Source of the DNA: Alphaproteobacteria bacterium HGW-Alphaproteobacteria-6
GTDB lineage: Bacteria > Pseudomonadota > Alphaproteobacteria > Rhodobacterales > Rhodobacteraceae
Assembly: GCA_002841115.1 (NCBI GenBank)
Contig: PHEC01000003.1
Span: 1-61,278 of the forward strand
DNA length: 61,278 nt
Direction: 5' to 3'
This document shows, one piece after another, positions 1-61,278 of the stretch. A program made the position numbers and the translations under genes. Numbering within the stretch: position 1 is the stretch's first letter; each line of letters opens with the position of its first letter. The notes below the pieces were generated by a model. The model worked only from the letters and a program-made list of their open reading frames with translations, ran no database searches and was not told where the DNA came from.

Positions 1-43
1 CGCCGCAACCCCGCCGCTGCCCCGGGCACCCGTCCCCGGTCTC

Positions 44-90
44 TTCGTTGCCAAATACCCCACGGGGGTCCGGGGGTGTGAAACCCCCGG
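44..90 (+). repeat. Dispersed intergenic element copy (CTTCGTTGCCAAATACCCC...) with hairpin CCGGGGG-TGTGAAA-CCCCCGG
   Basis: Near-identical sequence at 37571-37617; related copies elsewhere in the window. Confidence 0.7.
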
Positions 91-112
91 CGCCGGCCAG
101 ACAGGACAACCG

Positions 113-787
113 ATGACCTTCTCGCTGGTCGCCCGATGCCGCGACACCGGCCAGTTCGGCATGGTGATCGCGTCATCCTCGCCCGCGGTGGCGGCGCGCT
201 GCGCCCATGTCCGCGCCGGGGTCGGCGCGGTGGCCAGCCAGAATGTCACCGACCCGGCGCTCGGGCCGATGGTGCTCGACCGGATGGCGGCGGGCGACAG
301 CGCCGCTGCGGCAATCGCGCGAGTGATCGCCGGGCGGGCCCATGCCGGTTACCGCCAGCTTCTGGCGATCGGCCGCGACGGCGGCGCCGCGATCCATTCC
401 GGCCGGCAGGTGCTCGGCCTCTGGGGCGAGGCGACCGGCGCCGATTGCGCCGCGGGCGGCAACCTGCTGGCCTCGGCGGCGGTTCCGGGCACGATGGTCG
501 CGGCCTTCGGCGCGGCGCAGGGCGCGTTGGCCGACCGGCTGATGGCGGCACTCGGCGCCGGGCTTGCGGCCGGGGGCGAGGCCGGGCCGATCCATTCGGC
601 CGGCCTGAAGCTCGTCGACCGGCTCAGCTGGCCCTTCGTCGACCTGCGCTGCGACTGGACCGAGGAATGCCCGGTCGCCGCGCTCGGCCGGCTCTGGGCG
701 ATCTACCGGCCGCAGGCCGCGGCCTATGTCCAGCGTGCCGAGGATCCGACCGCGGCGCCCTCCTACGGGGTGCCCGGCGACGAATAG
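113..787 (+). CDS. DUF1028 domain-containing protein (Ntn-hydrolase-like)
   Basis: Protein MTFSLVARCRDTGQFGMVIASSSPAVAARCAHVRAGVGAVASQN... has the typical DUF1028 N-terminus. Confidence 0.85.
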   Translation: MTFSLVARCRDTGQFGMVIASSSPAVAARCAHVRAGVGAVASQNVTDPALGPMVLDRMAAGDSAAAAIARVIAGRAHAGYRQLLAIGRDGGAAIHSGRQVLGLWGEATGADCAAGGNLLASAAVPGTMVAAFGAAQGALADRLMAALGAGLAAGGEAGPIHSAGLKLVDRLSWPFVDLRCDWTEECPVAALGRLWAIYRPQAAAYVQRAEDPTAAPSYGVPGDE

Positions 788-851
788 CCGGTGGTGCAGC
801 CGCACCCGAACCGCTAGCCTTGGCCCGATGCGTCCTCGCCAGGGGCAAGCC

Positions 852-1805
852 ATGCCGCCACGGATCAGCCTGCGCCAGCTCGACTATCTGGTCGCGGTCT
901 GCGACTGCGGGTCCGTCGCTGCGGCGGCGGCTCGGCTCAATGTCTCGTCGCCCTCGATCTCGGCGGCGATCGCCCAGGCCGAGGCCGCCTTCGGCCTCCA
1001 GCTCTTCATCCGCCGCCACGCCCACGGCCTGACGCCGACCCGGGGCGGGCTGCAGTTCGCCCGACAGGCCCGCCGGGTGCTGGCCGAGGCGGCGCATCTC
1101 GGCACGCTCGCCGCCGAGATCACCGGCACCGTCGGCGGCCCGCTGCATGTCGGCTGCCTGCTGACCTTCGCCCAGATCGTGCTGCCCGCCCTGCGCCGCG
1201 GTTTTGCCGAAAACCACCCCGCGGTCACGCTTCGGCAAAGCGAGGGCCATCAGGCCGCGCTGTTCGAGGGCTTGCGCATGGCGCGGATCGACCTCGCGCT
1301 GAGCTATGATCTGAACATGCCCGCCGACCTCGACTTTCAGCCGCTGGTCAGCCTGCCGCCCTATGCGCTCTTCGATCCGGGGCATGAACTGGCCACAAGG
1401 CCCGGCGTCTCGGCCGCCGACCTCGCACCCTATCCGATGGTGCTGCTCGACCTGCCGATGAGCGCGGATTACTTCCTGTCGTTCTTCACCGCGGCCGGCG
1501 AGGTGCCGCGGATCGCCGAACGCACCGCCGACATGGCGGTGATGCGCGGCCTGGTGGCCAATGGCCTTGGCTATTCGATCGCCAATATCCGCCCACCCGG
1601 CGATGTCGCCCCGGACGGCCGGCCCTTGTGCTTCGTGCCGCTCAACGGGCCGGTGCGGCCGATGCGGATGGGGCTGATGCTGGCCGCGGGCGCACGGCCG
1701 ACACCGGCCGCCGCCGCCTTCGTCGCCCATTGCCGGGCGGTGATCACGCCGGCATCGGTCCCCGGACTGCGGCTGGCCGATGACCGGCCAAGGCCGTCAC
1801 CGTGA
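852..1805 (+). CDS. LysR family transcriptional regulator
   Basis: MPPRISLRQLDYLVAVCDCGSVAAAAARLNVSSPSISAAIAQ: LysR HTH; internal ATG of the listed ORF chosen. Confidence 0.85.
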   Translation: MPPRISLRQLDYLVAVCDCGSVAAAAARLNVSSPSISAAIAQAEAAFGLQLFIRRHAHGLTPTRGGLQFARQARRVLAEAAHLGTLAAEITGTVGGPLHVGCLLTFAQIVLPALRRGFAENHPAVTLRQSEGHQAALFEGLRMARIDLALSYDLNMPADLDFQPLVSLPPYALFDPGHELATRPGVSAADLAPYPMVLLDLPMSADYFLSFFTAAGEVPRIAERTADMAVMRGLVANGLGYSIANIRPPGDVAPDGRPLCFVPLNGPVRPMRMGLMLAAGARPTPAAAAFVAHCRAVITPASVPGLRLADDRPRPSP

Positions 1806-1845
1806 TCCTGCCCGGCCCGCACGTCGCCGCCACCGACCGCAACCG

Positions 1846-2430
1846 TCACGCCCCGCCGGCATGGGCGGCGATGATCGCGGCGGCGCGCTCGGCGGTCAGG
1901 ATCGGCGGCAGGATCGTCAAGAGCCGGCCGGCCCCGTCCATGAGGTAGAGATAGCTGCCATGGGCATGGACCGGCCCGGAAAACGGATCCTCGAACAGCA
2001 CCTCGGACCTGACCCCGAAAAGGTCGCGCACCCGCGCCAGGTCGGCCGGCGTCCCGGTCAGCCCGACCCATCCCGGCCCGAGGCGCGCCAGCGCCGGGCC
2101 GAGCGTCGCCACCGTGTCGCGGGCCGGATCGACGGTGATCAGCACCGGCACCAGCGCGACGCCCTGCCCGGCAAGCCGGTCCGCGATCTCGGCCATCTGC
2201 GGCAGTGCCAGGGTGCAGATCGACTGGCAATCGGCATAGCCGAAGTAGACAAGCTGCATCCGGCCCTGCGGATCGGCCTCGCTGCGCGGCCGCCCGGTCT
2301 GGTCGGTCAGGGTGAAGGCGCCGCCAAGCGCCAGAGGAAGCGGCACACCCCCGGGCGCGGCCGCCTCGCCCCGGGCCGCGCCGGCGGCGCAAAGCGCCAG
2401 TGCCGCCAGCATGGTCCCGGCGCGGATCAC
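1846..2430 (-). CDS. SCO1/SenC family protein
   Basis: CxxxC motif YADCQSICTLALPQ and late His (GPVHAHGSYLYLMD); GTG start overlaps the stop of the upstream gene. Confidence 0.85.
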   Translation of the reverse strand: MIRAGTMLAALALCAAGAARGEAAAPGGVPLPLALGGAFTLTDQTGRPRSEADPQGRMQLVYFGYADCQSICTLALPQMAEIADRLAGQGVALVPVLITVDPARDTVATLGPALARLGPGWVGLTGTPADLARVRDLFGVRSEVLFEDPFSGPVHAHGSYLYLMDGAGRLLTILPPILTAERAAAIIAAHAGGA

Positions 2431-3002
2431 TCCGCCAGCCCCTTCAGGATCGCCGCATCCTGGTCCAGCCCAAGACCGAAATAACCGGTCGCGTCGATCG
2501 CCGCGTTGATGCGCGGATCGCGGCGAAACCACGGACCCTTGCCCGTGGCGCCAGGGTTGGCCGCCTGCCAGTCCTTCGTCCATTGGTTGGCCGCAGTCCA
2601 TTCCGCGGCCCCCTCGGCGCGGATCCGCTGCACCAGATAGACATTCTCGGCGCCGAGATCAGGATCGGTGATCAGCAGCCCGTCGACCTCGACCCGCTGG
2701 CCACAGAAGGGCAGAAGCTCGCTCGCTGCCCCCGAGAACACCGGCTGGGCGTTCTTCATCGGAAAGACCAGGACGCCGTCGGCTTCGCGCATCAGCACCA
2801 TCTGCCGCCGCCCGGCGCCGCAATCGGCCGGGCAGTCGCCGGTGACGGCGCAAAGGGCATCGCTGACGGTGGCGGTGAACCGCGCCGGGGCCTCGGCGTA
2901 AAGCCCCCAGGGCTTGGCCTCGGACCCGGCGGCGAAATCCTGCGCTGCCGCCGGGGTGGCGAAGGTGGCGGCGAGCAGAACGGCAATCGCGGCGCGGATC
3001 AT
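2427..3002 (-). CDS. Secreted hypothetical protein with Cys cluster
   Basis: Signal peptide MIRAAIAVLLAATFATPAAAQ; CAVTGDCPADCGAGRRQM motif; overlaps neighbours by 4 nt. Confidence 0.75.
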   Translation of the reverse strand: MIRAAIAVLLAATFATPAAAQDFAAGSEAKPWGLYAEAPARFTATVSDALCAVTGDCPADCGAGRRQMVLMREADGVLVFPMKNAQPVFSGAASELLPFCGQRVEVDGLLITDPDLGAENVYLVQRIRAEGAAEWTAANQWTKDWQAANPGATGKGPWFRRDPRINAAIDATGYFGLGLDQDAAILKGLAE

Positions 3003-3487
3003 TTCAGCGCCTCGGCGGGCACGGCGAAATCGGGCACCGGCCCGTAATCCTCGTGGGTCAGGCGGGTGATCCCGTCATTGCCGAGGATCTTCGAGACGGT
3101 GAGATAGTTCAGCCCGTCGCGGCGCCAGACCCGGCCCTCGGCGGTGACGGTGGCGCTGGCCAGGGCGAATTGCGCATCACCGCCATTGCTCGCGTCATCG
3201 CCCTCGATCGACAGGATCATGTAGACCTGCCCATCCCCGGTCAGCAGCCCGACCGGGATGCCGCCGGCCGAACACCACATCGCGCAAGTGTGATGGGCCG
3301 AGCCGATCACCGCATCCGGCCCGCCCATGACCCCGGAGAAATAGCACCAGGTGTCGATGAACTCGCCGGTCAGGGTCACCGCCTCGCCCTCGGCCGGGGA
3401 TGCGGCGGCGGCCGGCAACGGGGCGACAAGGGCGAGGGCGGCGAGGGCAAGGCTGAGGGTGGCGGCGATCCGGCGCGGCAGGGTCAT
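2999..3487 (-). CDS. Secreted hypothetical protein (DTWCYFSGVMGG...HHTCAMWC motifs)
   Basis: Signal peptide; conserved-looking Cys/His motifs; translationally coupled to next gene. Confidence 0.75.
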   Translation of the reverse strand: MTLPRRIAATLSLALAALALVAPLPAAAASPAEGEAVTLTGEFIDTWCYFSGVMGGPDAVIGSAHHTCAMWCSAGGIPVGLLTGDGQVYMILSIEGDDASNGGDAQFALASATVTAEGRVWRRDGLNYLTVSKILGNDGITRLTHEDYGPVPDFAVPAEALK

Positions 3488-3586
3488 GGCGGTTCTCCCG
3501 TCTGGTGGCCAGAGGGTGCCATGACCGGGGCAATCGGGAAAATCAAATCGACGCGGGCGGCGGGTTCCGGCCGGTCCGCGCGCGTC

Positions 3587-5434
3587 TCAGTCACCCTCGG
3601 CGACCAGATGGCCGTGACCGATGTCGTGCAGGACGCGCCGCGCCGGGCCGCGGCCCCTGGGATGAACCGGGCTTGGCACCTCGCCGGCCAGACGCGGCGC
3701 CGGCGGGCGGCGATGGCCGGGGTCAGGCACCGGCACCGCCGCGATCAGCCGCTGCGTATAGGGGTGGCGCGGATCGCCGAAGACCTGTTCGCGGCTGCCG
3801 GCCTCGACGATCTGGCCAAGATACATCACCGCCACCCGGTCGGCGATATTCTCGACCACCGCCATGTCGTGGCTGATGAACAGATAGGCGACACCGAAGT
3901 CGCGCTTCAGCACCGCCAGCAGGTCGAGCACCCGCGCCTGCACCGAGACATCCAGCGCCGAGACCGATTCGTCGGCGATGATCAGGTCGGGTTGCAGCGC
4001 CAGCGCCCGGGCGATGCAGATCCGCTGGCGCTGGCCGCCGGAAAACTCGTGCGGGTAGCGCTCGGCCTGATCGGCGCTCAGCCCGACCCGCGCCATGAGG
4101 TCGGCGGCGCGGGCGCGGCGCGCATCGCCGTCGCCGATGCCGTGGATCACCATCGGCTCGGCGATCTGCTCGCCGACCCGCATCCGCGGGTCGAGCGCCG
4201 CCATCGGGTCCTGAAAGACGATCTGCACCCGCCGGCGCAGCGCCTTCAGCGCCGCCGCATCATTGGTGGCAAGGCGCTGCCCGGCGATCTCGATCAGCCC
4301 CTGATGCGGCACCAGCCCGACCATGGCGCGGGCGATGGTCGACTTGCCGCAGCCCGATTCGCCGACCAGCGCGAAGGTCTCGCCGCGGCGGATCGCCAGG
4401 CTGACGCCGGCAACCGCGTGGACACCGTGGGTGACGCGGCCGAACACCCCGCCCTTCAGGTCGAAGCGGACGCGGACATCCTCGAGCCGTGCCACCGGCC
4501 CGGCGTCGTCGCCGTGCAGGCGCGCCGGATCGGGCCGGCCCAGCACCCGGTTGCGGGTCAGATCGACCGCCGCCCGCGCCGCCCCCGCCCCCATCCGCGG
4601 GACCGCCGCCAGAAGCGCGCGGGTATAGGCGGCCCGGGGCTGGGCGAAGATCGCCGGCGTCGGCCCTTCCTCGACCATCCGCCCCGATTGCATCACGATC
4701 ACCCGGTCGGCCATCTCGGCGACCACGCCCATGTCATGGGTGATCAGGATGATCGCGGTGCCGAGGTCGCGTTGCAGGTCGCGCAAGAGGTCGAGCACCT
4801 CGCGCTGCACCGTCACGTCAAGCGCCGTCGTCGGCTCGTCGGCGATCAGCACCTCGGGGCGCAGCGCCAGCGCCATGGCGATCATCACCCGCTGGCGCAT
4901 CCCGCCCGACAGCTCATGCGGATACTGTCCGAGCCGCCGCGCCGGTTCCGACAGGCGCACCGCGCCCAGCGCCTCGACCGCCCTTGCCCGCGCCCGGGCA
5001 CGCGACATCGGCTGATGGGCGCGGATCGCCTCGATCAGCTGGGTGCCGATCGTCAGCACCGGGTTGAGCGAGGTCATCGGTTCCTGAAAGATCATCGCGA
5101 TCCGGTCGCCGCGGATCGCCCGCATCCCGGCCTCGCCCAGCCGGGTCAGATCGCGCGTGCCCAGCCGGATCGTGCCGGCGGTCAGCCGCACCGCCGGCGG
5201 CGGCAGAAGCCCCATGATCGCCAGCGCGGTGATCGACTTGCCCGAGCCGCTTTCGCCGGCGATCGCCAGCGTCTCGCCGCGCATCAGGGTGAAGGAAAGA
5301 TCCGTGACCAGCGGGTGCAGCCCGGCCTCGGTATTCACCGAGACCTCAAGCCCGGTGACGCTCAGCACCGGGCCGGCCTTGGCGATCTCCGGGGCCGGTG
5401 CGGCCCCGGACCGGGTCATCGGCGTCCCGCTCAT
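3587..5434 (-). CDS. Dipeptide-type ABC transporter ATP-binding protein, two fused NBDs
   Basis: Two Walker A ([16 protein letters not shown]) and two signature motifs ([16 protein letters not shown]). Confidence 0.93.
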
Positions 5435-6390
5435 TCGAAGACGGCGCGCGGGAAGTAGAAGCTGACCACCCAGTTCGGCATGTCGACGATTTCGGATATC
5501 CTGAGATCGCCGCAGGTCGAGACCAGCATGTAGGCATCGACCGCCGCCATGCCGCGGGTCGCGCAGAGATGGTCGATCATCGCTGCCACCGCATCGCGCG
5601 CCGCCGTCATCAAGTCGGGGCCGATCCCGGTCGTCGCCTCGTAGCCCTTGGCGTCCAGATGCCGTGTCACCGGCCCCGGCGTGGTGAAGCGCGGCGTCTT
5701 CAGGCCGGCGCCCTTGACCAGATCAAGCGTCAGCACCACGTCCATCGGGCTCTCAATGGCGGTGCCGCAGACCTCGCCGTCACCCTGCGCGGCATGGGTG
5801 TCGCCGACGCTGAACAGCGCCCCCGCCACCTCGACCGGCAGGTAGAGCGTGGTGCCGGCCGCCAGGTCGCGGATATCGAGGTTGCCGCCGACCCGGCGCG
5901 GCGGCACCACCGAATGCAGCCCGGTCTCGGCCGGCGCATTGCCGATGGTGCCGGCGAAGGGCTTGAGCGGCACCCGCGCCTCGCGCCCGAACATCGCCGG
6001 GGCCATGCTGTCGGCGTCATAGCTCCAGACCTGCAGCGCCGGGTCGGGGAACTGATCGGCAAGCAGGCCGAAGCCGGGAATGTTCGCGGTCCAGCCAAAA
6101 CCGCGGCCGCCGTGGCGCTGCGGCGCAAAGCTGTCGATGGTGATCTTCAGGGCGTCGCCCGGTGCCGCACCGGTCACGAAAATCGGCCCCGAGACCGGGT
6201 TGATCTTGCCGAAATCCAGCGCCGTCACATCGGCGAGGGTGGACGACGGGCCAAGCTGGCCCGCCGAACTGTCATGACAGTGAAAGAGGATGGTGGCGCC
6301 GGGGTCCACCCTTTCGGCCGGGGCAAGCGAATTGTCCCAGCCGAAATGATGCTGCGCGCCGTGGATGGTGTAGTCGCAGGACTTGCACAT
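5431..6390 (-). CDS. Acetamidase/formamidase family protein
   Basis: MCKSCDYTIHGAQHHFGWDNSLAPAERVDPGATILFHCHDSSAGQL..., FmdA_AmdA family pattern including GDTHAAQGDGEVCGTAIE. Confidence 0.93.
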   Translation of the reverse strand: MCKSCDYTIHGAQHHFGWDNSLAPAERVDPGATILFHCHDSSAGQLGPSSTLADVTALDFGKINPVSGPIFVTGAAPGDALKITIDSFAPQRHGGRGFGWTANIPGFGLLADQFPDPALQVWSYDADSMAPAMFGREARVPLKPFAGTIGNAPAETGLHSVVPPRRVGGNLDIRDLAAGTTLYLPVEVAGALFSVGDTHAAQGDGEVCGTAIESPMDVVLTLDLVKGAGLKTPRFTTPGPVTRHLDAKGYEATTGIGPDLMTAARDAVAAMIDHLCATRGMAAVDAYMLVSTCGDLRISEIVDMPNWVVSFYFPRAVFE

Positions 6391-6394
6391 GGGC

Positions 6395-8008
6395 TTACTC
6401 GGTCACATAGACATAATCGTAGTTGACCGGGATCGAGACCGGATCGACGTAAAGCGCATCGGCCCCGCCCATGCGCGGCGATTTCATGGTGTAGCGCTGC
6501 TCGTTGAAGACCGGCACCCAGGGCGCGTCCGCCATCACCCCCATGTAGACATCCGACCACAGCTTCAGCCGCGCATCGACCGCGGCCGGATCGGTGATGC
6601 TGTCGGCCTCGACCGCCTTGGCATCAAGCGCCTCGTTGCAATACCACGACCAGTTCCAGCCACCCTCGACCGCGCCGGCGCAACCGAGGATCGGGCCGTA
6701 GAAGTTCGACGGATCGGGAAAGTCGGCGATCCAGGCCATACCGCCCGACCAGATCATCGGCGCGCTGCCGTTGCCGCCGGCCTCGATCACATTGGCCTGG
6801 GCCAAGGACTGGATCGACGCCTTGATGCCGATCCCGGCCAGATCCTGCTGGATCGCCTGGGCGATGCGCGGGTTGGGGTCGGTGTTCATGACGTATAGCT
6901 CGGTCTCGAAACCCTCGGCCAGCCCGGCCTCGGCCAGAAGCGCCTTGGCCGCCGCCGGATCGAAGGGATAGCCGGCATAGCCGTCGGTATAGCCCGGCAT
7001 GGTCGGCGGCAGCGGCTGGGTCGCCGGCACCGCGCGACCGTTGATGATCTGGGTGATCCGCTCCTTGTTGATCGCCATGTTGACCGCCTGGCGCACCTTG
7101 ACGTTGTCGAAGGGCGGGGTGTTGACGTTCAGCGTGATGTAGCCGGTGTGCAATTGTCCGCCCTCGACCACGCGGGCCGCCTGTTCGGGATCGGCCATCA
7201 CCTCGGTGAATTTCGCCGGCGGGATACCGTCACCGGGCACGTCGACCTCGCCCTGTTGCAGGCGCAGAAGGGCGACGATCGGCTCCTGCCCGACCTCGAA
7301 GGTGATGCTGTCGAGATAGGGCACGCCACCCCGCCAGTAATCGGCGTTCTTCTGGAACACCAGCCGCTGGCCCAGCGTCCATTCGGCCAGGCTGAAGGCG
7401 CCGGTGCCGACCGGCTGTTTGCCGAAATCGTCGCCCGCCGCCGCGACCGCCTCTTGCGGCACCACCGATGCGAAGTTCAGCGCCATCACATGCAGGAAGG
7501 TCGCATCGGGGCGCGAGAGCGTGATCTTCACCGTCAGCGGATCGACCACCTCGACCCCGGACAGGCCGTCGGGGCCGGCCGCCTCGAAGCCGGCGATCGA
7601 GCCGAAGAAGCCCGCGCCCGGCGACTGCGTGGCCGGGTCGGTCACCCGGTCGAGCGAATATTTCACGTCCTCGGCGGTCATCTCGCGGCCGTTGTGGAAC
7701 TTGACCCCCTGGCGCAGATGGAAGGTGAAGGTCATCCCGTCGTCCGAGATCTCGTAGCGCTCAGCCAGGCCGGGGCGCAGTTCGGTGGTGCCGGGGACGT
7801 AATCCATCAGCCCGTCGAAGATCGACTTGATCATCGACCAGTTCTGCCAGTCATAGCCGATCGCCGGGTCGAGCGTGGCGACATCATCCTTGTAGGTGAT
7901 GATGATCGACCCGCCGGGCCTGGCGTTGGGGTCGGGCTGATACTCCTGTGCTATGGCGGGCAGGGCCAGCGAAAGCATCAAGGCGGTCGAGGCAAGAAGG
8001 GTCTTCAT
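6395..8008 (-). CDS. ABC transporter substrate-binding protein (SBP family 5, DppA-like)
   Basis: Signal peptide; RPGGSIIITYKDDVATLDPAIGYDWQNW...; VKFHNGREMTAEDVKYSLDRV. Confidence 0.92.
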   Translation of the reverse strand: MKTLLASTALMLSLALPAIAQEYQPDPNARPGGSIIITYKDDVATLDPAIGYDWQNWSMIKSIFDGLMDYVPGTTELRPGLAERYEISDDGMTFTFHLRQGVKFHNGREMTAEDVKYSLDRVTDPATQSPGAGFFGSIAGFEAAGPDGLSGVEVVDPLTVKITLSRPDATFLHVMALNFASVVPQEAVAAAGDDFGKQPVGTGAFSLAEWTLGQRLVFQKNADYWRGGVPYLDSITFEVGQEPIVALLRLQQGEVDVPGDGIPPAKFTEVMADPEQAARVVEGGQLHTGYITLNVNTPPFDNVKVRQAVNMAINKERITQIINGRAVPATQPLPPTMPGYTDGYAGYPFDPAAAKALLAEAGLAEGFETELYVMNTDPNPRIAQAIQQDLAGIGIKASIQSLAQANVIEAGGNGSAPMIWSGGMAWIADFPDPSNFYGPILGCAGAVEGGWNWSWYCNEALDAKAVEADSITDPAAVDARLKLWSDVYMGVMADAPWVPVFNEQRYTMKSPRMGGADALYVDPVSIPVNYDYVYVTE

Positions 8009-8035
8009 CTCTCTCTCCTGTCGGTTGGTTATGGT

Positions 8036-8956
8036 TCAGCGCAGCCTTATGCGCGGGTCGATGAACGGGGTGACGAGGTCGGCCAGAAGGTTGCCGATGA
8101 CGATCGCGCAGGCCGAGACCAGCGTGACCCCCATGATGATCGGGATGTCGATGCGCTGGATCCCCTGCCAGGCCAGCTGACCGATGCCGGGCCAGCCGAA
8201 GACGCTTTCGACGACGACGATGCCGCCCATGAAGATGCCGATGTCGATGCCGATCATCGCGATTACCGGCAGCACCGCATTGGGCAGCGCATGGCGCAGG
8301 ATCACCCGGGCCCGGCCAAGGCCCTTGGCCCGCGCGGTGCGGATGTAATCGGTGCGCAGCACGTCGATCATCGCCGAGCGCATCATCCGGCTGTACCAGC
8401 CCGAGCCGAGGATGCCGAGGGTCAGCGCCGGCAGGACCAGATGCGCGAATGTCCCGTAGCCGCCGATCGGGAACCAGCCAAGCCGGACCGCGAAGACATA
8501 GAGCAACAGCAGGCTGACCACGAACTGCGGCGCCGAGACGGCGATGAACGAGGTCATCATCAGCGCCTGATCGGCGATCCGCCCGCGCCGCAGCGCCGCG
8601 ATCACCCCCATCGTCAACCCCAGCACCAGCTCGCACAGGATCGCCCCGGCCATCAGCAGCAGCGTCGCCGGCAGCCGCGCCGCGATCAGGGTCGCGACCT
8701 CGGTCTTCTGCAGGTAGCTGCGGCCGAGATCGCCCTGCACCAGCCCGCCCAGATAGCGCGCGTATTGCACCACGAAAGGCTGATCAAGGCCCAGTTGCTC
8801 GCGGATATTGGCCACCGTCTGCGGCGTCGCCGACCGGCCGGCAATCTGGCGCACCGGATCGGCGGGCAGCACGAAAAGCAGAAGGAAGGTGATGAAGCTG
8901 ACGCCGAGCAGGATCAGCGCCGACTGGATCAGCCGCCGGACCAGATAGGCCGCCAT
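8036..8956 (-). CDS. ABC transporter permease (DppB-like)
   Basis: MAAYLVRRLIQSALILLGVSFITFLLLFVLPADPVRQIAG; BPD_transp pattern. Confidence 0.93.
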   Translation of the reverse strand: MAAYLVRRLIQSALILLGVSFITFLLLFVLPADPVRQIAGRSATPQTVANIREQLGLDQPFVVQYARYLGGLVQGDLGRSYLQKTEVATLIAARLPATLLLMAGAILCELVLGLTMGVIAALRRGRIADQALMMTSFIAVSAPQFVVSLLLLYVFAVRLGWFPIGGYGTFAHLVLPALTLGILGSGWYSRMMRSAMIDVLRTDYIRTARAKGLGRARVILRHALPNAVLPVIAMIGIDIGIFMGGIVVVESVFGWPGIGQLAWQGIQRIDIPIIMGVTLVSACAIVIGNLLADLVTPFIDPRIRLR

Positions 8957-9843
8957 CAGTCCTGCCCCCGCTGGGTCGGGTCAAGCACGTCGCGCAGCGC
9001 GTCGCCGACCAGGTTGAAGGCCAGCGCCAGCAGAAGGATTGCGGCACCGGGCAGAAAGACCAGCCAGGGCGCGGACTGGAAATAGGTCTGGTTCTCGAAG
9101 ATGATGTTGCCCCAGCTTGGCGTCGGCGGCTGCACGCCGACGCCGAGATAGCTCAGCGTTGCCTCCAGCAGCACCGTGGTCGAGATGCCGAGCGTGCCCC
9201 AGACGATGATCGTCGGCACCAGATGCGGCAGGATGTGATGCCAGAGGATCCGCCCGGTGCCGGCGCCCAGCGCCCGCTCGGCGGCGATGAACTCGCGCGC
9301 CGCCAGCGCCGTCGTCTCGGTATAGATCACCCGCGCGGTCTGCACCCAGTTGACCAGCGCGATGACCATGGCGACGATCCACAGCGAGGGCGTGAAGATC
9401 GCCGCCAGGGTGATCGCCAGCAAGAGCGCCGGAAACGCCATCATCAGGTCGGTGAAGCGCATCAGCACCGCGCCGATCCAGCCGCGGAAATAGCCCGCCA
9501 CCAGCCCGACCAGGGTGCCGATCGTCAGCGCCATGCCATTGGCGACGACCCCGATCACCAGCGAGGTGCGCGCGCCGTAAAGGATCCGGCTGAGCAGGTC
9601 GCGCCCGAGAAGGTCGGTGCCAAGCGGATAGGCGCCGCCCGGCGGCAACGGCGCGCCCTCGATCGTCAGCCCGTCGAAATGCTGGGCCTCGGGCGGATAG
9701 GGCGCGAGCCAGGGCGCAAGCACCGCGCCGGCGACGACGAGGGCGATCAGCGCGATCCCGATCAGCGCCAGCGGCCGGCGCATCAGCCGCGCGGACGCCC
9801 CGCGCGGGGCGGCGGACATCGGGGCAAGGACGGTCCCGCTCAT
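8956..9843 (-). CDS. ABC transporter permease (DppC-like)
   Basis: YPLGTDLLGRDLLSRILYGARTSLVIGV; typical DppC. Confidence 0.93.
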   Translation of the reverse strand: MSGTVLAPMSAAPRGASARLMRRPLALIGIALIALVVAGAVLAPWLAPYPPEAQHFDGLTIEGAPLPPGGAYPLGTDLLGRDLLSRILYGARTSLVIGVVANGMALTIGTLVGLVAGYFRGWIGAVLMRFTDLMMAFPALLLAITLAAIFTPSLWIVAMVIALVNWVQTARVIYTETTALAAREFIAAERALGAGTGRILWHHILPHLVPTIIVWGTLGISTTVLLEATLSYLGVGVQPPTPSWGNIIFENQTYFQSAPWLVFLPGAAILLLALAFNLVGDALRDVLDPTQRGQD

Positions 9844-10466
9844 CCGCCCCCCCCTTCGGCGGCGCCGTCATCGCCGGGCGCGCTTGTCCCGCCGTCCTTG
9901 CGCGCGACGATGCGCCGCGCGGCTTCCTCGAAGCTGACCCGCCAGGCCATGGCGATCTGGCGCAACTGGGCATAGGCCTCATCCTCGCCCCGCTGCCCGC
10001 GCGCCGCCAGAAGCGTCACCGCCCGCACCACGGTCTGGCGCCCGTCCAGCCGGCGGCGCAGGTCGGCGACCTCGGCTGACAGCGCCAGCCTTGCGTCGAA
10101 GGCCGCCCGCGCGATCAGAAGCGCGCTGTAGGCGCCGCTGTCGCCGACGGGTTTGAGCAACTGGGCATGGGCGCCGGCCTGCAACGACCATTCGATCCGC
10201 CCCGGCGCCTCGGAGCCGATCAGCGCGATCATCGGCATCGGCGCCTCGCCGGGGCGCCAGGGCAATTGCCCGTCATGGCCCATGTCGGCGTCGAAGAAGA
10301 GAAAATCGGCCGCCAGCGCCGCGCCGCCCGGATCGGGCCAGAGGCTGGTCACCTCAAGCCCGATCGCGGTCAGCTGGCGGCTGAGCGCCTGCACCGTCGG
10401 ATGCGGCCGGTGCAGGATCAGCGCCCGCGCCCCGCCAAGGTTGAGGTAGCGGATCGGGTGCCTCAT
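9840..10466 (-). CDS. ANTAR-domain regulator (AmiR/NasT-like antiterminator)
   Basis: Pseudo-receiver followed by helical RNA-binding tail AVTLLAARGQRGEDEAYAQLRQIAMAWRVSFEEAARRIVAR; overlaps AmiC-like gene. Confidence 0.85.
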   Translation of the reverse strand: MRHPIRYLNLGGARALILHRPHPTVQALSRQLTAIGLEVTSLWPDPGGAALAADFLFFDADMGHDGQLPWRPGEAPMPMIALIGSEAPGRIEWSLQAGAHAQLLKPVGDSGAYSALLIARAAFDARLALSAEVADLRRRLDGRQTVVRAVTLLAARGQRGEDEAYAQLRQIAMAWRVSFEEAARRIVARKDGGTSAPGDDGAAEGGGG

Positions 10467-11557
10467 GACACCACCCTCAAGCCCGGACCGCGCGCCGCGC
10501 CGGCCCGCGGCCGGGTCAGGTAGGGATCGCCCGCCACCGGCGCGCGGCGCTCGAGCACCGCGAAGGCGCCGCCGCGGACCTGCGCGATCAGCACCGGTAG
10601 CGTGGTGTGATGGGTCTGCGGGTCGATGGCGCTTGCCGCCGCCGCCGGGCCGGCCAGAAGCTGCGCCAGGCTTTCCGCCTCGGCACCGGGCCGATGCGCC
10701 AGAAAGCCTGCCAGTTCATGCACCGCGGCATGGGCGGCCGCCTCGTGCGAGGACCCGAAGGGCCCGCGGCCCGGCCAGCCCGGCGCCCCGCGGAAATAGG
10801 GGCCGGCGGCGATCAGCCCCTCGGCCCGCTCGCCCAGCGCCGGCAGTTCGCATTCGGTCAGGTTGCACGACAGCACCGGGCAATGCGCCGGGCCGAAGGC
10901 CGGATCGGCGCGCCCCAGCGCGTGGCAGGCAGCGAGGAATTCATAGGACGACGGCCCGATCAGCGAATTGAGGATGAAATCCGGCCGGGTCTGGCGGATC
11001 TCTTCGATCATCCGGCCGACCTCGGCCGAGCCGATCGGCAGGTAGCGCTCGCCGAGGATCTGCCCGCCGGCCGCCACCACCGTCTCGCGCGCCAGCCGGT
11101 TCATCTCCCATCCCCAGATATAGTTCGATCCGGTCAGATAGGCGCGCCGCCCGAAGGCCGGCATCGCCCAGTCGAGCAGCGGCAGAAGGTGCTGGTTTGG
11201 GCAGGCATGGGTATAGACGACATGGTCCGAGGCCTCGAACCCCTCGTAGGGCACGGTATACCAGAGCGTGCCGCCGGCCTTTTCCAGGGTCGGGATCACC
11301 TCCTTGCGGCTCCAGGAGGTGACGCAACCGATGACGTGGCGGGCGCGCGTCGTGCGCAGGATCTCCTCGCAGAGCGGGCCGTAGAGGTCGATGTTGCCGC
11401 CGGGGTCACGCTCGACCGGGACGAAGGCGATATCGGTGGCGGGATCGGCGTTGATCGCGGCAATCGCCGACAGGACGCCGGCGCGACAGGCCTCGGAGAT
11501 CAGCGAGTAGCTGCCCGACCGGGAATAGAGAACCCCAAGCTCGATACGCCGCTTCAT
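10463..11557 (-). CDS. AmiC/UrtA-like periplasmic-type ligand-binding sensor
   Basis: MKRRIELGVLYSRSGSYSLISEACRAGVLSAIAAINADPATDIAFVPVERDPGGNIDLYGPLCEEIL; no signal peptide, adjacent to ANTAR gene. Confidence 0.87.
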   Translation of the reverse strand: MKRRIELGVLYSRSGSYSLISEACRAGVLSAIAAINADPATDIAFVPVERDPGGNIDLYGPLCEEILRTTRARHVIGCVTSWSRKEVIPTLEKAGGTLWYTVPYEGFEASDHVVYTHACPNQHLLPLLDWAMPAFGRRAYLTGSNYIWGWEMNRLARETVVAAGGQILGERYLPIGSAEVGRMIEEIRQTRPDFILNSLIGPSSYEFLAACHALGRADPAFGPAHCPVLSCNLTECELPALGERAEGLIAAGPYFRGAPGWPGRGPFGSSHEAAAHAAVHELAGFLAHRPGAEAESLAQLLAGPAAAASAIDPQTHHTTLPVLIAQVRGGAFAVLERRAPVAGDPYLTRPRAGAARGPGLRVVS

Positions 11558-11574
11558 CGCTTCATCCGCCCCCC

Positions 11575-11604
11575 GGAACCTGAAAACCCGGAACCCTGAA
11601 ACCC
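11575..11604. repeat. Two imperfect 15-bp tandem units (ggaacctgaaaaccc / ggaaccctgaaaccc)
   Basis: Direct reading. Confidence 0.7.
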
Positions 11605-11812
11605 GAGGGCGGCAGACCCGAAAACCAAAAACCCCGCCTTCCGTGGGCACGGCGAAGGTGCGGACGGACTGCAGGGCTCGGATGCCGCCGGCCTCGGGCC
11701 GGGATTTCGCCGAGGATGACCGCGACGTGGCCCGGCGTCAAGCGAGACCGCGTGCCTGCCGGCCCCGCAAGCGACCGTGATGGCCGGGACCGTTGCGCGG
11801 GCGGCGCCGGCG

Positions 11813-11850
11813 GAGGCCTCCGGCGGAGGTATTTTGAAACAGAAGAAAGC
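11813..11850 (-). repeat. Dispersed intergenic element copy (GAGGCCTCCGGCGGAGGTATTTTGAAACAGAAGAAAGC)
   Basis: Matches copies at 25702-25742 and 25763-25800. Confidence 0.75.
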
Positions 11851-11851
11851 C

Positions 11852-11903
11852 GGGCGGGTTTCGGGCGGGCGGGTTTCGGGCGGGCGGGTTTCAGGCGGGC
11901 GGG
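11852..11903. repeat. 15-bp tandem repeat GGGCGGGCGGGTTTC (~3.5 copies), G-quadruplex-capable
   Basis: Direct reading; G3 runs with 1-4 nt loops on + strand. Confidence 0.85.
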
Positions 11904-11932
11904 CCGGGGCGCGCGGCCCCGGCCGGTGTCGT

Positions 11933-14704
11933 TCAGGCGGCTTCGACCCGGACGGCGGCGAACTTGAACTCGGGGATCTTGCCGTAGGGGTCGAGCGCGG
12001 GGTTGGTCAGCACATTGGCCGCCGCCTCGACGAAGGCGAAGGGGACAAAGACCATGTCCTCGGCCACCGCCCGGTCGGCCCGCGCCATCGTGGTGATCGC
12101 GCCGCGCCGGGTCACGAGGCGCACCTGTCCGCCCGGCTCGATGCCGAGGCGGCGCAGCGTGGCGGGGTGGAGCGAGCAATTGGCCTCGGGCTCGACCGCG
12201 TCGAGAACCTTCGAGCGCCGGGTCATCGAGCCGGTGTGCCAGTGTTCAAGCTGGCGCCCGGTGGTCAGGATCATCGGGTAGTCGGCATCCGGCACCTCGT
12301 CGGGGGCGATGATCGAGGCCGGGGTGAAGCGGGCGCGCCCGCCGGCACGCGGGAAGCCGTCGCCGAAGACCACCGCATGGCCGGGATGATCGGGGGCCGG
12401 GCAGGGATAGGTCACGGCCCCTTCCGCCTCGAGCCGGTCCCAGGTGATGTTGTCGAGCGATGCCATCCCCTCTTTCATCTCGGCGAAGACTTCGCGCGGG
12501 TGGCTGTAGGTCCAGCCGAGGCCGAGGCGGTTGGCCAGCGCCTGGGTGATCGCCCAGTCCTCGCGCGCCTCGCCGGGGGGGGCGACGGCGGGCCGGCCGA
12601 TCTGCACCTGGCGGTTGGTATTGGTCACCGTGCCGGATTTCTCGTAGAAGGCCGCGGCGGGCAGGATCACGTCGGCGTAATTCGCCGTCTCGGTCAGGAA
12701 GATGTCCTGCACCACGAGGTGATCGAGCTTTGCCAGTGCCGCGCGGGCATGGGTCAGGTCGGGGTCCGACATCGCCGGATTCTCGCCAAGGATATACATG
12801 CCCCGGATGGTGCCGGCATGGACCGCGTCAAGGATCTCGGTCACCGTCAGGCCCTTGTCGCCCGACCAGTCGCCGCTGCCCCAGAGCGCCGAGAAATGGC
12901 CGCGGACCGCGGCATCGGTCACCGTCTGGTAGTCGGGCAGGAACATCGGGATCAGGCCGGCGTCCGAGGCGCCCTGGACGTTGTTCTGGCCGCGCAAGGG
13001 ATGCAGCCCGGTGCCGGGCCGGCCGACATGGCCGCACATCAGAGCCAGAGAGATCAGGCAGCGCGAATTGTCGGTGCCGTGGATGTGCTGGGAAATCCCC
13101 ATGCCCCAGAAGATCATCCCCGCCTTGGCGGTGGCGAAGTCGCGCGCCACCGCGCGCAGGGTCTCGGCCGGGATGCCGCAGATCGCCGCCATCTTCTCGG
13201 GGGCGAAATCGGCCAGATGGGCGCGCTCGGCCTCGAAATTCTCGGTCCAGGCCTCGATGTATTGCCGATCATAGAGCCCTTCCTCGACGATCACATGGCA
13301 GATCGCGTTCAGCATCGCGACATCGGTGCCGGGGCGGAACTTCAGCATCTGGCTGGCGAAGCGGCGCAGGCCGACGCCGCGCGGGTCCATCACGATCAGC
13401 TTGCCGCCGCGTTTGGTGAACTGCTTGAAATAGGTCGCCGCGACCGGGTGGTTCTCGACCGGGTTGCAGCCGATGACGATGGCGACATCGGCGTGTTCGA
13501 TCTCGTTGAAGGTCGCGGTCACCGCACCCGAACCGACATTCTCGATCAGGGCGGCGACCGAGGAGGCATGGCAAAGCCGGGTGCAGTGATCGACATTGTT
13601 GTGGCCGAAGCCCTGGCGGATCAACTTCTGGAAGAGATAGGCCTCCTCGTTGGAGCATTTGGCCGAGCCGAAGCCGGCGACCGCCTGCCCGCCGGTCGCT
13701 GCTGCCAGCGCGGCGAGGCCGCCGGCGGCCGCATCGAGCGCCTCGTCCCAGCTTGCGTCGCGGAAATGCGCCTGCCAGTTGGCCGGATCGACGTTCAGCC
13801 CCTTGGCCGGCGCATCCGCGCGCCGGATCAAGGGCCGGGTCAGCCGGTGCGGGTGGTGGATGTAGTCGAAGCCGAAGCGGCCCTTGACGCAAAGCCGCCC
13901 CTGGTTCGCCGGGCCGTTGATGCCCTCGACGTATTTCACCTTGCCGTCCTTGACCTTCAGGCTGACCTGGCAGCCGACGCCGCAGAACGGGCAGACCGAT
14001 TTCACCTCGGTGTCGAAATCGCGGCTGTCGCCAACCTCATCGGCATCGAGCACGGTTGCCGGCATCAGCGCGCCGGTCGGGCAGGCCTGCACGCATTCGC
14101 CGCAGGCGACGCAGGTCGATTGCCCCATCGGATCGGCCATGTCGAAGACCGGGAAGGTGTCATGCCCCCGGCCCGCCATGCCGATCACGTCATTGACCTG
14201 CACCTCGCGGCAGGCGCGCACGCAAAGCCCGCACTGGATGCAGGCATCCAGATTGACCCGCATCGCGACATGGCTGTCATCGAGCAGCGGGATCCGCGCG
14301 GTATCCATCGCCGCAAAGCGGCTGTCGGTGACGCCGCTTTGCGCCGCCATGTCCCACAGCTGCGACGAGGCATCATGCGCCTTCGCCCGATCGGGCTGAT
14401 CGGCCAGCAGGAGTTCCATCACCATCGCGCGCGACTTTTCCGCCCGCGCGCTGTCGGTCCTGACCACCATGCCGTTGACCGGGTTGCGGCAGCAGGAGGC
14501 GGCCAGCACCCGCTCGCCCTCGACCTCGACCACGCAGGCGCGGCAGTTGCCGTCGGGGCGGTAGCCGGTCTGCTCCTTGTGGCACAGATGCGGTATGGTC
14601 AGGCCCTCGCGCCGGGCGACCTGCCAGATCGTCTCGCCGGGGGCGGCACTGACGGCGCGGCCGTCAAGGGTGAAGGGGATCGCGTCGGCCATGTCAGACC
14701 TCAT
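11933..14704 (-). CDS. fdsA: Formate dehydrogenase alpha (catalytic) subunit
   Basis: N-terminal 2Fe-2S (CHKEQTGYRPDGNCRACVVEVEGERVLAASC), 4Fe-4S ferredoxin motifs, molybdopterin oxidoreductase core, catalytic Cys in VDHCTRLCHA. Confidence 0.95.
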   Translation of the reverse strand: MRSDMADAIPFTLDGRAVSAAPGETIWQVARREGLTIPHLCHKEQTGYRPDGNCRACVVEVEGERVLAASCCRNPVNGMVVRTDSARAEKSRAMVMELLLADQPDRAKAHDASSQLWDMAAQSGVTDSRFAAMDTARIPLLDDSHVAMRVNLDACIQCGLCVRACREVQVNDVIGMAGRGHDTFPVFDMADPMGQSTCVACGECVQACPTGALMPATVLDADEVGDSRDFDTEVKSVCPFCGVGCQVSLKVKDGKVKYVEGINGPANQGRLCVKGRFGFDYIHHPHRLTRPLIRRADAPAKGLNVDPANWQAHFRDASWDEALDAAAGGLAALAAATGGQAVAGFGSAKCSNEEAYLFQKLIRQGFGHNNVDHCTRLCHASSVAALIENVGSGAVTATFNEIEHADVAIVIGCNPVENHPVAATYFKQFTKRGGKLIVMDPRGVGLRRFASQMLKFRPGTDVAMLNAICHVIVEEGLYDRQYIEAWTENFEAERAHLADFAPEKMAAICGIPAETLRAVARDFATAKAGMIFWGMGISQHIHGTDNSRCLISLALMCGHVGRPGTGLHPLRGQNNVQGASDAGLIPMFLPDYQTVTDAAVRGHFSALWGSGDWSGDKGLTVTEILDAVHAGTIRGMYILGENPAMSDPDLTHARAALAKLDHLVVQDIFLTETANYADVILPAAAFYEKSGTVTNTNRQVQIGRPAVAPPGEAREDWAITQALANRLGLGWTYSHPREVFAEMKEGMASLDNITWDRLEAEGAVTYPCPAPDHPGHAVVFGDGFPRAGGRARFTPASIIAPDEVPDADYPMILTTGRQLEHWHTGSMTRRSKVLDAVEPEANCSLHPATLRRLGIEPGGQVRLVTRRGAITTMARADRAVAEDMVFVPFAFVEAAANVLTNPALDPYGKIPEFKFAAVRVEAA

Positions 14705-16439
14705 CGGGGAAATGTTTCATCGTCAGGCGGATCGGGTTCGGCGCCGCCTGGCCAAGCCCGCAGATCGAGGCATCGGCCATCACCTCGCAAAGATCCTCAA
14801 GCAGCTCGCGGTCCCAGCTTTCGGCCTGCATCAGCTTGACCGCCTTCTCGCAGCCGACCCGGCAGGGGGTGCACTGGCCACAGGACTCAGCCTCGAAAAA
14901 GCGCAGCATGTTGAGTGCGGCGTCCCTGGCGCTGTCCTGGTCCGACAGGACCACCACGGCGGCCGAGCCGATGAAGGTGCCATAGGGTTGCAGCGTGTCG
15001 AAATCGAGCGGCACATCGTTGATCGAGGCCGGCAGCAGCCCCGAGGACGGCCCGCCCGGCTGATAGGCCTTGAAGACATGCCCCTCGGCCATGCCGCCGG
15101 CGGCCTCGATGATGTCGGTGATGGTCGAGCCGGCCGGCAAGAGGTGGACGCCGGGCCGCGCCACCCGGCCCGAGACCGAATAGCTGCGCAGGCCCTTGCG
15201 CCCGTTCTTCTCGACCGCGTTCAGCACCTCGGGGCCCTCGCGGCAGATCCGCGCGATCCAGTGCAGGGTCTCGACATTGTGAACCAGGGTCGGGCGGTCG
15301 AAGATGCCGACGGCGGCGACATAGGGCGGACGCTGGCGCGGGATGCCGCGCTTGCCCTCGATCGATTCGATCATCGCGCTTTCCTCGCCGCAGATATAGG
15401 CACCCGCACCGCGGCGCAGCTCGATGAAGCCGGGGGCGCAGATGCCGGCCTGTTCCAGCGCCGCGATCTCGGTCGCGAGGATATGCAGCACGGCCGGGTA
15501 TTCGTCGCGCATGTAGACAAAGCAGCGTTCGGCCTCGACCGCCCAGGCGGCGATCAGCATGCCCTCCAGCATCAGATGCGGGCGGCGCTCAAGGTAGTGG
15601 CGGTCCTTGAAGGTGCCCGGCTCGCCCTCGTCGCCGTTCACCGCGAGGTAGCGCGGGCCGGCGCCCGCGCGCACGAAGCCCCATTTCCGGCCCGCGGGGA
15701 AACCGGCGCCGCCAAGGCCGCGCAGCCCGGCGGCCAGCAGGTCTTCCTGCACCTCCTGCCAGTTGCCATCGCGGCGCAGCTTGGCGATGGTCTGATAGCC
15801 GCCATCCCGGCGGCGATACTCCTCCAGCGTCTCATAGGCCGGGATCTCGGGGTGAAAATCGCCCGAAGCCACGATCTCAGCGACCTTTTCCGGTGTCGCG
15901 TGATCGACATGGCGGTGGCCGATCTCGACCACCGGCGCGGTGTCGCAGCGCCCCATGCAGGGCGCGCGCAGCACCCGGATCCGGGCCGGATCATGGCCGG
16001 CGGTCAGCGCCGCGACCAGCGCCTCTGCCCCGGCCAGTTCGCACGACAGCGACTCGCAGACCCGGATCGTCAGGTCGGGCGGCGGTGCCTCGTCCTCGCG
16101 CCGCGGGTCGAAATGCGCGTAGAAGGTCGCGACCTCCCAGATCTCGGCCATGCCGGTGCCGAGTTCCTCGGCCAGGGCGCGCAGATGGGCGGCGCCAAGA
16201 TGGCCGTAACGGTCCTGGATGCGGTGCAGGTATTCGATCAGGAGGTCGCGCCGGCGCGGCCCCTCGCCCAGCAGCGCGCGCACCTCGTCCCAGGCCCGGT
16301 CGTCAAGCTGTCGGCCCTTCGGCGTCTTGCGCCCGCGCCCCTTGCCCGATTTCCACACCCCGTTCCGGTCGTCGTTCTTGTCGTCGCGTGCCATCGTCGC
16401 CGCCATTCCTTCTTCGGACCGGCCCCGGTGCCCGTCCAC
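14694..16439 (-). CDS. fdsB: Formate dehydrogenase beta subunit, fused NuoE-like and NuoF-like (FdsG-FdsB) domains
   Basis: NuoE part (VCESLSCELAGAEAL...APCMGRCDTAP) fused to NuoF part (GLRGLGGAGFPAGRKWGF...GDEGEPGTFKDRHYLE; ESCGQCTPCRVGC). Start codon uncertain; an internal Met may be used. Confidence 0.93.
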   Translation of the reverse strand: MDGHRGRSEEGMAATMARDDKNDDRNGVWKSGKGRGRKTPKGRQLDDRAWDEVRALLGEGPRRRDLLIEYLHRIQDRYGHLGAAHLRALAEELGTGMAEIWEVATFYAHFDPRREDEAPPPDLTIRVCESLSCELAGAEALVAALTAGHDPARIRVLRAPCMGRCDTAPVVEIGHRHVDHATPEKVAEIVASGDFHPEIPAYETLEEYRRRDGGYQTIAKLRRDGNWQEVQEDLLAAGLRGLGGAGFPAGRKWGFVRAGAGPRYLAVNGDEGEPGTFKDRHYLERRPHLMLEGMLIAAWAVEAERCFVYMRDEYPAVLHILATEIAALEQAGICAPGFIELRRGAGAYICGEESAMIESIEGKRGIPRQRPPYVAAVGIFDRPTLVHNVETLHWIARICREGPEVLNAVEKNGRKGLRSYSVSGRVARPGVHLLPAGSTITDIIEAAGGMAEGHVFKAYQPGGPSSGLLPASINDVPLDFDTLQPYGTFIGSAAVVVLSDQDSARDAALNMLRFFEAESCGQCTPCRVGCEKAVKLMQAESWDRELLEDLCEVMADASICGLGQAAPNPIRLTMKHFPDEV

Positions 16440-16601
16440 GCCTTCAGGTCGCTTCTGTCAAACCGTGACCGCCCGATCAACCCGGCCTGTCGGTCGAATC
16501 ATTGGCGGAAGGTATCGGTTTTTGCGCACTCGCGCGCAGAATAGCCCGCCCTGCCCGCCGGCCAATGGACAGGATGCGGCGCTTTCGCTATCCGGGGCGG
16601 C

Positions 16602-16871
16602 ATGACATCGGATCAGCCTTGGGATCAGGAACTGGACGCGACCGGGCTTTTGTGCCCGCTGCCGGTGCTCAAGGCGCGCAAGCGGCTGATGGCAATGGCG
16701 CCGGGCGCCGTGCTCAGGCTGGTCGCGACCGACCCGGCGGCGGTGATCGACGTGCCGCATTTCTGCGCCGAGGCCGGGCACGCGCTGATCGCCGCATCGG
16801 CGGAGGGCGCGGCCCAGGTCTATCTGATCCGCCGCCGCGCCGACGCGGCTCAGAGCCCGAAGCCGGCATAG
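16602..16871 (+). CDS. tusA: TusA-family sulfurtransferase
   Basis: ELDATGLLCPLPVLKARKRLMAMAPGAVLRLVATDPAA: CPxP motif. Confidence 0.9.
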   Translation: MTSDQPWDQELDATGLLCPLPVLKARKRLMAMAPGAVLRLVATDPAAVIDVPHFCAEAGHALIAASAEGAAQVYLIRRRADAAQSPKPA

Positions 16872-18118
16872 GGCAGGAATCGCACCCTGTCGCCGGGCGC
16901 GATCTCGACCGCCGCGTCGGGGAGTTCGACCAGCCCGGTCGCCCAACTCAGCCCGCTGATCCGGCCCGAGCCTTCCGAGGCGAAGACCTCGGCCCGGCCC
17001 TCGGCGTCGATCCGCGCGCGCAGGTATTCCCGCCGCCCGGCCTTCTTGCGCTTGGCAAAGGCCGCCGGCACGGCAAAGGCCTGTGGCTCGGCCCAGCCGG
17101 CCCCGGCCATCAGGCCAAGCGCCGGGCGCGCGAAGATCAGCGCACAGACCAGGGCGGCGACCGGGTTGCCCGGCAGGCCGAAGACCGGCACCCCCTGCCA
17201 GAGCGCCAGCGCCAGCGGCCGGCCCGGCTTCATCGCGATGCGCCAGCTTGACAGAGATCCCCGCGCACCCAGCAGCGCCGAGACATGATCCTCGTCGCCG
17301 GCCGAGGCGCCGCCCGAGGTCAGGATGACATCCGCCGTCGCCGCCCCCGCATCCAGCCGCGCCGCGATCGCCGCCGTGTCGTCGGGTGCATGGCCAAGGT
17401 CGACCGCCTCGAACCCCCAGCCCCGCGCCAGCGCCAGCAGCATCGGCCGGTTGGCATCCCAGATCTGATGCGGCAGGGCCGGCAGGGCCGGATCGGCGAT
17501 GATCTCGTCGCCGGTCGACAGGACCGCAACGCGCAAGCGGCGAAAGACGCTGACCGCGCCGATGCCCAGCGCCGACAACAGCGCCAGGTCGGGTGCGCGC
17601 AGCCGATGCCCGCGCGGCAGGGCCAGGGCGCCCTCGTCCAGATCCTCGCCGGCGCGGCGGGTGTTGGCGCCGGGCCGCACCGGCCCGTCAAAGGCCACCC
17701 ACCGGCCGTCGCTGGCGCAATCCTCCTCCAGCACCACGGTATCGACGCCCTCGGGCAGCACCGCGCCGGTCAGGATGCGGATCGCCTGACCCGCCGGCAC
17801 CCTTCCGGCAAAGGGCTGCCCCGCCGCCGCCCGGCCCGCGACCAGCGCCAGCCGCTGCACCCCGGAACCGGTCGCGGCATGGGCAAAGCCGTAGCCGTCA
17901 ACCGCCGAATTGACCTGCGGCGGGTTGGCGCGGCGCGCCTGCGCGTCCACGGCCAGCACCCGGCCCAGGGCCTCGGCCGGGGTCAGCCCCTCGGTCCCCT
18001 CCACCACCACCAGCGCCGCGCGCAGCCGCGCCAGCGCGTCATCGACCGGCACCCAGGCCACCCCCTGCGGCATGGCAAAACAGTCGTCGCGCATCCGCGG
18101 CGGGACCAGATCGCTCAC
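16850..18118 (-). CDS. moeA: Molybdopterin molybdotransferase MoeA
   Basis: NSAVDGYGF, LSTGDEI, TSGGASAGDEDHV, KPGRPLALALWQGVPVFGLPGNPVAA motifs. Confidence 0.95.
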   Translation of the reverse strand: MSDLVPPRMRDDCFAMPQGVAWVPVDDALARLRAALVVVEGTEGLTPAEALGRVLAVDAQARRANPPQVNSAVDGYGFAHAATGSGVQRLALVAGRAAAGQPFAGRVPAGQAIRILTGAVLPEGVDTVVLEEDCASDGRWVAFDGPVRPGANTRRAGEDLDEGALALPRGHRLRAPDLALLSALGIGAVSVFRRLRVAVLSTGDEIIADPALPALPHQIWDANRPMLLALARGWGFEAVDLGHAPDDTAAIAARLDAGAATADVILTSGGASAGDEDHVSALLGARGSLSSWRIAMKPGRPLALALWQGVPVFGLPGNPVAALVCALIFARPALGLMAGAGWAEPQAFAVPAAFAKRKKAGRREYLRARIDAEGRAEVFASEGSGRISGLSWATGLVELPDAAVEIAPGDRVRFLPYAGFGL

Positions 18119-18606
18119 GGCCCGACCTCGCGCAGGATGAAATCGGCGATGGCGCGGGTATCGTCGAGATCGAAGACCGGCAACGCCGTTTCCGCCGCGC
18201 CGTCCGAGGCCAGCGCCCGCACCGTCGGGTCGCCGGGCGCGATCAGCGGATGGCCGGCGGCGACCCGGTGGGTCTCGATCTTGGGATGGCCCTCGCGCTT
18301 GTAGCCCTCGACCAGCACCAGATCGACCGGCGAGAGCCGCGCCAGAAGATCGGCCAGCGCCGGCTCTTCGGCGCCGCGCAACTCGTGCATCAATGCCCAG
18401 CGCAGCGGCGAGGCGACGATGACCTCGCGCGCGCCGGCCATCCGGTGGCGATGGCTGTCGCGCCCGGGATGGTCGACATCGGCCCCGTGATGGGCATGCT
18501 TGACCGTCGAGACGCTCAGCCCGCGCCCGGTGATCTCGGCCACCAGCCGCTCCATCAGATGGGTCTTGCCGGTATTCTTCCAGCCGGTGACGCCGTAAAG
18601 CCTCAT
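18115..18606 (-). CDS. mobB: Molybdopterin-guanine dinucleotide biosynthesis adaptor MobB
   Basis: MRLYGVTGWKNTGKTHLMERLVAEI; VKHAHHGADVDHPGRDSHRHRMAGA; VEGYKREGHPKIE. Confidence 0.95.
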   Translation of the reverse strand: MRLYGVTGWKNTGKTHLMERLVAEITGRGLSVSTVKHAHHGADVDHPGRDSHRHRMAGAREVIVASPLRWALMHELRGAEEPALADLLARLSPVDLVLVEGYKREGHPKIETHRVAAGHPLIAPGDPTVRALASDGAAETALPVFDLDDTRAIADFILREVGP

Positions 18607-19208
18607 GCCATCAACCTTTCGGCCTCGGTGATATCCTCGGGCGTGTTGATGTTGAAGAAGGGATCGAAGGGCACCGGGGCGAATTCCGCGGTGCCGGCGC
18701 CGTGGCCCTCGGTCCAGCGCACGATCTTGCGCAGCCCGGCGGCGAGCGCCGCGCGCAGATCCTCGCGCAGGGCCACCGGCCAGAGGCCGAAGGTCGGGTG
18801 CTGCCAGAGCCTGCCGTCGCCATCCCGGCTGGCGGCAAGCGCCAGGCCGGATTGGCCGGCGGCGGCGCCGAGCCGCACCACCAGATCGGCGGGAAAGAAC
18901 GGCGTGTCGGCCGCGACGGTGACGATGGCCGGCAGGCCCAGCCCGGCGGCCCAGTCGAGCCCGGCCAGCACCCCGGCCAGCGGGCCGGGATGATCGGCGA
19001 TACTGTCGGGCAGGACCGGCAGGCCGAAGCCGGCGAACCGCGCCGGATCGCCATTGGCATTGATCGCCAGCCGCCCACATTGCGGCGCCAGCCGCGCGAT
19101 CACATGATCGATCAGCCGCCGGCCCGCCACGACCCTGAGGCCCTTGTCGCCGCCGCCCATCCGGGTCGCCCGGCCGCCGGCAAGGATGACACCCGGCAGC
19201 CGCGTCAT
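18603..19208 (-). CDS. mobA: Molybdenum cofactor guanylyltransferase MobA
   Basis: LPGVILAGGRATRMGGGDKGLRVVAGRRLIDHV; ATG at 19208 preferred over the repeat-encoded extension. Confidence 0.95.
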   Translation of the reverse strand: MTRLPGVILAGGRATRMGGGDKGLRVVAGRRLIDHVIARLAPQCGRLAINANGDPARFAGFGLPVLPDSIADHPGPLAGVLAGLDWAAGLGLPAIVTVAADTPFFPADLVVRLGAAAGQSGLALAASRDGDGRLWQHPTFGLWPVALREDLRAALAAGLRKIVRWTEGHGAGTAEFAPVPFDPFFNINTPEDITEAERLMA

Positions 19209-19213
19209 GCCCC

Positions 19214-19250
19214 GCCCTTCATCTGTTCGGAAATACCTCGGGGGGCCCGG
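19214..19250 (+). repeat. Dispersed intergenic element copy (CATCTGTTCGGAAATACCTCGGGGGG)
   Basis: Similarity to the other copies. Confidence 0.65.
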
Positions 19251-19400
19251 GGGGCGGAGCCCCCCGTCTGCCAAGTCTGCGGGGCGGAGCCCCCCGTCTG
19301 CCAAATCTGCGGGGCGGAGCCCCCCGTCTGCCAAATCTGCGGGGCGGAGCCCCCCGTCTGCCAAGTCTGCGGGGCGGAGCCCCCCGTCTGCCGAGCCGTC
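19251..19400. repeat. Five 30-bp tandem units ggggcggagccccccgtctgccaaRtctgc; each contains hairpin GGGGC-GGA-GCCCC
   Basis: Direct reading, last unit degenerate. Confidence 0.95.
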
Positions 19401-19457
19401 GGGGCGGCGCTCGGCGCAAACAATGCCCGCCCGTCCCCCGGGGCGACGCCAGGCCGA

Positions 19458-19916
19458 TCAATGGGCATCCGGGCTGTCCCGAAAGGCCCGCTCGCGCGCA
19501 GGGTCCAGCCATTTCTGCATCACCGTGACCGCACTTTCCTCATACCCGAGCCGGTCGTAGAACGACAGCACCGGCGCGTTCGAGCGCCGCACCAGCAGTT
19601 GCAGCTTGGTATGGCCGCGGGCCCGCGCCCAGTCCTCGGCGGCTTCCATGGCGCGACGGCCCCAGCCCTGGCCGCGCAGCGCCGGGTCGGCGCAGAGGTA
19701 ATAGACCCAGGCGCGGTGGCCGCCGTCCTCGACCGCGACGGTCGCGACGATGTGCCCGCCCGGACCGGCGACAAGCAGCGCCGATTTGGGATTGGCGCGG
19801 ATCGCCGTGATATCGGCCTCGGGCGGGTTCCACGGCCGGATCATGCCGGCGCGCTGCCAGAGTGCCACGACGGCGCCGACCTCGTCGTCACGGACCGGTC
19901 GGAACGCCTCAGTCAT
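19458..19916 (-). CDS. GNAT family acetyltransferase
   Basis: Acetyl-CoA motif PALRGQGWGRRAMEAAEDWARARG; LSFYDRLGYE. Confidence 0.9.
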   Translation of the reverse strand: MTEAFRPVRDDEVGAVVALWQRAGMIRPWNPPEADITAIRANPKSALLVAGPGGHIVATVAVEDGGHRAWVYYLCADPALRGQGWGRRAMEAAEDWARARGHTKLQLLVRRSNAPVLSFYDRLGYEESAVTVMQKWLDPARERAFRDSPDAH

Positions 19917-20895
19917 CCTCTCCCCCCTTGCGCCGGTGCCTGCGGTCCTCGTCCTCGCCGGCGGGTGCTGCATCGCGGATCAGCCGATCCTCGCCGGCGA
20001 GGCAGACGAAGCGCTGGCCGCGCATCCGCCCGATCAGGGTCAGCCCGACATCGCGCGCGATCTCCACCCCCCAGGCGGTGAAACCCGAGCGCGAGGCCAG
20101 CACCGGGATCCCCATCAGCGCGGTCTTGATCACCATCTCCGAGGTCAGCCGCCCGGTGGTGTAAAGGATCTTGTCGGCCGCGCCGACGCCGTGGCGGAAC
20201 ATGTAGCCGGCGATCTTGTCGACCGCGTTGTGGCGCCCGACATCCTCCATGTAGACCAGCGGCCGGTCGCGCGCGCACAAGACCGTGCCATGGATCGCCC
20301 CGGCCTCGAGATAGAGCGAGGGCGTGGTGTTGATCTCGCGCGCCAGCGCGTAAAGCCAGCTGGTGCGCACCTCGGCGGCGGGCAGCCGCAGCCCCTCCAG
20401 CCCCTCCATCATGTCGCCGAATACGGTGCCGACCGCGCAGCCGCTGGTCCGGGTCTTCTTCTTCACCTTCTCCTCGTAGGAGGTCCGCCGCTCGGTGCGC
20501 ACCACCACCGTCTCGATCTCGTCGTCGTAGTCGACGCCGGTCACCACATCGTCGGGCCGCAGCATCCCCTGATTGCGCAGGAAGCCAAGCGCCAGATAGT
20601 CCGGGTAATCGCCGATCGTCATCGCGGTGACGATCTCCTGGGCGTTCAGATAGATCGTCAGCGGCCGTTCCTCGACCACCGCGATCACGGTGGCGGCACC
20701 GCTCTGGTCGGTGCCGGTGACGCGGCGGGTCAGGCGCGGGTCGGCGGGGTCGGGCAGGATCGGCAGGGATGGCGAGGGCCGGCCGGCCGGCATCGGTCGC
20801 GCGGCTTCGTGTGCGGTTTCGGGCACGGTTTCGGGTGCCGCCGCGGGCGCGGCGGGATCGGGGTCGGGCGGCAAGGGTTCGGCTGGCGCAGCCAT
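19909..20895 (-). CDS. fdhD: Formate dehydrogenase accessory sulfurtransferase FdhD
   Basis: ALGFLRNQGML, VEDVGRHNAVDKIAGY-like YMEDVGRHNAVDKIAGYMFRHG, TTGRLTSEMVIK; Cys motif TSGCAVG. Confidence 0.94.
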   Translation of the reverse strand: MAAPAEPLPPDPDPAAPAAAPETVPETAHEAARPMPAGRPSPSLPILPDPADPRLTRRVTGTDQSGAATVIAVVEERPLTIYLNAQEIVTAMTIGDYPDYLALGFLRNQGMLRPDDVVTGVDYDDEIETVVVRTERRTSYEEKVKKKTRTSGCAVGTVFGDMMEGLEGLRLPAAEVRTSWLYALAREINTTPSLYLEAGAIHGTVLCARDRPLVYMEDVGRHNAVDKIAGYMFRHGVGAADKILYTTGRLTSEMVIKTALMGIPVLASRSGFTAWGVEIARDVGLTLIGRMRGQRFVCLAGEDRLIRDAAPAGEDEDRRHRRKGGEDD

Positions 20896-20971
20896 CGGGT
20901 ATCGGGCTCTTCCGGTTTCGCCCGGCATCTTGTATTCCGGGCCGGACGGTTGCAAGGGAAAGCCTCGGATC

Positions 20972-21487
20972 ATGCTGGGCTATGTCATCGCGGGCGGAGC
21001 GGGGGTGGCGGATCGCTGCCTGAGCGATGTCGCGCATCGGCTGCACGGCGAAGGCGTGCCGGTCGCCGGCGCGGTGCAGGTCAATTCCGACCGCGGCGCG
21101 GCGCATCGCTGCGACATGGACCTGCATGTGCTCGGCTCCGGCCGGATCGTCCGGATCAGCCAGAACCTCGGCACGCAGTCGCGCGGCTGCCGGCTCGACC
21201 CGGCCGGCCTCGAACAGGCGGTCGGTCTGGTCGAGGCGACGCTGGCAGAGGGGACCGGCATGCCGCGCCCGCGGCTTCTGGTCGTCAACAAGTTCGGCAA
21301 GCAGGAGATCGACGGCCGCGGCTTTCGCCCGGTGATCGGCCGGGCGCTGGCCGAGGGCATCACCGTCCTGACCGCGGTCAACCAGCCCTGCCTGGCCGGT
21401 TTTCTCGACTTTGCCGGCGGCATGGCCACGGCGCTGCCGGCCGAGACCGCGGCGGTCCTGGACTGGGTCCGGATCCGGGCAGAGTGA
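20972..21487 (+). CDS. DUF2478 domain-containing protein
   Basis: MLGYVIAGGAGVADRCLSDVAHRL...AGAVQVNSD...CDMDLHVLGSGRIVRISQNLGTQSRGCRLDPAGLE...LLVVNKFGKQEIDGRGFRPVI. Confidence 0.85.
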   Translation: MLGYVIAGGAGVADRCLSDVAHRLHGEGVPVAGAVQVNSDRGAAHRCDMDLHVLGSGRIVRISQNLGTQSRGCRLDPAGLEQAVGLVEATLAEGTGMPRPRLLVVNKFGKQEIDGRGFRPVIGRALAEGITVLTAVNQPCLAGFLDFAGGMATALPAETAAVLDWVRIRAE

Positions 21488-21681
21488 CCACCGCCGGACC
21501 AGAGCGGACGGCGCCGGACCAGAGCGGAGCAGCGAGACACCGGCCAGATCAGGGACAAAATGTCCCGATGCGTTGGGCGCAATCCCCAAATTGTCCATTC
21601 ACCCGGCCGTTTTCGCGCTGCTAGACAGGATCAGGACCGAAGGGGCACCATACCGGCAATGACCGTTGAAACCGATCCGCG

Positions 21682-22386
21682 ATGAATGACCTTTTCGACG
21701 GACTCGGTCAGGCTCTGCGGCTGCTCGTCACCCTTGATGCCGATCTGATCGAGATCACCGGCCTGTCGCTGCGCGTCAGCCTTGGCGCCACCGTCGTCGC
21801 CTCGGCCATCGGCCTGCCGCTCGGGGCCTGGATCGCGGTCAACCGCTTTCGCCTGCGCCGCACGGTGATCGCCCTTCTCAACGCGCTGATGGGGCTGCCG
21901 CCGGTGGTGGTCGGGCTGGTGGTCTATGTGATCCTGTCGCGCTCGGGGCCGCTGGGCGTGCTCGGCCTGCTGTTCACCCCGTCGGCGATGGTGATCGCGC
22001 AGGTGATCATCGTCACCCCGATCATCGCCTCGATCGCCCATCAGACGATCCGCGACCTCTGGGCCGATTACCACGACCTGCTGATCTCGCTGCACGCGAC
22101 GCGCCGGCAACGGATCGTCACGCTGGTCTGGGATGCCCGGCGCGGGCTGTTGACCGCCGGGCTTGCCGGGTTCGGCCGCGCCATCGGCGAGGTCGGCGCG
22201 ATCATGGTGGTCGGCGGCAATATCGAGCATGCGACCCGGGCGCTGACCACCGCGATCGCGCTCGAGACCGGCAAGGGCGATTTCGCCATGGCGCTGGCGC
22301 TCGGCTTCGTGCTGATCGCGCTGGCGATCGCGGTCAACCTGGCGCTGCACATGCTGTCGGGAACCGAAAGGAGCAGCCGGTGGTAA
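21682..22386 (+). CDS. tupB: Tungstate ABC transporter permease TupB
   Basis: SLRVSLGATVVASAIGLPLGAWIAV...MGLPPVVVGLVVYVILSRSGPLGVLGLLFTPSAMVIAQ. Confidence 0.9.
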   Translation: MNDLFDGLGQALRLLVTLDADLIEITGLSLRVSLGATVVASAIGLPLGAWIAVNRFRLRRTVIALLNALMGLPPVVVGLVVYVILSRSGPLGVLGLLFTPSAMVIAQVIIVTPIIASIAHQTIRDLWADYHDLLISLHATRRQRIVTLVWDARRGLLTAGLAGFGRAIGEVGAIMVVGGNIEHATRALTTAIALETGKGDFAMALALGFVLIALAIAVNLALHMLSGTERSSRW

Positions 22387-23096
22387 GCCCGATCCTGCCC
22401 CTGACCCTTGACGGCGTCGAATTGCGCCGGGCCGGGAGGCGCATCCTCGGCCCGATCACGCTGACCCTCGGCGGCGAGGGGATCAGCATCGTCCTTGGCC
22501 CGAACGGCAGCGGCAAGACCTCGCTTCTGCGCTGCATGCACGGCCTCGAACGGCTGAGCCGGGGCAGCCTCGGCTGGAACCGGGCCGACGACCAGGTCCG
22601 CGCCCGCCAGGCCTTCGTCTTCCAGACCCCGGTGCTGATGCGCCGCAGCGTGATCGACAACATCGCCTATCCGCTGCGCCTTGACGGGGTGCCGGCGGGG
22701 CGCGCGCGCCGCCGCGCCGCCGACCTGGCAGAGACGATCGGGCTGGCCGTCACGCTGGATGCGCCGGTCCAGGTGCTGTCGGGCGGCGAGCGGCAGAAGA
22801 TGGCGCTGGCGCGCGCGCTGATCCGCGCCCCCGAGGTGCTGTTTCTCGACGAACCCTGCGCCAGCCTCGACCTGGCCTCGACCGCCGAGATCGAGACGAT
22901 CCTGGCCCGGGCCCGCGACGCCGGCACCCGGATCGTCATGTCCACCCACAATATCGGACAGGCCCGCCGGCTGGCCGATGACATCCTCTTTCTCGATCAC
23001 GGCCGGCTGATCGAGAAAGGCCCGGGCCCGGCGTTCTTTGTCGGGCCACTAACGCCGCAAGCCCGGGCCCATATCAACGGAGACCTGTTGCCATGA
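22380..23096 (+). CDS. tupC: Tungstate ABC transporter ATP-binding protein TupC
   Basis: GPNGSGKTSLLRCMHGL, LSGGERQKMALARALIRAPEVLFLDEP; GTG start overlapping tupB. Confidence 0.9.
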   Translation: MVSPILPLTLDGVELRRAGRRILGPITLTLGGEGISIVLGPNGSGKTSLLRCMHGLERLSRGSLGWNRADDQVRARQAFVFQTPVLMRRSVIDNIAYPLRLDGVPAGRARRRAADLAETIGLAVTLDAPVQVLSGGERQKMALARALIRAPEVLFLDEPCASLDLASTAEIETILARARDAGTRIVMSTHNIGQARRLADDILFLDHGRLIEKGPGPAFFVGPLTPQARAHINGDLLP

Positions 23097-23902
23097 CACC
23101 GAAATCGATCCTGACCACCCTTGCCGCGCTCTGGCTGGCCTCGGCCGCCGCGGCGGAAGAGCTGAAGATGGCCGTCACCACATCCTTCGCCAATTCCGGC
23201 CTTGCCGAGATCCTGCTGCCGGTGATCGAGCGCGATACCGGCATCACCGTGCAGCTTCTGGTGGTCGGCACCGGCCAGGCGCTGAAGCTGGGCGAGGCCG
23301 GCGATGTCGACGCGGTGCTGGTCCATGCCCGCGCCGCCGAGGATGCCTTCGTCGCCGCCGGCCATGCCACCCACCGGCGCGAGATCATGTATAACGACTT
23401 CATCGTCGTCGGCCCCTCGGACGATGCCGCCGGCGCCGGCGCCGCAACCACGGCGGCGGCCTCCTTTGCCGCCATCGCCGGGGCCGGGGCCGGTGCCGCC
23501 TTCGTCAGCCGCGGCGACGACAGCGGCACCCACAAGGCGGAACTGGCGATCTGGCAGGCCGCCGGGATCACCCCCGGGGGCGACTGGTACAAGTCGGTCG
23601 GCCAGGGCATGGGGGCAGCACTGAACACCGCCGCCGGGATGAACGCCTATATCCTCGCCGACCGGGCAAGCTGGCTCAACTTCGCCAACAAGGGCGATCT
23701 GGCGCTGATCTTCGAAGGCGATGCCGCGCTGTTCAACCAGTATGCCTATCTGCCGGTCAACCCCGCCCACCACCCGCATGTCAAGGCAGAGGCGGCACAG
23801 GCACTGGAAGCCTGGCTGACCAGCGATACCGCCAAGGCCCTGATCGAGGGCTACCGGATCGCCGGCCAGCAGCTTTTCACCTTCAACGCCGTCGCGAACT
23901 GA
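23093..23902 (+). CDS. tupA: Tungstate ABC transporter substrate-binding protein TupA
   Basis: TTSFANSGLAEILLPVIERDTGITVQLLVVGTGQALKLGEAGDVDAVLVHA...SRGDDSGTHKAE, TupA-type signature. Confidence 0.92.
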   Translation: MTPKSILTTLAALWLASAAAAEELKMAVTTSFANSGLAEILLPVIERDTGITVQLLVVGTGQALKLGEAGDVDAVLVHARAAEDAFVAAGHATHRREIMYNDFIVVGPSDDAAGAGAATTAAASFAAIAGAGAGAAFVSRGDDSGTHKAELAIWQAAGITPGGDWYKSVGQGMGAALNTAAGMNAYILADRASWLNFANKGDLALIFEGDAALFNQYAYLPVNPAHHPHVKAEAAQALEAWLTSDTAKALIEGYRIAGQQLFTFNAVAN

Positions 23903-24020
23903 ACCCGCTCCACCGGCCATCGCGACCCGGCCACGCCAGGTCGGGCCCGCGTCTTGCATCACGGCGCGACCGGGTTCACACTGGCGTGAACAGGATACCC
24001 GACAGGACAGGAGAGCGACG

Positions 24021-25667
24021 ATGACGCAATCACCGCAAGACGGATCAAGCCACCGCGCCACGCTGGAAAGCCTTGCGCGGGCAACCCGCGCCGGCCGGGT
24101 CGACCGGCGCGAGTTCCTGGCACTCGCCTCGGTTCTCGGCGCCGGCGCGGCGGCCGCCTACGGCGCCCTCGGGCTGGCGGTGCCCGGGGTCGCGCGGGCG
24201 GCCGAACCGCGCCGCGGCGGGGTGCTGCGGATCGGCCAGCCGGTTCTGGAAATCACCGACCCGCGAACCTACGACTGGCCGGAAAAATCCAATGTCGCCC
24301 GGCAGTTCTGCGAACCCCTGGTGCGCTGGGAAGCCGATGGCCGCTTCTCGCCCAGCCTGCTCGAGGCCTGGGAGGTGTCGGAAGACGCGATGACCTACAC
24401 GCTTCATGTCCGCCCGGGTGTGACCTGGACCAACGGCGATGCCTTCACCGCCGATGACGTGATCCACAACATCCGCCGCTTCGCCGACCGCCGGATCGAG
24501 GGCAATTCGATGGCCGCGCGGATGATCGCGCTGCGCGACGACGGCGCCGACACCGCCGCCGATGCCGCGATCGAACGGGTCGATGATCTGACCGTGCGGC
24601 TCAACCTGCGCATCCCCGACATCTCGCTGATCCCGAGTTTCGGCGATTACCCGGCGCTTTGCGTGCATCCCTCGTTCGGCGATTCAAGCGATCTCGCGCA
24701 AGAACCGATCGGCACCGGCGCCTTTGAGTTGGTCAGCTTCACGATCGGCGAGCGCGCGGTGCTGAAGCGCCGCGAGGCCGGCGCCTGGTGGGGCGGCGAG
24801 GCCTGGCTGGACGGGATCGAGTTCATCGACTACGGCACCGATCAGGCGGCACTGATGGCCGGCTTCGCCGATGGCGACATCGACATGAACGACGAGACGG
24901 TGGCCGATTTCGACGCGCCGATGGCCGACCTCGGCCTTGTGCGCGAAGCGGCGGTGACCGCCACCACGATGGTGGCGCGGATGAACATGGGGGTGGAACC
25001 CTTCACCGACCAGCGCGTGCGCAACGCCTTTCAACTCGCGGTCGACAACGCGGTGGTGCTGGCGCTCGGCGGCGCCGGACTGGGTGCCGTGGCCGAAAAC
25101 CACCATGTCGCACCGGTCCATCCCGAATATGCCGACCTGCCGAAGATCGCGCCGGATCCGGCCAGGGCGAGGGCGCTGCTGGCCGAAGCCGGCCATGCCG
25201 AGACCGAATTCGAACTGATCTCGATCGACGAAGGCTCGCTGTCGACCTCGGCCGATGCGATCGCCGCCCAGTTGCGTGATGCCGGCATCACCATCAAGCG
25301 CACCATCCTGCCCGGCGCCACCTTCTGGAACGACTGGACGAAATACCCGTTCTCGACCACCTCCTGGGGTGCCCGCCCGCTCGGCGTGCAGGTCTATGCG
25401 CTCGCCTATCGTTCCGGCGAAGCCTGGAACGAAAGCGGCCATGCCAACCCGGACTTCGACGCGACCCTTGCCGCGGCGCTGGGCATCTTCGATGCCGACA
25501 AGCGCCGCCCGCTGATGGCCGAGATGGAACGGATGCTGCAGGCGAGCGGCGTGCTGATTCAGCCCTACTGGTATGAGTTGATCATGCATCACACCCCCCG
25601 GCTGCAGGGCTACAGCCGTCACCCGAACCGCGAAATGCATCTGGAAAGGGTCTGGTTGGCGGCCTGA
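24021..25667 (+). CDS. ABC transporter substrate-binding protein (SBP family 5), Tat-type signal, no adjacent permease
   Basis: RVDRREFLALASVLGAGAAAAYG signal; RGGVLRIGQPVLEITDPRTYDWPEKSNVARQFCEPLVRW. Confidence 0.9.
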   Translation: MTQSPQDGSSHRATLESLARATRAGRVDRREFLALASVLGAGAAAAYGALGLAVPGVARAAEPRRGGVLRIGQPVLEITDPRTYDWPEKSNVARQFCEPLVRWEADGRFSPSLLEAWEVSEDAMTYTLHVRPGVTWTNGDAFTADDVIHNIRRFADRRIEGNSMAARMIALRDDGADTAADAAIERVDDLTVRLNLRIPDISLIPSFGDYPALCVHPSFGDSSDLAQEPIGTGAFELVSFTIGERAVLKRREAGAWWGGEAWLDGIEFIDYGTDQAALMAGFADGDIDMNDETVADFDAPMADLGLVREAAVTATTMVARMNMGVEPFTDQRVRNAFQLAVDNAVVLALGGAGLGAVAENHHVAPVHPEYADLPKIAPDPARARALLAEAGHAETEFELISIDEGSLSTSADAIAAQLRDAGITIKRTILPGATFWNDWTKYPFSTTSWGARPLGVQVYALAYRSGEAWNESGHANPDFDATLAAALGIFDADKRRPLMAEMERMLQASGVLIQPYWYELIMHHTPRLQGYSRHPNREMHLERVWLAA

Positions 25668-25701
25668 TCGACTCCGCCGCCGACGGTGGCGGGTTGCGGC
25701 G

Positions 25702-25800
25702 GCAGAGGCCTCCGGCGGAGGTATTTGGAAACAGAAGAAAGCGGGACGCCAATCTTCGCCCGGCTTTCTTCTGTTCGAAAATACCTCGGGGGAGGCGGCG
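25702..25800. repeat. Two head-to-head copies of the dispersed element forming a long inverted repeat between convergent genes
   Basis: GAGGTATTTGGAAACAGAAGAAAGC ... GCTTTCTTCTGTTCGAAAATACCTC. Confidence 0.9.
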
Positions 25801-25828
25801 CCGCAGGCGGTGCCGGGGGCGGAGCCCC

Positions 25829-27355
25829 CTACATCACCGCGCCCATCTGCCAGGGCACGAATTCGGCGCCGCCAAAACCCAGGTCCTCGCTGCGGGTCTT
25901 CTCGCCCGAGGCAACCCGCAGGAACATCTCGAAGATCTCCCGGCCCTTGGCCTCGATGCTGACGCCGTCGCTGATGATGTCGCCGCAGTTGATGTCCATG
26001 TCCTCGGACATCCGCGCATACATCTCGGTGTTGGTTGCGAGCTTGATGCAGGGCGTCGGCTTGTAGCCCGAGACCGAGCCGCGCCCGGTGGTGAAGGCGA
26101 CGAGGTTCGCCCCGGAGGCGATCTGGCCGGTGACCGAGCAGGGATCATAGCCGGGGCTGTCCATGAAGACAAAGCCGCGCTCGCTCACCGGTTCGGCGAA
26201 TTTGTAGACCTGGGTCAGGGGCGCGGTGCCGCCCTTGGCGACCGCGCCGAGGCTCTTCTCGAGGATCGTCGTCAGCCCGCCCTTCTTGTTGCCGGGGCTG
26301 GGGTTGTTGTCCATCTCGCCGCCGTTGCGGGCGCAGTATTCCTCCCACCAGCGGATCCGCTCGACGATCTTCGCGCCGACCTCGGGGGTGACCGCGCGCC
26401 GGGTCAGGAGGTGCTCGGCGCCGTAGATCTCGGAGGTTTCCGACAGGATCGTGGTGCCGCCATGGGCGACCAGCAGGTCCGATGCCGCGCCAAGCGCGGG
26501 GTTGGCGGTAATCCCCGAATAGCCGTCCGAGCCGCCGCATTGCAGCCCGACCATCAGATGATCGAGCCCGGCGGGCTGGCGCGTGACCCTGTTTGCCGCC
26601 GCTGCCATCTCGCGCAGGATCGCGGTGCCGGCCTCGATCGTGCGCCTGGTGCCGCCGGTCTGCTGGATCGTCATGTAGCGGAAATTGCCGTCGCCGCGCA
26701 GCCGTCCGGTGCCGATCAGGTCGGGGATCTGCATCACCTCGCAGCCCAGCCCGATCAGCAGGATCGCGCCGAAGTTCGGGTTGCGGGCATAGCCCTGCAG
26801 GGTGCGAAACAGCGTCGCATAGCCCTCGTCCTTGCCCGACATGCCGCAACCGGTGCCATGGACGATCGGCACCACGCCGTCGACATTGGGAAAATCGGCA
26901 AGCCAGCCGTCGCGATCTGCCGCCTCGGCGATGAAGCGCGCGACACTGCCCGAGCAGTTGACCGAGGTCAGGATGCCGAGGTAGTTGCGGGTGCCGACCG
27001 AGCCGTCGGCGCGGTGATAGCCCATGAACTGGCGTGCGCCGTCGGCCGCCGGCAAGGGGCGCAGGTCGGTCGAGAAGGCATAGTCCTGGTCATGCGCGCC
27101 CATGCCGAGATTGTGGACATGGACATGATCCCCTGCCGCGATCGGACCGGTGGCGGCGCCGATGATCTGGCCGTAGCGGCGGACCGGGGCGCCGGCCGCG
27201 ATCGGGCGAAGCGCGATCTTGTGGCCGCGCGGCACCGCGGCGGGCAGCGGCACCGCGACCTCGGCAAGCCGGGTTCCGGCCGGCAGGTCGGCAAGGGCGA
27301 CGACCACGTCGTCATCCGGGCTGAGGCGGATCGCCATGGTCTTGTCGGGGATCAT
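25829..27355 (-). CDS. UxaA family hydrolase (altronate/galactarate dehydratase family), SAF plus catalytic domain
   Basis: VHVHNLGM..., GYHRADGSVGTRNYLGILTSVNCSGSVARFIA; GLQCGGSDGYSGITANPALG. Confidence 0.92.
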   Translation of the reverse strand: MIPDKTMAIRLSPDDDVVVALADLPAGTRLAEVAVPLPAAVPRGHKIALRPIAAGAPVRRYGQIIGAATGPIAAGDHVHVHNLGMGAHDQDYAFSTDLRPLPAADGARQFMGYHRADGSVGTRNYLGILTSVNCSGSVARFIAEAADRDGWLADFPNVDGVVPIVHGTGCGMSGKDEGYATLFRTLQGYARNPNFGAILLIGLGCEVMQIPDLIGTGRLRGDGNFRYMTIQQTGGTRRTIEAGTAILREMAAAANRVTRQPAGLDHLMVGLQCGGSDGYSGITANPALGAASDLLVAHGGTTILSETSEIYGAEHLLTRRAVTPEVGAKIVERIRWWEEYCARNGGEMDNNPSPGNKKGGLTTILEKSLGAVAKGGTAPLTQVYKFAEPVSERGFVFMDSPGYDPCSVTGQIASGANLVAFTTGRGSVSGYKPTPCIKLATNTEMYARMSEDMDINCGDIISDGVSIEAKGREIFEMFLRVASGEKTRSEDLGFGGAEFVPWQMGAVM

Positions 27356-27389
27356 CGGGTCATTCCCTTCGGGGTGGCAACGGGTGGCG

Positions 27390-27474
27390 GGCCAGTGGAT
27401 TCCTAAGGCCAGTGGATTCCTAAGGCCGGTGGATTCCTAAGGCCGGCGATTTCCTCGGACCAGCGGTTTCCTCG
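27390..27474. repeat. Five 17-bp tandem units (ggccagtggattcctaa), last two diverged
   Basis: Direct reading. Confidence 0.92.
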
Positions 27475-27507
27475 GGCCGGGCGTGCTTGACAGCGTCCGG
27501 GCGGCGA

Positions 27508-27525
27508 CTAACATGTTAGCATGCT
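27508..27525. promoter_or_regulatory. Candidate operator: 12-bp palindrome CTAACATGTTAG adjoining AGCATGCT at the gntR start codon
   Basis: Perfect palindrome in the divergent intergenic region. Confidence 0.6.
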
Positions 27526-28267
27526 ACAGCCGAGCGCCCCGCGACCACAAGAGCAATCCGGCGGGTCCACCCCGGACGGCCTGCCGCTGCCGCCGCTCGA
27601 GGCCTTTTCCGGCTCGCTGTCGCAGCGCGTCTACCTGTCGCTGAAATCGGCGATCCTGTCCTTGACCTTCCAGCCCGGAGAGACCCTGCGCAAGCCGGCG
27701 ATCTGCGCGACGCTGAATGTCTCGCGCAGCCCGGTTTCCGAGGCGGTGGCGCGGCTGGCGGCCGAGGGGCTTGTCGATGTCGTGCCGCAGGCGGGCACCT
27801 TTGTCGCGCGCTTTTCCATGGCCGAGATCCGCGAGGGCGCCTTTCTGCGCGAGGCGCTGGAACTGGCCGCGGTGGAGCGGGTGGCATCGACCATCACCGA
27901 GGCGCAGCTGGTCGAGTTGAGGCGCAATCTCAGGGTCCAGGAGGCGCTGGTCGCCGATGGCGATTTCGCCGGCTTCTATCAGGTGGATTCGGCGATGCAT
28001 GCGCTGATCCTGTCCTTCACCGGCCTGCGCCGCCTGTCGGTGCTGGCCGAGACCGCCTGGGTCCATGTCAACCGGGCGCGCCAGCTGATCCTGCCGCAGC
28101 CGGGCCGGGTCCAGGCAACGCTGGACGAACACCGCGCCATCGTCGCCGCGCTTGCCGCGCATGATCCGGTGGCGGCACGAGCGGCGGCGCGCCACCATCT
28201 CGGCCAATTGATCACCTATCTCGAACCGCTGGCCAGCGCGCGGCCCGACCTGTTCGCGCCGGGCTGA
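27521..28267 (+). CDS. GntR family (FCD-type) transcriptional regulator
   Basis: LSQRVYLSLKSAILSLTFQPGETLRKPAICATLNVSRSPVSEAVARLAAEGLVDVVPQAGTFVARFS. Confidence 0.92.
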   Translation: MLQPSAPRPQEQSGGSTPDGLPLPPLEAFSGSLSQRVYLSLKSAILSLTFQPGETLRKPAICATLNVSRSPVSEAVARLAAEGLVDVVPQAGTFVARFSMAEIREGAFLREALELAAVERVASTITEAQLVELRRNLRVQEALVADGDFAGFYQVDSAMHALILSFTGLRRLSVLAETAWVHVNRARQLILPQPGRVQATLDEHRAIVAALAAHDPVAARAAARHHLGQLITYLEPLASARPDLFAPG

Positions 28268-28304
28268 GCGGGCGCGGCGGCCGGGCAACCGGGCGGCCTG
28301 CGCC

Positions 28305-28764
28305 TCAACCCGCTGTCAGGTCAGCGAAATAATCCTCGTCGATCCCCCGGATCACATAGGTGGTGCGGTTGCGCACGCCCACGCCATGGCGGATCATCAG
28401 CTGCGCCAGCCTGCGCCCGTCGATCAGCACCACGCGGTGCTGCACCTTGCCGAGATAGCCGCGCGCCTCGGCCGAGAAATCCGAGGTGGTGACGAAGACG
28501 CCCTTGGTCGCCCCCTCGCCGGTCAGGCTGCCGATGAACTGCTGGATCGCCGGGCGCCCGACCTTGATATCGGGCGCATAGCGCTTGGCCTGGACATAGA
28601 CCGCATCCAGCCCCAGCGCGTCCTCGTGGATGATGCCGTCGATGCCGCCATCGCCGCTGGCCCTGGTCATCCGCGCATTGGCAAGATCACCGCCGCCATA
28701 GCCCATCGCCGACAAGCGCCGCCAAAACCGGAAAGAACAGATCCTGCATCGTCGGTATCGCCAT
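28305..28764 (-). pseudogene. mrr: mrr-type restriction endonuclease remnant: N-terminal start (MAIPTMQDLFFPVLAALVGDG) joined out of frame to the Mrr catalytic domain
   Basis: Catalytic frame LSAMGYGGGDLANARMTRASGDGGIDGIIHEDALGLDAVYVQAKRY...KGVFVTTSDFS...VLIDGRRLAQLMI; N-terminal frame stops at 28687. Confidence 0.85.
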
Positions 28765-28767
28765 CGC

Positions 28768-30681
28768 CTACGCCCTCGCCCCGACCACCGCCACGCCCAG
28801 AACCTCGAGCACCTTCGCCGTGATCCCGGCGGCGTCAAGCCCGGCCTCGGCATACATCGCCGCAGGGTCGGCGTGGTCGATGAAGCTGTCGGGCAGCACC
28901 ATGGCGCGGAACTTCAGCCCGCGGTCGAAGACCCCGGCCTCGGCCAGGCATTGCGCGACATGGCTGCCGAAACCGCCGATCGCACCTTCCTCGATGGTGA
29001 TCAGCGCCTCGTGCCCGCGCGCCAGCCGCAAGATCAGGTCGCGGTCGAGCGGCTTGGCGAAACGCGCATCGGCCACCGTCGGCGCCAGGCCGCGCGCCGC
29101 CAGCGCCTCGCGCGCCGCCATGACCTCGGCCAGCCGCGTGCCATAGGACAGGATCGCGACGCGGCCACCCTCGGCGATGATCCGGCCGCGGCCGATCTCC
29201 AGCGCCTCGCCGCGTTCGGGCATCTCGACGCCGACCCCCTCGCCGCGCGGATAGCGCAACGCCGAGGGGCGGTCATCGATGGCGACCGCGGTGGCGACCA
29301 TATGGACCAGTTCGGCCTCGTCCGCCGCCGCCATCACCACGAAGCCCGGCAGGTTGGACAGGAACGCCACGTCGAAGGCGCCGGCATGGGTGGCACCGTC
29401 GGCGCCGACCAGCCCGGCCCGGTCGATGGCAAAGCGCACCGGCAGGCGCTGGATCGCCACGTCATGGACGATCTGGTCATAGCCGCGCTGCAGGAAGGTC
29501 GAATAGAGCGCGCAGAAGGGCTTCATCCCGGCCGCCGCCAGCCCGGCGGCGAAGGTCACCGCATGCTGTTCGGCGATGCCGACATCGAAGCAGCGGCGCG
29601 GGAACCGTTCGGCGAACAGGTCAAGCCCGGTGCCGTCGGGCATCGCCGCGGTGATCGCGACGATGCGCTCATCGGCCTCGGCCTCGCGGATCAGGCTTTG
29701 CGCGAAAACCTTCGTATAGGCTGGCGCGTTCGAGGGCGGCTTTTTCTGAATACCGGTCGCCACGTCGAATTTCGCCGTGGCATGGCCGCGGTCGGCGGCG
29801 CGTTCGGCCGGGCCATAGCCCTTGCCCTTTTTCGTCAGCACATGGATCAGCACCGGCCCGGTCGCCCGCGCATGCACGGTGCGCAGCACCGCCAGCAATT
29901 GCCCGATGTCATGGCCGTCGATCGGCCCGACATAGGAAAAGCCCAGTTCCTCGAACAAGGTTCCACCGACCGCCATGCCCTTGAGCATCTCCTTGGCCCG
30001 CCGCGCGCCTTCCTGAAAGGGCTCGGGCAGCAGGCTGATCGCACCCTTGGCGGCGGCCCTGAATTCCTGAAAGGGCGCGCCGGTGTAAAGCCGCGTGAGG
30101 TAGGCCGACATCGCCCCCACCGGCGGCGCGATCGACATCTCGTTGTCGTTGAGCACGACGAAAAGCCGCTTTTTCAGATGACCGGCGTTGTTCATCGCCT
30201 CATAGGCCATGCCCGCGCTCATCGCGCCGTCGCCGATCACCGCCACCGCATCACCGGCCGCACCGCCAAGATCGCGCGCCACCGCAAAACCCAGTGCCGC
30301 CGAGATCGAGGTCGAGCTATGCGCCGCGCCAAAGGGGTCATGCGGGCTTTCCGACCGCCTGGTGAAGCCCGACAACCCGCCCTTCTGGCGCAGCGTGCGG
30401 ATCCGCTCGCGCCGGCCGGTCAGGATCTTGTGCGGATAGCATTGATGGCCGACATCCCAGATGATCTTGTCGCGCGGGCTGTCGAAGACCGCGTGCAGCG
30501 CCACCGTCAGTTCGACCACCCCCAGCCCGGCGCCAAGATGGCCGCCGGTCACCGACACCGCGCTGATCGTCTCGGCGCGCACCTCATCGGCCAGGGCCCG
30601 CAGATCGGCCTCGCCGAGATGCTTCAGGTCGGCCGGACCATGCACCCGGTCCAGCAGCGGCGTCTTGGGTCTGTCGGTCAT
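28768..30681 (-). CDS. dxs: 1-deoxy-D-xylulose-5-phosphate synthase
   Basis: [22 protein letters not shown]..., [32 protein letters not shown]; start inside listed ORF. Confidence 0.97.
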
Positions 30682-30706
30682 CCCGGGGCCTTCCTCGCGC
30701 AAGCGA

Positions 30707-31600
30707 TCAGCTGTCGCGGGCAATAGCGAAGCGCGCCGCAGCCCGCAAGCCGTCCGCCGCGTCGCCGTAGGGCGCCAGCGCCGCCTCGGCCGCGGCAACC
30801 AGATCGCGGGCCCGCGCCTTCGCACCTTTCAGCCCCAGAAGCGAGACGAAGGTCGCCTTGCCCGCCGCGCCATCCTTCTTCAGCCTCTTGCCGGCCTTGC
30901 CCGCATCGCCCTCGACATCAAGGATGTCATCGGCGATCTGGAAAGCCAGACCAAGCGCGCGCGCATAATCGGCCAGGGGTGCGCGGTCGGCGCCGGCCAG
31001 GATCGCGCCGGCCTCGGCGGCAAAGCCGATCAGCGCCCCGGTCTTGGCCGCCTGAAGCGCGGTGATCGCCGCCAGGTCAAGCGGTGCGGCCGCGGTCTCG
31101 GCCGCCATGTCCAGCGCCTGCCCCAGCACCATGCCCTCGGCGCCCGAGGCACGCGCCAGCGCCGCGACCAGCGCCAGCCGCCGCTCGGCCGGGCCCAGCA
31201 CCGGATCGCACAACAGCCCGAAGGCCAGGCTCTGCAAGGCATCGCCGGCCAGAACCGCGGTCGCCTCGTCCCAGGCGACATGCACCGTCGGCACCCCGCG
31301 GCGCAGATCGTCGTCATCCATGCAGGGCAGGTCGTCATGCACCAGGCTGTAGGCATGCAGCGCCTCGACCGCCGCCGCCGCCGGCATCGCCGCCTCTGCG
31401 CCGATCCGGTGCAGCGCCGCCCCCTCCAGCACCAGAAAGGCGCGCAGCCGCTTGCCACCCGACAGCGCATGGTGCATCGCCGCGATCACCGGCACGCCGT
31501 CCCGCGCCGGCACCGCAGCATCGAGCGCGCCCTGCACCGCGCGGCGCGCCGCCTCCAGCCGCGCGGCGAACACCCTAGAGCCGATCGCGTTCATTCGCAT
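30707..31600 (-). CDS. ispA: Polyprenyl synthetase (farnesyl diphosphate synthase-like)
   Basis: [37 protein letters not shown] motifs. Confidence 0.95.
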
Positions 31601-31678
31601 TCACACGACCCGCTCTGACCCGTTGATCTGGCATGCCCGAGGCGCGCAAAACCGGCTCCCGCTCTTGCGCGACATGCT

Positions 31679-31915
31679 TTACAGCCCGTCGACCGGCACC
31701 AGCCCCTCGGCCGCGCCGCCCTCGCCCAGGGTGATCTTCGCCACCTTCTCCTCGGCGGATTTCAGCTTGGCCTCGCAATGCGCCTTCAAGGCTGCACCAC
31801 GCTCGTAGAACCGGATCGACTCCTCAAGCCCGACATCGCCGCGCTCCAGCTGGCTGACCACCTTCTCCAGTTCGGCCATCGCCGCCTCGAATGACATCGC
31901 CTCGATATCGCTCAC
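31679..31915 (-). CDS. xseB: Exodeoxyribonuclease VII small subunit
   Basis: SFEAAMAELEKVVSQLERGDVGLEESIRFYERGAALKAHCEAKL. Confidence 0.95.
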   Translation of the reverse strand: MSDIEAMSFEAAMAELEKVVSQLERGDVGLEESIRFYERGAALKAHCEAKLKSAEEKVAKITLGEGGAAEGLVPVDGL

Positions 31916-32868
31916 CCGCGCTCCTCCATCAGACCCCGCACATGCGCCGCGACCGAACCGGCCAGGGCCGCCAGATCATAGCCGCCCTCGAGGCTCGACA
32001 CCACCCGCCCGCCGCAGACCGATCCCGCGACCGCGCCGATCGCCCCGGTCAGCCAGGCGTAATCGCCCTCGTCCCAGACCAGCCCGCCCAGGGGATCGTC
32101 GCGGTGCGCATCAAAGCCGGCGCTGAGCAGGATCAACTCGGGCGCGAAATCGGCAACCCGCGCCAGGGCCCCCGCCCAGGCCACGCGCATCTCGGCGCCG
32201 CCGCTGCCCGGCACCAGCGGCAGGTTGAGGATCTGGCCATGCGCGCCCCGCTCTTCGACCGCGCCGCTGCCGGGGTAAAGCGGCATCTGGTGTGACGAGA
32301 CGAACAGCACCCGATCCTCGTCCCACATGAGATCCTGCGTGCCATTGCCGTGATGGACATCGAAATCCAGAACCGCCACCCGGCGCAGCCGGTGATGATC
32401 GAGCGCCCGCTTCGCCGCGATCGCCACCGTGCCGAACAGACAGAACCCCATGGCGCGCGTCGCCTCGGCATGATGGCCGGGCGGGCGCATCGCGACAAAT
32501 CCGTTACGCACCTCACCCGCCAGCACCGCATCGACCGCCGCATTGACCCCGCCCACCGCCCGCAAGGCGGCCCCGAGGCTGCCCGGCGATACAAAGGTAT
32601 CGGCATCGAGCGCCGCCCAGCCCTCTGCCGGCACCGCCCGCCGCAGCGCATCGAGATAGGCGGCCGGATGACAGCGCAACACCTCGCGGTCATCGGCCGG
32701 CACTGCCTCGCGCCGGATCAGCGCCGCGAAGGCCGGCACCGCCAGCGCCGCCTCGATCGCCTGCAACCGCTCGGCCCGCTCGGGATGGCCCGGCGGCGTG
32801 ACATGCCCGGATCCGGCGCCAGGCCCGGCCCCGCCCCCCGCCGCGTCAGAGATGAAAAGCGTGCTCAC
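31912..32868 (-). CDS. Histone deacetylase family protein
   Basis: RPPGHHAEATRAMGFCLFGTVAIAA, VLDFDVHHGNGTQDL, LSAGFDAHRDDPLG; GTG start at 32868. Confidence 0.93.
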   Translation of the reverse strand: MSTLFISDAAGGGAGPGAGSGHVTPPGHPERAERLQAIEAALAVPAFAALIRREAVPADDREVLRCHPAAYLDALRRAVPAEGWAALDADTFVSPGSLGAALRAVGGVNAAVDAVLAGEVRNGFVAMRPPGHHAEATRAMGFCLFGTVAIAAKRALDHHRLRRVAVLDFDVHHGNGTQDLMWDEDRVLFVSSHQMPLYPGSGAVEERGAHGQILNLPLVPGSGGAEMRVAWAGALARVADFAPELILLSAGFDAHRDDPLGGLVWDEGDYAWLTGAIGAVAGSVCGGRVVSSLEGGYDLAALAGSVAAHVRGLMEERG

Positions 32869-32871
32869 CCC

Positions 32872-32910
32872 GGCTTCTTCGTTGCTGAAATACCCCCGCG
32901 CGGAGCGCCC
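32872..32910 (+). repeat. Dispersed intergenic element copy (CTTCTTCGTTGCTGAAATACCCCCGCG)
   Basis: Similarity to other copies. Confidence 0.6.
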
Positions 32911-32953
32911 GCAACGGCGGCCACCGGCATTGCGTCGGTCATTTCTGTGCCGC

Positions 32954-33670
32954 TCATTCCGGCGCCAGCATGTAGCCCGCGCCGCGCACCGTCTGCAGAT
33001 AGCGCGGCTGGCGCGGATCGGCCTCGAACTTGCGCCGCAGGCGGGTGATCTGCACATCGACCGCGCGCTCCTGCGCCGGCCCGCCCTCCTTGCCGGTGCC
33101 GCGCCCCAGATCCTCGACCAGCTGGCTCCGGCTCACCGGCTCGCCCGGGCGCGCCGCGAAGATCCGCATCAAGGCCGCCTCGGTCGCGGTCAGCCGCACC
33201 AGGTTGTCTCCGCGCCACAACTCACCGCGATCGGCATCATAGCGCACCGGGCCGAAATGCAGCACCTTCGGCGCCGCCGCCTCGGGCGCCGGTGGCGGGC
33301 TGCGCCTGAGGATCGCGTAGATCCTCAGGAGCAATTCCTTCGGCTCGAAGGGCTTGGCCAGATAATCATCCGCCCCCGCCTCCAGCCCGGCAATCCGGTC
33401 GGCGGTCTCGCCGCGCGCGGTCAGCAGCAGGATCGGCGTGTCAAGCCGGGTGCGCAGGTCGCGGGTCAGGCTGATGCCGTCCTCGCCCGGCATCATCACA
33501 TCCATCACGATCAGGTCGAACTCGAGCCCGGTCAACAGCCGCCTGGCATGGGCCGCATCGCGCGCCACCGTCACCCAGAACCCGCTGCGGATCAGGAACT
33601 TCTGCAACAGGCCACGGATCCTCTCGTCGTCATCGACGATCAGCAGATGGACTTCGGCCAGATCACTCAT
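32954..33670 (-). CDS. petR: OmpR-family response regulator (PetR-like)
   Basis: Receiver LLIVDDDERIRGLL...VMDVMMPGEDGIS plus winged helix; paired with MarR gene as in Rhodobacter petPR. Confidence 0.8.
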   Translation of the reverse strand: MSDLAEVHLLIVDDDERIRGLLQKFLIRSGFWVTVARDAAHARRLLTGLEFDLIVMDVMMPGEDGISLTRDLRTRLDTPILLLTARGETADRIAGLEAGADDYLAKPFEPKELLLRIYAILRRSPPPAPEAAAPKVLHFGPVRYDADRGELWRGDNLVRLTATEAALMRIFAARPGEPVSRSQLVEDLGRGTGKEGGPAQERAVDVQITRLRRKFEADPRQPRYLQTVRGAGYMLAPE

Positions 33671-34209
33671 GCCACACCTTCCCTCATCGACTGGTAGAAC
33701 TGACGCAGATCGGGGTCCATCATCGCCTCCAGCACCTGGCGGAACCCCGCCACCGCCGCCGGCCCGGCCGCGCGGTAGGCCAGCCGCATCCGCGCGCGCT
33801 GCGCATCCGACAATTCGCGCTCCAGCGCCTGGCCGCGCTCGGTCAGGTGCAGGTGGCGCTCGCGCTTGTCGCGCCGCCCGACCCGGGCCTCGACCAGCCC
33901 GTCCTCGACCAGGGTCCTGAGAACCCGGTTCAGCGACTGCTTGGTCACCCCGAGCATGGTCAGCAGATTGCTGACCGTCAGCCCGGGCTGGCGGTTGATG
34001 AAATGGATCGCCCGGTGATGGGCGCGGCCGTAATCATGCTCGGCCAGGATCCGGTCGGGATCGGCGGTGAAGGCGCGATAGGCGAAGAACATCGCCTCGA
34101 TCCCCTTGCGCAACTGCTCGTCGGTCAGGAACAACAGCCCCTCGCCGCTCTGCACAGCGGATGCGCCTGTCTCCACCATCTGCCGCCTCCCGGACCCGGC
34201 CATCACCAA
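33667..34209 (-). CDS. petP: MarR family regulator (PetP-like)
   Basis: LTVSNLLTMLGVTKQSLNRVLRTLVEDGLVEARVGRRDKRERHLHLTERGQAL; overlaps petR start. Confidence 0.8.
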   Translation of the reverse strand: MVMAGSGRRQMVETGASAVQSGEGLLFLTDEQLRKGIEAMFFAYRAFTADPDRILAEHDYGRAHHRAIHFINRQPGLTVSNLLTMLGVTKQSLNRVLRTLVEDGLVEARVGRRDKRERHLHLTERGQALERELSDAQRARMRLAYRAAGPAAVAGFRQVLEAMMDPDLRQFYQSMREGVA

Positions 34210-34286
34210 CTCGTGATGCTCTCACCGGTGTTTTACGTCAGCGTTGTTGACTTTCCAAGAATCAATTGCTAGCGAGTTCTGAAAAA

Positions 34287-34324
34287 TGCGTAATTTAATG
34301 TCCGAAACGGACCAAATTCACGCA
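34287..34324. promoter_or_regulatory. Imperfect 38-bp dyad TGCGTAATTTAATGTCCGAAACGGACCAAATTCACGCA upstream of ilvE
   Basis: Core GTCCG-AAA-CGGAC perfect; outer arms pair with small bulges. Confidence 0.6.
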
Positions 34325-34358
34325 ATATCTGCAAATGACACCGCCCAAGGAGGACAAG

Positions 34359-35228
34359 ATGGCCGGGGCTTATGACGACCGCGACGGCAAGATCTGGATG
34401 GATGGGGCGCTGGTGGACTGGCGTGATGCGAATGTCCACATCCTGACCCATGCGCTCCACTATGCCTCGGCGGTGTTCGAGGGCGAGCGCTGCTATGACG
34501 GCCGCATCTTCAAGGGCCATGAGCATTCGCTGCGCCTGCGCCGGTCGGCCGAACTCCTCGACATGGAGATCCCCTATTCGGCCGAAGAGATCGACGCCGC
34601 CAAGGAGGCGATGCTGAAGGCCAACGGCTGGACCAACGCCTATGTCCGCGCGCTGGCCTGGCGCGGCGCCGGCGAGGACATGGGGGTCTCGGCGCGGCGC
34701 AACCCGGTGCGCCTTGCCGTCGCCGGCTGGGAATGGGGCAACTACTACGGCGACGCCAAACTCAAGGGCGCCAAGCTCGACATCTCCAAATGGAAACGCC
34801 CCTCGCCCGAGACCATCCCCTCCGAGGCAAAGGCCGCCGGGCTCTACATGATCTGCACCATGTCCAAGCACGCCGCCGAGGCCAAGGGCTGTTCGGATGC
34901 GATGATGTTCGACTATCGCGGCTATGTCGCCGAGGCGACCGGCGCCAACATCTTCTTCGTGAAGGACGGCGAGGTCCATACCCCCAAGGCCGACTGCTTC
35001 CTCAACGGCCTGACCCGGCAGACGGTGATCGGCATGCTGAAGGACATGCAGATCAAGGTGCATGAACGTCACATCATGCCCGACGAACTCGAAGGCTTCC
35101 AGCAATGCTGGCTGACCGGAACCGCCGCCGAGGTCACCCCGGTCGGGCAGATCGGCGACTACCGCTTCGAGGTCGGCGAACTGACCCGCCGGGTCGCCGG
35201 CGACTACGAAAAGCTGGTCCGGCGCTGA
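34359..35228 (+). CDS. ilvE: Branched-chain amino acid aminotransferase
   Basis: KIWMDGALVDWRDANVHILTHALHYASAVFEGERCYDGRIFKGHEH; strong RBS AAGGAGG before ATG 34359. Confidence 0.94.
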   Translation: MAGAYDDRDGKIWMDGALVDWRDANVHILTHALHYASAVFEGERCYDGRIFKGHEHSLRLRRSAELLDMEIPYSAEEIDAAKEAMLKANGWTNAYVRALAWRGAGEDMGVSARRNPVRLAVAGWEWGNYYGDAKLKGAKLDISKWKRPSPETIPSEAKAAGLYMICTMSKHAAEAKGCSDAMMFDYRGYVAEATGANIFFVKDGEVHTPKADCFLNGLTRQTVIGMLKDMQIKVHERHIMPDELEGFQQCWLTGTAAEVTPVGQIGDYRFEVGELTRRVAGDYEKLVRR

Positions 35229-35238
35229 CCGCCGCCAT

Positions 35239-35276
35239 AAAAAAGGCGGCGCAACCACCGGTGCGCCGCCCTTTTA
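35239..35276 (+). terminator. Rho-independent terminator
   Basis: Stem GGCGGCGCA / TGCGCCGCC, loop ACCACCGG, followed by CTTTT. Confidence 0.85.
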
Positions 35277-35316
35277 CGATGCCGCCACGCCCGGCCGCGA
35301 CCCGACGGCCGTGGCG

Positions 35317-35511
35317 TCAGGTCAGCCGGCCACGGGCAATCCGCAGGAACTGCCGCAGCCGCAGCGTGCCGGGGCGCGCGCCCGGCCGCTTGTGCAGCAT
35401 CCGTGCAGCGGGATGCGAGCCTTCCCCGGCCGTCAGACGATCAATGGCGAAGTAATGCTTCATCCGCCCGCCCTCGGGCTCGGCACGATGATCGGCAAGA
35501 TGTCTGCTCAT
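35317..35511 (-). CDS. Small hypothetical protein
   Basis: 64-aa ORF in an otherwise empty gap; no family recognised. Confidence 0.4.
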   Translation of the reverse strand: MSRHLADHRAEPEGGRMKHYFAIDRLTAGEGSHPAARMLHKRPGARPGTLRLRQFLRIARGRLT

Positions 35512-35719
35512 CTCGGTCCTCCCAGGTTGACCCTGCCGCCATCATAGCACAGAATCGGCGCAACCCGAAGCTGCGCGCCATGCCGCGTCATACCGCCGCA
35601 ACCGCTACACAATGGCGTGCGTCACCTGCCCGGGCGCTTGTCGCCGGACCGGACCGGGCAATAGGGTGAGGCGCCCGCCTGGCAGTCCGCGCCCGGCGCG
35701 CAACCATGAAGGACGAGCC

Positions 35720-36529
35720 ATGACCAGCGTCAACGACACCCCCGAAAAACCGAAGACGCTGAACCGTCCCCTGCGCAAGTTCGTCAAGCGCAACGGCAAG
35801 AAGCTGATGCGCCGGGTCGCGCGGTTCCAGAGCACGCAAAGCCTGGTGCCCGACACGCCCTTCATCGATGCCGCCCTCTTCCCCTTCCTCGCCGAGTTCG
35901 AGCAGAAGTGGCAGGTCATGCGCGACGAGGTGCGCGAGATCCTGAAGTTCTCCGACGACATCCCCGGCTTCGAGGAGCTTTCGCCCGACCAGTACCGCAT
36001 CGCCAAGGCGCGCCAGTGGAAGACCTTCGTGCTCTACGGCTTCGGCGTGCCGCTCGCCGGCAATTGCGCCAAGGCCCCGGTCACCGCCGAGATCCTGTCG
36101 CGGGTGCCCGACATCCAGACCGCCTGGTTCTCGATCCTCGCCCCCGGCTACCACATCCCCGCCCATACCGGGGTGACCAAGGGCATCCTGCGCGCCCACC
36201 TCGGCCTCCTGATCCCGCAGGAGCGCGAGAAATGCCGGATCCGCGTCGATGACCAGGTCAGGGCCTGGCAGGCCGGCAAGGTCATCGTCCTCGACGACAC
36301 CTACGAGCACGAGGTCTGGAACGACACCGACGAGGAACGGGTGATCCTCTTGTTCGACTTCGACCGGCCGATGGGCTGGCGCGGGCGTTTTCTCAACCGG
36401 CTGATGCTGCGGCTGATGAAATTCACCGCCTTCTATCAGGAGCCGAAAAAGAACCTCGCCGACTTCGAGGCCCGCTTCGAGGCCGCGACCCGGCGCGCCG
36501 ACCAGAACCTCGAAAAGCTCAGCGACTGA
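35720..36529 (+). CDS. Aspartyl/asparaginyl beta-hydroxylase domain protein
   Basis: [26 protein letters not shown]...[28 protein letters not shown]. Confidence 0.92.
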
Positions 36530-37571
36530 GCCGCGCCACCGCCCAGCGCGCGGCATCGGCGACGGCCGGATCGGCATCGCCGGTCAGCCGCGCCGCCACA
36601 TCGCGCAACCCCGCGTCCCCGGAATTGCCGATCGCGTAAAGCACGTTGCGCACGAAGCGGTCGCGGCCGATCCCCTTGACCGGACTGCCGGAGAACCGCG
36701 CGCGAAACCCTTCGTCGTCAAGGCCCGCCAGTTCCGCCAAGGGCGGCGCGCCGACCCGCGCGCCGTAACCCGCCTCGCGCGCCGCCACCGCGAACTTGTT
36801 CCACGGACAGACCGCCAGACAATCGTCGCAGCCATAGATGCGGTTGCCCATCAGGGCGCGCAGATCCTCGGCCACCGACCCCTTGTGCTCGATCGTCAGA
36901 TAGGAAATGCAGCGCCGCGCATCCAGTTGATAGGGTGCGGGAAAGGCCCGCGTCGGGCAGATGTCGAGACAGGCGCGGCACGATCCGCAGTGATCGTCCC
37001 CGGCCTCGTCCGGTGCCAGATCAAGCGTGGTGAAGATCGCGCCCAGAAAGAACCAGCTGCCAAGGTCGCGACTGACGAGATTGGTGTGCTTGCCCTGCCA
37101 GCCCAGCCCGGCCGCCGCCGCCAGCGGCTTTTCCATCACCGGTGCGGTATCGACGAAAACCTTGATCTCGGCCGCCGCCCCGGCCGCGTCGATCAGCCAG
37201 CGCCCCAGCCGCTTCAGCCGCTTCTTGACCAGATCGTGGTAATCGCGCCCCTGCGCGTAAGCCGACACCGCGCCGCGGTCGGGCCGCGCCAGAACCGCCA
37301 GCGGGTCGTATTCGGGCGTATAGACCTCGGCCAGCATGATCACCGCCCGCGCCCCGGGCCAGAGTGCCGCGGGATCGCCGCGCCAGCCGATCCGCTCGGC
37401 CATCCAGCCCATCTGCCCGTGCCGCCCCGCCGCCACGAACGCCGCCAGCCGCCCGGCCGCCTCGGGGATCGCATCCGGCCGGCAGATACCCGCCGCCGAA
37501 AACCCCTCCTCCAGCGCCCGCGCCCTGATCCGCGCCTTCAGCCCGGCGGCACCCACCCCGCTTCCTTTCAT
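36519..37571 (-). CDS. queG: Epoxyqueuosine reductase QueG
   Basis: [37 protein letters not shown]...[16 protein letters not shown]; start possibly downstream. Confidence 0.95.
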
Positions 37572-37617
37572 CTTGGCCGAAATACCGCACGGGGGTCCGG
37601 GGGTGTGAAACCCCCGG
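37571..37617 (+). repeat. Dispersed intergenic element copy with hairpin CCGGGGG-TGTGAAA-CCCCCGG
   Basis: Near-identical to 44-90. Confidence 0.75.
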
Positions 37618-37625
37618 CCGCCCGG

Positions 37626-38300
37626 TCAGAAATCCAGATCGGCATAATGCGCCGGCGGCGGAAACCCCGAGACCTGATCGGCCAGAAGCGAGCGGAACGA
37701 CGGGCGTGACTTGATCTTGGCATACCAGTCGCGGACATTGGCCGAGCGGTTCCAGTCGACATCCGAGATGTAGTCAAGACAGGACAGATGCGCCGCGGCG
37801 GCGAAATCGGCCAGCGTCATCTGGTCGCCCGCCAGCCAGCGCCGCTGGTCCAGCAGCCAGCTGAGATAATCGAGATGATACTTGATCCGGCTGACCCCGG
37901 ATTTCACGTTTTTCGAATCCGGATAGCCCAGCCCCATCACCTTCTTGTTGACCCGCTCATAGAGAAGCTTCGAGGTCACCTCGTCATGGAACTTGTCGTC
38001 GAACCAGGCGCAGATCCGGCGCACCTCATAGCGGCCCTCGGCATCCTTCGGCATCAGCCGCGGCTCGGGAATCGTCTCATCGAGATATTCGCAGATCGCC
38101 TGGCTTTCGCTCATCACCCGGCCCTCATGGCGGATGATCGGCACCTTGCCGGCCGGGTTGCGGCGCAGGAACTCGGCGCCCTGTTCCCAGTAGCGCTCCT
38201 CGATCAACTCGACCTCGACGCGCTTTTCGGCCAGCGTCAGGCGGACCTTGCGGCAGAAGGGCGACAGGGGAACGTGGTAAAGGCGGGTCATCTGGGTCAT
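37626..38300 (-). CDS. Glutathione S-transferase family protein
   Basis: LYHVPLSPFCRKVRLTLAEKRVEVELIEERYWE...NPAGKVPIIRHEGRVMSESQAICEYLDE. Confidence 0.93.
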   Translation of the reverse strand: MTQMTRLYHVPLSPFCRKVRLTLAEKRVEVELIEERYWEQGAEFLRRNPAGKVPIIRHEGRVMSESQAICEYLDETIPEPRLMPKDAEGRYEVRRICAWFDDKFHDEVTSKLLYERVNKKVMGLGYPDSKNVKSGVSRIKYHLDYLSWLLDQRRWLAGDQMTLADFAAAAHLSCLDYISDVDWNRSANVRDWYAKIKSRPSFRSLLADQVSGFPPPAHYADLDF

Positions 38301-38368
38301 CGGCCGGTCACTTGAGAACGCAAGGGGCAAGGCGCCCTCCCCGGTGATAGCGGTGCCGGCCCTGCGCA

Positions 38369-39103
38369 TCAATCCTCGAAACAGGCGGCACGGCCATCGG
38401 CGCGGATCGTCTCGGCGCCCGACAGGATGGCCCGGGCACGCGACCGCAGGAACCCCGAGGGCCGCGCCGGGTTGCGCCCCTTGGGGTCGGGCAGCGCGGC
38501 GGCGATCAATCCCGCCTGCGCCGGGCTGAGGTCGGCGGCGGACACCCCGAAATAGCCCTCGGCCGCGGCCGCGGCGCCGAACATGCCGCGGCCGGTCTCG
38601 GCGACGTTCAGATAGACCTCGACGATCCGCCGTTTGGTCCAGACCAGTTCCACCACCGGCGTCATCAGCGCCTCGAGCGCCTTGCGCGGCCAGCTTCGCC
38701 CCTGCCAGAGAAAGACGTTCTTGACCACCTGCTGGCTCAGCGTCGAGGCGCCGCGCCCGGCGCCCTCGTCCAGTGCTGCGCGGATCGCCGCCATGTCAAA
38801 GCCCCAGTGCAGGCAGAAATTGGCGTCCTCGGCCGCGACCACGGCGCGCGCCATCACCGGCGCCATGTCCTCGAGCGCGACCCAGTCGCGCCTTATCCCG
38901 CCCTGGCGCCAGTTTTCGGCGATCATGTAGGGCGTGACGACCGGCGGAACGACCGTGAAGGCGAGGACGAGGAAGAAGAATGCCCCGACCAGCCCCAGCA
39001 ACCCGCGCCCGGTCCACCGAAGGATGTCGCGATAGCCAAGGCCATCGCGCCGGGGCGCGGGCTTCCTTTTCGGTTTCGCTCTCGGTTTGCTGCCCTTCGC
39101 CAT
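38369..39103 (-). CDS. mtgA: Monofunctional biosynthetic peptidoglycan transglycosylase
   Basis: VVAAEDANFCLHWGFD..., GASTLSQQVVKNVFLWQGRSWPRKALE. Confidence 0.94.
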   Translation of the reverse strand: MAKGSKPRAKPKRKPAPRRDGLGYRDILRWTGRGLLGLVGAFFFLVLAFTVVPPVVTPYMIAENWRQGGIRRDWVALEDMAPVMARAVVAAEDANFCLHWGFDMAAIRAALDEGAGRGASTLSQQVVKNVFLWQGRSWPRKALEALMTPVVELVWTKRRIVEVYLNVAETGRGMFGAAAAAEGYFGVSAADLSPAQAGLIAAALPDPKGRNPARPSGFLRSRARAILSGAETIRADGRAACFED

Positions 39104-39154
39104 CGGCCGATCTGAATCACACCAGGGCGGGCAGGGTCAAGCCGGTCGCGGCGC

Positions 39155-40096
39155 TCAGACGACGAGCGCCCGCGCCTCGCGGCCCGAAACCACGCGCCGC
39201 GTCGCGGGCATCTCGCGGGCCTCCAGCGTGGCGAATTCCGGAAAGATCGCCAGGATCTCGTCGAGAAGCGCCGCCTGCCCCTTCACGAACGCACCGCCCG
39301 GATGGAAACTTTCGCTCGGCACGCCCTCGGCGAAGACGATCTCGTGCCGGTCGAGGAGGATATGCACATAATCCACCATGGCCACCGGCTCGCGCGAGAT
39401 GCCGGGCAGGCCGACCAGATGGCTCGCCGCGACCAGCACTTCCGGCTCGCCCAGCAGCAGTTCGGCCCGCCAGCCCCGCACCAGCATCCGGTGCTGTGGC
39501 GAGACGAGAAGATCGCGGTCGTTACCCATGGCACCCGTCGCGATGCGCACCGGGGCGAACCGCCCGTTGCCGCGCACCCGCCGCCGCCCGACCCAGCGCA
39601 CCGCCTGCGGCCCGTGGTCGAGCGTCTCGACCAGATCGCCCGGCACGACCGCCTCGGCCCGCATCTCGCCGCCCGGCACCGCGATCCGCGTTCCCGCGAC
39701 GAAACAGGGCGGCACCGGCCAGGGCACCGGGCTGACCTGGTTCAGCGCGCCGACGTTCAGCCCGGTGTTGCCGTTCTGAAGGTCGGGCAGGTTGTCGCCG
39801 TCCGCGTTCAGGTCGATCGCGACGGTCTGGAAACTGCCGTTGCCGAGATCGATCCGGATGAAGGCGGCGGCCTGAAGCGGGTCATTGCGAACGTTCCCGC
39901 TGCCGAGAAAGTCATAGCCCAACCAGGTCAGGCCGCCGTCAAGCGACACAAACTCACCGGAAAGCGGGTCGTCGATCTGACTGTCGACTTCAAGAAATGT
40001 CAGCGTGGAAAAGGTGTTGTTGATGATGTTGATGTTCGCGCCGCTCACGAACGGGTCGCCGTTCACGTTCTGAGCCGTGAGCACAAAAGTCGCCAT
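39155..40096 (-). CDS. Hint (hedgehog/intein-like) domain protein
   Basis: CFVAGTRIAVPGGEMRAEAVVPGDLVETLDHGPQAVRWVGRRRV...LVSPQHRMLV. Confidence 0.9.
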   Translation of the reverse strand: MATFVLTAQNVNGDPFVSGANINIINNTFSTLTFLEVDSQIDDPLSGEFVSLDGGLTWLGYDFLGSGNVRNDPLQAAAFIRIDLGNGSFQTVAIDLNADGDNLPDLQNGNTGLNVGALNQVSPVPWPVPPCFVAGTRIAVPGGEMRAEAVVPGDLVETLDHGPQAVRWVGRRRVRGNGRFAPVRIATGAMGNDRDLLVSPQHRMLVRGWRAELLLGEPEVLVAASHLVGLPGISREPVAMVDYVHILLDRHEIVFAEGVPSESFHPGGAFVKGQAALLDEILAIFPEFATLEAREMPATRRVVSGREARALVV

Positions 40097-40156
40097 GCCT
40101 GCAATCCGCCCCTTGGCTGGCCCTCTTCGGAGCCGGCAACCCACCCGCGGAAAAGG

Positions 40157-40171
40157 TTAACAAAAGGTTAA
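40157..40171. promoter_or_regulatory. Perfect CtrA-type box TTAA-N7-TTAA (within AAAAGGTTAACAAAAGGTTAAC) upstream of the Hint gene
   Basis: Direct match to TTAA-N7-TTAA about 60 bp from the start codon. Confidence 0.65.
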
Positions 40172-40268
40172 CAGATCATTACGCCCGAAGTGCATGCCCG
40201 TCCGGAAAGGCCGGCAACTGTGTCTGTTCAAGCGCACCCCGGGCCGGAATCGTGGCCCCGGATCGACA

Positions 40269-40294
40269 GCGGGCCGGGCAACCGCCCGGCCCGC
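40269..40294 (-). terminator. Hairpin terminator after gltB (11-bp stem GCGGGCCGGGC/GCCCGGCCCGC, loop AACC)
   Basis: Perfect stem 19 nt past the stop codon; no U-tract. Confidence 0.6.
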
Positions 40295-40312
40295 GCCATC
40301 CTTTCGGCCCGA

Positions 40313-43300
40313 TCACTCGCCCGGCACCGCCCTTGCCTGCTCGCCCAGCGGATAGGGCAGATGCGCCAGCATCTCCTTCGGGCAGACCTGGATGAAATGC
40401 GCCCGCTCGGTGGCCCAGTCCTGCAGGATCAACCGCGCCTTCGGGCTGCCGGTCTCGGCAGCGTGACGGGTGATCAGCGCCTTCAGCTCGTCCTCCCAAT
40501 GCGGATGCCCCAGGGGCCCGGTCACCAGCGTCTCGCGGTTGATCAGCGCCCCGGCGCGGCCGTCGGGATCATGCAGATAGGCCATGCCGCCGGTCATGCC
40601 GGCACCGAAATTGGCACCAATCGAGCCGAGGATCACCGCGACCCCGCCGGTCATGTATTCGCAACCGTTCGAGCCGCAGCCCTCGATCACCACCGTCGCA
40701 CCCGAGTTCCGGACCGCGAAACGCTCGCCCGCCCGGCCCGAGGCGAAAAGGTAGCCGTCGGTCGCACCGTACAGCACGGTATTGCCGATGATGGTATTGG
40801 CCGAGGCTTCGAGCGGCGAGATCATCGGCGGGCGCACCACGATGACACCCCCCGACAGGCCCTTGCCGACATAGTCATTGGCATCGCCCGACACCTCGAG
40901 CTTCAGCCCCGGTGCGGCGAAGGCGCCGAGCGACTGACCGCAGGAGCCCGACAGCTTGACCGTCAGGTGATCGGGTTGCAGCGCATTGCGCATCCCGAAC
41001 TTGCGCACGATCAGCGACGAGGCCCGCGCGCCGATGGTGCGGTGGGTGTTCCGGACCGCATAGCTGAGCTGCATCTTCTCGCCATCCTCGAAGAACCGCG
41101 CGCCGTCGCGGATGATCTCGGCATCCAGCGTGTCCAGCACCATGTTGCGCGGCTTGGAGCGGTCGTAGACGATCCGCTCGGCGCCATCGACGGTGATCAG
41201 CAAGGGGTTGAGGTCGAGGTCGTCAAGGTCGGCCGAGCCGCGGCTGACCTGGCTGAGAAGATCGGCCCGGCCGATGATCTCGTCGAGGCTGCGCGCGCCG
41301 ATCTGGCTGAGGATCTCGCGCACCTCCTGGGCATAGAAGGTGATCAGGTTGACCACCTTGTCGGCGCTGCCGGTGAACTTGGCCCGAAGCGCCTCGTCCT
41401 GGGTGCAGACGCCGACCGGGCAGGTGTTCGACTGGCACTGGCGCACCATGATGCAGCCCATGGCGATCAGCGCGGCGGTGCCGATGCCGTATTCCTCGGC
41501 GCCCATCATCGCGGCAATGATGATGTCGCGCCCGGTGCGCAGCCCGCCATCGGTGCGCAGGGTGATCCGGTCGCGCAAGCGGTTCATCGCCAGGACCTGA
41601 TGCGCCTCGGTCAGGCCCATCTCCCACGGCAGGCCGGCATATTTGATCGAGGTGGCGGGCGAGGCGCCGGTGCCGCCGTTGTGGCCCGAGATCAGGATGA
41701 TGTCGGCCCTGGCCTTGGCGACCCCGGCGGCGATCGTGCCGACGCCGGAGGAGGAGACCAGCTTGACCGTCACCTTGGCGCGCGGGTTGATCTGCTTGAG
41801 GTCATAGATCAGCTGCGCCAGATCCTCGATGCTGTAGATATCGTGATGCGGCGGCGGGCTGATCAGCGTCACCCCCGGCGTCGAGTGGCGCAGGCGGGCA
41901 ATCAGCTTGGTCACCTTGAGCCCCGGCAACTGCCCGCCCTCGCCGGGCTTGGCGCCCTGGGCGACCTTGATTTCCAGTTCCTCGCAGGCGTTGAGGTATT
42001 CGGCCGTCACCCCGAAGCGGCCCGACGCCACCTGCTTGATCTTGGCCGAGGGGTTGTCGCCGTTGGCCTCCGGGGTGAAATGCGCCGGATCTTCGCCGCC
42101 CTCGCCGCTGTCGGACTTGGCGCCGATCCGGTTCATCGCGATGTTCAGCGTCTTGTGCGCCTCGGGGGAAAGCGCGCCAAGGCTCATCCCCGGCGTGACG
42201 AAGCGCTTGCGGATCGAGGTGATCGATTCCACCTCCTCGATCGGCACCGGCCGGCCCATCGGCTTGATGTCGAGAAGGTCGCGGATATGGATCGGCGGAT
42301 TGGCCCGCATCGTCGCCGAATACTGCTTCCACAGGTCATAGGAGGCCCGCTCGCAGGCGGTTTGCAGCATGTGCATCGTCGTCGCTTCCCAGGCGTGTTT
42401 CTCGCCCTTCGCCCGCGCCTTGTAAAAGCCGCCGACCGGCAGCACGTCGGCCGGGGCGGTCCAGCCCTTCGCGTGGATCTCCTCCATCTTGTGCTGGATG
42501 CCGGTGACCCCGATGCCCGAGATGCGGCTGTGCATGCCGGGGAAATATTCCGCCACCATGGCGCGCGACAGCCCGACCGCCTCGAAGTTCAACCCGCCGC
42601 GATAGGAGGAGATGACCGAAATGCCCATCTTCGACATGATCTTCAGAAGGCCCGCGTCGATCGCGTCGCGGTAGCGGCGCATCGCGTCCAGCAGCGTGCC
42701 CTCGATCAGCCCGCGCCGCACCCGGTCGGCGATCGAATCCTGCGCCAGATAGGCGTTGACCGTGGTCGCCCCGCCGCCGATCAGCACCGCGAAGTAATGC
42801 GGATCGATGCATTCGGCCGAGCGCACGTTGATCGAGCAGAAGGTGCGCAGACCCTTGCGGGTCAGCCAGCTGTGCACCGCGCTGGTGGCGAGGATCATCG
42901 GCATCGCCACCTTGTCGGGGCCCTGATGCTGATCGCTCAGCACGATATGGCCGACGCCCGAGCGCACCGCATCCTCGGCCTCGGCGCGGATCCGCTCCAG
43001 CCCCTGACGCAGCGCATCGGCGCCCGCGCCTGCGGCGAAAGTGCAGTCGATGAAGGCGACATGGCCGTCGAACTGGCGCACCATCGCGTCGAACTCGGCA
43101 TTGGCGATGAACGGGCTTTCCAGCACCAGGATCTCGGTCTGGCTGCTGTCCTCGTCGAGCACGTTCTTGAGGTTGCCAAAACGGGTCTTCAGGCTCATCA
43201 CCCGCGCCTCGCGCAAGCTGTCGATCGGCGGGTTGGTGACCTGGCTGAAGTTCTGCCGGAAGAAATGCGACAGCGGCCGGTATTGCCGCGACAGCACCGC

Positions 43301-44851
43301 CGGCGGCGTGTCGTCGCCCATCGAGGCGATCATCTCCTTGCCGTCCTCGGCCATCGGCGCCAGAACCTGCTCCAGCTCTTCCAGCGTGTAGCCGGCGGCG
43401 ATCTGGCGGCGGCGCAGGTCGGCGCCCTCGTGGATCGCGTGTTCCGGCACGTCGCGCAGAATCGCGTTCAGATCGACGACCTTGTCGATCCAGTCGGCAT
43501 AGGGCAACGCCGCCGCCAGCCGGTCCTTCATCTCGGCGTCGTGGTAAAGCCGGCCTTCGGCCATGTCGACCGCGATCATCTGGCCGGGCCCAAGCGCACC
43601 CTTCTCGCGCACCACCGCCTCGTCGACCGGCACCATCCCGGCCTCTGACCCGGCGATCAGCAAGCCGTCGCCGGTGACGACATAGCGCATCGGCCGCAGG
43701 CCGTTGCGGTCAAGCCCGCCGCAGACCCAGCGGCCATCGGTCATCGCCAGTGCTGCCGGCCCGTCCCAGGGTTCCATCACCGCGTTGCAATAGGCATACA
43801 TGTCCTGCCAGGGCTTGGGCAGTTCCACCGTCGATTTCGACCAGGCCTCGGGCACCAGCATGGTCTTGGCCATCGGCGCCGAGCGCCCGGCACGCACCAA
43901 GACCTCGAAGACCGCGTCAAGCGCCGCACTGTCGCTGGAGCCCTGCGCCACGATCGGCTTGATATCGCCGGCCTGCTCGCCGAAGGTCGCGCTGGCCATG
44001 CGGATCTCGTGGCTTTTCATCCAGTTGAGGTTGCCCTTCAGCGTGTTGATCTCGCCGTTATGGGCCAGCATGCGGAACGGCTGGGCCAGCCACCATTGCG
44101 GGAAGGTATTGGTCGAATAGCGCTGGTGATAGATCGCGAAGGCGCTCTCGAACCGCTCGTCCTTGAGGTCGGGATAGAATTCGGCGACCTGTTCGGCCAG
44201 CATCATGCCCTTGTAGATGATCGACCGGCACGACAGCGAACAAAGATACATGCCGACGATGCCGGCCGCCTGCGCCGCCTTCTCGATCCGCCGACGGATG
44301 ACGTAAAGCTCGCGCTCGAAGGCCTCGCGGTCGGTGCCCTTGCCGTTGCGGATCAGGATCTGCTCGATCTCGGGGCGGGTGGCATTGGCCTTCTCGCCCA
44401 GAACTTCGGTGTTCACCGGGACATGGCGCCAGCCGTAGATGTCATAGCCCATGCGCAGCACTTCGGTCTCGACGATGGTGCGGCAGGTCTCCTGCGCGCC
44501 GAAATCGGTGCGCGGCAGGAAGACCTGGCCAACCGCGACCAGCGCCTTCATGTCGGGCTCGTGCCCGGTGCGCCGGATCTGGTCGTAAAAGAACGGCACC
44601 GGGATCTGGACATGGATGCCGGCACCGTCACCGGTCTTGCCGTCGGCATCGACCGCGCCGCGATGCCAGACCGCCTTCAGGGCGTCGATGCCGTGCTCGA
44701 CGACCTTTCGGCTCGCCTTGCCGTCGATCGACACGACAAGGCCGACACCGCAGGAGGAATGCTCATCCTCGGCCCGGTAAAGGCTGTTTTCAGCCATCCA
44801 GGCGCGTTTGCTTTCCTCGGCGGCGGGCCAGCTTGCATCGAACTCGGTCAT
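40313..44851 (-). CDS. gltB: Glutamate synthase large subunit
   Basis: CGVGLVVSIDGKASRKVVEHGIDALKAVWHRGAVDADGKTGDGAGI; full GOGAT alpha architecture, 1512 aa. Confidence 0.98.
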   Translation of the reverse strand: MTEFDASWPAAEESKRAWMAENSLYRAEDEHSSCGVGLVVSIDGKASRKVVEHGIDALKAVWHRGAVDADGKTGDGAGIHVQIPVPFFYDQIRRTGHEPDMKALVAVGQVFLPRTDFGAQETCRTIVETEVLRMGYDIYGWRHVPVNTEVLGEKANATRPEIEQILIRNGKGTDREAFERELYVIRRRIEKAAQAAGIVGMYLCSLSCRSIIYKGMMLAEQVAEFYPDLKDERFESAFAIYHQRYSTNTFPQWWLAQPFRMLAHNGEINTLKGNLNWMKSHEIRMASATFGEQAGDIKPIVAQGSSDSAALDAVFEVLVRAGRSAPMAKTMLVPEAWSKSTVELPKPWQDMYAYCNAVMEPWDGPAALAMTDGRWVCGGLDRNGLRPMRYVVTGDGLLIAGSEAGMVPVDEAVVREKGALGPGQMIAVDMAEGRLYHDAEMKDRLAAALPYADWIDKVVDLNAILRDVPEHAIHEGADLRRRQIAAGYTLEELEQVLAPMAEDGKEMIASMGDDTPPAVLSRQYRPLSHFFRQNFSQVTNPPIDSLREARVMSLKTRFGNLKNVLDEDSSQTEILVLESPFIANAEFDAMVRQFDGHVAFIDCTFAAGAGADALRQGLERIRAEAEDAVRSGVGHIVLSDQHQGPDKVAMPMILATSAVHSWLTRKGLRTFCSINVRSAECIDPHYFAVLIGGGATTVNAYLAQDSIADRVRRGLIEGTLLDAMRRYRDAIDAGLLKIMSKMGISVISSYRGGLNFEAVGLSRAMVAEYFPGMHSRISGIGVTGIQHKMEEIHAKGWTAPADVLPVGGFYKARAKGEKHAWEATTMHMLQTACERASYDLWKQYSATMRANPPIHIRDLLDIKPMGRPVPIEEVESITSIRKRFVTPGMSLGALSPEAHKTLNIAMNRIGAKSDSGEGGEDPAHFTPEANGDNPSAKIKQVASGRFGVTAEYLNACEELEIKVAQGAKPGEGGQLPGLKVTKLIARLRHSTPGVTLISPPPHHDIYSIEDLAQLIYDLKQINPRAKVTVKLVSSSGVGTIAAGVAKARADIILISGHNGGTGASPATSIKYAGLPWEMGLTEAHQVLAMNRLRDRITLRTDGGLRTGRDIIIAAMMGAEEYGIGTAALIAMGCIMVRQCQSNTCPVGVCTQDEALRAKFTGSADKVVNLITFYAQEVREILSQIGARSLDEIIGRADLLSQVSRGSADLDDLDLNPLLITVDGAERIVYDRSKPRNMVLDTLDAEIIRDGARFFEDGEKMQLSYAVRNTHRTIGARASSLIVRKFGMRNALQPDHLTVKLSGSCGQSLGAFAAPGLKLEVSGDANDYVGKGLSGGVIVVRPPMISPLEASANTIIGNTVLYGATDGYLFASGRAGERFAVRNSGATVVIEGCGSNGCEYMTGGVAVILGSIGANFGAGMTGGMAYLHDPDGRAGALINRETLVTGPLGHPHWEDELKALITRHAAETGSPKARLILQDWATERAHFIQVCPKEMLAHLPYPLGEQARAVPGE

Positions 44852-45273
44852 GGCAGGTCTCCCGCAAGGTGAGGGTGCTTGGCTTCGTATTCCGCCCGGG
44901 TTGCGCGGCGGTGGTCGCCGGCCAGCGCAAGGCCCGGCAGCGCCCGGTCGGTATAGATCTCGCTAGCCAGCGGAATGTCGCGGGCGGCGTCGAAAAGCCC
45001 CGGCATCAGCTCAAACGGGGCGTCGGCGGTATCGGTGTCGCGCATCCACAGATGCGACCCGCAGGTCGGGCAAAAGGCCCGCTCTGCAAAGGGCGTCGAC
45101 TGGTAGCGCGCGACCGGTCCGGTTACCGTCACGGCGGCGGCTGGCACGCTGAGGCTGACAAACAGGGCACCCGACCAGCGCTGGCACATCCGGCAATGGC
45201 AGGCGCCGGTAAAGCCGCCATGATCGGCGACGGTGACGCGGACCGCGCCGCACAGGCAATGGCCGGTGATCAT
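44848..45273 (-). CDS. GFA family (glutathione-dependent formaldehyde-activating/CENP-V-like) protein
   Basis: GHCLCGAVRVTVADHGGFTGACHCRMCQRWSGALF...FCPTCGSHLWM. Confidence 0.92.
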   Translation of the reverse strand: MITGHCLCGAVRVTVADHGGFTGACHCRMCQRWSGALFVSLSVPAAAVTVTGPVARYQSTPFAERAFCPTCGSHLWMRDTDTADAPFELMPGLFDAARDIPLASEIYTDRALPGLALAGDHRRATRAEYEAKHPHLAGDLP

Positions 45274-45953
45274 GGCTGCACCCTGGCCATCATCTGGTCG
45301 CAGTCAAATTCCGGATCCTCGGACAAAAACCCGGTCTCGCCCGGCAGCGCGAAGGTGACCGGGGTGCTGATCACGCTGTCGCGGTCGCCGAAGGCATTCT
45401 CGAATTCCTCGGTATCGGCATAGAAGATGCGCCAGTCGCGCTGGATGAACTGCCGCCCCCAGCGGTGCCAGACCATCTCGCCCGCCCCGTCATAGGCGGT
45501 CAGGTCGAACTCGGTCCGCTCCAGCGCCACGCCGTCGATGGCAAGGCTTGCGCCGGTCAGCCGGTCATGGCCGACATAGCGGCGAACCTCGCCGCTGTCC
45601 GAGCGGGTGGTGAAATCGAAGTCGTCGCGCCCGGTCGCCAGAAGCGTGCTGAACGAGGCCGGATCGGCCTCGGTGGCGATCCGGTCACGCTCGCCGGTTT
45701 CCAGGTCGATGCTGTCGATCCAGCGTGTCTCGCTGTCGATCCGGCTGATGTAATGGGGCCCCTCGCTGTCCATGTAGACCGCCCATTGGTCGCCCGGCGC
45801 CTCGGCCGGGCAGCGGTAGTGCTGCGAGACCTGGCAATTGCGCAGCTGCGCGGTGGCATAGGCGGTGCAGCCCTGCGGCACCTGAAAGGTGCCTGCCGCG
45901 GCGAGGGCGGGCGCGGCGAAGAGCGCAAGCGCCATTAAAGCGAAGCGTGTCAT
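45270..45953 (-). CDS. Secreted hypothetical protein A in glt operon
   Basis: Signal peptide; overlaps GFA gene by 4 nt; ends GETGFLSEDPEFDCDQMMARV. Confidence 0.85.
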   Translation of the reverse strand: MTRFALMALALFAAPALAAAGTFQVPQGCTAYATAQLRNCQVSQHYRCPAEAPGDQWAVYMDSEGPHYISRIDSETRWIDSIDLETGERDRIATEADPASFSTLLATGRDDFDFTTRSDSGEVRRYVGHDRLTGASLAIDGVALERTEFDLTAYDGAGEMVWHRWGRQFIQRDWRIFYADTEEFENAFGDRDSVISTPVTFALPGETGFLSEDPEFDCDQMMARVQP

Positions 45954-46696
45954 GCGGTCTCCTGTCTCGTTGCCGCAGACACGGCAGAGATCGTTTGACA
46001 GTCCGGACCCGGTTCGGGCGAGGCGAAGCCTGGTTCTCCCTTGCGGATGAGACGCACCGGTATCGCCGGCGCGTCCGGATTGCTGTCGTCGAGTACGTCG
46101 ATATGTGACTCACCCTCGAACTCGATGCCCTCGACCAGATCGACGTAGTAGGCCGTGGTTCCGGACAGGGTGGGCATCGGGCTCTGCAGCACCAGTTCGA
46201 CGTCGCCCCGAATCCTCAGGAGCGTGTTCCGGCCCAGCTGAAACGGTGAACCTTCCGGTCGCACCAGAAACAATGCATGGGCGGACCGGGTGATGCCCAT
46301 GATCGTGAGCATGAATTCCTGTTCGAACCTGGCCGAGCCTGCCCGCATGATCTCATCGGGGGACGGCGAACTGTCCCCCGAGACGAACTCGACGTGGAAT
46401 TGTCCGTCGGCGTCCGAAAGCTGGACAAGGTCGCCATTCCCTCGGGTATGGGTAATCGTGTCGAGTTGGGCATCTTCGTAGGCCTCATGACGGATGTACG
46501 GCTCGCCATCCGCCGGGCACCGAAATATGATCTCGACGCTGCAATCCATCTTGTGGACCGTCAGGATCGGATCACAGGCCAGCGCGCGCGAAAATATGTC
46601 GTCCAGCGCTGCCGCCGGCAGAGCCGGAAGAAGCACAAGCGCGCCGATCAGCAGGAACTTTCGCACCTTGGTCACCGTCAGGTTTCCTTCATCCAA
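45950..46696 (-). CDS. Secreted hypothetical protein B in glt operon (possible paralogue of A)
   Basis: Signal peptide; shared FRCPA and GEPGFxSPEPxxDCQ patterns with protein A. Confidence 0.85.
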   Translation of the reverse strand: MDEGNLTVTKVRKFLLIGALVLLPALPAAALDDIFSRALACDPILTVHKMDCSVEIIFRCPADGEPYIRHEAYEDAQLDTITHTRGNGDLVQLSDADGQFHVEFVSGDSSPSPDEIMRAGSARFEQEFMLTIMGITRSAHALFLVRPEGSPFQLGRNTLLRIRGDVELVLQSPMPTLSGTTAYYVDLVEGIEFEGESHIDVLDDSNPDAPAIPVRLIRKGEPGFASPEPGPDCQTISAVSAATRQETA

Positions 46697-46728
46697 CCGA
46701 CCAGCATCGCTGATCGTCCAACCCTGGC

Positions 46729-48165
46729 CTACTCGGCCGCGACCGCCGCTGCCCCGGCCAGATCGGCCAGCACCGCCGCCGCCGCCTCGCGTCCGTCACG
46801 GATCGCCCAGACCACCAGGGAGGCGCCGCGCACGATGTCGCCCACCGCATAGACGCCGGGCAGGCTGGTGGCATGGCTGGTGAAGTCGGCGCGGACCGTG
46901 CCCCAGCGGGTGACCTCCAGCCCCTCGACCCCCCAGAGTCTCGGCAGGTCCTCGGGCTCGAACCCCAGCGCCTTGATCACCAGGTCGGCCGGCTCGGTGT
47001 AGTCGGCCCCCGCGATCAGTTCGGACGACTGGCGGCCGCTGACATCGGGCTGGCCGAGCCGCATGCGCTGCACGATCACGCCCTCGACCGCAGCCTCGCC
47101 GACAAAGCCGCGCGGCGCGGTCAGCCAGACGAACTCGACGCCCTCTTCCTCGGCATTGGCGACCTCGCGCTGGCTGCCGGGCATGTTGGCGCGGTCACGG
47201 CGGTAAAGGCATTTCACCGATTGCGCACCCTGGCGGATCGCGGTGCGCACGCAGTCCATCGCGGTGTCGCCGCCGCCGATGACGACGACGCGCTTGCCCT
47301 CGGCGTTCATCTCGCCGCTGTCGAACTCGGGCACCTCGTCGCCGAAACTCTTGCGGTTCGAGGCGGTCAGGTAGTCGATCGCCCGCACGATGCCGCTTGC
47401 CTGCGCGTTCGGGCCGGACAGATCGCGGCTTCGGTAGACGCCGGTGGCGATGATCACCGCGTCATGGCGCCCGCGGATCGCGTCGAAGGCCAGATCCTCG
47501 CCGACGCTGCAGTTCAGGACAAACTCGACCCCGCCCTTTTCCAGTTGGGCAATGCGCTGCATCACCACGTCCTTTTCCAGCTTGAAGCCGGGGATGCCGT
47601 AGGTCAGCAGCCCGCCGGCGCGGTCATGGCGGTCATAGACCGTGACCTGAAGCCCGGCGCGGCGCAGAACATCGGCGGCGGCCAGCCCACCCGGCCCGGC
47701 ACCGATGATGCCGACGCTTTCGGCGCGCTCGGCCGCCGGCCGGATCGCCCGGACCCAGCCATTGTCCCAGGCGGTATCGGTCAGGTATTTCTCGACCGCG
47801 CCGATGGTGACGGTGCCGTGGCCGGATTGCTCGATCACGCAGTTGCCTTCACAAAGCCGGTCCTGCGGGCAGATCCGGCCGCAGATCTCGGGAAAGGTGT
47901 TGGTCTCCTGGCTCAGCTCATAAGCCTCTTGCAGGCGGCCCTCGGCGGTCAGGCGCAGCCAGTCGGGGATGTTGTTGTGCAAGGGGCAATGGGTCTGGCA
48001 ATAGGGCACGCCGCACTGGCTGCACCGCGCCGCCTGTTCGGCGGCCTTGGCGGCGGCGAACTCGCGATAGATCTCGGCGAAATCCTGGGCGCGGACGCTG
48101 GCCACACGCTTTTCCGGCATCTCTTTCGAGACGGTCACGAACTTCAGCATGCGTTGCGTGGCCAT
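46729..48165 (-). CDS. gltD: Glutamate synthase small subunit
   Basis: CSQCGVPYCQTHCPLHNNIPDWLRL...VGIIGAGPGGLAAADVLRRAG. Confidence 0.97.
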   Translation of the reverse strand: MATQRMLKFVTVSKEMPEKRVASVRAQDFAEIYREFAAAKAAEQAARCSQCGVPYCQTHCPLHNNIPDWLRLTAEGRLQEAYELSQETNTFPEICGRICPQDRLCEGNCVIEQSGHGTVTIGAVEKYLTDTAWDNGWVRAIRPAAERAESVGIIGAGPGGLAAADVLRRAGLQVTVYDRHDRAGGLLTYGIPGFKLEKDVVMQRIAQLEKGGVEFVLNCSVGEDLAFDAIRGRHDAVIIATGVYRSRDLSGPNAQASGIVRAIDYLTASNRKSFGDEVPEFDSGEMNAEGKRVVVIGGGDTAMDCVRTAIRQGAQSVKCLYRRDRANMPGSQREVANAEEEGVEFVWLTAPRGFVGEAAVEGVIVQRMRLGQPDVSGRQSSELIAGADYTEPADLVIKALGFEPEDLPRLWGVEGLEVTRWGTVRADFTSHATSLPGVYAVGDIVRGASLVVWAIRDGREAAAAVLADLAGAAAVAAE

Positions 48166-48223
48166 GATGGCGCCTCCCAGCCGCTATCGGGTGCACATTG
48201 CTACCCTGATGGCTGGAAAAATA

Positions 48224-48244
48224 AAAGTCACATATGCTGACTTT
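48224..48244. promoter_or_regulatory. Inverted repeat AAAGTCA-CATATGC-TGACTTT upstream of gltD
   Basis: Perfect 7-bp arms in an AT-rich intergenic region. Confidence 0.55.
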
Positions 48245-48322
48245 GTTTTAAAAATGTTCGACCGCAGTCGGTGAGTTTCGAGATTTTTCCCGATTTTTAG
48301 GTAAATATATATTACCTATTTC

Positions 48323-49129
48323 TCAAAACCCGACCCCGAGTGCTGCCAGAACCAGCGTTCCGACGATGATTCGCCACCAGCCGAACAGCGCATAACCATG
48401 CCGGCCGACATAGCCCAGCAGCCAGCGCACCACGAGCAGGGCGGCGACGAAGGCGGCAACAAAGCCGATCGCGATCTCGCCCCAGGCAGCGCCGTCCAGA
48501 AGCGCGCGGTTCTTCCACAGGTCATAGCTGAAGGCCGCCGCCATGGTCGGCATCGACAGGAAGAATGAAAACTCCGCCGCCGCGCGCTTGTCGGCACCGA
48601 AGGCCAGCGCGCCGACGATCGTCGCCCCCGACCGCGACACGCCGGGGATCATCGCCAGGCACTGGATCACCCCGATCGCGAAGGCCATCGGCAGGGGAAA
48701 GCGGTCGGCCTGAAAGTGGCGCGGGCGCAGGGGCAGCCGGTCGACGACCAGCAGAACCACCCCGCCAAGGATCAGCATCACCGCGATCAGCCGCGGGCTT
48801 TCGAACAGCACGGTCTTGATGAAGTCATGCGCCAGCACCCCGACCACCACCGCCGGCAGGAAGGCCAGAAGCACCGAGCCGGCGAAGTGCCGCGCCGCCG
48901 GATCGCGCGGCAATCCGGTCAGGGTCTGGCCGATCTTGGCGGCATAGACCCCGACGATCGCCAGGATCGCGCCAAGCTGAATCACCACCTCGAAGGTCTT
49001 GCCGGCACTCTGGAAACCCAGAAAATGCCCCGCCAGCAGGATATGCCCGGTCGAGGACACCGGAATGAACTCGGTCAGCCCTTCGAGAAGGCCAAGCAGC
49101 AGCGACGCAAACGTGGTGTCGGCCATCAC
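48323..49129 (-). CDS. uppP: Undecaprenyl-diphosphate phosphatase
   Basis: [44 protein letters not shown]. Confidence 0.96.
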
Positions 49130-49164
49130 CGCACTCCTTGGATCAACACCCCGGACGCCTCGCG

Positions 49165-50082
49165 TCAGCGGTAGTCGCTCAGATCGGTTCCGCCACCCAA
49201 AAGCGCGCCGAGGCGGGCATTGCTGGCGTCGAAATATCCGGCGAAGCGGTCGGCGACATAGGCCGATACCGGACGCCGGCCGGCCAGAAGCGGCGCGAAG
49301 GGAAAGCGCCGCAGCACGCCGCCCGCCAGACGGTAGGGCCCGCCCGCAGAACCGCCGAGCGTCAGCACCGGATTGGGGTTGAGAACGCTTTTGCGGAAAT
49401 GGTTGGCACGGCGCAGGAACGGGGCGGCATATTCGGGATAGCTGGGCGCATAGACCCGGCGGGCGGCCGGCGACAGGCCGCCATAATCGGTGGTTCCGGC
49501 AAAGGCCGCCAGTCCGGCCACCGCTGACGCCATGTCGGCCTTCAGGCTTTCCTGGGTCAGGACGTGGACATTCACGGCCCCGAACAGCGCCCGATAAAGC
49601 GCCACCAGCCGGTCATATTCGAAATGCTCCGGCCGGAAGGCGGCATAGCCGATATCGGTTTCGCCGGCAAAGAACTGCTTCCAGCCCATGGTGCCGCCGC
49701 GCGAAAGATACTGCATGTAGACCGAGGGAAGTATCCGGCGCTGCGCCCGGATCGAGATCAGGATGCGCGCGTCGGGCGCGATCGACTTCAGCCGCTCGGC
49801 ATAGATATCGCTGCCGATCCCGCCGAAGAAGGGATGGCCCGACAGGATCTCGGACGAGATCTCCGGCACTGCGCCGTGACCGAGGCCGTCCAGGCCACGC
49901 CCGACCATCGCCCGCGCGGCCGCCGCGTCAAAGCGCAGACCATGCGGGGCAACGATGTGATCGAAGACCTCGCGATGCCCGGCAATCTGGCGAAAGCCGT
50001 GCTCGGGCGTGAACAGAAGTTGCTGCATCCAGCTGGTCGCGGTCTTGTGGTATCCGACATGGATCAGAAGACGCGCCGGCAT
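49165..50082 (-). CDS. Sulfotransferase-like protein
   Basis: [28 protein letters not shown]-loop-like motif. Confidence 0.75.
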
Positions 50083-50115
50083 ATCTGTCCCTCGATCTGA
50101 CGTGGCCGGGCCGGT

Positions 50116-51105
50116 TCAGCCCTGCCGCCGCAGGTTGCGGGCCGACGCCTTGATCGCGTCATACTGGCCCGAGGGCCGGAAGCGCCAGAGATAACCGGGC
50201 AGCACCACCGCCATCGGCGTCGCCGTCAGCCCGAGATCGGCGAGCGTGCGCGCGCCGGGGCTGACCACATTGTCGCGCCGAAGGGTGCGGACCTGATCGC
50301 GGGTCAGCACCCGGTTGGTCAGAAGCCCGCCGGTCAGCACCTGCACCATGTCGCAGGCCCAGGCGATGATCCGCGCCTTCCAGAACGGCATCGCCAGGAC
50401 CAGCCGGCGGCGGTTGATCACCGCCAGCATCCGCGCCATCAGCGCGCGGAAAGTCTCGACATCCGGGCCGCCAAGCTCGTAGACGCCGGGCGCCGCAGCG
50501 CCGGTCAGCGCCACCTCGGCCGCGGCGGCCACGTCATCGACATGGACCGGCTGGAACCGCGTCCCGGCGCCGACCACCGGCAGGACCGGGCCGAAGCGCG
50601 ACATCGCCGCGAAGCGGTTGAAGAACCCGTCCTCGGGGCCGAAGATGATCGAGGGGCGCAGGATCACCGCGCCGGGAAAGGCCGCGGTCACCGCCGCCTC
50701 GCCGGCCGCCTTGCTGCGCTGGTAAAGGCTGTCGCTGGCGGCATCGGCGCCGATCGCCGACAGATGCACCAGCCGCGAAACGCCTTCCTCGGCGGCGATC
50801 CGCGCGATCCGGCCCGCGCCTGCCGCCTGCACCGCGTCAAAGCTGTTGCGGCCCTCGGCGACCAGGATGCCGACGCAGTTCACCACCGCATCCGCCCCCG
50901 CCATCGCGGCGCGCACCGAGGCATCGTCGCGGATGTTGCAGGCGACCGGCTCGACCTGGCCGACCGCGCCGTAGGGGCGCACGAACAGCGCCTCGTTCGG
51001 GCGGCGCACCGCGACCCGCACCCGCCATCCCGCCTTCGCCATCCGCCGCGCGACATAGCGACCGACAAATCCCGAGCCGCCGTAGATGGTGACGAGTTTC
51101 GCCAT
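50116..51105 (-). CDS. Complex I NDUFA9-like NAD(P)-binding protein
   Basis: [39 protein letters not shown]...; ATG at 51105. Confidence 0.9.
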
Positions 51106-51249
51106 GGCCGCGCCTCCGCAAGCTGCTGTGCGGCCCTGATTAACGCCAAGGCCGGGGCCGGACAAGGCGCAATGATGCCGCGGTGGAAATCGCATCGGCA
51201 CCCAGTTGACAGTGCTGCGCCATGCCACTAAATGCGGCGAACGACACCT

Positions 51250-51334
51250 GCCCAGGTGGCGGAATTGGTAGACGCGCACGGTTCAGGTCCGTGTGCCGCA
51301 AGGCGTGGAGGTTCGAGTCCTCTCCTGGGCACCA
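51250..51334 (+). tRNA. tRNA-Leu (anticodon CAG)
   Basis: Acceptor GCCCAGG/CCTGGGC, anticodon loop TTCAGGT, variable arm, GGTTCGAGTCC T-loop, encoded CCA. Confidence 0.97.
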
Positions 51335-51343
51335 TAACTGCTA

Positions 51344-51382
51344 GAAAAACCCTGCAATCTTAAATGGTTGCGGTTTTTTCCT
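51344..51382 (+). terminator. tRNA terminator-like stem AAAAACCCTGCAA...TTGCGGTTTTTT
   Basis: Imperfect stem with T-tract. Confidence 0.6.
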
Positions 51383-51465
51383 TTTTTAAATCCCCCTTTC
51401 TGTCCCCCTTTTCCGTCGTGCCGGTAAAGCATACCCATGCGCCGAAGGCCCGCGAGTCGATCCGC

Positions 51466-51665
51466 CTAGGCGCGGCTCGCAAGGAAAGGTGGAAGCTTCG
51501 TCGGAACGTCCTGCATCAAGATCAGGGTGCATTCGACCGTCTCGCCCGTTTGCTGAAGCTGAAGCTGGCCAGCGGGCACGGCAGTATCCCAAGCGAAGGA
51601 AGTTGACAGGAAGTCCAGAACCTCGCGCTTGTAGTCGGTATCGGGGTTCTGAAGGTGATCGCCCT
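51466..51665 (-). pseudogene. C-terminal fragment of unidentified protein (...KGDHLQNPDTDYKREVLDFLSTSFAWDTAVPAGQLQLQQTGETVECTLILMQDVPTKLPPFLASRA)
   Basis: Non-biased, protein-like composition ending in a stop; upstream continuation is merely antisense hyuA. Confidence 0.6.
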
Positions 51666-51760
51666 TCCTCGACCTGAACATCAGCCCCGAGGCGCTGACC
51701 CCGCGCCAGACGCTGTCCCAGATGCGCGACGCGGCGCAGGCGGCGAAGGACAGGAGATGA
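51659..51760 (+). pseudogene. C-terminal fragment of unidentified protein (FLDLNISPEALTPRQTLSQMRDAAQAAKDRR)
   Basis: Protein-like in-frame tail stopping at the hyuA start; in-frame TGA at 51656. Confidence 0.5.
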
Positions 51761-53689
51761 CCTCTCGGATCAGGCTTGGTGCCGATATCGGCGGCACCTT
51801 CACCGACATCGCGCTTGAGACGCCGCGGGGCATGCATTCCGCCAAGGTGCTGACCAGTTACACCGCCCCCGAACAGGCGATCCTTGACGGCATCGACATG
51901 GTTCTGGCCGAGGCCGGGCTTGGCTACGGCGATCTGGAGATCGTGATCCACGGCACCACGCTCGCCGCCAATTCGCTGATCGAGCGGCGCGGCGCGCGGG
52001 TGGCCTTCGTCACCGCCGAAGGCTTCCGCGACGTGACCGAGATGCGGACCGAAAGCCGGTTCGACCAGTATGATCTGAACATGGTGCTGCCCACACCGCT
52101 GGTCCCGCGCGAGGATCGCTTTACCGTCACGGGCCGGATCGGCGCGCAGGGACAGGAACTCGCGCCGCTGGACGAAGCCGCGCTGGAGGCACTGGCTGAC
52201 CGGATCGCCGCGGGCGGTTTCGGGGCTGTCGCCATCGGTTTCATCCATTCCTACATGAACCCCGCCCATGAGGAACGGGCGCGGGCGATCATCGCGGCGA
52301 AGACGGGTCTGCCGATTTCGATCTCGTCGGAAGTCTCGCCGCAGGTGCGCGAGTTCGAACGCTTCAACACCGTCTGCGCCAATGCCTATGTGCGGCCGCA
52401 GATGGCCGATTATCTGGGCCGGTTGCAGGTGCGGCTGAAGGACAAGGGCGCAGGCTGCCCGTTGTTCATGATCCACTCGGGCGGCGGCTTGATTTCTGTG
52501 GAAACGGCGGCCGAGTTTCCGGTGCGTCTGGTCGAAAGCGGCCCCGCCGGCGGCGCGATTTTTGCCGCCGACGTGGCAGAACGCTTCGGTCTTGAAAAGG
52601 TCGTCAGCTATGACATGGGCGGCACCACCGCCAAGATCTGCCTGATCGAGGAGTTTGCCCCGAAGACCGCCCGAACCTTCGAGGTGGCGCGCAGCACCCG
52701 CTTTGCCAAGGGATCGGGCATGCCGATCTCCATCCCGGTGATCGAGATGATCGAGATCGGCGCCGGCGGCGGCTCCATCGCCTGGGTCGACGCCATGGGC
52801 CGCATCCAGACCGGGCCGGAATCGGCGGCCTCGGAACCCGGCCCCGCCTGCTATCAGCGCGGCAGCCTGCGTCCGGCGATCACCGACGCCGACCTGGTGC
52901 TGGGAAAGATCGACCCCGACAACTTCGCCGGTGGCGCGATCAGGCTGTCCTCTGATGCCGCCCGCGCCGCGATCCTGAGCGATATGGGCGACAGGCTGAA
53001 CCTTACCGCCACCCCCGCCGCCTTCGGCATCTGCGAGGTGGTGGACGAGAACATGGCCAATGCCGCCCGCGTCCATGCGGTGGAAAACGGCAAGAACATC
53101 TCGGACAACATCATGGTGGCCTTTGGCGGTGCGGCACCCCTGCACGCCGCCCGCCTTTGCGAAAAGCTGGGCATCGACCTATGCCTGATCCCGGCGGGGG
53201 CAGGCGTGGGCTCGGCCATCGGCTTCCTGAAGGCCCCCTTCGGCTATGAGGCGCTGGCGTCCAAGGTGACGCGGCTCTCAGTCTTTGTGCCGGCTGAGGT
53301 CAACGCCCTTCTGGACGGTCTGAAAGCCACGGCCGAAGGCTTCGTGCGCGCTGGCACCGATGGGGCAATCCGGCGCGAGATCACCGCCTACATGCGCTAT
53401 TTCGGTCAGGGATGGGAGATTCCGGTGGCGCTGCCCGACTGCCATGAGCCGACCCTGGGCCGGACCGAGGCTGGCGCCTCGCGCTCCCGCCCGGTTTTCG
53501 ATCCGGCCCCGGGGTGAGGCCCTGCCGACCGCCATCGTCGACCGCGCCTGCCTTGCCCCCGGCGCACGGCTTGCGGGCCCGGCGGTGGTGGTGGAACGCG
53601 AAACCTCGACCGTTGCCACCTCACCCTTCGATGTGGTGATGCAGGATGACGGAAGCCTTCTTCTGGTCCGCAAGGGGGTTGGGGCATGA
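51757..53689 (+). pseudogene. hyuA: Hydantoinase/oxoprolinase subunit A, frameshifted near 53500-53520
   Basis: MTSRIRLGADIGGTFTDIALETPRG... ends prematurely at 53517; C-terminal EALPTAIVDRACLAPGARLAGPAVVVERETSTVATSPFDVVMQDDGSLLLVRKGVGA continues in another frame. Confidence 0.85.
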
Positions 53690-55308
53690 CCGATGCAACG
53701 TCTCATATCCGCATGCAGGTCATGTGGAACCGGCTGATCTCGGTCGTCGAGGAACAGGCGATGACGCTGCTGCGCACCGCCTTCTCGACCAGCGTGCGCG
53801 AGGCGGGCGACCTGTCGGCGGGTGTATTCGACCCCGAAGGCCGGATGCTGGCCCAAGCGGTCACCGGCACACCGGGCCATGTCAACACGATGGCCGAGGC
53901 GGTCCTGCATTTTATCGCGGAAATCGGCCGCGACGACATGTTCCCCGGCGATACCTATGTGACCAACGACCCCTGGAAGGGCACCGGCCACCTGCATGAC
54001 ATCACCATGGTCTCGCCCTCGTTCCTTGGCGACACGCTGGTCGGCTTTTTCGCCTGCACCGCGCATGTGGTGGATGTAGGCGGGCGCGGCTTCGGGGCCG
54101 ATGGCAAATCGGTCTATGAGGAAGGCATCCAGATCCCGATCATGAAGTTCGCCGAGCGCGGCCAGGTGAATGCCGATCTGATCCGCATCCTGCGCGCCAA
54201 TGTGCGCGAGGCGAACCAGGTGGTCGGCGATTTCTACTCCTTGGCTGCCTGCAATGACGTCGGCCACCAGCGTCTGATCCAGATGATGGACGAAATCGGA
54301 CTAGAGACGCTGGATGCTCTGGGCGCGTTCATCTTCTCGCGCACCCGTGCGGCCACACTGGACCGGATCGCCGCATTTCCGAAGGGCACCTGGGCCAATG
54401 AGCTTTCGACCGACGGCTATGACAGCCCGGTCAAGCTGGCCTGCGAAGGCTCCATTGCCGACGGGTCGGTCAACGTCGATTTCACCGGCGCGGACGGGAT
54501 GAGCAAGCATGGCATCAACGTGCCGATCATCTACACCAAGGCCTATGCCTGCTATGCGCTGAAATGCGTGGTGGCGCCGGATATCCCGAGCAACTGGGCC
54601 TCGCTTGAGGCCTTCACCATCTCTTCGCCCACCAACATCCTGAACGCGGAACGCCCGGCGCCGGTGTCGGTGCGCCATGTGATCGGCCTTCTGGTGCCCG
54701 ATCTGGTTCTGGGGGCGCTGGCCCGCGCGCTGCCGGGGCAGGTTCTGGCCGAAGGGGCGGCGGCCTTGTGGAACATTCACATGTCGGTGCGCCCGGTGGC
54801 AGGGGCGCAGGGGCGGCGGGCAGAGATCCTGATGTTCAACTCGGGCGGCATGGGCGCGCGTCCGGGGCTTGACGGGTTGTCGGCCACCGCCTTCCCCTCG
54901 GGCGTCATGACCATGGCCGTAGAGGCTACGGAACAGACCGGCCCCGTGGTCGTCTGGCGCAAGGAGTTGCGTCCCGACAGCGGCGGCGACGGCCAGTATC
55001 GCGGCGGCCTGGGGCAGGTGATCGAGATCGAACCGCTGCCGGGGCATGAGTTCGATTTCTCGGCCATGTTCGACCGGATCAATCACCCCGCCAAGGGCCG
55101 TGATGGCGGCTTGGCCGGAGCGGCGGGCAAGGCTGCGCTGGATGATGGCACGGTGCTGAAGCCCAAGGGCTGGCAGCATGTGCCCGCCGGGCGGCGGCTG
55201 GTGCTGCACCTGCCGGGCGGCGGCGGGTTCGGTGATCCTTCCTCACGCGATCCGGCCGAACGCGCGAATGATCTGGCCAAGGGCTATGTGACGGAGACTG
55301 TGAAATGA
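53686..55308 (+). CDS. hyuB: Hydantoinase/oxoprolinase subunit B
   Basis: MQVMWNRLISVVEEQAMTLLRTAFSTSVREAGDLSAGVFDPEGRMLAQAVTGTPGHVNTMAEAV. Confidence 0.95.
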   Translation: MTDATSHIRMQVMWNRLISVVEEQAMTLLRTAFSTSVREAGDLSAGVFDPEGRMLAQAVTGTPGHVNTMAEAVLHFIAEIGRDDMFPGDTYVTNDPWKGTGHLHDITMVSPSFLGDTLVGFFACTAHVVDVGGRGFGADGKSVYEEGIQIPIMKFAERGQVNADLIRILRANVREANQVVGDFYSLAACNDVGHQRLIQMMDEIGLETLDALGAFIFSRTRAATLDRIAAFPKGTWANELSTDGYDSPVKLACEGSIADGSVNVDFTGADGMSKHGINVPIIYTKAYACYALKCVVAPDIPSNWASLEAFTISSPTNILNAERPAPVSVRHVIGLLVPDLVLGALARALPGQVLAEGAAALWNIHMSVRPVAGAQGRRAEILMFNSGGMGARPGLDGLSATAFPSGVMTMAVEATEQTGPVVVWRKELRPDSGGDGQYRGGLGQVIEIEPLPGHEFDFSAMFDRINHPAKGRDGGLAGAAGKAALDDGTVLKPKGWQHVPAGRRLVLHLPGGGGFGDPSSRDPAERANDLAKGYVTETVK

Positions 55309-55397
55309 GTTATGTCGCAACCCGCCTTGCGGCGATGAAACCCTCGGCCCCGATGGCGCAATCCAAGGACGACCCTTCCCCTGCAAAGGCCGCATGA
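55305..55397 (+). pseudogene. Truncated PLP-dependent aminotransferase N-terminus (MSYVATRLAAMKPSAPMAQSK...)
   Basis: First ~21 residues resemble the class I aspartate aminotransferase N-terminus; stops after 30 codons. Confidence 0.65.
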
Positions 55398-56218
55398 TGA
55401 CCCAGCCGCGTTTCAACCGCATCCTTCTGACCGGGGCCGCCGGCCGGCTTGGCACCCATCTGCGCCGCGGCCTGGCACCGCTGTGCCGCCACCTTCGCCT
55501 TGCCGACATCACCGAGATCAGGGACATCCGGCCGAACGAGGAGGCGCTGCACTTCGATCTGGCCGACAAGAAGGTCACGATCCGCGCGACCGAGGGCGTG
55601 GATGCCATCGTCCATTTCGGCGGCGTCCCGCTGGAGCGCGGCTGGGACCAGACCCTGGACGGCAATATCCGCGGCAGCTATCACATCTACGAGGGCGCGC
55701 GGAAGAACGGCGTGACGCGGGTGGTCTATTCCAGTTCCGTCCATGCCATCGGCTATCACATGGTCGAGGACCAGATCGATGCATCCGCCCCGCACCGGCC
55801 CGACGGGCTTTACGGCCTGTCGAAATGCATTGTCGAGGACCTCGGACGGCTTTACTGGGACAAGTTCGGAATCGAGACGGTGGCCTTGCGCATTTTTTCC
55901 AGCTTCCCCGAGTTCACCGACCGGCGGATGCTGTGGTCGATGCTGACCTTCGACGATTGCATCCGGCTGGTCGAGGCCGGCCTGACCGCGCCGCGCGCGG
56001 CCTTTTCCATCGTCTTCGGCACCTCCGCCAACCGGCACCGCATGGTTGACAACCGGCTTGGCGCGCATATTGGTTTCGTCCCGCAGGACAGCACGGAAAG
56101 CCACCGCGCCGAGGTCGAGGCCCGGCGGCCCCCGCCCGATCCCGATGCCCCGGCAGCCAGGCACCTTGGCGGCTGGTTCGTCGATCTTGGCCACCCCGAT
56201 GACGAGGTTTCGAAATGA
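55394..56218 (+). CDS. NAD-dependent epimerase/dehydratase (uronate dehydrogenase-like)
   Basis: RILLTGAAGRLGTHLRRGLAP...YSSSVHAIGYH...LYGLSKCIVEDLGRLYWDKFG. Confidence 0.9.
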   Translation: MMTQPRFNRILLTGAAGRLGTHLRRGLAPLCRHLRLADITEIRDIRPNEEALHFDLADKKVTIRATEGVDAIVHFGGVPLERGWDQTLDGNIRGSYHIYEGARKNGVTRVVYSSSVHAIGYHMVEDQIDASAPHRPDGLYGLSKCIVEDLGRLYWDKFGIETVALRIFSSFPEFTDRRMLWSMLTFDDCIRLVEAGLTAPRAAFSIVFGTSANRHRMVDNRLGAHIGFVPQDSTESHRAEVEARRPPPDPDAPAARHLGGWFVDLGHPDDEVSK

Positions 56219-57423
56219 ACGACAGCTATGACGTGGTGATCGTCGGCGGCGCGGTGATCGGCTCGGCGGTGGCCTATTTCCTGACGGCGAACCCGGATTT
56301 CAACGGCCGGGTGCTGGTGGTCGAGCGCGATCCGACCTACCGATACGCCGCAACCTCGCTGTCGGCGGCGTCGATCCGGATGCAGTTCTCCAACCCGGTC
56401 AACGTGAAGATCAGCCAGTTCGGCAGCGCCTTCATCCGGGATTTCGCCCGCATCATGCAGGTGGCGGGCGAGGCGCCGCCCGAGTTGAACTTCCACCCCG
56501 GCGGCTATCTCTTTCTGGCAGGCACGCCCGGTCAGGAACAGACCCTGCGCGAGAACCACGACGTTCAGCGTGCCTGCGGCGCCGATGTGGTTCTGTGGGG
56601 GCCCGAAGATCTGGCCCGCGCCTTCCCGCATCTGCGGGTCGACGGCATCCGGCTGGCCTCTTACGGGCAGTCCGGCGAGGGCTGGTTTTCCAATACCGGG
56701 CTGATGAACGGCTTTCGCGCCAAGGCCCGTGCGCAGGGCGCCGATCTTGTCACCGACGAAGTGGTGGCGATCGGCCGCGACGGCGCGCGCGTGACATCGG
56801 TCACGCTGAAGTCGGGGGCGGTGGTGCAGGCCGGGACGGTGGTCAACGCCTCGGGGCCCCGGGCGGCGCTGACGGCGCGGATGGCCGGACTCGACGTGCC
56901 GGTCGAGCCGCGCAAGCGCACGCTGTTCGTCTTCGACTGTGCCCGGACGCCGGAAGGCTCGGCCAGGGTCAACGGCGGCCGCCTGCCGCTGATGATCGAC
57001 CCCACGGGCGTCTTCTGCCGCCCCGAGGGGCGCTATTTCCTGTCCGGCGCAGCCCCGGTCGAGGACCCCGCCGTCGACTGGGACGATTTCGAGCCGCGCT
57101 ACGGCGAATTCGAGGATATCGTCTGGCCGGCACTGGCCGAACGCTCGCCGGCCTTCGAGGCGATCAAGGTGGTGAACCAGTGGGCCGGGCACTACGATTT
57201 CAACACGCTCGACCACAACCTGATCGTCGGCCGCCACCCCGAGGTGACGAATTTCATCTTCGCCAACGGCTTTTCCGGCCACGGCCTGCAACAGGGCCCG
57301 GCCGCCGGGCGCGGCGTCGCCGAACTGATCACCTACGGCGGCTTTCGCACGCTGGACCTGTCCGAAGTCGGCTATGAGCGGGTCGCCCTCGGCCGGCCGT
57401 TCCTGGAAAAGGCGGTGATCTGA
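56215..57423 (+). CDS. FAD-dependent oxidoreductase (DAO family)
   Basis: YDVVIVGGAVIGSAVAYFLTANPDFNGRVLVVERDPTY...FANGFSGHGLQQGPAAGRGVAELI. Confidence 0.92.
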   Translation: MNDSYDVVIVGGAVIGSAVAYFLTANPDFNGRVLVVERDPTYRYAATSLSAASIRMQFSNPVNVKISQFGSAFIRDFARIMQVAGEAPPELNFHPGGYLFLAGTPGQEQTLRENHDVQRACGADVVLWGPEDLARAFPHLRVDGIRLASYGQSGEGWFSNTGLMNGFRAKARAQGADLVTDEVVAIGRDGARVTSVTLKSGAVVQAGTVVNASGPRAALTARMAGLDVPVEPRKRTLFVFDCARTPEGSARVNGGRLPLMIDPTGVFCRPEGRYFLSGAAPVEDPAVDWDDFEPRYGEFEDIVWPALAERSPAFEAIKVVNQWAGHYDFNTLDHNLIVGRHPEVTNFIFANGFSGHGLQQGPAAGRGVAELITYGGFRTLDLSEVGYERVALGRPFLEKAVI

Positions 57424-57449
57424 AAGGGGCGGCAGATGGGCTGGCGGCG

Positions 57450-58415
57450 ATGAACACCCACCCCGCCCGGCTTCCGCCGTTGAATGCGTTGCGCGTGTTC
57501 CACGCGGTCGTTCGCCACCGGTCGTTCCGCGGCGCCGCGGACGAGTTGAGCGTCAGCCCCCAGGCGGTCAGCCAGCAGATCAAGCTGCTCGAGGATGCGC
57601 TTGGCGCCGAACTTTTCCTGCGCAAGGGTCGCGCCATCGACCCCAATGAAAAGGCGATCCTTCTGGCACATTTCGTGCAGGCCGCCTTCGACGAACTGGC
57701 CGAAGGCGTGCGGCGCGTGGTCCGGTCCGATGTGCGCAGCCGGATCAATGTCAACGCCAGCCCCTATTTTGCCACCCGCTACCTTCTGGACCGCATCGAC
57801 CGCTACCGCGAAACCGCGCCCGAGGCCGATCTGCGCCTGACCACCATGGTCGATCTGCCGGATTTCGTCGCCGATGACGTGGATGTGGCGATCCAGTGGG
57901 GGTTCGGCGGCTGGAAAGGGTGCGAAAGCACCCTGCTGATGCACGACTACAAGCTGATCTGCTGCACGCCCGGGATCGCGCGCCGTCTGGCCGGGCCGGA
58001 AGACCTGCGCGCGGTGCCGCTGCTGCATCCGGTTCTGTCGGTCGAGCTCTGGCCGAACCTGCTGCGCCACCTCGGCGTGAACGACCGGTCCAGCAGGAAT
58101 GACATCCGGCTTCAGGATGCCGCCACGATGCGGCGGGCAACATTGGCCGGCCTTGGCATCGGGCTGATCTCGACCATCGACGCCGCCGAGGACCTGAAGC
58201 TGGGCAAGCTGGTGGCCCCCTTCGGCCAGGACGTGATGCGCAAGATGCCGGAAAGCCAGGTCCCCGGCTTCCATCTGGTCCTGCCCAGGGCGCACCGCCG
58301 CGTGAAGATCATCGCCGCCTTCTGCCGCTGGATCGAGGCGGAAGACTGGCTTGCCGCCGATGACAGGGAATTCCGGCGGCTGACAGTGCCGGCGGCCCCG
58401 GAAGCCGACGGCTGA
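57450..58415 (+). CDS. LysR family transcriptional regulator (GcvA-like)
   Basis: LPPLNALRVFHAVVRHRSFRGAADELSVSPQAVSQQIKLLEDALGAELFLRKGR. Confidence 0.92.
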   Translation: MNTHPARLPPLNALRVFHAVVRHRSFRGAADELSVSPQAVSQQIKLLEDALGAELFLRKGRAIDPNEKAILLAHFVQAAFDELAEGVRRVVRSDVRSRINVNASPYFATRYLLDRIDRYRETAPEADLRLTTMVDLPDFVADDVDVAIQWGFGGWKGCESTLLMHDYKLICCTPGIARRLAGPEDLRAVPLLHPVLSVELWPNLLRHLGVNDRSSRNDIRLQDAATMRRATLAGLGIGLISTIDAAEDLKLGKLVAPFGQDVMRKMPESQVPGFHLVLPRAHRRVKIIAAFCRWIEAEDWLAADDREFRRLTVPAAPEADG

Positions 58416-58729
58416 CAGGCTGCTGAAGAAGGACTTCGGGCAGCGTCTGGCGAGGAAACTTTTCCCACCCCGCCATCTTATCCTGGCACCGAGGGGCGCG
58501 CCCGACCCTGGGTGGGCGCTTTGGCACGCTGGGGCTGCGCTGCTTTATGGCAGCCAAATCACTCAAACCGTCGAGCAATTTGTGACATTGAAATGCGCCC
58601 TCCCGGGGGGAGGGTCGGGCGCGGCCCGGGCTGGTCGCCCGGGCCCGAGATTGTGGGGAGCGTGGCGAGGAACGATTTTCCGATCTGGTGGTTGAAAACG
58701 GCTGGAGGCGTGACTTTTTCGGCAGCCTG
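58416..58729. mobile_element. ~314-bp non-autonomous element or IS remnant with terminal inverted repeats
   Basis: Left CAGGCTGCTGAAGAAGG, right (revcomp) CAGGCTGCCGAAAAAGT, 14/17 identical; no transposase ORF. Confidence 0.6.
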
Positions 58730-58885
58730 CCAAGCCCCCTTCCCCGCGACGCAGGCCATGCGCGACGGACCTGCCGGGGTCGGGCCCGGCCGGGGCCCTT
58801 GACGCATGGGCCCGAGCCGGGGACTGCCGCGTCAGGGACACGGCCGGCCCGGCCGCCGGGTGGCTGCGGGCCGGCGCAGGGCTGC

Positions 58886-59536
58886 CTATTGCGGCGCCGC
58901 GACATAGCGCAGATAGGGCAGGACCTTGCGGACCTCGCCGTATTTCTCGCGCGCGGCCTCGTCGCTGACCGCGACCGGGACGATCACGTCCTGGCCCACC
59001 TGCCAGTTGGCCGGGGTGGCGACACCCTTCGCCGTGGTCTGCAACGCATCGAGCGCGCGCAGCACCTCGGCGAAGTTGCGCCCCACCGTCATCGGATAGG
59101 TCATCGATAGCTTCAGCTTCTTGTCCGGCCCGATGATGAAGACCGAGCGCACCGTGGCACTGTCGGCCGGGGTGCGGCCATCGGGCAGATAGGCCTCGGC
59201 CGGCAGCATGTCGAAGGCCTTCGAGACGGCAAGCCCGTCATCGGCGATGATCGGAAAGCCGGCTGTGGCGCCGCCGGCGGTCTTGATGTCGGCCTTCCAC
59301 TTGCGGTGATCCTCGACCCCGTCGACCGAGACGCCGATCACCCTGGTGCCGCGTTTGGCCCATTCGTCGGCCAGTTGCGCGACGGCGCCGAATTCGGTGG
59401 TGCAGACCGGGGTGAAATCCTTCGGGTGGGAAAAGAGGATCGCCCATTGGTCGCCGATCCAGTCGTGAAAGCGGATCGTGCCCTGATCGGTCTCGGCGGT
59501 GAAATCGGGCACCGTGTCGTTGATGCGCAAGCCCAT
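58886..59536 (-). CDS. 1-Cys peroxiredoxin (Prx6/AhpC-TSA family)
   Basis: MGLRINDTVPDFTAETDQGTIRFHDWIGDQWAILFSHPKDFTPVCTTEFG. Confidence 0.95.
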   Translation of the reverse strand: MGLRINDTVPDFTAETDQGTIRFHDWIGDQWAILFSHPKDFTPVCTTEFGAVAQLADEWAKRGTRVIGVSVDGVEDHRKWKADIKTAGGATAGFPIIADDGLAVSKAFDMLPAEAYLPDGRTPADSATVRSVFIIGPDKKLKLSMTYPMTVGRNFAEVLRALDALQTTAKGVATPANWQVGQDVIVPVAVSDEAAREKYGEVRKVLPYLRYVAAPQ

Positions 59537-59695
59537 GGCATGTCCTTTCCTGAAGGTGCGGGTGACGATGCCCGCTTGATACACCAGATCGCCCGCGGTT
59601 TCCATGACCACCACCGGCGCCGGCCCGCCGCGCGGGCTTGCATCGGCCCCTGCGGGGTGCCAGTCTCGCCTCCGGAAAAATTGGGAGGGCCGGCG

Positions 59696-61147
59696 ATGAT
59701 CACCCGACGCGACTTCTATATCGGCGGCCAGTGGGTGGCGCCGGCCACGGCCCGCGATCACGCCGTGATCGACCCGTCAAGCGAAGAGCCCTGCGCGGTG
59801 ATCTCGCTTGGATCCGCGGCCGATGCCGATGCCGCCATCGCCGCGGCACGCGCCGCCCTGCCCGGCTGGGCCGCAACCCCGCCGGCCGGGCGGCGCGCCA
59901 TCGTCGCGCGCATCCTCGACGAATACGAGCGCGGCAAGGAAGATCTGGCGGCGGCGATCAGCCTCGAGATGGGCGCGCCGATCGACATGGCGCGCGATGC
60001 CCAGGCGCCCTGCCTGCCCTGGCACCTGAAGAACTTCCTGCGCGCCTTCGACGAGGTCGAATGGCTGCGCCCGCTCGGGCCGCATGCGCCAAATGACCGG
60101 ATCGCCCTGGAACCGATCGGTGTCGTCGGACTGATCACGCCGTGGAACTGGCCGATCAACCAGATCGTGCTGAAGGTGATCCCGGCGCTGCTGGCGGGCT
60201 GCACGATGGTTCTGAAACCCTCCGAGGAAAGCCCGCTGAACGCGATGATCTTCGCCGGCTTCTGCCATGATGCGGGCGTGCCGCCGGGGGTCTTCAACTT
60301 GGTGAACGGCGATGGCGCCGGGGTCGGCGCGGCGCTGTCGACCCACCGCGATGTCGACATGATCTCGTTCACCGGATCGCCGCGGGCCGGGGCGGCGATC
60401 AGCCGCGCCGCCGCCGACACCTTCAAGCGCGTGGCGCTGGAACTGGGCGGCAAGGGCGCCAACCTGATCTTCGCCGATGCCGACGACAAGGCGGTGAAGC
60501 GCGGCGTGCTGCACCTGATGAACAATTCCGGCCAAAGCTGCAATGCGCCGAGCCGGATGCTGGTGGAACGGTCGATCTACGACCGCGTGGTCGATGAGGC
60601 CGCCGCGGTCGCGGCCTCGGTGAAGGTGGGCCCCGCCTCCGAGCCCGGCCGCCACATCGGCCCGGTGGTGAACCGCCGCCAATGGGAACAGATCCAGGGC
60701 TATATCCAGAAGGGCATCGATGAGGGCGCGCGGCTGGTGGCCGGCGGACCGGGGTTGCCGGACGGGATGAACCGGGGCTATTTCGTCCGCCCGACGGTCT
60801 TTGCCGACGTGACCCCGGCCATGACCATCGCGCGCGAGGAGATTTTCGGCCCGGTGCTGTCGATCATCCCCTTCACGGACGAGGAAGAGGCGGTGAGGAT
60901 CGCCAACGACACGCCCTACGGGCTGACCAATTATGTCCAGAGCCAGGACGGCGCGCGCCGCAACCGTCTGGCCCTGCGGCTCCGTTCCGGCATGGTCGAG
61001 ATGAACGGCCAGAGCCGCGGCGCCGGCGCGCCCTTCGGCGGCGTCAAGGCATCCGGCCGGGCGCGGGAGGGCGGGCACTGGGGGATCGAGGAATTCCTCG
61101 AGGTCAAGGCGATCTCGGGCTGGGCCACGGATCTCGCGGCCGAATAG
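59696..61147 (+). CDS. Aldehyde dehydrogenase family protein
   Basis: TPWNWPINQIVLKVIPALLAGCTMVLKPSEESPL...LELGGKGANLIFADAD...NNSGQSCNAPSRMLV. Confidence 0.96.
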   Translation: MITRRDFYIGGQWVAPATARDHAVIDPSSEEPCAVISLGSAADADAAIAAARAALPGWAATPPAGRRAIVARILDEYERGKEDLAAAISLEMGAPIDMARDAQAPCLPWHLKNFLRAFDEVEWLRPLGPHAPNDRIALEPIGVVGLITPWNWPINQIVLKVIPALLAGCTMVLKPSEESPLNAMIFAGFCHDAGVPPGVFNLVNGDGAGVGAALSTHRDVDMISFTGSPRAGAAISRAAADTFKRVALELGGKGANLIFADADDKAVKRGVLHLMNNSGQSCNAPSRMLVERSIYDRVVDEAAAVAASVKVGPASEPGRHIGPVVNRRQWEQIQGYIQKGIDEGARLVAGGPGLPDGMNRGYFVRPTVFADVTPAMTIAREEIFGPVLSIIPFTDEEEAVRIANDTPYGLTNYVQSQDGARRNRLALRLRSGMVEMNGQSRGAGAPFGGVKASGRAREGGHWGIEEFLEVKAISGWATDLAAE

Positions 61148-61158
61148 GCCGGCAAGGG

Positions 61159-61195
61159 GCGGCCCGGTCGGGGCATCGAGCCCCTCGCGGGCCGC
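61159..61195 (+). terminator. GC-rich nested hairpin after the aldehyde dehydrogenase gene
   Basis: GCGGCCCG...GGGGC-ATCGA-GCCCC...CGGGCCGC. Confidence 0.5.
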
Positions 61196-61278
61196 GCCGG
61201 CCCTGCCGGCGGGCGCCCAGACCCGGCGTCGCCTCAAAGCGACAAAACGGGGCCGTCCGATGTCGCCCCGCCGACAAG

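Follow-up and report, generated by a model that had tools for sequence, protein, structure and literature searches.

The window, that is, the whole 61,278-nucleotide stretch of DNA that was analysed, carries a seven-gene unit on the minus strand (11557-3587), preceded by a structured leader RNA and adjoined by the genes of a formate dehydrogenase (FDH). The features are, from the 3′ end of the unit upwards:

3587..5434, minus strand: fused OppD-OppF ATPase (GsiA/OppDF-type), 615 aa; two ABC_tran and oligo_HPY stretches, GsiA-like
5431..6390, minus strand: short FmdA/AmdA-family amide hydrolase, 319 aa; PF03069, E 1e-58
6395..8008, minus strand: SBP-5 (DppA-like) binding protein, 537 aa, with signal peptide; PF00496, E 1e-102; close to PDB 8UPI, E 9e-278
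8036..8956, minus strand: DppB-type permease; PF00528, PF19300
8956..9843, minus strand: DppC-type permease; PF00528, PF12911; its position is constant in all examined loci whose contig reaches DppC
9840..10466, minus strand: AmiR-type antiterminator (pseudo-receiver and ANTAR), 208 aa; PF21332 AmiR_N and PF03861 ANTAR above cut-off; top PDB match AmiR, 1qo0_D
10463..11557, minus strand: AmiC-like cytoplasmic amide sensor (Peripla_BP_5), 364 aa, without signal peptide; PF13433, E 3e-74 for a longer frame; top PDB match AmiC, 1pea, E 2e-36
11624..11711, minus strand: antitermination leader RNA with hairpin P1, hexaloop hairpin P2 and intrinsic terminator; covariance-model match, covariation in relatives
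11631-11627, minus strand: T-run of the terminator
11686-11675, minus strand: P2, with GGC at 11686-11684, loop ATCCGA at 11683-11678 and GCC at 11677-11675
11736..11741, minus strand: −35-like TTGACG upstream of the leader, conserved in relatives
11933..14704, minus strand: FdsA, FDH alpha subunit, a neighbour outside the cassette; Fdh-alpha TIGR01591, 738 bits, over cut-off
14694..16439, minus strand: fused FdsG-FdsB (NuoE-NuoF type), a neighbour outside the cassette; PF01257, PF01512, PF10589
18118-16850: MoeA, part of the FDH block upstream
19080-18115: MobB, part of the FDH block upstream

Within the amide operon the genes overlap or nearly touch, with spacings of −4, −4, −1, +27, +4 and −4 bases. 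A sequence-only reading of this DNA had described an AmiC-like receptor, an ANTAR antiterminator, a Dpp-type transporter and an acetamidase/formamidase in one tight minus-strand operon, and all of these were confirmed by the domain and PDB matches; the frames are intact and the predicted families are right for every gene it named. The AmiC-like gene starts at 11557, and the listed GTG at 11650 is not its start. The operon has the layout of the AmiC/AmiR-regulated type, with an AmiC homologue free of a signal peptide, a gene overlap with the AmiR homologue, and a leader terminator ahead of the first gene. The importer is of the Dpp/Opp (SBP-5) type, with an SBP-5 protein, DppB/C permeases and OppD/F ATPases; because the OppD-OppF ATPase is a single fused protein, its five parts are encoded by four genes. 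The hydrolase is placed in the FmdA/AmdA family by a PF03069 match above cut-off and by the motifs GGNxD and GDxHAxQGDGE, and across 83 loci its GGNLD and GDTHAAQGDGEVCGT motifs are almost invariant. A second FmdA-family gene of the genome (contig 135) was rejected as a duplicate, because it is longer and has a GntR regulator and a different ABC transporter as its neighbours.

The leader lies between the FDH and amiC genes, and the 5′ arm of its terminator begins with the 3′ arm of P2. Two hairpins, of which the second overlaps the terminator, are the arrangement of an ANTAR target; such RNAs are described as dual hairpins whose hexaloops carry A1 and G4 and which act by antitermination (PMC3369931). 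The leader is similar to the target RNAs of EutV, NasR and AmiR in its two small hairpins and in a second hexaloop that starts with A. It departs from the canonical pattern of A1 and G4 in both hexaloops: P1 often precedes P2, but its loop sequence is not conserved, and in P2 loop position 4 is mostly C instead of G (C in 54 and G in two of 77 loci), with G or A at position 5 in 76 of the 77. The search pattern for P2 demanded GG[C/T]A and a CC and left loop positions 4 and 5 free; the presence of A1 in 77/77 loci and the invariant stem are therefore partly built in.

The structure is supported by covariation. In 43 leaders, 94.5% of the cells of the terminator stem are paired, and 51 cells are changed on both sides, compared with 12.7 in shuffles and a maximum of 3 when the stem is slid. 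P1 and P2 together show 27 both-side changes versus 9.9 in shuffles, and since P2 is invariant, all 27 come from P1. At 11711-11624 the covariance model, which had the window among its training rows, gives 42 bits, against 17.7 bits for the next best match in the genome; the leader has one strong match and is single-copy here. In a search of 150 genomes, some of which may overlap the training set, all matches with E <1e-5 lie upstream of an AmiC gene and the three weaker ones do not. A search of positions 1-20000 for Rfam families and known riboswitches left the leader unmatched and returned only weak chance matches below the gathering scores. Upstream of P2, TTGAC is found in 64/77 loci versus 7% of shuffles, mostly 43–60 bases before the GGC-ANNCRN-GCC hairpin. 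In the window the −10 element is poor, and a search for sigma-70 sites scored none.

The binding protein was searched in one genome per species, and the best 80 of 591 confirmed public loci were taken. In nearly all of these best 80 loci with enough contig the seven-gene order is constant; AmiC/AmiR were not detected in a few of them (L054, L118). The same order is found in twelve cassette-bearing genomes of the G set, among whose loci L041 is in pieces and L034 ends at a contig end. Together the hosts span Rhodobacterales and Hyphomicrobiales. The search of plasmids with the FmdA protein matched 940 records, 746 of them from Klebsiella; the one Klebsiella conjugative plasmid region that was examined has all seven genes in identical order, and Sinorhizobium pSymB keeps this order with no ANTAR gene annotated at the place of AmiR. 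The proposal of an AmiC/AmiR-controlled operon for amide uptake and hydrolysis is supported, with an order that is kept in both orders of Alphaproteobacteria and on the Klebsiella and Sinorhizobium plasmids. The pairing of AmiC/AmiR with an SBP-5 transporter had been regarded as unusual; the Dpp-type transporter is in fact the standard composition of the cassette. No recurrent flanking gene able to name the substrate was identified near the cassette loci. A mixed cluster of 44 proteins without annotation was observed near 29 cassette loci, on both strands.

The cassette is a known type of system, and what differs is its variant leader and sensor. The proteins encoded on Klebsiella pRHBSTW-00441_3 are 52–70% identical to those of the window except for the two regulators, of which AmiC is 37% identical and AmiR only locally similar; its leader is too diverged for our model (R1), and a P2-like loop, AATGAA, with the canonical A1/G4 can be seen by eye. 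An operon of like composition, with biochemical data, is described from Klebsiella sp. KOS9. It lies on plasmid pKOS9-W1, spans 8 kb and contains amiC, amiR and four ABC genes together with the strain's sole acetamidase gene; lysates of the strain are acetamidase-active, the enzyme is named AmiE, and the study includes no knockout (PMC13209695, 2026). As described there, this operon matches one of our cassette loci (L161, 7.8 kb) in composition and length. The amiEBCRS operon of Pseudomonas aeruginosa shares the AmiC/AmiR sensor-antiterminator pair and a terminator-bearing leader (PMC3369931), whereas its AmiE belongs to another enzyme family, a Dpp transporter is absent and the AmiC pocket residues are other ones. 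Formamide operons of the Fmd/Urt type share the FmdA_AmdA hydrolase and an ABC importer, and differ in a branched-chain-type transporter, a longer FmdA and the lack of AmiC/AmiR (PMC13209695 for P. veronii).

The FmdA family of the enzyme and the AmiC-like sensor argue for a small amide as the substrate, and our best guess is an acetamide-like or amine-bearing short amide. The sensor keeps S85, Y104 and E109 of AmiC and is changed at residues 83, 149, 152, 153 and 154 (AmiC numbering), positions which we take to sit at the amide pocket of the AmiC structure. Y152 and R154 are both invariantly W and Y83 is V, I or T; the resulting signature N149/W152/G153/W154 is present in 82/82 loci, and the changes at 149, 152, 153 and 154 are common to the Klebsiella and Sinorhizobium copies. 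In the binding protein, D429, the equivalent of DppA Asp408, is invariant (83/83), and the stretch holding DppA Arg355 is missing; these two residues of DppA presumably bind the amine and the carboxylate of the peptide. The close structure 8UPI was reportedly solved with aminoserine bound.

These pocket features favour an alternative that would account for the SBP-5 transporter, in which the substrate is neither acetamide nor formamide but an amide that also bears an amine; amino acid amides and gamma-glutamyl amides are examples. A sister FmdA clade from five genomes, 60–70% identical, points the same way with a glutamine-synthetase-like ligase in 5/5 loci, a pairing that would make sense if ammonia or amines were released and used again. 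The same clade has a Liv-type transporter, however, and thus transporter type need not track enzyme substrate; the roles of Asp408 and Arg355 are moreover presumed ones, and the acetamidase activity of KOS9 (PMC13209695) counts against the alternative. It is held as possible but somewhat doubtful. IpuF was considered as a parallel for FmdA activity on gamma-glutamyl amides and set aside, since its published description is that of an amidotransferase-type hydrolase. We are more doubtful still about the further step that the cassette is devoted to an amine-bearing amide not recognised so far, and has an AmiC subfamily of its own (W152/W154) and a variant ANTAR code (the A1-C4-R5 loop) in Alphaproteobacteria and with relatives on enterobacterial plasmids.

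A formamide utilisation operon like the fmd/urt systems, with the transporter swapped, would be in keeping with FmdA_AmdA family membership and with related same-genus enzymes that are paired with Liv-type transporters. It is judged unlikely, since the short 319-aa form scores 127 bits against the curated cut-off of 500 for the formamidase equivalog (NF045496), far under it, and no conserved formate-handling gene is found near the cassette loci.

The FDH itself adjoins the operon on the minus strand, as the sequence-only reading had it, with 375 bases between FdsA and AmiC. It is of the NAD-dependent (Fds) type, with the Fdh-alpha match above cut-off and NuoE/NuoF-type subunits. In comparison with other genomes the two units are independent. 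FdsA or FdsGB was found near the AmiC cassette in 0/83 other loci, and in 69 of these the contig runs on for 5 kb or more on the upstream side of AmiC. A strong FdsA match is present in 11/13 same-genus genomes (the window's own excluded), at 81–88% identity except in G008, whose sole match is 39% identical. FdsGB adjoins FdsA in 6/7 FDH regions of relatives, the seventh of which ends at a contig end; in the six long regions MoeA and MobB are present in three and the cassette is absent from all. Two genomes (G013 and G005) carry both units, each on a separate large contig. G008, whose completeness is rated at 100%, lacks a close FdsA while carrying the cassette, and FDH occurs in the absence of this cassette in G001, G002, G003, G010 and G011, among others. 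The FDH is a chance neighbour and not a member of the cassette. The conservation of the neighbourhood, by which the sequence-only reading had proposed to judge its claims, hence holds for the amide operon and fails for the FDH.

As the adjacency is unseen in relatives, it is lineage-specific or, less likely, an assembly join. A misjoin in this fragmented metagenome assembly (288 contigs, 87% complete) would explain why the junction is absent from the relatives examined, and is considered quite improbable given the even GC content across it (68–72%). The amide-to-CO2 module of the sequence-only reading, in which an imported amide would yield ammonia and formate, the FDH would recover NADH and both units would act and be inherited together, draws on same-strand adjacency in this contig, on a family that includes formamidases and on an NAD-linked FDH, and it is highly improbable and unsupported because the FDH is unlinked elsewhere, also in relatives with both units, and because a promoter element and a leader terminator that belong to the cassette lie in between.

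In all likelihood, the locus is a self-contained inducible cassette for scavenging small amides as a source of nitrogen, which combines sensing, import and hydrolysis. The leader layout fits AmiC/AmiR antitermination of one operon, and the switch is proposed by analogy with AmiR and EutV. Without inducer, AmiR would be held by AmiC, and transcription that starts at the promoter of the cassette itself would end at the leader terminator. Binding of a small amide to AmiC would free AmiR, whose ANTAR domain would stabilise the P1 and P2 hairpins. Because the 3′ arm of P2 is the 5′ arm of the terminator, the terminator could then not form, and the operon would be read through. The substrate, a compound bearing an amide, would enter through the Dpp-type transporter and be hydrolysed by the FmdA-family enzyme to ammonia and an acid. 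Several points count against this scavenging model: an SBP-5 protein with a presumed amine-binding Asp suits acetamide poorly, the loop has C4 and not G4, the −10 element is poor, and FmdA lies below the equivalog cut-off.

The case of the FDH illustrates that adjacency alone can suggest a pathway which comparison removes. The leader offers a direct route, by reporter assay, to the natural substrate. What emerges is a compact, portable cassette for amide use that has a single proposed RNA switch and is common among Rhodobacterales and Hyphomicrobiales; its hydrolase is also carried on more than 700 Klebsiella plasmids.

Directly past the stop codon of FdsA, the window holds a perfect hairpin of 9 pairs (11903-11924), which is very GC-rich and lacks a T-run; compared with shuffled sequences, it shows no clear excess in strength (z -1.3). 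The same gap between FdsA and the antitermination leader of the cassette contains CCCGCCCGAAA-like units in a short tandem (11844-11890). Among the formate dehydrogenase genes, a single protein (14694-16439) is the fusion of FdsG and FdsB, and the relatives examined retain a match across most of the fused length.

Further members of the cassette families are present in the same genome. Another SBP-5 binding protein is encoded in the window outside the cassette (24021-25667, plus strand), and contig 135 carries an additional FmdA-family gene (37630-38460), longer than that of the cassette and accompanied by a GntR regulator, a TIM-barrel protein and a different ABC transporter.

The short FmdA has a sister clade, 60-70% identical, represented by the loci L036-L040 (genomes G025, G002, G001, G007 and G034), in which FmdA is accompanied not by the Dpp cassette but by a transporter of the Liv type, together with a glutamine-synthetase-like ligase. 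FmdA of the cassette type is also found in 746 Klebsiella plasmid records, and the majority of the FmdA-matching plasmids, pooled over all organisms, are typed as conjugative. In the single Klebsiella region looked at (L161, CP056522.1), fec genes adjoin the cassette.
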